A stretch of 34,394 nt of DNA from a virus. The notes beneath the pieces were generated by a model. That model was not told the DNA's origin, did no database searches, and saw nothing but the letters and a program-made list of their open reading frames with translations. The stretch covers positions 1 through 34,394 of IMG/VR virus record IMGVR_UViG_3300028196_000044; one strand, given 5' to 3'. Position numbers and translations under genes: made by a program. Numbering within the stretch: the first letter of the stretch is position 1; each line of letters begins with the position of its first letter. Shown piece by piece: positions 1 through 34,394 of this stretch.

Positions 1-50
1 GTGTTTGCTTTTTTTAGATTAGGATTACCAAGGTATACATTATCAGGCAT
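1..50 (-). CDS. 17: Large terminase subunit gp17, N-terminal fragment (cut by window edge)
   Basis: Only the first 17 codons lie in the window. The ATG is at 50-48 and the peptide reads MPDNVYLGNPNLKKANT. I recognise this as the usual N-terminus of T4-like cyanophage gp17, the ATPase/nuclease motor that packages DNA into proheads. None of the Walker or nuclease motifs are in view, so the call rests on this short peptide and on position: gp16 lies upstream in the same direction, as in T4. The start is 6 bases after the stop of the DUF192 gene, which suggests co-transcription and possibly translational coupling. No clear Shine-Dalgarno sequence is seen. The function call is therefore by recognition and synteny, not by catalytic residues. 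Confidence 0.8.
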   Translation of the reverse strand, partial: MPDNVYLGNPNLKKAN

Positions 51-56
51 AATTTA

Positions 57-1898
57 TCAACAGTTCCAAGCTCTAAGCGATTTATTAATTCTACTATCTG
101 GATCTCTTGCAGTTTTAGCAGAGGTTAATTTACTTTTCATACCTTTCATTCTTGCACAGAATGATGCTCTTCTTTTGTTACCTTTCTTTTTAGATGGTGC
201 TTTCAGGTCAGAACCAGGATTTTCTGCTTCATAAGACTTACGTCCTTTTTCATTGAGACCACCTTCCTTATTCTTACCAGACTTTTTAGTCCATGCAGCA
301 CCCTCTGAGTGGAGAACTGGTTCTCCTGGTTCATAGTCTGAAACCTGGTAGGATCTTACTCTACCACCAGGATAAACTTTTTCAATTTGATCTTGGATAT
401 CAGATCTGCTTGGGATTCTTACCGAAGGGAAGAACATTTTAATACCATACATCTTACCTCTAAACGTGAGGTAAACCATTATAATGTTTCCAGTTTTTCT
501 GGGAACTTGCACTGCCTCATCTACTTTCTCAAGTGTTGGACATTCTTTAGCACCATGAACAGGACAATCCTCCCCCTTATGGTTATGCATACACCCTTTC
601 TTTTCATCAATCTGTTCAACTTCTTCGTTCTTCACACAGTTTGGATATCTCTTACCAAACATAGTCTTCATACCTTTTTTGGTATATCCTTTCCAACACT
701 TTTCATCAAGCATCTTACTTCCAATTCCTTCAGTTGGTTGTAAAGGTTCTGGTGTAATTATATCTGTAAATTCATATTCAGTTGGTTTATACTCAGATCT
801 CCAATTAGAAAACTCTTCTTTTTTGGTTTTATTACCCCAGTTAGCAGCACCCTTCTTACGGCACTTGACTAAAGCACCTGATGCGTATGCAGATGGCCAT
901 ACAGAATAACGAGACTTGACTTTATGATAACAAGCATCTTTTTCTCCTGCTGCTTCTTCAATGTCAATTTCATCTCCAACTTCTACATTATTTTCAACAA
1001 ACCATCCACGATTAACTTCTAATGCACAAATAATTTCATAATCTGATGAAACTGGATTTGTATCATTTGGTTCTAATTGCTTAATACTCTCAATAATCCC
1101 ATCTTCTCTAATAAAAGCAATATCAAGAGGAATTTTTGTTTCAGTCATATGGAATGACTGTTTACATACTTCATCAAATATGAATAACATTCCACTATTA
1201 TTATCTAAACTTTCTCGGAACATCAATCCAAGATTAAAATCTCTAATGTCTGTAGGGACTTCAACTTGGAGAGGTAAGGTTGTAAATTCCTCAGTTTTGT
1301 AATCTTTACCAGTTTTAATTTTATCCATTACAGAAGCACGACCATGCTTATCCTGTTTATGACGAATCATACGCTTATAACGATCAAACTTATCATTACC
1401 TTGCTTATCAAGCATATCTTTTTCGAGGATGGTTTCTTCTGTCTTCACGTTAATTGCCTTCCCTGATCTATTTGGATTTGGATCTTTTGTATTTTTTCTA
1501 CGAAACGCTGCTTGCTCCTCATCTTTAGAGAGATTGCGTTTCATTTTACTAGAACCACACTTTGGTTTTGTGGTTTGTCCTGGTTGCTTGGCACAAGGTT
1601 TTCCAGCGTATTTCCCACCCAGTTGAACCCAACCAGGCTTGCCATCACTAGACTTACTCTTGCCAAACCAGTCACGCAGAGAAGAATCACCACTTTTCGA
1701 TTCACTTACTCCTCCACCGTTTCCATTTCCATTGGAACCATTTCCATTCTTATTCTCATCATCATCCACAGAATGACCATTCTCCTTACGAAGATATCCG
1801 GCACGACCGACCATCTTAAACCCTTTAGGAATAGGTTTACATTTTTCGTCAGTGTAGCAGTAATAATATCCTGCCTTACATTTGCCGTTCTTAACCAT
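57..1898 (-). CDS. Mosaic Lys/Cys-rich protein with a central DUF192 domain
   Basis: This 613-residue protein is a chain of small modules. Residues 1-40 form a Cys/Tyr motif (KCKAGYYYCYTDEKCKPIPK). A Gly/Asn linker follows at about 50-63, then a Trp/Cys/Lys module at 76-123 (DWFGK...KPGWVQLGG). Residues about 207-312 match DUF192 (GLMFRESL, GMLFIF, IPLDIAFI, LEVNRGWF...VGDEI). A DUF5872-like motif lies at 328-355 (SAYASGALVKCRKKGAANWG), a CWKGY...YPNCVKNEE motif at 401-425, a possible zinc knuckle at 436-453 (Cys436, His438, His440, Cys445, His448, Cys453), a conserved-looking block at 467-530, and a basic C-terminus like DUF6321 at 533-613, ending SLRAWNC. Biochemical function is unknown, and there is no signal peptide although cellular DUF192 proteins are often exported. 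It sits between the fibre gene and gp17, behind its own late promoter. It could be an internal virion protein, a packaging accessory or a host-directed protein. Module recognition is firm; role is inference. Confidence 0.8.
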   Translation of the reverse strand: MVKNGKCKAGYYYCYTDEKCKPIPKGFKMVGRAGYLRKENGHSVDDDENKNGNGSNGNGNGGGVSESKSGDSSLRDWFGKSKSSDGKPGWVQLGGKYAGKPCAKQPGQTTKPKCGSSKMKRNLSKDEEQAAFRRKNTKDPNPNRSGKAINVKTEETILEKDMLDKQGNDKFDRYKRMIRHKQDKHGRASVMDKIKTGKDYKTEEFTTLPLQVEVPTDIRDFNLGLMFRESLDNNSGMLFIFDEVCKQSFHMTETKIPLDIAFIREDGIIESIKQLEPNDTNPVSSDYEIICALEVNRGWFVENNVEVGDEIDIEEAAGEKDACYHKVKSRYSVWPSAYASGALVKCRKKGAANWGNKTKKEEFSNWRSEYKPTEYEFTDIITPEPLQPTEGIGSKMLDEKCWKGYTKKGMKTMFGKRYPNCVKNEEVEQIDEKKGCMHNHKGEDCPVHGAKECPTLEKVDEAVQVPRKTGNIIMVYLTFRGKMYGIKMFFPSVRIPSRSDIQDQIEKVYPGGRVRSYQVSDYEPGEPVLHSEGAAWTKKSGKNKEGGLNEKGRKSYEAENPGSDLKAPSKKKGNKRRASFCARMKGMKSKLTSAKTARDPDSRINKSLRAWNC

Positions 1899-1901
1899 TC
1901 A

Positions 1902-1919
1902 AAAGAGTAATTACTCTTT
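1902..1919. repeat. Perfect 18-bp palindrome before the DUF192 gene
   Basis: The sequence aaagagtaattactcttt is identical to its reverse complement. It lies in the 29-base gap between the fibre gene stop (1928) and the DUF192 gene start (1898), directly after the late-promoter box. By T4 late-promoter geometry the transcript would start near 1916, so the RNA would begin with GAGTAATTACTC, able to fold as a 4-bp stem with an AATT loop. It could protect the 5' end, tune translation, end transcription from upstream, or bind a dimeric protein. None of these is proven. Confidence 0.75.
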
Positions 1920-1921
1920 AT

Positions 1922-1929
1922 TATTTATC
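1922..1929 (-). promoter_or_regulatory. Late promoter for the DUF192 gene and gp17
   Basis: Read on the minus strand the site is GATAAATA, extended as TGATAAATAATA. It matches the NATAAATA late-promoter box of T4-like cyanophages (T4: TATAAATA). It overlaps the last codons of the fibre gene, and its 3' end is 23 bases from the DUF192 start codon, like the other four boxes in this window. Confidence 0.7.
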
Positions 1930-4189
1930 ACCCATCAAGTGCCACAGTAAGACCAAGTGTCATGCCAGGTAGTGACTGCCAAGAAGAACTGTCATAGAAT
2001 TCCATTTTCTTGGATGTTATATTATAAATCATAGCACCTTCAGTAAAAGCACCTGCTGAAGTAAGAGAATCTCTTTGCGTTGTTGTATAAAGCGGTGGAT
2101 AAAAAGCAGTTGCTGCTTTAATCGTAGATGCAGTAACAATTCCAGCATATGTTGCGTTACCAGAAGATAATATAGTTACACCAACTCCTGGACCACCTTC
2201 ATAATCATAACCAACATTTATTTCTGTTCTAGCAGTTACAATTCCAATAGAATCAACATTGATTTTATTCTCAGTCCTGAGAGTTCCACCAATAGTTACA
2301 TTACCATCAACATACTGATCTCCACCAACATAAAGAGCAAAATCAGTTCTTGCAGTAGTAGCAATACCGACATTTCTAGTTGTGCTAACACCAATAGCAT
2401 CAGATGACCATGTTCCACCTGCTCCGACACTGCCACCAAATTTAAATTTTTTGTGCTTATCCTTTCCAGTTTGATTTACATCAACAATAAGAGACATTCC
2501 CTGATAAGAACTAATGTCAGTAGCAATGCCAGCAATATCATCAAGATATTGAAGTCTTGTTTCTCCACCACCACCTATGGTAGAAATTTGTTGTTGAACT
2601 CTGTTGATAAAAAGTCTGTAATGCTCTTGTAATTGGTCTAGTGTGACAAAGTTTTGATCTAATGGTGTAAGGGGGTCTGAGGACTTATTAGAGGGGTCTC
2701 CTGGTAGATTGGGGTTATCTTCTTTAAGGAAAGACTTTACACTATCCTCATTAAATTTAGATATTGTATCTTCAATATAGTTAATTCTTTCTACTAACTT
2801 TTTATTTTTATTTTCTAATACATCTAATTGAAGTTTATCTAATACTTCTTTAATCTCTTCCTGAAGATCCCCAATATTTTCATTCTGTTTTTTGATATGA
2901 GATTCATTGACAGTAAAATTTACTTCAAGATCTTTCATTTGCTGAGAGATCTTGTTTCTAAATTTACCTACTTCATTTTTCAATCCAGAATGATATGACT
3001 CATTTGATTGTACTAAAACATTCTGTATTTCATTTAGATCTTCTTTTACGGTTTCCTCTATAAACCTAAACTTCTTATCAAATTTTTGTATTTCTCCAGA
3101 ATAATCTTCTAATTTTTTATTTTCATAAATTTCTCTCTTTTTAAAATCTTTATATAAAGATTCATATGTTTTTGATATAGAATTAATTTCTTCTTTACAT
3201 TCTCCAACTACAGTTTGAAGTTCTTCAAACCTATCAGATGCTTTCTTATCAATATTTTCAGATAGAGATTCTAATTTCTCTGTTACAGAATTAACTCTCG
3301 AAAGAACTTTTTCTTCTAATTCTTTTACTTCCTCTTCTGATTTTATTTTATTTTCAATCAGAAGATTATTATATTTTGGTATCTCAACTTCTGTAAATTC
3401 CTTTACAGTGGCATTTAAACTTTCTATTCTCTCTTGATAAGAATCTATTGAAGTTTTAATTTTTTCTTCAGTTCTTATTTCTGTCTCAGCAAAAAACTTT
3501 TTGTATTTTGGCAGTTCTTTTTCTACTAAGTCCGATATAGTATTATTGACTTCTTTAGTTGTTTTTCTAAAATCACTTTTGATATCAGAGATAATATTTT
3601 CATTAAGACTTTCAACAGTCTCTAAAGCATTAGCAACCTCTTTACTTGTATCAGATTTAATTGCATCAAAGTTCCCTTCAATCTCCTCTTTAAATTTTAC
3701 AAACCTATCATCTACTCTAATCTCTGATTCAGATACTAACTTTTTATATTTGGGTACATCAATATCAATAAAAGATTCTACTGAGTTTGAAAGATTAGAA
3801 AAATCTTCTTTAATTTTATCTACAGTTTCTCCATTAATAGAAGATATCTTAGATTCAATTTTAGATATAGATTCTTGTACAAAAAGAAGTTGTGCCATCA
3901 TGGCACTATCAAGATCTTCCTTTCTAATTAATTCTTTTAAATCTTCTTTTATTGTAAAGATCTCTTGAGAAACAGTTTCAACTTTTTCTAAGTTCTCTTT
4001 AAAACTATCAAATGTATTTGTAAAATCGGATAGTGATTTAATATGATTTAAATTATTTTTAAAAGTGTCAAATGCTTCCGAAACCTTCTCAATTTTTTCT
4101 GGACGTGCAGAATCATACTCCTCTTTTATCTGATCTAAAGGAGTTTTATTTGTATCTTTAAAAAAATCTGAAGGCTTCTTTAATGCCAC
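1928..4189 (-). CDS. Coiled-coil fibre-like virion protein between gp16 and the DUF192 gene
   Basis: The protein has 753 residues. Residues about 20-490 are rich in Glu, Lys, Ser, Asn and Ile with heptad-like spacing, and predict a long coiled coil. A motif PKYKK/PKYNN followed by an acidic ExEIRxEE-like stretch occurs at 146, 227 and 271. After a Pro/Ser/Asp linker (491-512), the C-terminal third (about 540-753) is Gly/Thr-rich with GIVTAR and GIVTAS motifs (649, 683). It ends in a block typical of phage fibre tips (TTTQRDSLT...GAMIYN...FYDSSSWQSLPG). A trimeric fibre or whisker attached to the neck or tail is the likely role, by fold type and late expression. T4 has no gene here. The start is GTG at 4189-4187, chosen because GGAG lies 11 bases upstream and the late promoter sits just before it. 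Attachment site and receptor cannot be told from sequence. Confidence 0.78.
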   Translation of the reverse strand: MALKKPSDFFKDTNKTPLDQIKEEYDSARPEKIEKVSEAFDTFKNNLNHIKSLSDFTNTFDSFKENLEKVETVSQEIFTIKEDLKELIRKEDLDSAMMAQLLFVQESISKIESKISSINGETVDKIKEDFSNLSNSVESFIDIDVPKYKKLVSESEIRVDDRFVKFKEEIEGNFDAIKSDTSKEVANALETVESLNENIISDIKSDFRKTTKEVNNTISDLVEKELPKYKKFFAETEIRTEEKIKTSIDSYQERIESLNATVKEFTEVEIPKYNNLLIENKIKSEEEVKELEEKVLSRVNSVTEKLESLSENIDKKASDRFEELQTVVGECKEEINSISKTYESLYKDFKKREIYENKKLEDYSGEIQKFDKKFRFIEETVKEDLNEIQNVLVQSNESYHSGLKNEVGKFRNKISQQMKDLEVNFTVNESHIKKQNENIGDLQEEIKEVLDKLQLDVLENKNKKLVERINYIEDTISKFNEDSVKSFLKEDNPNLPGDPSNKSSDPLTPLDQNFVTLDQLQEHYRLFINRVQQQISTIGGGGETRLQYLDDIAGIATDISSYQGMSLIVDVNQTGKDKHKKFKFGGSVGAGGTWSSDAIGVSTTRNVGIATTARTDFALYVGGDQYVDGNVTIGGTLRTENKINVDSIGIVTARTEINVGYDYEGGPGVGVTILSSGNATYAGIVTASTIKAATAFYPPLYTTTQRDSLTSAGAFTEGAMIYNITSKKMEFYDSSSWQSLPGMTLGLTVALDG

Positions 4190-4200
4190 TTTTGATATAT

Positions 4201-4204
4201 CTCC
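4201..4204 (-). promoter_or_regulatory. Ribosome binding site supporting the GTG start of the fibre gene
   Basis: GGAG on the minus strand is 11 bases upstream of the GTG codon at 4189. The spacing is long, but the site lies within the predicted 21-base leader of the late transcript and supports the non-ATG start. Confidence 0.45.
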
Positions 4205-4214
4205 ACTACATTTA

Positions 4215-4646
4215 TTATTTATTGTCTTCTTTTAAACCATTCTTCAACATTTTTGCCAAATCTGCAGTAGACCCAACAAATAGTGCATTGTTAACAGTAG
4301 AAGGACCTTTTGATTTAGTGTCTTCTTCAACATCTTTTAATTTTTTCTGAAGATCCATTAATTTGTCAGTTGCATCTGCAACATTTTTAATTAACTGACC
4401 TGCAACTTCATATGCTCTAGGCATCTCACTTTCCTGTGCTAATTCAAGAATTCCATTAATTGCTTCTTGACCCTTTTCAATTATACTATAAAGATTTCCG
4501 CGAGTATACTCATAATCTTTTGTAACATCATCAGGTTTAGACTTAACAACTTCTTGAACTTCTTTTTTTACAATTTCAGCATCAATAACATCATTCGAAA
4601 CATTAAAGGTATCATTTAGATCTTCAAATTTGCTGCCGGTTTTCAT
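4215..4646 (-). CDS. 16: Small terminase subunit gp16
   Basis: This 143-residue protein corresponds to T4 gp16 (164 residues), the ring-forming regulatory subunit that recognises concatemeric DNA and stimulates the gp17 motor. Residues 40-110 are largely helical and include an ExxMPRAYEVAGQLIKNVADAT stretch, like the central coiled-coil region of the family (T4: SPRHMEVFATLMGQMTT). Near the C-terminus NNALFVGSTADL parallels T4 QNATVFMGSPTEL. The ATG overlaps the gp15 stop in an ATGA (4 bases), implying translational coupling to gp15. Unlike T4, gp17 does not follow directly: two genes and about 4.2 kb intervene. The identification is secure from motifs plus the 13-14-15-16 order. Confidence 0.9.
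   Translation of the reverse strand: MKTGSKFEDLNDTFNVSNDVIDAEIVKKEVQEVVKSKPDDVTKDYEYTRGNLYSIIEKGQEAINGILELAQESEMPRAYEVAGQLIKNVADATDKLMDLQKKLKDVEEDTKSKGPSTVNNALFVGSTADLAKMLKNGLKEDNK
4216..4223 (-). promoter_or_regulatory. Late promoter for the coiled-coil fibre gene
   Basis: AATAAATA on the minus strand, in the context CAATAAATAATAA, overlaps the last codons of gp16. The box ends 26 bases before the GTG start of the fibre gene. It matches the NATAAATA class of T4-like late promoters and shares the ATAAATAATA extension with three other sites here. Confidence 0.65.
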
Positions 4647-5662
4647 AAGAAACCACCATCAAATCCAAAATTATCACCATCTTCAATTAAAGCACTATCT
4701 ACGCCAATAGTTCCAATACTTGGTAAAGTTGTAGTTGTGTAATCAATACCTTTAACATCTGCCCCAGATACATGTTTTTCTGCTTTTGTATTATCTCTAC
4801 CTCTATCAACGGTAATTTTATTATCAGTCTTAGATCTTACAAATAATTCTTCATCTCCAATAAAGATATATTTGTCAGTTTTAATTCCAGTAGCATCAGT
4901 AACTTCAAATGTTTTTGTTGTTGCCGTAATGTCTTGTGCTAGTGTAGTAACAACATTATCAGTGTAAGATTTAAGTGCTCTTGCAGTTGCAGAATAAGTA
5001 AGTTCTCTTGTAGTATTTGTTGTATCTGTTCCAGTAACAAAACTGACAGTTGCTCTCTTGATAATATCTTTAGAAGCAGTGGATGTTGGACCAAAGAGAT
5101 ATGTCTTCGCAGTAAATCTTAAAGTATAATACAATACTCTTCTGGTACTAAAATCACCCTCATAGTCGTCTTGCATGGTAACACTTTCCAATACAATCGG
5201 AACATCTCTCTTTTCTTTAATCTGATCCACCAATTCTATGGTCAAATTATAAGAGGGTTGAAAATATGGTAAAATTTGTTCTACAATTTGAAGAGCATCA
5301 TCATTTAATTTTGTGAAGATACTCAGTTCAAATTGCATATTATAAGGAACTGGCATAAATGACTTTCTACTTTCAGTTCCATCATCTTTATCTTTTGCTA
5401 TAAAAGTTTGAGTTGTGGTAACTTTTCTACTGGGGTCATAAGTCAATCCAGTAAATTCAAATGACATTCTTGGCAAAGTAATTGCCGTTGGTTTGTTAAG
5501 GTCAGGTGACTGCTCAATTCTAGCTAAAAACTTTTGTGTTGGTCCATAAGCCAAAGGAATTCTAAGAACAGAATTTTCCTGCTGAACCTCTATCGAATTG
5601 AATAGGGTTCCGAAACCAATAATGGTTCGTCTTAGTATTTCGTTGTAGAAATATTCAAACAT
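4643..5662 (-). CDS. 15: Proximal tail sheath stabiliser / tail terminator gp15
   Basis: The 339-residue protein matches T4 gp15 (272 residues), which caps the tail tube and sheath and binds the gp13-gp14 neck. Diagnostic matches are MFEYFYNEILRRTIIGFGTLF at the N-terminus (T4 MFGYFYNSSFRRY), an IRVP/LRIPLAYGP strand near 33, and ELSIFTKLNDDALQIVEQILPYFQP at about 112-136, almost identical to T4. SRR/STRRVLYYTLRF at about 173-184 also matches. Beyond about residue 205 it has an extra domain of about 130 residues with an IFIGDEELFVRSK...VDRGRDNTKAEKH segment, a motif also seen in other virion proteins here (VITYTGKT...GCIRGFNAV in the 4080-residue protein). The start is supported by AAGG at 5670-5673, 7 bases upstream. 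It follows gp14 after 39 bases with no ATAAATA box. Confidence 0.92.
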   Translation of the reverse strand: MFEYFYNEILRRTIIGFGTLFNSIEVQQENSVLRIPLAYGPTQKFLARIEQSPDLNKPTAITLPRMSFEFTGLTYDPSRKVTTTQTFIAKDKDDGTESRKSFMPVPYNMQFELSIFTKLNDDALQIVEQILPYFQPSYNLTIELVDQIKEKRDVPIVLESVTMQDDYEGDFSTRRVLYYTLRFTAKTYLFGPTSTASKDIIKRATVSFVTGTDTTNTTRELTYSATARALKSYTDNVVTTLAQDITATTKTFEVTDATGIKTDKYIFIGDEELFVRSKTDNKITVDRGRDNTKAEKHVSGADVKGIDYTTTTLPSIGTIGVDSALIEDGDNFGFDGGFL

Positions 5663-5701
5663 GATTAAACCTTAACACATTAGTACTACCAATAAAACTA
5701 T

Positions 5702-8266
5702 TTAGGGCATTCCAAAAGGATTCTGCTCACTGAAGTCCAATATAGAATCTGCGGCACTTTCTATATTGAAATTGTCTGCAAATGGATCATTATCAATTGT
5801 TTTATCAACTACTCTTAGAACTCTTGTTGCGCCCGAAGTTGACCCTGTAAGAGTTTCTCCTAAAGAGAATGAACCAGAAACTGCAGCAATTTCAAGTAAA
5901 TTGGTTGCAGAGTTCCACGATCTTACCCTTGCAGTTACTCCAGTTGTGGACCCAGTAACAATTTCATTAAATACAAATTCTCCACTAGAAGTTGAGGATG
6001 GTTCAGAGATAGTAATATCTGGCGGAAGTATGTATTTGTTTCCACTATCAGTGACGTTAATACTAGTAATTGTTCCTGCTGCACTGATTACAGAAAGTCC
6101 CGTAGCAGTTGCTACGCCAACAACTTGATCAACGTAATTCTTATCACCCACAGTGTTGGATATTGAAACTATTGGAGGTGATAAGTATCCACCACCACCA
6201 AATGTAACTGCAATACCAGTAACAATACCACACTTATCGATACCAAACTCAAATACTGATGTTGCAATTCCTACGTTCGTTGGAGATTGATTTATAGAAA
6301 CAATGCTTGATCCAATAGACGTGACAAATGTATCTGTCGATATAAAGTTATATAGATCACTATATCCAACACCAAGTCTTACTCTATCTCCGACAAAAAT
6401 ATTTGTTGTAGTAATACCAGTAATAGTTGTAGATCCTATACCAATAGTTCCTTCAGTTTTAACAGAATTGAAACGAATTGTTGCAATACCAAGTGCTCTA
6501 AATGCCTCATTTGCACCACCAGGAACGCCAATAGAGACGGTTGGAACAGAATTATAACCAAATCCACTATTACCGATACTAATGGTGCTTACAGTGCCTG
6601 CAACGGACACAGTAACACTAGCAGTTGCTTGCACTGGTGATGGACTTCCAGAGAAAGAAATACTAGGTGCCACAGTATATCCAGCACCAATTGTTGCTCC
6701 TGTTCCCGTTGCCCAAGAATCTGAGATATTGAAAGATACTGCTGTAATAATACCAGTTATTGGATGAATTGTTGCAATACCGACAGCAACTTGAGTTGGG
6801 GCATCCATTGTCCCAGATGTAGAGATTGCAACAGTAGGTGCAGTTGTGTATGCTCTACCAGTGGTGCTAAATGCAATAGAACTTGGATTAATAGATGACC
6901 CAACAATTCCTATAGTTGCAGATACAAAACTTGTTCCTGGATGTGAAATTGTTACTGTTGGAGTACTGGTATAGAACTTACCACCAGTTGTAATAGCAAG
7001 AGTTTCTACAGTTCCTCCTGTCAGATTAATAGTATCAAGAGTTGCAGCTGCTTCTGCACCATTTCCTGTTCCTGTTGGTAGAGATAATGTAACTGTTGGT
7101 GCTTCTTTATAGAATACACCACCGGTTGTTCCTCCAGGGAACAGATATGCAGATGTGCCAATACTAATTGTTGCAGAAGTTACACTTACACCTCCACCAA
7201 CTATTGGAGAGTCTAAAGTTGCTGTTGCTGCTGCTCCAACATGTTTTGGACTTGAGAACGTTACCGTTGGTGGTTCAACAAATCCTCCGCCAGAATTTGA
7301 TAATGTTACTATACCAACACCACCAATTTCACTAATAGATGCAGTTGCAGCAGCACCAGAACCAGTATTATCAGTTGTGCTAAAGGTCAATGATGGCGCA
7401 ACTGTATATCCTGATCCGGCGTTTGTAACATCAACTCTCTGAACAGATCGAAGTCTTGGGTTTGAATTGAGATTGCAAACATTTATCCCACCAATCATGG
7501 ATGCAATTCCAACTGCCGTTACTCCTCCTGCAGATGCAGAAGATACTTGCACTGTAGGAATCATGCCATATCCACCACCTCTATTAGTGATAGTAAACTT
7601 TCTTATACCACCAATTACAATTCCAGAAATTGCAGATGCACTAACTGCATCTCCAACCATAGTAAGTGTTTGAGTAACTCCCTGAATGGTACTAATACCA
7701 TCATCAGTAAGACCATCAGATTCATCACCTAGTAATTCATTATCAATATCTTCAATTCCAGTATCAATAACTTCATCTTGATAGCGGAAGAGTTCGCAAT
7801 ATAACTCATAGACATATAAATTTTGTAACTGATAATATGGTTTTGCATACTCAATATCTTTAATCTCGTAAAGACGATCATCAAGAGGGAACCATATTAA
7901 ATCCCCACCTTTTGGACGAGTAGAAAGTTTTATATTTGCTTGCCCTTGAATTAATGGAGTAATGTAATTTTCATATCTCTCTCTTGATATAATCAATCTA
8001 ACTTCATCTTTAGACTCAATACCAAATTTTGATAAAACATCTCCAGCACCAGAATAAGCATCGTAATTATCAACATATGCCTCAATTGGTAAAGCACTAT
8101 CAAATTTAGATTGTACTACTTCTCTTATGACTGTTTTTTCAGTCATATACTTTCTTGGAATATAATAGATGTCAACACCATACATCCTCAATTGCTCATT
8201 GATTAAACTTTGAACTAAATTTTGCTCAGAAGAAGTGCCCTGAGTGAAGAAAGGATTTAATACCAT
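5702..8266 (-). CDS. 14: Neck protein gp14 with a long internal repeat insertion
   Basis: Residues 1-180 correspond to T4 gp14 (256 residues in total): RMYGVDIYYIPRKYMTEK, FGIESKDEVRLIISRERY, KGGDLIWFPLDDRLYEI and PYYQLQNLYVYEL match the T4 pattern (VECYYVPREY, GDLIYFPMDNSLFEI, PFYQLG). The last 35 residues (DPFADNFNIESAADSILDF...NPFG) look like the family C-terminus (T4 SSPFDNDF). Between them lie about 640 extra residues with about ten GxGY-PxVxI type repeats from about 215 to 740 (for example GSGYTVAPSLTF, FGYNSVPTVSI, GGGYLSPPIVSI), then a TGSTTGVTARVRSWNS / TGSTSGATRVL pair. gp14 joins gp13 to complete the head for tail attachment. The repeats are probably beta-rich and surface exposed. 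The start codon overlaps the gp13 stop by one base (TAATG). The neck call is secure; the function of the insertion is unknown. Confidence 0.9.
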   Translation of the reverse strand: MVLNPFFTQGTSSEQNLVQSLINEQLRMYGVDIYYIPRKYMTEKTVIREVVQSKFDSALPIEAYVDNYDAYSGAGDVLSKFGIESKDEVRLIISRERYENYITPLIQGQANIKLSTRPKGGDLIWFPLDDRLYEIKDIEYAKPYYQLQNLYVYELYCELFRYQDEVIDTGIEDIDNELLGDESDGLTDDGISTIQGVTQTLTMVGDAVSASAISGIVIGGIRKFTITNRGGGYGMIPTVQVSSASAGGVTAVGIASMIGGINVCNLNSNPRLRSVQRVDVTNAGSGYTVAPSLTFSTTDNTGSGAAATASISEIGGVGIVTLSNSGGGFVEPPTVTFSSPKHVGAAATATLDSPIVGGGVSVTSATISIGTSAYLFPGGTTGGVFYKEAPTVTLSLPTGTGNGAEAAATLDTINLTGGTVETLAITTGGKFYTSTPTVTISHPGTSFVSATIGIVGSSINPSSIAFSTTGRAYTTAPTVAISTSGTMDAPTQVAVGIATIHPITGIITAVSFNISDSWATGTGATIGAGYTVAPSISFSGSPSPVQATASVTVSVAGTVSTISIGNSGFGYNSVPTVSIGVPGGANEAFRALGIATIRFNSVKTEGTIGIGSTTITGITTTNIFVGDRVRLGVGYSDLYNFISTDTFVTSIGSSIVSINQSPTNVGIATSVFEFGIDKCGIVTGIAVTFGGGGYLSPPIVSISNTVGDKNYVDQVVGVATATGLSVISAAGTITSINVTDSGNKYILPPDITISEPSSTSSGEFVFNEIVTGSTTGVTARVRSWNSATNLLEIAAVSGSFSLGETLTGSTSGATRVLRVVDKTIDNDPFADNFNIESAADSILDFSEQNPFGMP

Positions 8267-9108
8267 TAGCCTATCATATCAAGTGGTGGTAGTTCGTATG
8301 TATTCGACATTACCTCTTTAATTTTATCCAATTCTCTCTCTGCATCATCGTATATTTGTCTTCCATTTAACTCAATTCCACCGGGTAATTTAACACCTTG
8401 GAATTTAATTAAATTTTGACCCCATTGTCTTTTGATAAGAGCAGTTAAATATCTTTTTAAGAATGAATCATTATAAACTCTCGCAAAATCATTTGGATCT
8501 AAAAGTCTCCAACAATCTAGAACAATATACTCATCCTTGGTTACATTTGCCCAATCTACATCTAAATATAGTCTATCTTGCCTCTGATTAAATCTTATTT
8601 GCTTCTCAGTATTCAATAAAAAATCAATATCTGAAAGATAAGTCTTTGTCATTGCATATGATAACATCTCCATAGAACTGAAGAAATACATGTCATTTAG
8701 AAATAACTGATACTTAAGACTAAACATTCCGTTAGATATTGTGCTACTATCAAATCGGAATATTTTATTGATGCCAATTACTGCTGGAGGAACCTGAATA
8801 TAATTACTATTCTCTTCATATGAAAATGATACAGTAGCACCATCAATGGATGCATTTGCAGTTGTAGTGACAATTCCAGTAGGATTAGTTCCTCCTCTCC
8901 CTTGACCCCTATCAATATCTTCTTGAGTTATTTTGTATTTTAAATATGTCTGAACTACGCCGTCAAAATGTCTCTCATGGAAGTACTGGAGTGCATCATC
9001 AACTAAATCATCAATCTGCTCATCAGCAACATTTATCTCCAATACAGGAGCACCTAGCTGCCTCTTACAGTAATTAACTAGATCTGTTCTACTTGCTGGT
9101 TGAGCCAT
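8266..9108 (-). CDS. 13: Neck protein gp13
   Basis: At 280 residues this is close to T4 gp13 (309), a head-completion protein that binds the portal vertex and forms the neck with gp14. Family signs are the N-terminal helix pair (SRTDLVNYCKRQLGAPVLEINV, DEQIDDLVDDALQYFHERHFDG), the central IPPAVIGINKIFRF-like and KYQLFLNDMYF segments, and YIVLDCWRLLDP with KRYLTALIKRQWGQNL near the C-terminus. It ends close to TYELPPLDMIG, as I know from cyanophage gp13. A late promoter lies directly upstream, and the gene leads a 13-14-15-16 unit in which two junctions overlap. GAG lies about 5 bases upstream of the ATG. The identification is secure by motif and order. Confidence 0.92.
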   Translation of the reverse strand: MAQPASRTDLVNYCKRQLGAPVLEINVADEQIDDLVDDALQYFHERHFDGVVQTYLKYKITQEDIDRGQGRGGTNPTGIVTTTANASIDGATVSFSYEENSNYIQVPPAVIGINKIFRFDSSTISNGMFSLKYQLFLNDMYFFSSMEMLSYAMTKTYLSDIDFLLNTEKQIRFNQRQDRLYLDVDWANVTKDEYIVLDCWRLLDPNDFARVYNDSFLKRYLTALIKRQWGQNLIKFQGVKLPGGIELNGRQIYDDAERELDKIKEVMSNTYELPPLDMIG

Positions 9109-9130
9109 TTATTCTCTAGTTTCCTATGTG

Positions 9131-9138
9131 TATTTATG
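9131..9138 (-). promoter_or_regulatory. Late promoter for the gp13-14-15-16 unit
   Basis: CATAAATA on the minus strand overlaps the stop codon of the 130-residue Ig-like gene. Its 3' end is 22 bases before the gp13 ATG. Unlike the other four boxes it continues CACA, not ATA, so it is the least typical of the set. Confidence 0.6.
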
Positions 9139-9526
9139 TTCTTTGCGTGACGGTATTATATACATAAACATTACCATTTACTAAAGGATACGTTGTTGAT
9201 CCTACAGTAACCAAAACATCATACATATATCTACCTTGATCCAATGCCTTAGTTTGAGTATCCGTTAGGGAAACTTGCAGTACACCGCCTAAAGAACTTG
9301 TTATGCCAACTGTAAATGTAGTATAATTACTACTACCAGTTGATACTCCAACACCAATAGATTTGGATAACTTTCCAGATCCAGAGTAACTTGTAAGATT
9401 GAAAGCACTATTTGAAGTACTCTTAATATTAAATGTTTGAGTGAAATCTGTTCCACCATAAATGGTCAAATTTGCGCCATAAGGAACTCCAGAATCTGGA
9501 TCGAAAGTAATTGTACTAGACGCCAT
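9134..9526 (-). CDS. Small virion protein with a predicted Ig-like fold
   Basis: The protein has 130 residues. The pattern of an early GxDFTQTF strand, NLTSYSGSGKLSKS, a central TTFTVGI strand, LxVSLTDTQTKALDQGRYMYDVLVTV, and a final LVNGNVYVYNTVTQR resembles a single-domain beta-sandwich family widespread in phage baseplate and tail proteins (G-Y-x-YD motif followed by a GxVxVxxxVT ending). I cannot assign a T4 counterpart. Its position, where T4 has genes 9-12 and wac, and a late unit shared with baseplate genes suggest a virion adaptor or decoration subunit. Its start overlaps the upstream small gene by 11 bases, with AGGA at 9534-9537, 7 bases before the ATG. The fold call is an inference from strand pattern. 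Confidence 0.75.
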   Translation of the reverse strand: MASSTITFDPDSGVPYGANLTIYGGTDFTQTFNIKSTSNSAFNLTSYSGSGKLSKSIGVGVSTGSSNYTTFTVGITSSLGGVLQVSLTDTQTKALDQGRYMYDVLVTVGSTTYPLVNGNVYVYNTVTQRT

Positions 9527-9698
9527 TGGTTATTCCTATAAGTTTCATAGTTTCTTGCTGTTTATAGTATAGTTTGCAAAAAGATTTTGCAATATTCTTT
9601 AGTTCATCACGATCATCACAACTATCTATCTGTGATGCCAATTTAGTGTAAGCAAATTGTTTTGACAGATTGCTTAGTTCAATGCTATCTGGATCCAT
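9516..9698 (-). CDS. Small helical protein of unknown function (60 residues)
   Basis: This short protein is predicted to be mostly alpha-helical (IELSNLSKQFAYTKLASQID, ELKNIAKSFCKLYYKQQETM). I do not recognise a named domain, though similar small proteins are familiar from the same place in T4-like cyanophages. It has the best ribosome binding site in the window, overlaps the preceding gene by 14 bases and the following one by 11, so all three small genes are probably translated as a coupled set. It may be a scaffolding or assembly factor for the baseplate or neck, but nothing in the sequence proves this. Confidence 0.75.
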   Translation of the reverse strand: MDPDSIELSNLSKQFAYTKLASQIDSCDDRDELKNIAKSFCKLYYKQQETMKLIGITNGV

Positions 9699-9912
9699 TT
9701 AATAACTCCTTAAGTAATGACTTGATATCGTTGATATCATCTTTGATGGTAGCAACCTCATCTTCAATTGTCTGCATCTTTTGATTTTTTTCATTTTTAA
9801 CCTCACGATTAGCAATGTACTGATCATAAGATGCATGATTCATATTAATTACAGTATTAGTTTCAAGATCTCTTGCGAGATCCTTATGTCCCTTTACAGT
9901 ATAAATTTCCAT
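9685..9912 (-). CDS. Small coiled-coil protein of unknown function (75 residues)
   Basis: I start the gene at the ATG at 9912-9910 (MEIYTVKGHKDLARDL). It lies one base after the stop of the 2552-residue gene, a normal coupling arrangement. An in-frame ATG at 9957 would add 15 unlikely residues inside the preceding gene. The C-terminal half (about 44-72, MQTIEDEVATIKDDINDIKSLLKELL) has clear heptads and should form a short coiled coil. No named family is recognised. Co-expression with baseplate genes suggests a small virion or assembly protein. No good Shine-Dalgarno sequence precedes it, so translation may depend on re-initiation. Confidence 0.75.
   Translation of the reverse strand: MEIYTVKGHKDLARDLETNTVINMNHASYDQYIANREVKNEKNQKMQTIEDEVATIKDDINDIKSLLKELLNGSR
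9706..9711 (-). promoter_or_regulatory. Strong ribosome binding site for the 60-residue gene
   Basis: AAGGAG on the minus strand lies 7 bases upstream of the ATG at 9698, inside the end of the 75-residue gene. It is a near-ideal Shine-Dalgarno sequence and fixes this start. Confidence 0.8.
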
Positions 9913-9913
9913 A

Positions 9914-12900
9914 TTATGCAAGAGCAATAACTTGTAGATTTTTAAGTTGAGGTGCAAGTGTTTGATTTGTCGATGTCATTACAAGTTTTATCCTATAAGT
10001 TCTAAAGGAAGGCAGATTATCTATGGAGAATTTATGTTTTTTAAAAATTGTATCCGATAGAGAAAATCCTCTTTTATTGGAACTTGATACTAAAACATCA
10101 GTTCTTCCGTCACTATCTTCTTCATTTATTATTAGACCTTTTTTATCTAAATTCAGATATCCTGGAAATGGTGTAAATACTGATTCAAATCCAGGATTTC
10201 CACTAATAGAATATAATGCTCTAAGATCACACTCTGATGGAATTTGTGCATCAACCATTATTTGTAAAGAAGTTGCAGGATTTTCTAATGATATTTCTTT
10301 AGAAATATATTGACAAGCACTAGGATCATTAAACATTGTATTTACTCTAGAATCCTCAGCATAATTTAAAATTTTACTATTAACTCTATTGGATATTGCA
10401 TAAATGACGGCTCTTTCAAGATCAATTTGAGGACTTACTTTTGAATTTGCCGTACCAAGGGAAAGTCTCATTTGGAAAGACTTATTACCCTCAACGGAAT
10501 TTAATCTGCGATCCTCATTCACTTTTGAGAAAATTGCTCTTGAAGAATCGAGATAATTATTTTCATTCAATGTAACATTTTCAAATCCAAAATTAATATA
10601 AGGAATTTCATTACCACTAATACTTTGTGATGTGGTAGTTCTTATTTGACCAGTAACTGTAGTCCCTTCAGGTGTAATACTGTGGATAGATGGTTTAATA
10701 ATTTCGAAAGGAATATTCTTAGTGGCCTTTACATTTTCTCCACCAGTAGAATCAGACGCACCTATGAATAGTTTGGGAAATCCTGCTGCTGAAGACGATC
10801 TATCCGCATTAGCAGATTGACCTGATGTTCCATACTTCTGTGACATATCAAGTTTAATATGATATGAATCCAGATTTATTGGATCTGCAACAGTTACATC
10901 ATTTAGATCATGTGTTTTATTAAGTCTTGCAAGACTTACTCCACTCAATTCATACTTATAAACAGGAGTACCGCTGGCATAAGTTTTGGGAGTTGTTCCT
11001 CTAGAAATATTACCACCAATTGATGATGCTGTTGTGGAAGTATATTCTATAACCTCCTCTCCAATCAGAATTAATCCAGTATTAGTTGACCCTACAGAAA
11101 CATTTTCAAACGTGTTGAATATATCTCCTGTTCCACTTGATACTGAAATCGGATCTGTGGAAGATTTGGTATATTCTGCCGTCAGTTTTGTTGGTTTAAT
11201 ATCTGGAAGGATTCCTACAATTCTAACAAAGTTATCATCAAAATTCATTCCATGATTTACGTGATTAACTTTAATGTGCAGTCCATCAGATACTGTTGTT
11301 GATGCGTTAATAGTGACATCTCCACCGAAAGCAGTTCCGTCAAATGTTCCACTATTCAATTCTCTAAGAGCACCAGTACTATCAAAGAAAGTTAATGTTC
11401 CTGCAGCACCAGTTACAAAATCTCCTTGAACATTATTAAGTATCAATTGTGAAGTAGCACCTATAGAGGTTAAAGTAAATCTAGAATTTCTACCAACACT
11501 AGCAGCACCAATAGTATTGATTGAAAGTACATCACCAACCTGATAACCATCTCCACCATTTCCACTAATTGTCGCTGCTATAGCAACACCATTTTGAATA
11601 GAAACATCAGCAACTGCACCAGATCCTGATCCAGAAATTGTAACTAAATTGACACCAGGGAAAGATGCAAATCCACCTGCAGGAGTATAACCTATTCCAG
11701 GATTTGTAATCGTCATAGTTCCTGTGGCACTTGCAGCAACTCCAACAAGATCTCCAGTTGCAGTATTATTAACTTGGGAGAAGGTATTACCCATAACATA
11801 ACGATTATCTGCTACTGTTGTTCCAAGTCCCACACGAATTTCTTTAGAAGAAATATTTAATGGATTTTCCATCAAATTAGCGATTTGCTTATTACCTTCC
11901 GAAAGTTCTGGATTGTATAGATCGACAGTTCCAGATTCTACAAAATCTGCTCTATAGAGAATGTACTTGAGATCCTCCCATTGACTTGCTTCCCATGTAG
12001 AAGCATTTTGAGATTTAAACAGAGATCCAAGATGAGGTTGATCAGAAATATATGTATCTGTAAGAGTATCATTTTCACCAACTCTCGAAATATAAACACT
12101 ATATTTCTTTGATTGTGATACTAAGCAAATTGCATATTCTTTTCCAGATTCAAGATAAACTGGATAATCAAATTGAAATGTAGTTGCAACAGATCCATCT
12201 GTTGATGTGTTAACATTATCTGGAGTTAATGTAATTTCAGATTCAGCGAAAAAACTAGGAGTTGGGTAACCATCCTTCATTGTTCTAATCTGAATCTTAA
12301 CACCAGTGTTTTCATCATCTTTTGTACGGAAGAAAATATCGCATTTTGTTACAAACACTCCTTCAGGATCGATATCTGGATCAACTAGGAACGATTGTGC
12401 TAGAGGATCATAATATCCAACGATATTCTCAGTTGTAACTGGGTTACCAGTGAGTCTTGTATCAACAATCTCAGTATCTAAAACTCTAGAAACGGCTTCG
12501 TTGTCAGAAAATATTTTTCTATTCTCAATGCGTGCATTTCTAATTGATAGAATTTGATCCTGAATTGTTTCTATAATACCTGAGGTTGTATATGCTTGCT
12601 CACCAATTGTTGTTGCAGCATTTTGATCATTTTCTGGATCATTTGTCAATGTGAATATATTAGTTCCAGTATCAAAATTAGGATTGTCTCCATTACTAGG
12701 ATCTGGAATAAATAGACTTCCAATTAAAGCAGAAGATGAGTCGCTAATCAATCTAACTTCTCCTACCTCTGCTTCTGCACCACTAGTTTGTCCGGTTAGA
12801 ATCATCCCAGTTTGAATACGACCAAAGAAATCTCCTTGTGGTTGATTTGAAAGAGAGTAAGTATCTACATTTAAAGTTGTGGAAGTTGATGAATACAATT

Positions 12901-15900
12901 CTGGAATTGTACCACCACTTACATAGGGATTATCTGGATAAACTTCTGTAGGTGAATTGTAATCACCTTTTCTATGATTTGATTGTGCTACTCTAAAATC
13001 AATCTGAGGATCAGTATTTTTTCCTTCCTCACTTAATCCAACAGAAAGTACCCTACCCTCTACAGATTCTCCAACCTCGAATGTTCCAGATTTCATGGTA
13101 ATCTCAATCAGTTTTGGAACACAAAACTTCGTAACATCTTTTCCATCAAAAAATGCATAGATCTGTGTGCTTGGTTTTAGGTTAGTAGAAGAAAATTGAA
13201 CATTTCTAGATCTAACAGTAGAAATAATCTCTGTACTTATAACTTTTGATCCAAGATCTATTGTTTCAAAAGTTTCAACAACCTGATATTGTGTTCCATC
13301 ACGGCTCTTCTCTCCACTTTCAACAGTTTCAATAACATCTTGCTCAGTCGTTTGAGTGGTAGTATCTTGAACCCATGATGCAACACCACTACCACCATTA
13401 ATCCATCCACCCTTGCCGTAGGTTTCACCAGTTGTTACTGAATCTGGACCATCTATTGTATTTTCCGTAGATGTAGTAGTTCCAGACCAGTTAGTTTCCC
13501 AAGAATTCCATATTTCTGAAGCAAAACCAGTTTCTGGATCAACTCCATGCTTCGCTTCTGCCTCAGACATAACCTGAGCATAGTTTCCAATAGAATCAAT
13601 TGTTTTGGATTTCATTTTATTTGGGGTGACCCAATTATCAGAAGATGGTGTTAATTTTATATTTCCCTGCCAAAAACTAATAAGGAAAGGTGTTACACTT
13701 TCAGTTCTAGTTGCAAAAGGTTGATTTATCCATTCAATTTCACTATATTCTAAACTAATAACGTCACTTTGCTTTCTAATATTAACACCTTCTATTGCAG
13801 AAGTGCTCTTATCTTCGTTGGTATTAACATCAACAACTGGTCCAGTTTGTAAATCAAGTTCATTTGTAATATGTTTTGGTCTAAGTACTTGATTGGTTTG
13901 ATCGATACTATTATGTTGACCAACTGTTGCATCTTGAGTTTTAATAGATGCAAAATTGTCAACAAAGAATCCAGATTTAAATCTGTTGAGACCATTAGCA
14001 TCACTAATAAATTGATTTGCTGTATTTGTTTCAAGTAAAGAAAGATGTGTATAATACTCTAATTTTTTTATGCGATCTTCCAATCGCTTAATATCCTTCA
14101 TCTGGAATCTCTTATACTTCAGGAACTTTATAGATACCTGCTCTGTATTATGAAGATAAGGGGGATAACGCATTTCTGCAATTTCAATAGCATTCTCAAT
14201 AATTTCTGGTTTAGATCTTGTTGGATCGTCCGAAGGAACTCCAAATTTTAATTGGAATTTTCCATCTTTATGTAAAAACAATCTATCAATTCTTCCTTGA
14301 TAATATGAATAATCTAAGAAAATAGTTTCATTAGATGCTAGAATACTAGGAACAGAATTTCCTAAACCATCAAATGATCTACCAAGAAATTCTAAAGGAG
14401 ATCTAGAAGAAGTTGCTGTAGTATAATCACTAACTCTTGGTCTTAAATCTATAAGATCAGTATTTAATACGCCATTAAATGTTTTAACTTCAGTTGAATA
14501 ATTAAAGTCATTATATGAGTCTACAGTGACAATATCTCCGTCATCAGAAGAATCAAAAGATGCACTCTTATAATAAATTTTTATCTTGTTCTTTGGTGAA
14601 TTTGAATCAGATTTTCTTGTCAAAGATCCATGATTATACGTTGTTTTTCTCTGACCAGAAGCAAAGGTGTAATTTGATGCGATATTAAATGATGTTGTAT
14701 TTAAAGCGCCAATTATTCCTTCTATTAAAGATTCTTGGAAAACTACAACTTCCCCTTCAATAAATTTAAAATTATTTTTAGGAAGATATCTTAAATCACT
14801 GGAATTTTTAACTTCACCAAATACTGCAACTGCTCCACTTGATTGACCAACTAACAATTCACCAATAATCATATCACCTGTAGTAGCAGTTGGTCCATTG
14901 AGTTGAGCTAAAGTCATCTCAGGAGATCCAAAGTTTGCATCAGTTAAAGATACATCTGATGTTTCATATATTCCATGAATTCGAATAATATCTGGAGTGT
15001 TTAAAGAAATTACATTATCTTGAACTCTAGTGCCAAATGGATAATCACCATAAGATAATCCATCATTAAGAGTTGTTGATCCAATTCCAGATGCTGGATT
15101 TATGGATTTATCGACTACTAAAGTTTTAACTCTATTTTTAATTTTTTTCTTAGATTTTATATTTGATTTTTTAACCGTAACAATAAGTTTCGCTCCTATA
15201 TTATTAGTTCCTAAATTTCTAATTTGAACTTCTCTGAGATTAGATGAGAATTGGAATTTATCTGCAGACAAAGATTCAGTGACTCCATCTGATCTAATAA
15301 GAGTATATCTTTGGTCAGAATATGATAAATAAATTTCACCTTCTGGTAGGGTTATATCTGCAAGACTTGTAGAATTTAATTGATTATCCTCAATAGTAAC
15401 AGTAAAAGTTTTTCTTATGGTTATTTCAGCATCAGTTAAATTAACTGCAGCGATATTTGTTTTTGGCAATTCTGTAAATAATGTATTATCAGAAGAAGAA
15501 TCTAATTGTGTTGTAAGTAGTTCTAGATCTGATGCTACAAAATTTGATGCTGGAAGACTACCACTAACAACTCCAGTTACAGTAGTAACTCCAGTCACCG
15601 TGATATGAGATGATCCTATAGATACTACTTTGGCAGTAATTGGATCATTAGATATCGAAATATCAGAATACTGAAGTAAACTATTTACTTTTATATTTCC
15701 AGGAAATAATTTATTGGAACTAGTTACTGTGCTAATTCCACCAGAAAATTTAGTAACTGATGCAACACCTATAGTGGCAGAAGATGTCTGCACCACATTA
15801 GCACTAAAGGTATTGACTCCAACTACATTATTACCATTAGGTCCATCACCAATTCCAGTATTTGAATATACTGATTTTACGTTTGAAATACCATATGATG

Positions 15901-17572
15901 TTATAGTCTTTGCTACTCTATTAATCGTAGTTGATTGTGTAGAAATTCCACTTCTAAAAATTAGAGTTTCATTTTTGGCAAATTCTCCCTTTTTATCATA
16001 AACAGTCAAAGATGTTCCTACTACAACAGGACTTCTTAAAAATGCAGTAGCTCCACTATTACTACCTTCAACATATGAAGGAATTGTTAGATTTAATTCT
16101 TGATTAACTTCAATTTCAGTGAAGGGTTGTATGTCATACATTGACATTCCCCACTCATTATCATCCGGTAATGCTGAATTATAAGACCCAGATTCTAATC
16201 TAAAGTCAAATACTCTAGCAAAACCAATTTCTTTTCCAGGTGCTGCTTCTGAATTTGCACCAACTCTTTCATCCCTCAAACTCAATATAAAAGTATTTCC
16301 CACTCCTACAGTTGGAGATCTATAAACACTATTTAATTTCAGAGTTGGTCCCGTATTATAGTTAAAAAATTGATTTTCTACAGTTCTAGTAGTTCTTGGT
16401 TTTGGTATATCAATAATAGTATTACTAGTTGTTTCAATTTCATATCCTTTTACATATGCTTTTCCTGGAGAAATTCTACATACAGCCAAATCTGCATTAG
16501 CAGCAGTTCCCCCTGCAGTAAACTGACCGGGTTCATATAAACCCTGATTTCCTAAATTATTGTTTAATGAATTTATAATGGAAACATTGAACGGTTTTAC
16601 AATATAATGACCACTCTCATCAAAAGTTCTTCTCGCTAAAACATCAGTTAAATCATCATGAAAAACTGCGCCATTTCCTTTGGAATTATTAGCTCTCCTA
16701 GTTACTGAGGTTTTTATATTTCCATTTTCAATCGTTGCTAATTCTATAAAATTATCATCATTAAAATCATCAATAGATTTTTTAAATAGACTTACTGAAA
16801 TTTTTAGTCTATCTGCTCCAGGAGCTCCATAATTATTAAATCCTTGAGAATTATCATTAAGGGATTCATCTGAATTTGTGTTTATAATCTCCTCAGATAC
16901 AAATAATCCTACTCTGTAGCTGGGTTTATTTGTATATTGATCTAGTATTAACGATTCTTTACTTACATTTACAAAGTATCCACGTATAAAATACACCCCT
17001 TCTTCAATTTGAAATACTGATCCAGTTGAAGATGCATTATTGGATATAGTATTTGCAAAAGGTGTTCCTGAAGAAATAGTAGCATTTCCAAGTAATCTAG
17101 AACTAATAGTCTGATTACATGCTAAAGATTCTCCATCAGAAAAAGTTTGAGTGGTGTTATCTAATCTAGATGATCCTGAATATGAAACATAAAGAGTTAC
17201 AGAACCTCTTTCAGAATCTTGAGATGATAAAATATTATCAACAACTGCAGTTACTCCAGAAGTCTGTCCAGTAATTGTTGCTCCAACTAATTGATCTACA
17301 TATGCCTCAACAGGAACACCTTGAAAATTATTTGCTAATTGAACCGCGTAATATAGTTGAGAATATCCAATATTACCAGGAATTACTTTTGCACCTTCTC
17401 TAAAGAAGTGTTGTCCAAATTTTTCTACTTGATTCTGTAGAATTGACTGCAGAGTACTTAGTTCTCTTGCCTGAACAGGATATCCAGGTTTAAAAAGTAC
17501 TTTTTGATAATCATTTGTAGGATCAAAATCGTCAAAGTAGGGAGCTACATTGAGGTTCGTTTGTTGTGGCAT
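9914..17572 (-). CDS. Giant DUF4815-type baseplate-associated protein (2552 residues)
   Basis: The N-terminus (NLNVAPYFDDFDPTNDYQKVLFKPGYPVQARELSTLQSILQNQ, split here by reading) is the DUF4815 signature of cyanophage structural proteins: YFDDFD, FKPGYPVQARELS and QNQVEKFGQHFF. Residues about 1150-1240 hold a helical stretch (KFLKYKRFQMKDIKRLEDRIKKLEYY). Residues about 1724-1900 contain the DPLAQSF module common in T4-like tail proteins (DPLAQSFLV, VQIRTMKDGYPTPSFF, PHLGSLFKSQNASTW, LYRADF). One GxGY repeat block lies near 1957-2015. The C-terminal block (INFGFENVTLNENNYLDSSR, NKSFQMRLSL, PQIDLERAVIYAI) ends in APQLKNLQVIALA. In T4 this region encodes gp9-gp12, so it may replace gp10-type outer-wedge or fibre-anchoring functions; that is inference from position. 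It begins 6 bases after the gp8-like stop. Confidence 0.85.
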   Translation of the reverse strand: MPQQTNLNVAPYFDDFDPTNDYQKVLFKPGYPVQARELSTLQSILQNQVEKFGQHFFREGAKVIPGNIGYSQLYYAVQLANNFQGVPVEAYVDQLVGATITGQTSGVTAVVDNILSSQDSERGSVTLYVSYSGSSRLDNTTQTFSDGESLACNQTISSRLLGNATISSGTPFANTISNNASSTGSVFQIEEGVYFIRGYFVNVSKESLILDQYTNKPSYRVGLFVSEEIINTNSDESLNDNSQGFNNYGAPGADRLKISVSLFKKSIDDFNDDNFIELATIENGNIKTSVTRRANNSKGNGAVFHDDLTDVLARRTFDESGHYIVKPFNVSIINSLNNNLGNQGLYEPGQFTAGGTAANADLAVCRISPGKAYVKGYEIETTSNTIIDIPKPRTTRTVENQFFNYNTGPTLKLNSVYRSPTVGVGNTFILSLRDERVGANSEAAPGKEIGFARVFDFRLESGSYNSALPDDNEWGMSMYDIQPFTEIEVNQELNLTIPSYVEGSNSGATAFLRSPVVVGTSLTVYDKKGEFAKNETLIFRSGISTQSTTINRVAKTITSYGISNVKSVYSNTGIGDGPNGNNVVGVNTFSANVVQTSSATIGVASVTKFSGGISTVTSSNKLFPGNIKVNSLLQYSDISISNDPITAKVVSIGSSHITVTGVTTVTGVVSGSLPASNFVASDLELLTTQLDSSSDNTLFTELPKTNIAAVNLTDAEITIRKTFTVTIEDNQLNSTSLADITLPEGEIYLSYSDQRYTLIRSDGVTESLSADKFQFSSNLREVQIRNLGTNNIGAKLIVTVKKSNIKSKKKIKNRVKTLVVDKSINPASGIGSTTLNDGLSYGDYPFGTRVQDNVISLNTPDIIRIHGIYETSDVSLTDANFGSPEMTLAQLNGPTATTGDMIIGELLVGQSSGAVAVFGEVKNSSDLRYLPKNNFKFIEGEVVVFQESLIEGIIGALNTTSFNIASNYTFASGQRKTTYNHGSLTRKSDSNSPKNKIKIYYKSASFDSSDDGDIVTVDSYNDFNYSTEVKTFNGVLNTDLIDLRPRVSDYTTATSSRSPLEFLGRSFDGLGNSVPSILASNETIFLDYSYYQGRIDRLFLHKDGKFQLKFGVPSDDPTRSKPEIIENAIEIAEMRYPPYLHNTEQVSIKFLKYKRFQMKDIKRLEDRIKKLEYYTHLSLLETNTANQFISDANGLNRFKSGFFVDNFASIKTQDATVGQHNSIDQTNQVLRPKHITNELDLQTGPVVDVNTNEDKSTSAIEGVNIRKQSDVISLEYSEIEWINQPFATRTESVTPFLISFWQGNIKLTPSSDNWVTPNKMKSKTIDSIGNYAQVMSEAEAKHGVDPETGFASEIWNSWETNWSGTTTSTENTIDGPDSVTTGETYGKGGWINGGSGVASWVQDTTTQTTEQDVIETVESGEKSRDGTQYQVVETFETIDLGSKVISTEIISTVRSRNVQFSSTNLKPSTQIYAFFDGKDVTKFCVPKLIEITMKSGTFEVGESVEGRVLSVGLSEEGKNTDPQIDFRVAQSNHRKGDYNSPTEVYPDNPYVSGGTIPELYSSTSTTLNVDTYSLSNQPQGDFFGRIQTGMILTGQTSGAEAEVGEVRLISDSSSALIGSLFIPDPSNGDNPNFDTGTNIFTLTNDPENDQNAATTIGEQAYTTSGIIETIQDQILSIRNARIENRKIFSDNEAVSRVLDTEIVDTRLTGNPVTTENIVGYYDPLAQSFLVDPDIDPEGVFVTKCDIFFRTKDDENTGVKIQIRTMKDGYPTPSFFAESEITLTPDNVNTSTDGSVATTFQFDYPVYLESGKEYAICLVSQSKKYSVYISRVGENDTLTDTYISDQPHLGSLFKSQNASTWEASQWEDLKYILYRADFVESGTVDLYNPELSEGNKQIANLMENPLNISSKEIRVGLGTTVADNRYVMGNTFSQVNNTATGDLVGVAASATGTMTITNPGIGYTPAGGFASFPGVNLVTISGSGSGAVADVSIQNGVAIAATISGNGGDGYQVGDVLSINTIGAASVGRNSRFTLTSIGATSQLILNNVQGDFVTGAAGTLTFFDSTGALRELNSGTFDGTAFGGDVTINASTTVSDGLHIKVNHVNHGMNFDDNFVRIVGILPDIKPTKLTAEYTKSSTDPISVSSGTGDIFNTFENVSVGSTNTGLILIGEEVIEYTSTTASSIGGNISRGTTPKTYASGTPVYKYELSGVSLARLNKTHDLNDVTVADPINLDSYHIKLDMSQKYGTSGQSANADRSSSAAGFPKLFIGASDSTGGENVKATKNIPFEIIKPSIHSITPEGTTVTGQIRTTTSQSISGNEIPYINFGFENVTLNENNYLDSSRAIFSKVNEDRRLNSVEGNKSFQMRLSLGTANSKVSPQIDLERAVIYAISNRVNSKILNYAEDSRVNTMFNDPSACQYISKEISLENPATSLQIMVDAQIPSECDLRALYSISGNPGFESVFTPFPGYLNLDKKGLIINEEDSDGRTDVLVSSSNKRGFSLSDTIFKKHKFSIDNLPSFRTYRIKLVMTSTNQTLAPQLKNLQVIALA

Positions 17573-17578
17573 AATTCT

Positions 17579-19132
17579 TTAGAACTGCAAGATAACTTTT
17601 ATGTCTTCTTTTTGATTTGACGATCTTGTTATAGATGGTCTATTATCTACGTATATAATGTTTCCAGAATGTTGTTTTACTTCCGGAGAAGCAACACCGC
17701 TACTAAAATCCATTCCAAGATAATATGTACGATTATTTATCGTGGTTTTATTATCACTAAAAGTGTTGTCAATAGTTAATTGCAACCCCACGCTTGGAGT
17801 AATTGTAAGATTTCCATCTCCAGCTGGAGTTCCTGTATAGTCATTAAGAGAATATCCATATGTTGGATTTGTTTGACCAATTCCTGTTGTTGTAAATCCT
17901 GCAACAGATCGATCCTGCCACAGTTTTAAAACTCCAGTATTTGAGTCATAATTAACAACTTTACCCACAGCAGTCTGTCCAGTGCCTACTGTTTGTGTAA
18001 CAAGAGAATCTGCAGTGAAAGTTGCTGAACTGTAACCAACTCCGGTAAGTTTTAATGCCGTTACTGCACTTGCCTTGTCAATAGTTAAAAGAGATCCTCC
18101 TGCTGGAGAATTTGGATTTTCTATAATTCCAATTCTTGAAAATTGATTACCAGTTATAAAGTCTGGATTTTCATTATCATTCTCAATTCTAGAATATAGC
18201 AGTACACTATATGCGCCAAGTTCTCTATAAATGTCCGCACCATGTCCACCTTGCGGAGTCATGATAGCATCAAAATCTGGTCTAGTTGTTCCAACTGGAA
18301 CTCCACCAGATACAAAATCAACTGTTCCGAAAGTATATCCAGATCCCTGAGAAGATATGTTAATGGTATCAATTTTTGAATCACCATCAATAGTAATAGT
18401 GCATTCTGCACCAGATCCATCTCCTTGGATAGGAACTCTAGTATATGTACTATTTGCTGTTCCTAATCCAACTCCACGATTTTTTATTGTTACAATTTTA
18501 ATAGATCCATCTACCGCATTTTCTCTAACTAAAGAAGTATCATTACTAGTGCTCCAATTGTTAGGAACTGGTAAAAATTGTGTGGAATCAAATTTGACAA
18601 TATCTGCTGGTTTAATGGTGTATAGGTATTTCCAAACATACCCATCACCACTAGTTCCAGCTGATTTTGGTTCTAAATCAACAAATGTTGGTTCATCTAA
18701 AGAAGGTCTGCCAAGTGTATTCTCTGGATTGGTTCCATTTTGAAGGCAAATGTAAACTCTATAATCACTATTTAAAACATAAAAATTTGAGTTATATAAA
18801 TTAGTTGATCCAGAAACAGATGCAGTGTTGGTTCTACTATAGTCATGGCGATACATGTCATAAGAAGTTCCTGAAGACCAAATTCTTTTGGGAATAACTT
18901 GCCTGACATCAGCAACATTAATTTTTTTAAGGGCGAGCATTGTATCCCAATAATCATTCTCCTGATCAAAATTATCTTTTGGTGAGGGTGGAGAATCATT
19001 CCAGGTAGCAGAATAATCAGTTGGATTTGGAAGACCAACAAAAGAATAATAGGAATTACTTTGATTTGCAATTCCTGCAACAAAATTCTTTGCGTTTAAT
19101 ATTCTAACTTGATCAGTTATAATGGCAGCCAT
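17579..19132 (-). CDS. 8: Baseplate wedge protein, gp8-like (517 residues)
   Basis: The protein is longer than T4 gp8 (334) but shares its general layout: an N-terminal YSFVGLPNPTDYSATWNDSPP segment, VIPKRIWSSGTSYDMY, YRVYICLQNGT, GDGYVWKYLYTI, and at about 290-300 the GGHGADIYRELGAYSVLLYSRIE stretch followed by NQFSRIGII, corresponding to the GGHG...ELGA...N-RxIG core of gp8. gp8 is a dimer in each baseplate wedge bridging gp7, gp6 and gp10. A GSGYTFGTVDF repeat is inserted at about residue 260, and a C-terminal half with TVGTGQTAVGKVV-type strands is extra. Gene order (third after gp25 and gp6) also fits. It is preceded by a late promoter and starts a new unit. The main doubt is whether all the extra sequence belongs to the gp8 fold. 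Confidence 0.75.
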   Translation of the reverse strand: MAAIITDQVRILNAKNFVAGIANQSNSYYSFVGLPNPTDYSATWNDSPPSPKDNFDQENDYWDTMLALKKINVADVRQVIPKRIWSSGTSYDMYRHDYSRTNTASVSGSTNLYNSNFYVLNSDYRVYICLQNGTNPENTLGRPSLDEPTFVDLEPKSAGTSGDGYVWKYLYTIKPADIVKFDSTQFLPVPNNWSTSNDTSLVRENAVDGSIKIVTIKNRGVGLGTANSTYTRVPIQGDGSGAECTITIDGDSKIDTINISSQGSGYTFGTVDFVSGGVPVGTTRPDFDAIMTPQGGHGADIYRELGAYSVLLYSRIENDNENPDFITGNQFSRIGIIENPNSPAGGSLLTIDKASAVTALKLTGVGYSSATFTADSLVTQTVGTGQTAVGKVVNYDSNTGVLKLWQDRSVAGFTTTGIGQTNPTYGYSLNDYTGTPAGDGNLTITPSVGLQLTIDNTFSDNKTTINNRTYYLGMDFSSGVASPEVKQHSGNIIYVDNRPSITRSSNQKEDIKVILQF

Positions 19133-19151
19133 TTTGACAGACTTTTTTTAT

Positions 19152-19159
19152 TATTTATT
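19152..19159 (-). promoter_or_regulatory. Late promoter for the gp8-like to Ig-like unit
   Basis: AATAAATA on the minus strand (context TAATAAATAATAA) lies wholly in the 35-base gap between the 4080-residue gene and the gp8-like gene, ending 19 bases before the ATG. It is the only one of the five boxes not near or over a stop codon of the preceding gene except for the gp25 box, which makes it one of the clearest. Confidence 0.72.
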
Positions 19160-19167
19160 ACAGATAA

Positions 19168-22100
19168 TCATGTGAATTTTTTAAACCTTATATACTTAGT
19201 TCTATAAAGTTTGGAAGAGGTTGATATTCCAGTTGATTCATTTGTTCCAATTCCAGACAAAGTGTTTGCTGGATATGAAAGATCTTTGGTTCTTCCATTT
19301 AAAATAACCTTACCCCAAGAATATTCGCCAAGGAATGCCCCAGTTGAGAATCCTAGAACTCCATTGGGATTAATGTTAGTATTTACAGTTACTTTAACAA
19401 CTGTTGTATTGATTCCAGAAATATTTTGAGTTATTAATTCTGAAGAGTTGACAACATATACATTATCAATAAACTCAGATCCAATTCCAATAATTGTGGA
19501 ATTATCTGTTCCAAGAGAAGTTACACTTGTAGTTGCTGCTCCAAGATTAGAATTTCTTACAATAAAGTAATCTCCAGTAGATATTCCACTTAAGGTCACT
19601 GCAGTTCCCACTAAGTCAATATTTCTCATTTCAGAAGTTAATGGAATGTGAAGATGGAACATCATTCCTGTCGATCCAACACCTATAGATGTTGTTCCAA
19701 GTCCAACAACTACACCAGAATCACCAAAATATTGAGAATTTAATACATCATTTGTTTCGGTTTGTTTTACCGGAGGTCCAATAAGAACTAATGGTGGGTT
19801 GGTTTGAGTGTATCCAGCACCAGGATTAGTAATAGTAACTCCAGTAACAATTCCATTAGTGATTGTTGATATTGCTGTTGCTGTAGTAGACCCTATACCA
19901 ACACTAACATCTGGTGCCGTCGAATAACCAACTCCACCGTTGTTTATGGTAATTGAAGCAATCGTACCCGCAATAGATACAACAGCAGTTGCAGAGGCAC
20001 CTACAGTAGTCTCAGGGGACAGTAATGTAATCTGCTTTCTATATAATTCTCTAACATTAGAATCTGCATTCTCATTATTGAGATCAAATAAAGGTCTTAG
20101 TCTATCAACATATATTACGGTTGATCCGATACCAACACTATTAATAATATTTGCTGTTGGATTAATAACTGGTTCATAAATCTCTCTATCCTTACCAACT
20201 TCTTGTCCATTGATAATCTTATCTTCAGTTTGTCTACACCAAGTAATAGGTCTTTCTAGAGTAGTATCTCTAGTTGTTCCTGGTCCAAAATATGGAAGAG
20301 TTGTAGAAGAGTTAACACTTGAAATAGTGCTTATTGTTCTAGGATTCTCTTGTAAATATGATTCTTGATTTCTATCTGGATCATAATTTAACTCAACAGT
20401 GTCTCCATATTTTATTGTTTCGATAATTTCCCTATCAATAATATCCAAACCATCACCACTTCCTTTATAGAAGTTAATTTTGAGTGTATCACCAATCTTT
20501 AAAGGTTCCGTAAATCTTATTTGAGTTCCACCATCAAAAGTATAAGATGATCCCGGAACTTGAAGTATTCCATTAACAAAAATTAGAAGTAATTGATCAA
20601 GTTCAATCTTAGAACCTTTACCCTTAAGAATAGATATCGGAATTCCAGATCTTAATAATGGGAAGTCGATTCTAGTTCCATCAATATAATTTGATACATC
20701 GTCAAGAGTTTCTATAACACCCAAAGACCAACCAGTAAATTCATCGTTAATAACTTTTTCAATGGTTAATTCAAATTGATTTGATATAACAAAAGAAGAA
20801 GATGTTGGAATTCCTGTAGATCCCCCAGTAGGTATCGTTAATATATCACCATTACCATATCCATACCCAGTGTTTTTTATTTCAAAATCAATTACACTAG
20901 ATCCTTGTCCAACAACAATATCAATCGTTGCAGCACTTCCTATTCCAGATGAACCAGAGATATGAGTCAGAGCGATTCCTGAATATGAAAGTGGATCATC
21001 AAACACTACAAATGGGGGATTTGAAGATGTATACCCACTTCCCGGATTAGTGATTGCTATGTTGACCACATTTCCATTACTGATAGATGCAGTTCCAACT
21101 TTAAACAGATTTGATGCAGAGACGCTAGAAGTGCCAACACTTACATTGACAGTTTGAATACCGGATCTATATCCTGATCCACTATTGCCAATACTAATAG
21201 AAGAAATAGTTCCAAGTCCAGAAACAACTGCTGTGCCACCAGCAGAAACTAAAGGTTGATAACCAAGTCCTGCTTCTGATCCAACAGAAACAATTATTCC
21301 ACCTTTAGGGAAACTACTGATGCCGACATCAGATGTTATAGTTCTTGCAGATCCTACAAAGGATACTGAAGATATCCCCGTATTCTCCGATAAAGTGTAA
21401 TTATTTAAGTCTCCAGGAGTTTGGAATATATCATTAATTAATATAATCGCACCTTCATTATTAATTCCAGTAATATCAGAACCATTAGATTTTAAAGTGA
21501 ACTCATTTCTTATTCCATTAAATTGATTTGATACGTCGTCAAATACATAATTTTTATAATAAGGATCATTAGTTGTATTATCTGCAGCACTTCTTTGGAA
21601 AGTTCTACCTTGGAAAGTTGAACTTGTAGTTATTCCAACATAATCTCTTTCATCTGGTTGATTTGTAGAAGTTCCAATTGGAGTATTTCCAAACGGTGCT
21701 TCACTAAAGTTGAGAGTATTCTTTACAATATTATAGTTTCCAACAATTTTTGTTACTAAATCTCCCGTCGAGAGTCCAGAAAGAATATTTGTTCCCATCC
21801 ACCCTCTACGGACTTTGATGGAATTTGTAGTGCCAATACCTACACCCTCAATTTTCATAATCTCATCACCAATTTTAACTAAATCTCCACCAAAGAATGA
21901 AGTTATTCCAGCAAATTTTACATCTTCGTCAGTAGTAACTACTTGATCTGCCAAAGTAGTTGTGACAGCAGTAGAAACAACTGGGGATTGTATCAAGTTA
22001 TCAATCGCAACTAATACTTTTGGATTTTGATTTGTGGATGTGAATATATGTGAGGAACCAATACCAACAGATGTAAGATCAAGAACTTTTGGAATTGATC

Positions 22101-25100
22101 TTAATGCATCTTCTGCGCTTCTAGCTAGATTGATAGTATTGTCATTAACTTTAACCACAAACAATCCAGTCTGTGGCAATAATGCTGTTGTGACTCCTGT
22201 AGAAGGGAATGTTGTTTGAGCTATTCCTATAGATTGAGTAATTCCAATACCTGCACAGAAGTATTCTATTTCCTCTCCATTTACGTAGAAGTGATTTGGA
22301 ATTGTAATAGAATTGCTAGTCAAATTAACTACACTAGAATCACTTGCATCAAAAGTTCTTTCAAAGATAGTATCGTTTTTATGTGTTAAGTCAAAAGATC
22401 TCTTAATATCTCTATCAGTGCCAGTGTAAGTACCATATCCGGTTTCTATTGTGCCATTATCTAAACTGATGACATCTTTTGAATCATCTTCAATTCTAAC
22501 TGCATTCATATAAACATGAACTGTGGCATTTATTCCAGATACTGGAGTAAACAATACTTGAGTTGTTGCTGCAATACCAACAGAGTCTGTTATTACTTTG
22601 CAACCAAAAGTACCAAGACCAGAATGTGTATTAATATTAGCAAACTCTGTATCAAAAATATCAGAAACTGTTTCACCCTCGATATGATTGTCAACAACAA
22701 TGTATTCTAAAAATTCATAACGGTTATTTGATGTATCATGTACTTGAATCATACAATATGCAGAGTCATACCTGTCAACTTGTGTTCCGGACTGACTTGG
22801 GTACTCGGATATTACATTTTCAGTAGGAGATCCTGAAGATGCAATATTTGTTGTGCTAGATTGTAACCTAGCATGTTTCATATCAAGAGTTGAAATGCCA
22901 GAAGAAATTGACGAAAGTCCTACTACTATAGTATTAACGACTCCATTCGTACCAATCCCTGCAGAAGGATTGAAATCTAATTTTATATTCGAACCATCAA
23001 TATACGCAGTGTAAGTTCCAAATCCAGTAGCGGGATAAATTCCAGGAGAAGTTGTTAGTTTTCCATACTCAAGAATAGAAACATTTGTTCCATCATGGAC
23101 AATATTTAATTCTTGTGCCTCAAATTCATTGGAATTAAAAGTAGCAGTGCTGCCAAAAGATGGATTGCTTACATCTGGAGTAATTTCAACAAGAACTTTT
23201 AATGAATGGTACGTATTACCAATACTAACAATTGAAGTCGATACTCCTGAACTAACTACAACACTTTCAGAATCTATTAAGACCCCTCCAATTGAAGTTG
23301 AACCAGTGCTTAAATAATTATCATTTAAATTATAAGAGATAGCAGTGATATCATAATCATTTACAGAAGATTTTGTTGGGAAAAATCTTAGCTGACCTTC
23401 ATCTCCAGTAATAGCAAAATCAAAAGATCCTTGATCGTAAACACTTTCGACTCTAGCATACTGATTAATATACCCAAAACTTCCATCATGAATAAGATCA
23501 ACAATTAATGATTGCCTCTCTTGTGTAAATCTTTTATCTTTCAAATATGTAAAATACTTTCTAAATCTAATATCACTCAGTTTAAAAGTACCCACAGTAC
23601 TAAATTTAGTTGCTCTTGGATTACTATTAAAGAAAGGACTTATGTCATCTATAGAAAGAACTCTATTTCCAGCAGATTCTGTAAAGTCTGTTAATATTTT
23701 ACTATTATAGAAAACTTCATTTGACAAGATGCCATTGGTTTCATTAGTAAAGTCTAAATTATTTTCTGTTGCAATATCAAAATCAAACACACAATTAGTG
23801 TCGATAACTCCAGAAAGATCACTAACTATAGAAATATCAGTCAACCCAGTTGTAAGACCAACAGTCAATGGTTGGGAGATATTTGAACTCTCTACTTGAA
23901 GATCTCCAAACTTTCTATATCCCATAGTATGATTTAATGATGATACAACATCATTCCAATCATCAAAGGCAATAGTGCTTCTCAATGCATATGAGAAGTT
24001 TTGATAATAAAAATTGTCCTGCAGTCTTTGTAGATTATCATTTAAATATCCAGAGTCTAATTGACTTCCACTGAATATTAATGAAGAAACATCGGTATCA
24101 AAATATGATTCGTATGAAGTTACTGTGGATGCTATTCCTATTAAATTAGAAGTTAAACCTCTTAATTTTGCACCTTTTACAAAATTGTCATTTGATAGAA
24201 CTCTAAGAGTTTTTGTTGTTCTGTCCCAACTTTGAGCAATACCTTCTATCTGATTTCCATTTATAGTAGATGTAACTTTTTCTCCTGGTAGGTAATTACC
24301 AGTTACCAATGAAACTTCAAAACTTGGGAAAAATTTCTCAGGAGTTATCATTCCAGATGAATTTATTAAATCTATAGTCCCAGGAATTTCATCATCTATT
24401 AGATCATTGGACAAATTATACGCAACAGATCCGATTCCACCAATATTTTCAGTTACGCTAGTTAAAGTAAATAATTTATATCCATAATCCTTGGAATTAA
24501 ATCCTTTACCAGTTGACCCAGCACCAATACTAATATTTTCAATAAGAACATTATCTCCAACTGCAAACGGGAAAGCAGTACTAAATCCAATAGACATTTC
24601 AACTGTCACATCTTTTGTGATTGTGTTAAAACCAACAGTACTAATACCAACACCATTATTATTGTTTACCGGTAGAATTGTTGGTACTGAATTATTAATG
24701 CCTTTTGTATTATTAAAAATAGTTACATTGGAATCACCAAGAGAATATCCAATACTCAAATCTGTTATCTGATCACCGGTTTTTCCATCAAATGCAATTA
24801 GGTCTGGTGCATATGAATATCCTCTTCCGATAGAGGTTATATTAATATTATCAATCTTGGCATATGAGTCTACATTTATAATTTGTGGTAAAGAAGCACT
24901 TGGTTTTAATGTGTTATCTGTCGGAAAATCATATCCAATATCATTAAGTTTAACTTTTTCAATAATACCAATATCATTACTAATAGAAGATAACTCTGCT
25001 CCAGTTCCTTCAATAGAATTGACAGACAGTATTTCTGGAAGACTATCATAATTTTTTCCGGAACTAGTTACTTGAACCTTTGATATAGGACCTGATGTAT

Positions 25101-28100
25101 GAGTACAATCTGTAGTATATGTAATTGAAGAAGAAGATGATGTATAAGAATCAATTTCTGGATTTTCATATAAATCAAACGTAAAGAAATTAGTTCCTGC
25201 TATAGAAATTCTTCTCTGACCGTTATAAACACTGTTGTTTGTTATAATTGAATTATTATTGAATAAAGTCGAATCTATAATAATTTCAGATTTTTCTTTT
25301 GGTACAGAACTATCAAAAATTGGATCCAATCTATAATATAGTCTATCTGGAGATGTTCTTCCGATAGAAACAGTTACTCTTGATGTTGTCGATAATCCAG
25401 ATTTTCCTGTTCTAGATACACCAAAAGTTCCAGATGCTTTATCAGTCACCCAAAGTTTAGTATACTTATCATCAAGATAAAAATTAAGTTTAAAGGCTGA
25501 ATATTGAGTAGATTGTTGAATGTACGCTAGAGAAGCATCTGATACATCAAAATTTAAAGTAGAAGTTCTATATGCAGTAATTGGAGGATTGACCAATCCA
25601 AATTCACCGAAAGATGTACTTGATATACCAACAATACTTGGTTTTAAACTGACTGAACTATTATAAGTATTTGATAATTTTACATTATCCTTATCAACTT
25701 TTACAATATAATAAATTTTATCATTTTCTAGTCCTTCACACGGTGCGGTTGATGTATGGATTACTTTGTTACCACTTTCATATCCATGATCTACTATATT
25801 AATATTATTTGTAGAACTGTTAATTCCAACTGCACTAAAAGTTTCAATTCCAACAAGTACTCTTCTATTAGTATCATTATACTTAACAGTGTAAGTTTTG
25901 ATAAGTTGAGGATCAACATCAATGTCAACATTATGACCTGATGTTACTCCATGATTGACATCAGTAACTATTCTGACTGATCTTCTTGAAACATCACAAG
26001 TAATTTGTTCATAATTAGTTTTAAAACTATGATTATTTCCAGAACCTAATCCAGTAAAGAAAATCGTTGACGAAGTATTTCCTACCCCAATAAATACGCC
26101 AGTATTTCCTAATCCAACTCTTTGTGTTGCAATACCAATAAGATCATTAGAAATTTTGGCAACAAATACTTGTTGACCGTCAGATAAAGTAGTAGCAATA
26201 CCAACTCTTCCTTCTTCATTATAAACAATGCCAGATCCACCATTTGGAGAATAAGTTAATATATCACCAGTTTGTAAATTATGATTTTTTACGTAAAGTG
26301 ATTTTATAGGAACATTAAGAGTACTAGAACCTGATGTTGTTCCAAGTCCAACAGTATTCAATCCAAAAGATGAAAACGTTAGTGCTGTTCCTAAACCAAC
26401 AGCAGTTGTTCCAAGACCAACTGTTTCTGATGGTTCAAAATATACTTCTTTATTTCTCTTGAAAGTAAAATCTGTCTTAAACCCACTATTGATAGTCAGT
26501 CTTCTAGGATCTTCAGTTATGATTGAACCGATAGTGTGTATACCACTAACTGTTCCATCTACAGATCTAAGAACTCTAAATCTAGAGTTCTTTCTATCAA
26601 TATTTAAAACTTTAACTCTTTCAGTTCCAATACCAAGAATATCATTTGGTACGATATTTGATCCGATTAAATTGGAAGAAACATTAAAGAAAGTTACTAT
26701 TCCAGTAACAGACGTTGACCCAATAGCAACTCCAGTAGTGCCAACACCAACCAATGAAAAAGATTCACTTGAAACTCCAATAAAATATTTTCCTTCAATC
26801 TTAGATGAAGTTGTAGAAATTCCAGAAACACCGACGATATCAAGAAGTTTTAAATTATGTGGATTTGTTGATTCTACAAAGTAAGTTCCTTTTTTAGGAG
26901 AAGGAAAAATTTCTACTCCAGATAATTTTGTAATAGTGGCATTAAGACTATTTACTTTTTTACCTTTTAATATTGATACTTTACCTGCAGCACCAAAACC
27001 AGTTGTACCACCATCCGATACATTTAAAGTGTCCCCTACTCTGTAATTGTCTCCAGGAGTTTTTACCTCTACTCTTTGGAGTATTCCCCTCTTGGTTGAA
27101 ACAATTTCTCCAGTTTGTGATAAGTTATTTGGTAAGTAAATGTATGGATAATCTAGTCCATCTTCCCTCAAATTATATGATATGGTGTTTCTACACCAAT
27201 CATTATCTTCAATCTTATATTCATCTTGATTTGAAGATACTTTAAAGTTAAAATCTATTGGGGTTGAATTATAATTTTTCCCAATAACGTATGGGAATTT
27301 TGGAATTCTATAATTTTTAAATACGCCAGATGATTCATTATTATTTTCATTTATTGTTGTAAAATATGCATAAGTTCCATTTGGAAAATCTGGAGTTACA
27401 CAAAATCTTCCATTATTTTGATCAAGAAAACTATCATCATCTAATTCATAATAAACAAAATCTTCTACAAATGTTCCAATTGGATATACGGATGTTGGTG
27501 GTCCTGAAGGACGTGTTTGATTGAGTCTGTAACTAGACTTTATTAGTGTTACAACTCCACCATTAATTTTTGAATATCCATATGGACCATAAATTGGATT
27601 TCCATCATATGCCCAACCAAGTATCGGAGAATGATTAGTAAACTCGGTTTCTTGAGAGTTCACTAATTTTAAATCAGATTTGCCATAAAGAGTTTCTCCA
27701 CCTTCTGCGATGGAGTAAACCATTTTTCTTAGTTCTCTAGGTGCATACAAACTATAACATTGTAATCCATATTTTTTGCTAGAAGATTCACCTAAAATTA
27801 CATCATCATCTTTTATTCGGTTTGTATTATATAATTTGTCAAATAAGTTAATTCTCCATGTTTGTAGTTTTGGTATAAAACTAACATCGTCTTCTGTTGT
27901 AGATATTAATATTTCAGTTTCACCAGAAACATAACCAATTCCAGGTTCTACAACTATAATTTCTTTCAGTGATCCATTTTTAAAAATAGGAGTTAAAACA
28001 CAACCTATTCCAGAATTTGATAATAATTCTATGGTAGGAGTAGAAGTATAGTTTGATCCAATATTTTCTACTAAGACTTCAATTATTTTTCCATCAGAAG

Positions 28101-31100
28101 ATACTATTGGTTTTGCTTGAGCACTTACTCCGGAAATAATAGAAACTTGTGGTGGTTTATTGAAGTTGACAATATCATTAGTTCCATATCCAGAACCTTT
28201 ATTTGACAAATGGATTGAAGTTACTTCTCCAGTAAAAATTGGTTGGATAATACTTTGGTAAGCACTAGGTTCAATTCCGGTGACAGTTGCTATACCAACA
28301 GGTCCTTTGACAGATACTAAAATCGGAGGATAATTAAAATGATGAGTTCCAGATCCAGAACTTGTCAAATCCACATATTGTTTAGTTCTATAAAATAAAT
28401 CTTTATCTTCTATTGTTCCAACTTCAGATAGTCTAAATTGATTGGTATTAATTGATGTTATGTAATAATCTTGTTCATCAATCAATCCTCCGATCAAACT
28501 AGAACCAGTAGAATATCTTATGATTTCACCTGAATTATAATCATGATCATCAATAGTAATAACATTTGATGCTGTATTAATCCCTATCGAAGCGACAGAT
28601 CTTTTTTTATTTTCATATCCTGATCCATTGTTCACAATATTAATAGAATCAATTACTGCTTTTTTTGATGTGCATTCAAGTATATGCTTACCTATACCAA
28701 AGAAAGATAAAGTGACTGTATTAATACCAACTATAGAATCTCCAATATTGTTATGAAGTTTGATAGTTGTTGCATCTACAATAGATGCAAAATAGGTTGC
28801 ATCGGTAGATAATCCACCAACTCCTTTTTGAGCATTTGTTTTATATACTACTTGCTCACCTTCTCTAAATTTATGATATGTTGAAAACCCAATTGTGGAC
28901 AAAGTAGAACCTAATGAAACTCTTGCAGAACTTGGGTCTGAGAAGAATTCAACAGAATGAGAAATTAATTTAGTAACTACAGATGCTTTAGCATCAGATC
29001 CATTACCACCTGTAATTGATACTATAGGAACTTCTGTAAAATCAAATCCCCTATCAATAATTTGAATATTTCTTAAATTTCCACTAACTGCTAGAAAACC
29101 AGTTGCTCCAGTCCCAACAGAGTCCTTTATACTTAAAATTGGTGGATTAATTACATCAAAACCAAATCCAGGTGAAACTACTTCAACTTCTTCTAGTCTT
29201 CCATAATGGATTAGATCATTTGATTTATAATTTAAAATTTCAACACCGTTAATCAAAATACCAGTAGTTCCAGGTTTTGTTTCAATTACTAAATCATTGT
29301 TAATCGGATCAGAAATTTCTCTATAAAGTTTTTGGGGTTCTAATTGCTTTCCAAATGAAATAGAATCCTCAATAATGTTATTGACAACTGTTGTTGAGCT
29401 CTCTACAGAAACAAATTGTGATGCATTTAAATTTGCATTAGACTTTGCTAATTTTATATTATTATCGTCAACTCTTAAAACATAGTATACTCCTTCACCT
29501 CCAGTATTTCCACCAAATAGAGATGATATGATAGTAGTAACTTCAGGAAGTTCTCCATCATCAGTGTCAACAAAGGTATCAGTGCCTTTTTGGGGAGTAT
29601 AGTATATAGATTCTCCACTATAATATCCATGATTATTAATATTAAAAGTATCACCAGAAAAGGTTCCACTAAAAGTAATTTTCTTTTTATCTACAATTAA
29701 AGGTTGGGTGTTATATGATGGTAATGAATTTGTTGCGATTAAAGCAGAATTTGAATATTTTTTCTTATAAACATTTTGAATATTTGATTGAAAAGTTTCA
29801 ATCGCAGGAAAATATTCAGAAGTTACTTTTTTGATTTTTTTAATTGCAGTATATCCTGATCCAGTACCAAGAGTTGATGCAGTTTTAACAGTTATTACTT
29901 TTGATGAAATTATATCCGAAACAACAGCTTCAAAAGAATTGATTGAATTTGGTGAAGTAATAGTTAAATTATCACCAAGTCTTAAATAATTTTCTGTTTT
30001 TAAAGTTAACTTATATACTTTAGGTGTGATATTATCAATTAACTCTATTTTTAAAATAGAGTACTTAACAGAATTATTATATAACCAATTTTTAAACTTA
30101 AATGATTGATTCTCAATTCCAAGAGTTTTTACTTGAAATTTATCCCCAGGTTTGTAGTCAAATATTCCATCTTGCTTTGAAAAACCCGATAAAACTGACC
30201 CTATACGAACTTGAACTTCATTATTTGGTTTAGTAAATGCATAATTTAAAGTATTAAGAGTATCTCCGTCAATGATAGTATCAACTATATTTGTGCATCC
30301 CAAAAATTGAGTTATAGTTTTAGATGTATAAGATACTATACCAGTGTTAGAATTTGTTGAATTTGGATATTTTACTCCCAATTCTCCAGAATTTGGAAAT
30401 CCTATTGTTGAATCAACATCAATAACTGTAGATCCAGAGGAGACATTTCCAATTATATGAGTTTTTGGTGTAATTTTAAAATTTCCTTGAGTTGCACTAA
30501 GAACTCTAGAGTCTCTATTATATCCACCATCAAATGCTAATTTAAAATAAGTTCTTCCAACTCCCGCATTAATTTCCTCAACGTTATATAATGGGGTGTA
30601 TGTTTCACTATTTGTACCTTGAAATATAGTTTTATTTTCTAAAGATCTTGGATCACCAGTAATTGGTTCAATTAAAAAATTAGATGTAACTAAATTATTT
30701 GAATTTGATGGTGTGAATAGAAAATCTCTTGGTTTTACAACTTCAACATTTACCCCATAAAGTGCTTTGAATAAAATTTTATGTGCCTGATCAGTACCTT
30801 TACTAGTATAAAAATCTTTTGCTTGCTTTATGAATAAATTTTGATTTAAATTTGAAGATAAAGGTCTTTCAGTTAATCCAGGTAAAAATTGAATTTTTGT
30901 TTTCTTCAAAAATTCTTTAAGAAATAAACAACTTAAATTCTCTACAATATCACTCTTTTTATGATCAGCTGCTTCAGTAGAACTAAAGACAAGATCTCCT
31001 TGATTTGAATCTGATTGATATGAAGTTACTGCGTTAAATCCCCTAATACATCCAGTAAAGGATGAATCAGTTTTTCCGGTATATGTTATTACTTCATCAT

Positions 31101-31410
31101 TAATTTTTAAAAGACCATAAGAATCTGGGAATAGTTCAGTTCCTCTTGGATTTAGTGATAAATCAATATTAATTGTGGTTGCAAACTCATCAGTATCTTC
31201 ATTCAAACTAACTTCATAATTTAATGAAGTTTGCTCATCAAGTTTTACATATTGATCAATATTTTGAATTAAATCAATAGATCCACTTTTATATTCTTGT
31301 GAAATATAATATTGCTTTAAAAACTCAGAGATAAGAGGAAACTCATTCTCAACATAAGTTGGAAGTTGGTTTTTAACGATGTTACTGAACTTGATTCTTG
31401 TTTCTGACAT
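19168..31410 (-). CDS. Giant repeat-rich baseplate-region protein with YHYH domain (4080 residues)
   Basis: This one gene fills 36% of the window. The N-terminus (KFSNIVKNQLPTYVENEFPL, FLKQYYISQEYKSG, LIQNIDQYVKLDE) is familiar from large cyanophage virion proteins and likely docks to the wedge. An INDEVITYTGK...GCIRGFNA motif follows at about 100-125. About residues 1225-1350 hold a YHYH-type domain (HSPILGWAYDGNPIYGPYGY, then NGRFCVTPDFPNGTYAYFTT). Two repeat classes dominate: GxGY-PxVxI units (about 727-810, 1040-1160, and several between about 3380 and 3900) and an HGyxxGexVxY...YYVxxVdxdxixL module, seen near 587-660, 840-893, 940-997, 1865-1920 and 3030-3110, with a degenerate copy near 1700-1767. 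VGLGTT strings are frequent. It occupies T4 gene 7's place between 6 and 8, but I see no direct gp7 match. A wedge-associated fibre or adhesin is the likely role. The reading frame is open throughout, with no sign of decay. Confidence 0.85.
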   Translation of the reverse strand: MSETRIKFSNIVKNQLPTYVENEFPLISEFLKQYYISQEYKSGSIDLIQNIDQYVKLDEQTSLNYEVSLNEDTDEFATTINIDLSLNPRGTELFPDSYGLLKINDEVITYTGKTDSSFTGCIRGFNAVTSYQSDSNQGDLVFSSTEAADHKKSDIVENLSCLFLKEFLKKTKIQFLPGLTERPLSSNLNQNLFIKQAKDFYTSKGTDQAHKILFKALYGVNVEVVKPRDFLFTPSNSNNLVTSNFLIEPITGDPRSLENKTIFQGTNSETYTPLYNVEEINAGVGRTYFKLAFDGGYNRDSRVLSATQGNFKITPKTHIIGNVSSGSTVIDVDSTIGFPNSGELGVKYPNSTNSNTGIVSYTSKTITQFLGCTNIVDTIIDGDTLNTLNYAFTKPNNEVQVRIGSVLSGFSKQDGIFDYKPGDKFQVKTLGIENQSFKFKNWLYNNSVKYSILKIELIDNITPKVYKLTLKTENYLRLGDNLTITSPNSINSFEAVVSDIISSKVITVKTASTLGTGSGYTAIKKIKKVTSEYFPAIETFQSNIQNVYKKKYSNSALIATNSLPSYNTQPLIVDKKKITFSGTFSGDTFNINNHGYYSGESIYYTPQKGTDTFVDTDDGELPEVTTIISSLFGGNTGGEGVYYVLRVDDNNIKLAKSNANLNASQFVSVESSTTVVNNIIEDSISFGKQLEPQKLYREISDPINNDLVIETKPGTTGILINGVEILNYKSNDLIHYGRLEEVEVVSPGFGFDVINPPILSIKDSVGTGATGFLAVSGNLRNIQIIDRGFDFTEVPIVSITGGNGSDAKASVVTKLISHSVEFFSDPSSARVSLGSTLSTIGFSTYHKFREGEQVVYKTNAQKGVGGLSTDATYFASIVDATTIKLHNNIGDSIVGINTVTLSFFGIGKHILECTSKKAVIDSINIVNNGSGYENKKRSVASIGINTASNVITIDDHDYNSGEIIRYSTGSSLIGGLIDEQDYYITSINTNQFRLSEVGTIEDKDLFYRTKQYVDLTSSGSGTHHFNYPPILVSVKGPVGIATVTGIEPSAYQSIIQPIFTGEVTSIHLSNKGSGYGTNDIVNFNKPPQVSIISGVSAQAKPIVSSDGKIIEVLVENIGSNYTSTPTIELLSNSGIGCVLTPIFKNGSLKEIIVVEPGIGYVSGETEILISTTEDDVSFIPKLQTWRINLFDKLYNTNRIKDDDVILGESSSKKYGLQCYSLYAPRELRKMVYSIAEGGETLYGKSDLKLVNSQETEFTNHSPILGWAYDGNPIYGPYGYSKINGGVVTLIKSSYRLNQTRPSGPPTSVYPIGTFVEDFVYYELDDDSFLDQNNGRFCVTPDFPNGTYAYFTTINENNNESSGVFKNYRIPKFPYVIGKNYNSTPIDFNFKVSSNQDEYKIEDNDWCRNTISYNLREDGLDYPYIYLPNNLSQTGEIVSTKRGILQRVEVKTPGDNYRVGDTLNVSDGGTTGFGAAGKVSILKGKKVNSLNATITKLSGVEIFPSPKKGTYFVESTNPHNLKLLDIVGVSGISTTSSKIEGKYFIGVSSESFSLVGVGTTGVAIGSTSVTGIVTFFNVSSNLIGSNIVPNDILGIGTERVKVLNIDRKNSRFRVLRSVDGTVSGIHTIGSIITEDPRRLTINSGFKTDFTFKRNKEVYFEPSETVGLGTTAVGLGTALTFSSFGLNTVGLGTTSGSSTLNVPIKSLYVKNHNLQTGDILTYSPNGGSGIVYNEEGRVGIATTLSDGQQVFVAKISNDLIGIATQRVGLGNTGVFIGVGNTSSTIFFTGLGSGNNHSFKTNYEQITCDVSRRSVRIVTDVNHGVTSGHNVDIDVDPQLIKTYTVKYNDTNRRVLVGIETFSAVGINSSTNNINIVDHGYESGNKVIHTSTAPCEGLENDKIYYIVKVDKDNVKLSNTYNSSVSLKPSIVGISSTSFGEFGLVNPPITAYRTSTLNFDVSDASLAYIQQSTQYSAFKLNFYLDDKYTKLWVTDKASGTFGVSRTGKSGLSTTSRVTVSIGRTSPDRLYYRLDPIFDSSVPKEKSEIIIDSTLFNNNSIITNNSVYNGQRRISIAGTNFFTFDLYENPEIDSYTSSSSSITYTTDCTHTSGPISKVQVTSSGKNYDSLPEILSVNSIEGTGAELSSISNDIGIIEKVKLNDIGYDFPTDNTLKPSASLPQIINVDSYAKIDNINITSIGRGYSYAPDLIAFDGKTGDQITDLSIGYSLGDSNVTIFNNTKGINNSVPTILPVNNNNGVGISTVGFNTITKDVTVEMSIGFSTAFPFAVGDNVLIENISIGAGSTGKGFNSKDYGYKLFTLTSVTENIGGIGSVAYNLSNDLIDDEIPGTIDLINSSGMITPEKFFPSFEVSLVTGNYLPGEKVTSTINGNQIEGIAQSWDRTTKTLRVLSNDNFVKGAKLRGLTSNLIGIASTVTSYESYFDTDVSSLIFSGSQLDSGYLNDNLQRLQDNFYYQNFSYALRSTIAFDDWNDVVSSLNHTMGYRKFGDLQVESSNISQPLTVGLTTGLTDISIVSDLSGVIDTNCVFDFDIATENNLDFTNETNGILSNEVFYNSKILTDFTESAGNRVLSIDDISPFFNSNPRATKFSTVGTFKLSDIRFRKYFTYLKDKRFTQERQSLIVDLIHDGSFGYINQYARVESVYDQGSFDFAITGDEGQLRFFPTKSSVNDYDITAISYNLNDNYLSTGSTSIGGVLIDSESVVVSSGVSTSIVSIGNTYHSLKVLVEITPDVSNPSFGSTATFNSNEFEAQELNIVHDGTNVSILEYGKLTTSPGIYPATGFGTYTAYIDGSNIKLDFNPSAGIGTNGVVNTIVVGLSSISSGISTLDMKHARLQSSTTNIASSGSPTENVISEYPSQSGTQVDRYDSAYCMIQVHDTSNNRYEFLEYIVVDNHIEGETVSDIFDTEFANINTHSGLGTFGCKVITDSVGIAATTQVLFTPVSGINATVHVYMNAVRIEDDSKDVISLDNGTIETGYGTYTGTDRDIKRSFDLTHKNDTIFERTFDASDSSVVNLTSNSITIPNHFYVNGEEIEYFCAGIGITQSIGIAQTTFPSTGVTTALLPQTGLFVVKVNDNTINLARSAEDALRSIPKVLDLTSVGIGSSHIFTSTNQNPKVLVAIDNLIQSPVVSTAVTTTLADQVVTTDEDVKFAGITSFFGGDLVKIGDEIMKIEGVGIGTTNSIKVRRGWMGTNILSGLSTGDLVTKIVGNYNIVKNTLNFSEAPFGNTPIGTSTNQPDERDYVGITTSSTFQGRTFQRSAADNTTNDPYYKNYVFDDVSNQFNGIRNEFTLKSNGSDITGINNEGAIILINDIFQTPGDLNNYTLSENTGISSVSFVGSARTITSDVGISSFPKGGIIVSVGSEAGLGYQPLVSAGGTAVVSGLGTISSISIGNSGSGYRSGIQTVNVSVGTSSVSASNLFKVGTASISNGNVVNIAITNPGSGYTSSNPPFVVFDDPLSYSGIALTHISGSSGIGSAATIDIVVGQGSSVIDFEIKNTGYGYGNGDILTIPTGGSTGIPTSSSFVISNQFELTIEKVINDEFTGWSLGVIETLDDVSNYIDGTRIDFPLLRSGIPISILKGKGSKIELDQLLLIFVNGILQVPGSSYTFDGGTQIRFTEPLKIGDTLKINFYKGSGDGLDIIDREIIETIKYGDTVELNYDPDRNQESYLQENPRTISTISSVNSSTTLPYFGPGTTRDTTLERPITWCRQTEDKIINGQEVGKDREIYEPVINPTANIINSVGIGSTVIYVDRLRPLFDLNNENADSNVRELYRKQITLLSPETTVGASATAVVSIAGTIASITINNGGVGYSTAPDVSVGIGSTTATAISTITNGIVTGVTITNPGAGYTQTNPPLVLIGPPVKQTETNDVLNSQYFGDSGVVVGLGTTSIGVGSTGMMFHLHIPLTSEMRNIDLVGTAVTLSGISTGDYFIVRNSNLGAATTSVTSLGTDNSTIIGIGSEFIDNVYVVNSSELITQNISGINTTVVKVTVNTNINPNGVLGFSTGAFLGEYSWGKVILNGRTKDLSYPANTLSGIGTNESTGISTSSKLYRTKYIRFKKFT

Positions 31411-31420
31411 TTTTTTTTTT
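31411..31420 (-). other. A10 tract immediately before the giant gene start
   Basis: Ten A residues on the minus strand run directly into the ATG of the 4080-residue gene, giving eleven A in a row. An AGAGA lies further upstream in the 23-base gap after gp6. The A-run may keep the start unstructured and help ribosome loading, or it may allow polymerase slippage, which here would change only the leader. Confidence 0.5.
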
Positions 31421-31433
31421 CTATATCTCTAAA

Positions 31434-33500
31434 TTAATAACCGCCGCCGGTAGAACCACCAGATCCCCCAGAGGATACTGTTGAAGTTGTGGAGGACGTT
31501 GTTCCTGTAAAAGAACTATTGGTTGTAGTAGTCTGAGTTGCAGTCTGAGTTGTTTCTGCAACATTAACTGCTCCACCAAGGCGAACTAAGTTTCCATTTG
31601 AGTATGAAGATGATACGGTGTAGGTAGAAGCTGATGGGTCAATTCCCGATGCAATTTGATCTGGAACCATGTCAAACGTGCTATTACTATTATCTAGTTG
31701 CAAATAAAGATCCTGTAATCCAACAACGTCATTTGAAGTTGGAGTCGCTTGTATTTCAATTACTTGCTGACCATCTTTTTCTATTCCACCTAAGATATTA
31801 ATGGCATTAATAGTTATTATGCCATTTACATAATCAACACTTCCCACATTGGACCGTAGGATCGTTGGATTTTTTGACCCAACATTAGGTACGGTAAAGA
31901 AGAATAAAGATCCAGTTAATCCATCAGAACTTGGAATATCACCTATATAAACATTTTCTTGAATTCCAGATACTCTGAACGCACTAGATTTTATGTTATA
32001 TCCATTATTACTTCTGATATGAAATCTATTTCCAAATCCAATTTGATATTCAGCAAATGTATTTGAAACAATTCTAAGATCTCTTCTCATATTGATAAGA
32101 GTAATATTTGATGTCACGGATTGATGACTATCATCAATTATCTTTAGGAACTTACTATATTTAAATCTAGCACCATATCTATTTAACTCAGTAGAGTCTG
32201 CGTATTTTGCCGCATTATTGGAAACAATGGTAGAAACTTCTGCAGATGAAGGTGCTAGATTTGTGTTATAATAAATTTTTGAGTTTATTTCAATATAAAG
32301 ATATTTTAGATCTAAAATTTCTGGTATTACCCCAGCAACAGCATATTTTTTTAATTTTGATTTTATACTTTCTTTTAGTAGGTTTGGTAAAAAATCACCA
32401 TATCTTGGTTTTATACTAATAAAAACTTTTCCATATTGTGGTGGAACCAGTTCCTCGCCACCAAAAACAGAAATAGATTCTGTGTCTGGATATATTTTTG
32501 AAGGAACTAAAGTTTCATAGTCATCTGCAGTTACTGCTCTATTTTGAGTAGAATAAATTTTTGGAGCAAATTTTCTAACAGATTCAACTGCCTCGATTGA
32601 ATCACCACCTCTAGAACTAAAATCGGTAGTTACTAGTGATATTCCACTAGTAACTGTATATTCTGTCCCATCTCTAGTATAGGTTATCCTACCATTAAAT
32701 CTAAACTGGTTCATTCCATTTCCAGAATCACCATTAGTTGTGATATACGAAACTGTTATGTAATTTTGATCATCAAGTTTTTGTCCAAAAACTCCATCAC
32801 CAAAGAACAACTCATATCTTTCGTCTGCTACTTCCTGAAGATAATAAATTTTGGAATTTGATCCAACATAAAATAAATTATCCTGCAGAATATATGTTAC
32901 AGATGCAGTAGAGGATTGATTATTTCTTACAGTTACTCTGAGTAATTCAGTATCAATACCAGCATTTGGTAAAATAAATTTTTGTTGTGGATTTCTAGCA
33001 CTATATGTGTAATTCTTTTCTAAATATGATCCTTCGAAAATTGAAATGTTATTAAAAGATGCAATTCCATTTACCACAGGAACGGTTATATCATCTAAAA
33101 TGCAGAATGCACCTGACGTACCACCAAACCGACCATTAGACGCTGCTACAGTCCCTTTACGGAGGGTTAGAGACGCTGGTCTTGGAGTTATGTTAGATGT
33201 GTCTACAAAAAAGGAAATTGAAGAAGTTGCTGCTTTTCTTGATCTGGGAGTATATCCAATGTTTCTTGCAAGAGCAACTACATTTTCTCTAAGAGTTGCA
33301 GTATCAATAAAGACTTCGTTTGCTACCATGTTGGCATTATACGAAGTAATATAAGTATTATATGCTAACAGGTCTATAATAGACGATAAGTTCGAACCTT
33401 CAAAGTCGTAGTCAGTGAAGTTTGAATTTGATTTGAGGTATTCTGTCAATGCAGATTTAACACCTTCAAAATCTAGATTTGTAAAATTTACTAGTGGCAT
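31434..33500 (-). CDS. 6: Baseplate wedge protein gp6
   Basis: At 688 residues it is near T4 gp6 (660), the dimeric wedge protein whose ring holds the baseplate inner disc together and which belongs to the baseplate J-like superfamily. The N-terminus (NFTNLDFEGVKSALTEYLK, YDFEGSNLSSIIDLLAYNT, MVANEVFIDTATLRENVVALARNIGY, then TPRSRKAATSSISF) is the typical J-like helical start. VRKFAPKIYSTQNRAVTADDYETL at about 305-330 and VFGGEELVPPQYGKVFISIKP at about 342-362 are the conserved gp6 core. The last about 45 residues are low-complexity Thr/Ser/Gly ending GGSGGSTGGGY, an unusual tail that may be flexible. It starts one base after the gp25 stop, with AAGG 5 bases upstream. The identification is secure. 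Confidence 0.93.
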   Translation of the reverse strand: MPLVNFTNLDFEGVKSALTEYLKSNSNFTDYDFEGSNLSSIIDLLAYNTYITSYNANMVANEVFIDTATLRENVVALARNIGYTPRSRKAATSSISFFVDTSNITPRPASLTLRKGTVAASNGRFGGTSGAFCILDDITVPVVNGIASFNNISIFEGSYLEKNYTYSARNPQQKFILPNAGIDTELLRVTVRNNQSSTASVTYILQDNLFYVGSNSKIYYLQEVADERYELFFGDGVFGQKLDDQNYITVSYITTNGDSGNGMNQFRFNGRITYTRDGTEYTVTSGISLVTTDFSSRGGDSIEAVESVRKFAPKIYSTQNRAVTADDYETLVPSKIYPDTESISVFGGEELVPPQYGKVFISIKPRYGDFLPNLLKESIKSKLKKYAVAGVIPEILDLKYLYIEINSKIYYNTNLAPSSAEVSTIVSNNAAKYADSTELNRYGARFKYSKFLKIIDDSHQSVTSNITLINMRRDLRIVSNTFAEYQIGFGNRFHIRSNNGYNIKSSAFRVSGIQENVYIGDIPSSDGLTGSLFFFTVPNVGSKNPTILRSNVGSVDYVNGIITINAINILGGIEKDGQQVIEIQATPTSNDVVGLQDLYLQLDNSNSTFDMVPDQIASGIDPSASTYTVSSSYSNGNLVRLGGAVNVAETTQTATQTTTTNSSFTGTTSSTTSTVSSGGSGGSTGGGY

Positions 33501-33501
33501 T

Positions 33502-33903
33502 TTACCTTGTGGGTTGCAATACGAATTCTAATTGTTGTGCTGGAATATCTGCACCTATAATATCATATACAAGCGTAACGTCGAAAGAGTTACCATCTAT
33601 ATCAGCTTGTGCTCTTACAGATGTTAATTTAACTCTTGGTTCATATCTTTCAATTGAGTTTCTTATTTCAGTTTCAATATTAATTGCAGTAATTTCGTCA
33701 ACATTCTCAAAAAGTAAGTCTGTTATACGAGATCCAAATCTTGGATCAAAAGGTTTCTCACCTGGAACTGTAAGTACGATATTTTTTACCGATCTTGCAA
33801 TTGCATTTTCATTTTTAAGTGCAATTAAGTCTCCTGTCAGAGGATTACTCTGAAAAGTCATACTAATATCTTTGAAACCTTGACTGATCCTCTCTAAAGG
33901 CAC
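33502..33903 (-). CDS. 25: Baseplate wedge protein gp25
   Basis: The 133-residue protein matches T4 gp25 (132 residues) and the GPW/gp25 family. gp25 sits next to gp6 in the wedge and contacts the sheath initiator layer, helping to trigger contraction. Motifs are NPLTGDLIALKNENAIARSVKNIVLTVPGEKPFDPRFGSR (read in parts), the family EKPFxPxxGSxI signature, then LLFENVDEITAINIETEIRNSIERYEPRVKL. The start is GTG at 33903-33901 (MPLERISQGFKDISM), chosen because cyanophage gp25 proteins begin this way; an ATG 14 codons in would lose that segment. A late promoter lies 21 bases upstream. It is translationally close to gp6 (one base gap). Confidence 0.93.
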   Translation of the reverse strand: MPLERISQGFKDISMTFQSNPLTGDLIALKNENAIARSVKNIVLTVPGEKPFDPRFGSRITDLLFENVDEITAINIETEIRNSIERYEPRVKLTSVRAQADIDGNSFDVTLVYDIIGADIPAQQLEFVLQPTR

Positions 33904-33924
33904 AACAATAGGGCAATTATGTAT

Positions 33925-33932
33925 TATTTATC
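33925..33932 (-). promoter_or_regulatory. Late promoter for the gp25-gp6-giant gene unit
   Basis: GATAAATA on the minus strand, in the context TGATAAATAATAC, is in the 57-base gap upstream of gp25 and ends 21 bases before its GTG start. It is the same as the box before the DUF192 gene over twelve bases (TGATAAATAATA). Confidence 0.72.
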
Positions 33933-33933
33933 A

Positions 33934-33954
33934 AGGAATTTAATGATAATTCCT
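33934..33954. repeat. Inverted repeat upstream of the gp25 promoter
   Basis: aggaatt at 33934-33940 pairs with aattcct at 33948-33954 (7-bp stem, 7-base loop). It lies between the stop of the 50-residue gene and the late promoter. It could be a weak terminator or 3' end stabiliser for the upstream unit, but no U-run follows, so I do not call it an intrinsic terminator. Confidence 0.45.
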
Positions 33955-33960
33955 ATCACC

Positions 33961-34113
33961 TCATTCATATAGTGGTTCTGGAGTGGTTTCCACTTCAAAT
34001 AATTCAGTTTCTGTAAGTTTATCTTTCTTTTTAGGTGTTAAATCATCATTTGCAATTTCACGAAGCATCTTTTGATGCTGATCATTAGCTAAGTTGTCTA
34101 AAAAATCGTTCAT
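33961..34113 (-). CDS. Small acidic protein of unknown function (50 residues)
   Basis: The frame runs from an ATG at 34113 to a TGA at 33963-33961 and encodes 50 residues beginning MNDFLDNLANDQHQKMLREI. The first half should be helical; the second half is charged (LTPKKKDKLTETELFEVE) and ends in TTPEPLYE. No family is recognised. It begins 4 bases after the stop of the preceding gene, with the same strand and compact spacing as the other genes, and its codon use and composition look normal for the window, which supports it being real. There is no strong Shine-Dalgarno sequence, so coupling to the upstream gene is likely. Confidence 0.65.
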   Translation of the reverse strand: MNDFLDNLANDQHQKMLREIANDDLTPKKKDKLTETELFEVETTPEPLYE

Positions 34114-34117
34114 TGTT

Positions 34118-34394
34118 TTAAAAATCGGGGATTTCGGGTGAATTTTCTAAATTTTTACGTTCTTTTGCAGTTTTCCAGAAATAATTTTCATCATTTCCAA
34201 GTCCATCACGATCATGACCATTCTCAACTTGATAATATACAGTCGAAACCTTAAAATCTGGGATCTTTGGTTCCTCAGGTGTTAAACTATTGTCATAAAT
34301 TCGTGTTCTATTGTTTGGATACAGTGCAAACTGTCCATTATCTAGTTCAATCAGGTTATGTGACTTATGTTCTGATGGATTTTCACTTGTTGCT
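34118..34394 (-). CDS. Unrecognised protein, C-terminal part (cut by window edge)
   Basis: An open frame enters from beyond the right edge and stops at the TAA at 34120-34118, giving the last 91 or so residues. Visible features are LIELDNGQFALYPNNRTRIYD, LTPEEPKIPDFKVSTVYYQV and a charged tail NYFWKTAKERKNLENSPEIPDF. The first resembles short beta-strand motifs I associate with cyanophage hypothetical proteins near gp25, but I cannot name a family or T4 counterpart. The gene lies just upstream of the 50-residue gene on the same strand. The start and full length are outside the window. Confidence 0.7.
   Translation of the reverse strand, partial: ATSENPSEHKSHNLIELDNGQFALYPNNRTRIYDNSLTPEEPKIPDFKVSTVYYQVENGHDRDGLGNDENYFWKTAKERKNLENSPEIPDF

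Follow-up and report, generated by a model that had tools for sequence, protein, structure and literature searches.

A chain of small modules encoded beside the terminase gene of marine T4-like phages: a candidate source of prohead-processed internal head peptides

The window analysed here is a 34-kb virus record of IMG/VR (IMGVR_UViG_3300028196_000044, positions 1 to 34,394; 34,394 nucleotides). It carries at 57-1898, on the minus strand, an ATG-initiated open reading frame (ORF) of 613 amino acids, P0001, in which a DUF192 domain stands in a row of short lysine- and cysteine-rich motifs, and the locus raises the question of what such a protein does next to the packaging motor. The minus-strand gene order was gp13, gp14, gp15, gp16, a gene for a 753-aa coiled-coil/fibre protein (1928-4189), P0001 and gp17. 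The terminase small subunit gp16 (4215-4646, minus) was recognised by profile matches. The start of gp17 (TerL; 1-50, minus; MPDNVYLGNPNLKKAN), identified by synteny, lies 6 nt past the P0001 stop codon, and homologues of the 753-aa protein are likewise placed between gp16 and the P0001 gene. Elsewhere in the window, the gp14 neck protein (5702-8266, minus; 854 aa) was found to have a GxGY-type repeat extension of several hundred residues, the repeats of which match tail-fibre and baseplate families, and the tail/baseplate block contains very long minus-strand ORFs (19168-31410, 4080 aa; 9914-17572, 2552 aa).

P0001 belongs to phrog_727 (E 6.3e-154, residues 63-613, a profile match over most of its length), and its relatives include Syn9 gp114, S-SM2 SSM2_109 and S-SCSM1 ORF29. 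Pfam analysis identified DUF192 (PF02643; residues 211-313, E 1.4e-24, 86.5 bits against a cut-off of 27) and, at the C-terminus, DUF6321 (PF19846; residues 541-611, E 1.4e-21, 77.4 bits against a cut-off of 28.5). The rest of the protein was comprised of six or seven short Lys/Cys modules; M1, M2, M5, M6, M7 and M8 matched no Pfam model at E<=0.05, an NCBIfam search gave nothing useful, and profiles of DUF6321 and M5 found no match in the PDB.

All features lie on the minus strand. M1 (1764-1892, residues 3-45) contains three cysteines and is predicted to be of beta structure (AlphaFold2 pLDDT about 64-85). It is followed by M2 (1458-1685, residues 72-147), by the helical linker module M3 (1281-1460, residues 147-206) and by DUF192 (960-1268), which is acidic, with a net charge of -16 for residues 207-314. 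M5 (828-956, residues 315-357; Cys323/Cys346), M6 (627-710, residues 397-424; Cys401/Cys421) and M7 (534-611, residues 430-455), which holds a candidate metal site, precede M8 (309-518, residues 461-530), a folded beta-beta-alpha-beta module. The last module, M9 (60-302, residues 533-613), corresponds to DUF6321 and carries a net charge of +16, in agreement with the very basic C-terminus noted in the first-pass annotation.

Relatives of P0001 were present in 491 phage records, mainly of T4-like marine phages (Kyanoviridae); nearly all were marine cyanophages, and most of the proteins were annotated 'hypothetical protein'. Profiles made from pieces of P0001 were run on all ORFs of the fetched relatives (loci numbered L001 onwards) and recovered M1 in 46 ORFs, M2 in 78, M5 in 83, M6 in 86, M7 in 36, M8 in 88, M9 in 93 and DUF192 in 31. 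The 81 complete multi-module ORFs showed 28 architectures, and M9 was last in 76 of them. The order of M5 and M6 was swapped in P-SSM2, and the chain was split in two in S-RS29 (L007) and in S-CREM2 (gp137 and gp160). The ORF, the Pfam match and the recurring modules confirm the first-pass description of a DUF192 domain inside a chain of mini-modules, and the range of architectures bears out its suggestion that the short motifs are exchangeable. DUF192 proved to be an optional insert that most relatives lack, and its place at the centre of the protein was not supported. The first-pass annotation had not noticed DUF6321, the likeness of the boundary motifs to protease sites, or the capsid-targeting starts seen in relatives. 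We also considered whether the modules act as tags on many proteins of one genome; this was rejected, as DUF6321 had a single copy per genome (495 places in 495 phage records), as did M5 (365/365).

Evidence of packaging came from two phages with published virion proteomes. The S-SCSM1 virion was analysed by mass spectrometry, with 45 proteins stated (PMC9602691), against 48 'virion protein' labels counted in the GenBank record; ORF29, with the architecture M1-M2-M5-M6-M8-M9, bears this label. The split products of S-CREM2, gp137 (M8+DUF6321) and gp160 (M2-M6-M5), are listed in its virion Table 3 with four and seven unique peptides, respectively (PMC10665884). Thus, 3/3 strong module proteins of the two phages were detected in virions, for which the chance expectation is about 0.009; DUF192 was present in none of the three. 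Neither terminase subunit was found among the S-SCSM1 virion labels or in the S-CREM2 virion list. The authors of the S-SCSM1 study cautioned that the suspension may retain some non-structural proteins after CsCl (PMC9602691).

In T4, cleavage by the prohead protease gp21 takes place after L/I-x-E (PMC9026906). In P0001, the looser motif [ILVMF]-x-E ends at E66 before M2 (VSE|SKS; 1701-1709, residues 64-66), at E159 in M3 (ILE|KD; residues 157-159), at E315 before M5 (IEE|AAG; 954-962, residues 313-315), at E399 before M6 (LDE|KCW; 702-710, residues 397-399), at E432 before M7 (IDE|KKG; 603-611, residues 430-432) and at E461 before M8 (VDE|AVQ; 516-524, residues 459-461). The motif is also present within domains, once in DUF6321 (E550) and six times in DUF192, and the boundary before DUF6321 reads LHSE|G, one residue off the motif.

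The same motif was common at module boundaries in general. It was present in 320 of 392 unique boundary 17-mers, compared to 150±8.6 expected when each 17-mer was shuffled (maximum of 176 in 1000 shuffles), and in 147 of 171 boundaries after redundancy reduction, compared to 71.3±5.8 by shuffling (z 12.8), counts that are not fully independent because the boundary sequences are related. Occurrences in module interiors numbered 112, compared to 124.5 expected, whereas those in linkers numbered 400, compared to 249 expected. Among the motifs compared, HxE reached a z of 12.8, ExH 5.9 and HxxE 4.5, while HxxxE and HxD (both -0.1) and HE (-1.8) were not enriched; in 19 non-virion S-CREM2 proteins, the ratio of observed to expected [ILVMF]-x-E was 1.17. 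The strict motif [IL]-x-E was clearly enriched before M5, M6 and M7 only, and not before M8, M1 or DUF192. The boundary site falls in the first profile columns for M6, M7 and M8, and both the looser motif and the capsid-targeting pattern described below were fixed after the sequences had been viewed. Close to the point where cleavage of gp23 is expected, the major capsid protein reads FLAE|APTNAVG in S-SCSM1 and LLTE|APTQAVG in S-CREM2; these sequences suggest that the protease of cyanophages may have a preference similar to that of gp21.

In T4, IPIII carries a 10-residue capsid-targeting sequence, in which residues 4 and 7 serve targeting and residues 8 and 10 serve processing (PMC9026906). 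No N-terminal capsid-targeting sequence was found at the start of P0001 (MVKNGKCKAGYYYC), and S-SCSM1 ORF29 was likewise without one. M8 is often also present as a separate gene directly after, and adjoining, the chain gene on its downstream side, even where the chain already holds M8. All 19 of these M8-only genes (L003:6530-6862, L004:4975-5301 and 17 others) start with MK[STN][FY]xxF[LIM]xE[SA], which fits T4 positions 4, 7, 8 and 10. Single-module DUF6321 genes on two T4-like contigs start similarly (L108, 89 aa, MKNFAQYIEE|DWQKKSGKN; L116, 101 aa, MKTFKQYLEE|KSPAWQRS). A split M6-M9 gene starts with MKTFNQFQAE|C, and the split relative in L007 has a capsid-targeting-like start.

Across all fetched loci, 41 of 29,044 possible start codons fitted the strict pattern, compared to 1.65 expected with the following residues drawn from the same ORF (maximum of 4 in 20 draws), although these figures are descriptive, since the pattern was settled after some of the sequences had been seen. 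The fitting starts belonged to M8-only genes, the SSM2_108 family, cytidylyltransferases, several S-CREM2 virion proteins and the DUF6321 genes of L108, L116 and L107; the one in L123 lies within a longer ORF. A slightly looser start pattern is matched by five proteins of S-CREM2, and the virion table includes all of them (P about 6e-4). In S-SCSM1, three starts fit, those of a cytidylyltransferase (virion), the portal protein (virion) and the M8-only ORF30 (not detected), and the fit of the portal start is probably due to chance.

The explanation that we favour, at somewhat better than even confidence, is that P0001 is a chain of internal head peptides processed in the prohead. The gene would be expressed together with gp17, and the chain, the small modules of which are for the most part basic and have paired cysteines, would be built into the prohead core. 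A gp21-type prohead protease would probably then cut it at the [ILVMF]-x-E linker sites, and six or seven small polypeptides, optionally with DUF192 as cargo or accessory module, would stay with the DNA inside the capsid, in the manner of T4 internal proteins and core fragments. These polypeptides would be basic, apart from DUF192 and M7, and it is from this charge that we infer contact with DNA. Phages that split the chain may often equip the detached module with a targeting sequence of its own, and phages without the protease would use DUF6321 alone. The gene position, the module shuffling, the presence of relatives in virions, the boundary enrichment and the capsid-targeting-like starts of the relatives' split-off modules support this explanation, as does the stand-alone DUF6321 gene adjoining the capsid gene in T7-like phages. 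Counting against it are the absence of an N-terminal capsid-targeting sequence from P0001 and S-SCSM1 ORF29, the offset at LHSE|G, the looseness of [ILVMF]-x-E relative to the T4 motif, and the fact that ORF30 went undetected. A packaged internal protein injected into the host had been among the first-pass proposals, and of these the internal protein is the one preferred here. Packaging gained support from virion detection, in relatives, and from their capsid-targeting look-alike starts; a location in the head interior is probable, and by comparison with the T4 internal proteins, injection into the host is possible.

P0001 resembles T4 IPI, IPII, IPIII and Alt in that its relatives are basic proteins in virions (S-SCSM1 ORF29, S-CREM2 gp137 and gp160), in having L/I-x-E-like prohead protease sites, judged by sequence and in looser form, and in that the relatives' separate module genes match the start positions noted above. 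It differs in that many modules are joined in one chain with the putative sites between them, and in that the chain has no N-terminal targeting sequence, so that it is likened to the T4 internal proteins and not classed as one of them. In the giant phages SPN3US and phiKZ, several head proteins are processed after a short motif with Glu as its last residue (PMC5694885); there, long propeptides are removed, whereas the putative sites of P0001 separate the modules of a single chain.

The main competitor, which we consider unlikely though deserving of attention, is an uncleaved head or neck protein, in which the acidic-hydrophobic linkers would serve for tethering or docking and the basic modules would attach to the packaged DNA or to the wall of the capsid. 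This would account equally well for the virion detection and the conserved gene place, and would suit a protein without an N-terminal capsid-targeting sequence. The predicted structure is also in keeping with it, as AlphaFold2 modelling of P0001 with 40 relatives (mean pLDDT 58.9, pTM 0.28) gave beads joined by disordered linkers, with pLDDT values of about 90 for M8, 80-92 for most of DUF192 and about 80 for the C-terminal half of DUF6321; M5 was without a confident prediction despite its sequence conservation. However, the boundary motif is specific in its spacing, as seen in the contrast of HxE with HxxxE and HE, and the same motif terminates the N-terminal capsid-targeting look-alike of the separate module genes, both of which argue for cleavage.

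The position of the gene bears on two further explanations. Of the 30 loci that hold gp16, gp17 and the chain gene, 29 have the chain gene between the other two, and its gap to TerL is <=30 nt in 45 of 66 loci, which upholds the first-pass observation of a place beside gp17. In Synechococcus phages, the stretch from gp16 to gp17 is an established hot spot (PMC3037559). Together with the highly variable architecture, this could point to a fast-evolving hot-spot gene that accretes short motifs and has no head role, its virion detection being carry-over. We regard this as improbable, as DUF6321 is strongly conserved, with most residues invariant in 40 relatives, and is kept at one copy per genome, and as all three module proteins were detected in virions. 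In a scan of 84,980 bacterial genomes, DUF6321 was found on 20 contigs, in which the identifiable neighbours were phage genes and several contigs had no informative neighbour.

The proposal, also made at first pass, that P0001 binds DNA and partners the terminase (gp16/gp17) in packaging is equally improbable. The modules are basic and the gene is often in close proximity to gp17, but the only evidence specific to a terminase link is the gene position. The module proteins of L086 and L089 and S-CREM2 gp160 are encoded in the virion cytidylyltransferase block, away from the terminase genes, and DUF6321 adjoins a capsid gene in T7-like phages. Furthermore, the virion lists hold module proteins and neither terminase subunit.

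The cysteines of the modules were well conserved. Cys102/Cys114 of M2 and Cys581 and Cys613 of M9 were invariant, and Cys323, Cys346, Cys401 and Cys421 were at least 90% conserved (40 relatives), with at least two cysteines kept in each small module except M3 and M8. In M7, C436, H438, C445, H448 and C453 were invariant in 31/31 unique copies. The spacing, C-x-H-x6-C-x2-H-x4-C, does not correspond to that of a CCHC knuckle (C-x2-C-x4-H-x4-C), so that of the zinc knuckle first suggested at 436-453, the conserved Cys/His set stands and the knuckle spacing does not; given that set, metal binding by M7 may still occur. The first-pass annotation had named virion detection, the position beside gp17 and retention of the Cys/His positions as tests, and all were favourable, the first for relatives only. 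The least probable explanation is a redox or metal-linked assembly factor with the paired cysteines, as disulfides or zinc ligands, in its main function, since in spite of these residues no enzyme fold was found in P0001, DUF192 and M7 are optional, and retention in the virion suggests a component and not a catalyst. The internal head peptides that we propose could equally have bound metal or disulfides in a structural capacity. A Foldseek search against the PDB at E<=0.001 returned DUF192 structures only (3m7a, 3pjy; fold match 2.3e-6), and a search against a viral library returned phage relatives. P0001 thus matches DUF192/COG1430 in sequence and fold, although here the domain is an optional insertion in a multi-module phage protein.

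Similarly, DUF6321 is fused to the chain here, whereas elsewhere it stands alone in virion gene blocks. To our knowledge, T7-like phages have no gp21-type prohead protease. In the T7-like phage P-SCSP1f, DUF6321 is a stand-alone 84-aa protein encoded after the capsid gene, and in the T7-like phage HTVC022P it is a 72-aa protein encoded between the scaffold and capsid genes; no [ILVMF]-x-E was found before the module in either. The DUF6321 gene of HTVC103P is downstream of the capsid gene, and M5 is a stand-alone gene in roseophage CRP-902. These occurrences raise the tentative prospect, to which we give somewhat less than even chances, of a pool of small internal head peptides shared among marine phages, used as prohead-processed polyproteins and separately targeted modules in T4-like phages and singly, next to the capsid gene, in T7-like phages, and crossing unrelated capsid types. 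No mention of DUF6321 was found in the literature searched, where 'capsid targeting' and 'cyanophage' occurred together in a T4 review only.

If the proposed processing is correct, several families of unknown function would be placed in the phage head interior, and packaged cyanophage proteins would follow a code of MKxFxxFLxE at the start and [ILVMF]xE between modules. Such a code would cover a cytidylyltransferase, a kinase, a SAM hydrolase and a Cas9-annotated protein, all already seen in virions.

Some further proteins with related features were noted. Cytidylyltransferase/NMNAT proteins start with MKxFxxFLxE in five loci (L012:24608-25468, L014:38819-40048, L086:2339-3616, L089:4150-5409 and L105:658-1953). 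Two such proteins of marine T4-like phages were detected in virions, and these starts would account for the repeated virion detection. The S-CREM2 virion SAM hydrolase (L009:3837-5081), gp13 (10310-10546) and kinase (10579-12846) have a targeting-pattern start, and the Cas9-annotated virion protein (7704-10313; all four minus) has a shifted version, RFASFMAEA. The DUF3008-like module (VSKKQQRFFGMVRAAQKG) occurs with M1 in L089:7617-8714, and also as the 69-aa virion-labelled S-SCSM1 ORF93 (L014:41626-41835), the ending of which, KRTFKEFLEYIE, is a possible targeting motif at the C-terminus. In the SSM2_108 family (L002:4087-4515, with relatives in L022, L031, L046, L067 and L117), encoded immediately upstream of the chain gene, a targeting-like start is followed by a sequence that mimics the N-terminus of the mature capsid protein, with FLKE|TPTNSVGNGGYTSAGGQTVAGYD compared to FLAE|APTNAVGSDGFQGGSADAGPTAGFDP in gp23.

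Follow-up and report, generated by a model that had tools for sequence, protein, structure and literature searches.

The window, as the whole stretch of DNA analysed here is called, is a viral record of 34,394 bases. One end of it carries, on the minus strand, a late promoter motif and a palindrome between a gene with a tail-fibre-like C-terminus and a DUF192 gene, which is followed by the first codons of gp17 (Table 1). The product of the DUF192 gene contains a DUF192 domain (Pfam PF02643, E = 1.4e-24) and a DUF6321 domain (E = 1.4e-21). The start of gp17 lies at about position 50, 6 bases past the stop of the DUF192 gene; after its ATG the window encodes PDNVYLGNPNLKKAN, and the annotated terminase of phage Bellamy opens with MSEVYLGNPNLKKAN. 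Homologues of gp16, gp15, gp14 and gp13 are found further upstream, and the gene order matches that of S-SM2 and Bellamy, both Kyanoviridae. In S-SM2, Bellamy and SynMITS9220M01 the annotated start of the DUF192 gene overlaps the preceding gene by 4 bases and these phages therefore have no such leader; no cultured phage carrying the hairpin leader was identified in this analysis.

Table 1. Coordinates of the features at the palindrome locus.
Feature	Position	Strand	Remarks
gp17 (large terminase), first codons	1..50	-	Cut off at window end; identified by Bellamy terminase and gene order
DUF192 + DUF6321 gene, 613 aa	57..1898	-	PHROG 727 (unknown function); downstream of palindrome
Perfect 18-bp palindrome AAAGAGTAATTACTCTTT	1902..1919	.	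Self-reverse-complement; single copy in window
Conserved core GAGTAATTACTC	1905..1916	-	Predicted stem GAGU/ACUC, AAUU loop, at predicted RNA 5' end
Late promoter motif GATAAATA, NATAAATA type	1922..1929	-	Overlaps TGA stop of upstream gene (1930-1928)
Upstream gene, 753 aa	1928..4189	-	GTG start in ORF list; tail-fibre-protein-like C-terminus (PHROG 30742)

Read along the minus strand, the promoter motif is followed by ATAAAGAGTAATTACTCTTTTGA and then by the ATG (1898-1896), giving a promoter-to-ATG gap of 29 bp. The stop codon of the upstream gene overlaps the promoter, and most of the 29-base gap is therefore palindrome. In the T4 convention TATAAATA occupies positions -13 to -6, which would place the RNA start near 1916, inside the palindrome. 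Motifs of the NATAAATA type have been described as late promoters in cyanomyoviruses (in an excerpt of PMC2984593). A sequence-only reading of the window had reported a perfect 18-bp palindrome between a late promoter and the ATG of a DUF192-gp17 unit, 3 bases from the start codon, and had seen no such element in the other four promoter-to-start gaps. These descriptive claims are borne out. The palindrome equals its own reverse complement and stays single-copy in the window when up to 3 mismatches are allowed, the distance of 3 bases is that read from the minus strand, the domain and terminase assignments agree with the Pfam match and the Bellamy protein, and the remaining four gaps (promoters 33932, 19159, 9138 and 4223) are free of perfect palindromes that reach 12 bp.

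The size of the palindrome is in itself no evidence, because the window contains three perfect palindromes of 18 bp, and one or more of that length or longer turn up in 31 of 100 shuffles that preserve its dinucleotides. The other two (3145-3162 and 10921-10938) lie within long ORFs. More unusual than its length is its location in the 29-bp gap, a feature that was singled out post hoc.

The core recurs in relatives. A scan of viral contigs with the exact pattern ATAAATA-N2-8-GAGTAATTACTC gave 74 matches, 47 of them before a DUF192 gene. Promoter motif and core are separated by 5 bases in all 47, a spacing never seen in the other 27 matches (2, 3, 4, 6, 7 or 8 bases). Recurrence of the 12-base core at a fixed spacing before the DUF192 gene is not a product of chance. 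A relaxed pattern with a free loop between GAGT and ACTC gave 84 matches, whereas a control stem built from those letters (GTGA..TCAC) gave 6; 62 of the 84 precede the DUF192 gene, 6 a version of it whose N-terminus differs (MSNPRIPRK) and 9 an unrelated gene (MYHGLPATNG), with 7 others. Outside the DUF192 gene the relaxed stem occurs in about as many separate contexts as the control. Before the DUF192 gene and its variant, nine loop types of 4, 6 or 7 bases stand between the arms: AATT (41), AATC (6), AGGC (5), AGAC and ATTGCA (4 each), and the rarer ATTT, ATTTTAA, AGAT and AGGT (2 each). Both arms are fixed by these queries, and the scans are consequently uninformative on arm variation. In an unrelated phage group ATAAATAACAAAGAGTCGCTCACTC, with the same arms and a different loop, precedes a large gene (MYHGLPATNGE...; loci L390, L392, L393, L397, L401, L405, L406, L419 and L425).

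Loci were also gathered through the protein of the DUF192 gene, disregarding the leader. This yielded 316 loci, 277 with a matching N-terminus; 89 of the latter have no promoter motif within 45 bases, 21 have no ATG, and 167 have both, 102 of them distinct. The distinct loci have 60 distinct leaders, with GAGT-N3-8-ACTC in 20. A group termed class A comprises the 60 of these 102 loci whose gap measures 22 or 23 bases and starts A-N-A, and contains 21 distinct 20-mers. Conservation of the palindrome in relatives that keep promoter and gene, on which the earlier reading had made its proposal depend, is found in part: all four core pairs are retained in 45 of the 60 class A loci (14 of the 21 distinct leaders) and core pairing is missing in the other 15, which keep promoter and gene and include close relatives with GAATATCCACTC. 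The hairpin is thus optional. Three distinct leaders of the form GAGT..ATTC (five loci) keep the pairing through G-U and break the DNA palindrome.

Pairs were counted in 22 leaders, namely 19 of the 21 from class A (the misfits L053 and L123 omitted) and three longer ones. Outer pair 12-27 is broken in 10 of the 22 and 13-26 in nine, while A11-U28 is invariant, and the base preceding the stem may be A, C, G or T. This freedom of the preceding base and the frequent breaks in two of the three outer pairs make the 12-base core, and not the 18-base palindrome, the conserved unit. Leaders that have lost GAGT often still have ACTC, and another reason may thus account for retention of the 3' arm. Conservation of a Shine-Dalgarno (SD) sequence as the sole cause was ruled out, all four letters occurring before GAG.

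Conservation was measured in the unconditioned sample; an earlier figure conditioned on the stem is not used as evidence. Among 50 unique rows the pairwise difference is 0.142 and 0.111 in the two arms and 0.322 in the loop, with 0.215 in the 5' flank, 0.344 in the 3' flank and 0.475 at fourfold codon sites; the arms are conserved over the loop. A per-column test of the arms against all other columns gave p = 0.25 with all 21 leaders and p = 0.053 without the two misfits, which suggests a moderate contrast between the arms and the rest of the leader. Compensatory changes in related cyanophages had been named in advance as the check on a helix. Alignment of the 22 distinct leaders revealed none and no two-sided change of any kind, and pairing (84.4%) does not exceed that obtained with shuffled partners (86.5%). 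In a distant leader (L038) GAGA-ACTA-TCTC might be a two-sided change; it is uncounted, homology of the leader not being established. The conservation of the leader, as these alignments indicate, is real, yet covariation leaves the helix unproven.

The leader has a mobile history. When hairpin presence is mapped onto a protein tree with 81 rows, at least 17 changes are needed, and well supported branches force 10 of them. Two loci, L083 and L091, encode nearly identical DUF192 proteins behind promoter-leader stretches that differ wholly, a sign of recombination at the 5' edge of the gene. Because near-identical proteins carry different leaders, leaders appear to move between phages, presumably through recombination at the junction of the tail-fibre and DUF192 genes.

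We tentatively read the palindrome core as a short stem-loop in the leader of the late mRNA, weak and optional, that would shield the 5' end. RNA polymerase would begin the minus-strand transcript at G1916 or close to it and produce 5'-GAGUAAUUACUCUUUUGAAUG, in which bases 1-4 would pair with bases 9-12. With its 5' end paired, the RNA would be a poorer substrate for the host RNase E and RNase J, which enter at a free 5' end, and the stem would be weak enough for a ribosome to open. The bare core has a predicted folding energy of -1.4 kcal/mol at 37 C and -3.1 at 20 C; with the next six bases the values become -2.6 and about -4.6. In RNA starting at the G, the predicted probability of the outer core pair is 0.89-0.98 at 37 C. 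The core begins at G1916, the predicted start, and a protective hairpin is expected to have its stem at or near the RNA 5' end; a stem flush with that end is the form that should hinder 5'-end-dependent decay and still admit ribosomes. Cyanobacteria possess both RNase E and the 5'-3' exonuclease RNase J, and no close homologue of RppH is known in them (as stated in part of PMC10989914), the latter counting against shielding. A search of the window with Rfam (release 15) at the gathering score gave no matches.

The earlier reading had offered three roles for the element, and of these the 5'-terminal hairpin fits best: the core stem starts from the predicted +1, and loops vary where arms persist, although compensatory changes are lacking. 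Its suggestion of an operator setting this unit apart from other late genes fares poorly. A dimeric phage or host protein that controls the late promoter from the palindrome would account for the perfect DNA symmetry at the predicted start site in the window, and a podovirus MarR-type factor works downstream of a start site (in an excerpt of PMC9692554). Such a protein would call for symmetric half-sites at a fixed spacing, but relatives keep promoter and gene while altering the centre, the half-site spacing (4, 6 and 7) and the outer pairs, through one-sided changes that break the symmetry, and the palindrome is single-copy in the window. An RNA hairpin suits these data better, because loops vary, an arm changes to a G-U wobble and outer pairs are freely lost; we regard an operator as very improbable. 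Hardly credible is a weak intrinsic terminator of the upstream gene. The stem is flanked by A-rich sequence on its 5' side and T-rich sequence on its 3' side, but with only two G-C pairs it is not the G+C-rich stem of an intrinsic terminator, it was missed by a terminator scan whose rule needs three, and the T run past it is not kept (CAATTGA, TCTTGA); this candidate was rejected.

Control of access to the start codon, the remaining suggestion, would correspond to a switch like that of T4 gene e, in which read-through RNA from upstream promoters, with the full 7-bp stem, would be poorly translated and RNA from the adjacent promoter, without the 5' strand, would be translated. The layout resembles that of T4 e, soc, 49 and I-TevI (in an excerpt of PMC3014915), and the full stem has a predicted energy of -4.8 to -4.9 kcal/mol at 37 C and about -7.6 at 20 C. 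T4 offers a precedent, but the stem, which stops 3 (full) or 6 (core) bases short of the AUG, includes neither that codon nor a good ribosome site, and its 3' arm lacks an SD motif. Late RNA from the predicted start, G1916 by the T4 rule, would moreover retain the core, and of the three outer pairs available to read-through RNA alone, two are the ones often broken. The switch is disfavoured because these pairs are mostly unconserved, and we consider it unlikely. A leader without hairpin function is a more substantial, if still doubtful, alternative. GAG close to the start of the RNA and ACTCTT ahead of the ATG would each be kept, or inherited and recombined, and their complementarity would be incidental. 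The lack of covariation, the long palindromes of shuffled windows and the swapped leaders of near-identical genes agree with this, as do the survival of ACTC beyond GAGT, ACTCTT-like stretches in hairpin-less leaders and an enrichment of GAG near the start of leaders that precede other late genes (39 of 139 gaps; a mean of 15.2 in shuffles). Against it stand the nine loop types of three lengths between constant arms, constant by the terms of the query, and a start-proximal hairpin in 22 of 58 distinct family gaps (shuffle mean 2.8), these sequences being related and non-independent. A weak, dispensable hairpin leader is most likely what the element represents, rather than a new type of switch. 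The core recurs as a leader element of one gene within one marine T4-like phage group and, from its sequence, is probably an RNA hairpin; the hairpin would be small, and a shielding role is what we propose for it.

Hairpins at the 5' end are not a rule on all late leaders; that idea was rejected, as there is no general excess and only some genes keep one. A loose test on gaps outside the family found hairpins in 13 of 96 (shuffle mean 5.1, maximum 11), and after clustering in three of 54 representatives (mean 1.5), a count reached in 17% of 500 shuffles. The stretches of eight named phages showed no excess of 5' hairpins, with three in 60 distinct gaps and a shuffle mean of 2.7. In relatives, the DUF192 gene is preceded by a tail-fibre-like gene (MSKEDLPS...), and all 13 distinct leaders of the latter have, immediately past the promoter position, the hairpin GGGA-GAGAAA-TCCC; six of the 13 have a strict NATAAATA motif. 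The same hairpin is present in SynMITS9220M01; loci with it include L524 (leader before 15471), L023, L027, L106, L151, L152, L017 and others. The gp18 set comprises 80 loci with 54 distinct gaps, and in 12 loci the strict motif is absent, 11 of them having a variant that ends in CTAAATA and one being truncated. Leaders of gp18 (L437-L516) share TTTTCAGATAAACTGAGA, in which TCAG and CTGA may form a stem whose C-G pair has often become U-G; the TCAG-ATAAA-CTGA type satisfies the strict rule in 17 of the 54 gaps (shuffle mean 4.2, maximum 10), and its 5' arm begins before the predicted RNA start. The gp18 leaders of ACG-2014b, S-RIM2 and Syn30 (L521, L522 and L523; before 20001) have pairing of the CTAG...CTAG type, whose 3' side overlaps an AGGAG ribosome site in what is possibly a gene-e-like structure. 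A speculative and rather improbable extension is that neighbouring late genes of this marine T4-like group, namely the DUF192 gene (GAGU-loop-ACUC), the tail-fibre-like gene (GGGA-GAGAAA-UCCC) and gp18 (UCAG-AUAAA-CUGA), carry exchangeable start-site hairpins through which mRNA life or yield is adjusted for each gene and which pass between phages by recombination. If 5'-terminal leader hairpins do set the life of late mRNAs, phages of marine photosynthetic bacteria would have in them a concrete layer of control that is simple to test.

Post-transcriptional regulation is well studied in T4. A full-text literature search found little on leader structure in T4-like cyanophages, an abundant group, and no report of hairpins at cyanophage late promoters, which is not proof of absence. 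5'-terminal stem-loops stabilise bacterial mRNAs such as ompA; the present element resembles these in its stem, predicted to lie right at the RNA 5' terminus, and differs in that, from the predicted start, this stem would have only four pairs. The T4 gene e type, in which late RNA lacks the 5' strand of the leader hairpin (in an excerpt of PMC3014915), would by analogy be the best precedent for a hairpin next to a late promoter of T4 type. As in T4 e, soc, 49 and I-TevI, a T4-type phage carries a predicted leader hairpin at a late promoter, with the promoter at the 5' strand of the structure (same excerpt). In contrast, the conserved pairs here begin at the predicted start and would remain in the late RNA, the AUG and SD lie outside the stem, and the predicted stem is short and A/T-rich. 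The split ribosome sites of T4 genes 38 and 25 likewise place a hairpin shortly upstream of the AUG, with the SD upstream of the hairpin (same excerpt of PMC3014915), whereas here GAG/GGAG-like bases occur only inside the 5' arm and the base preceding GAG is free. Although it departs on one defining point from the narrower gene-e class, the element shows a modest fit to a known kind, the leader hairpins near T4-type late promoters.
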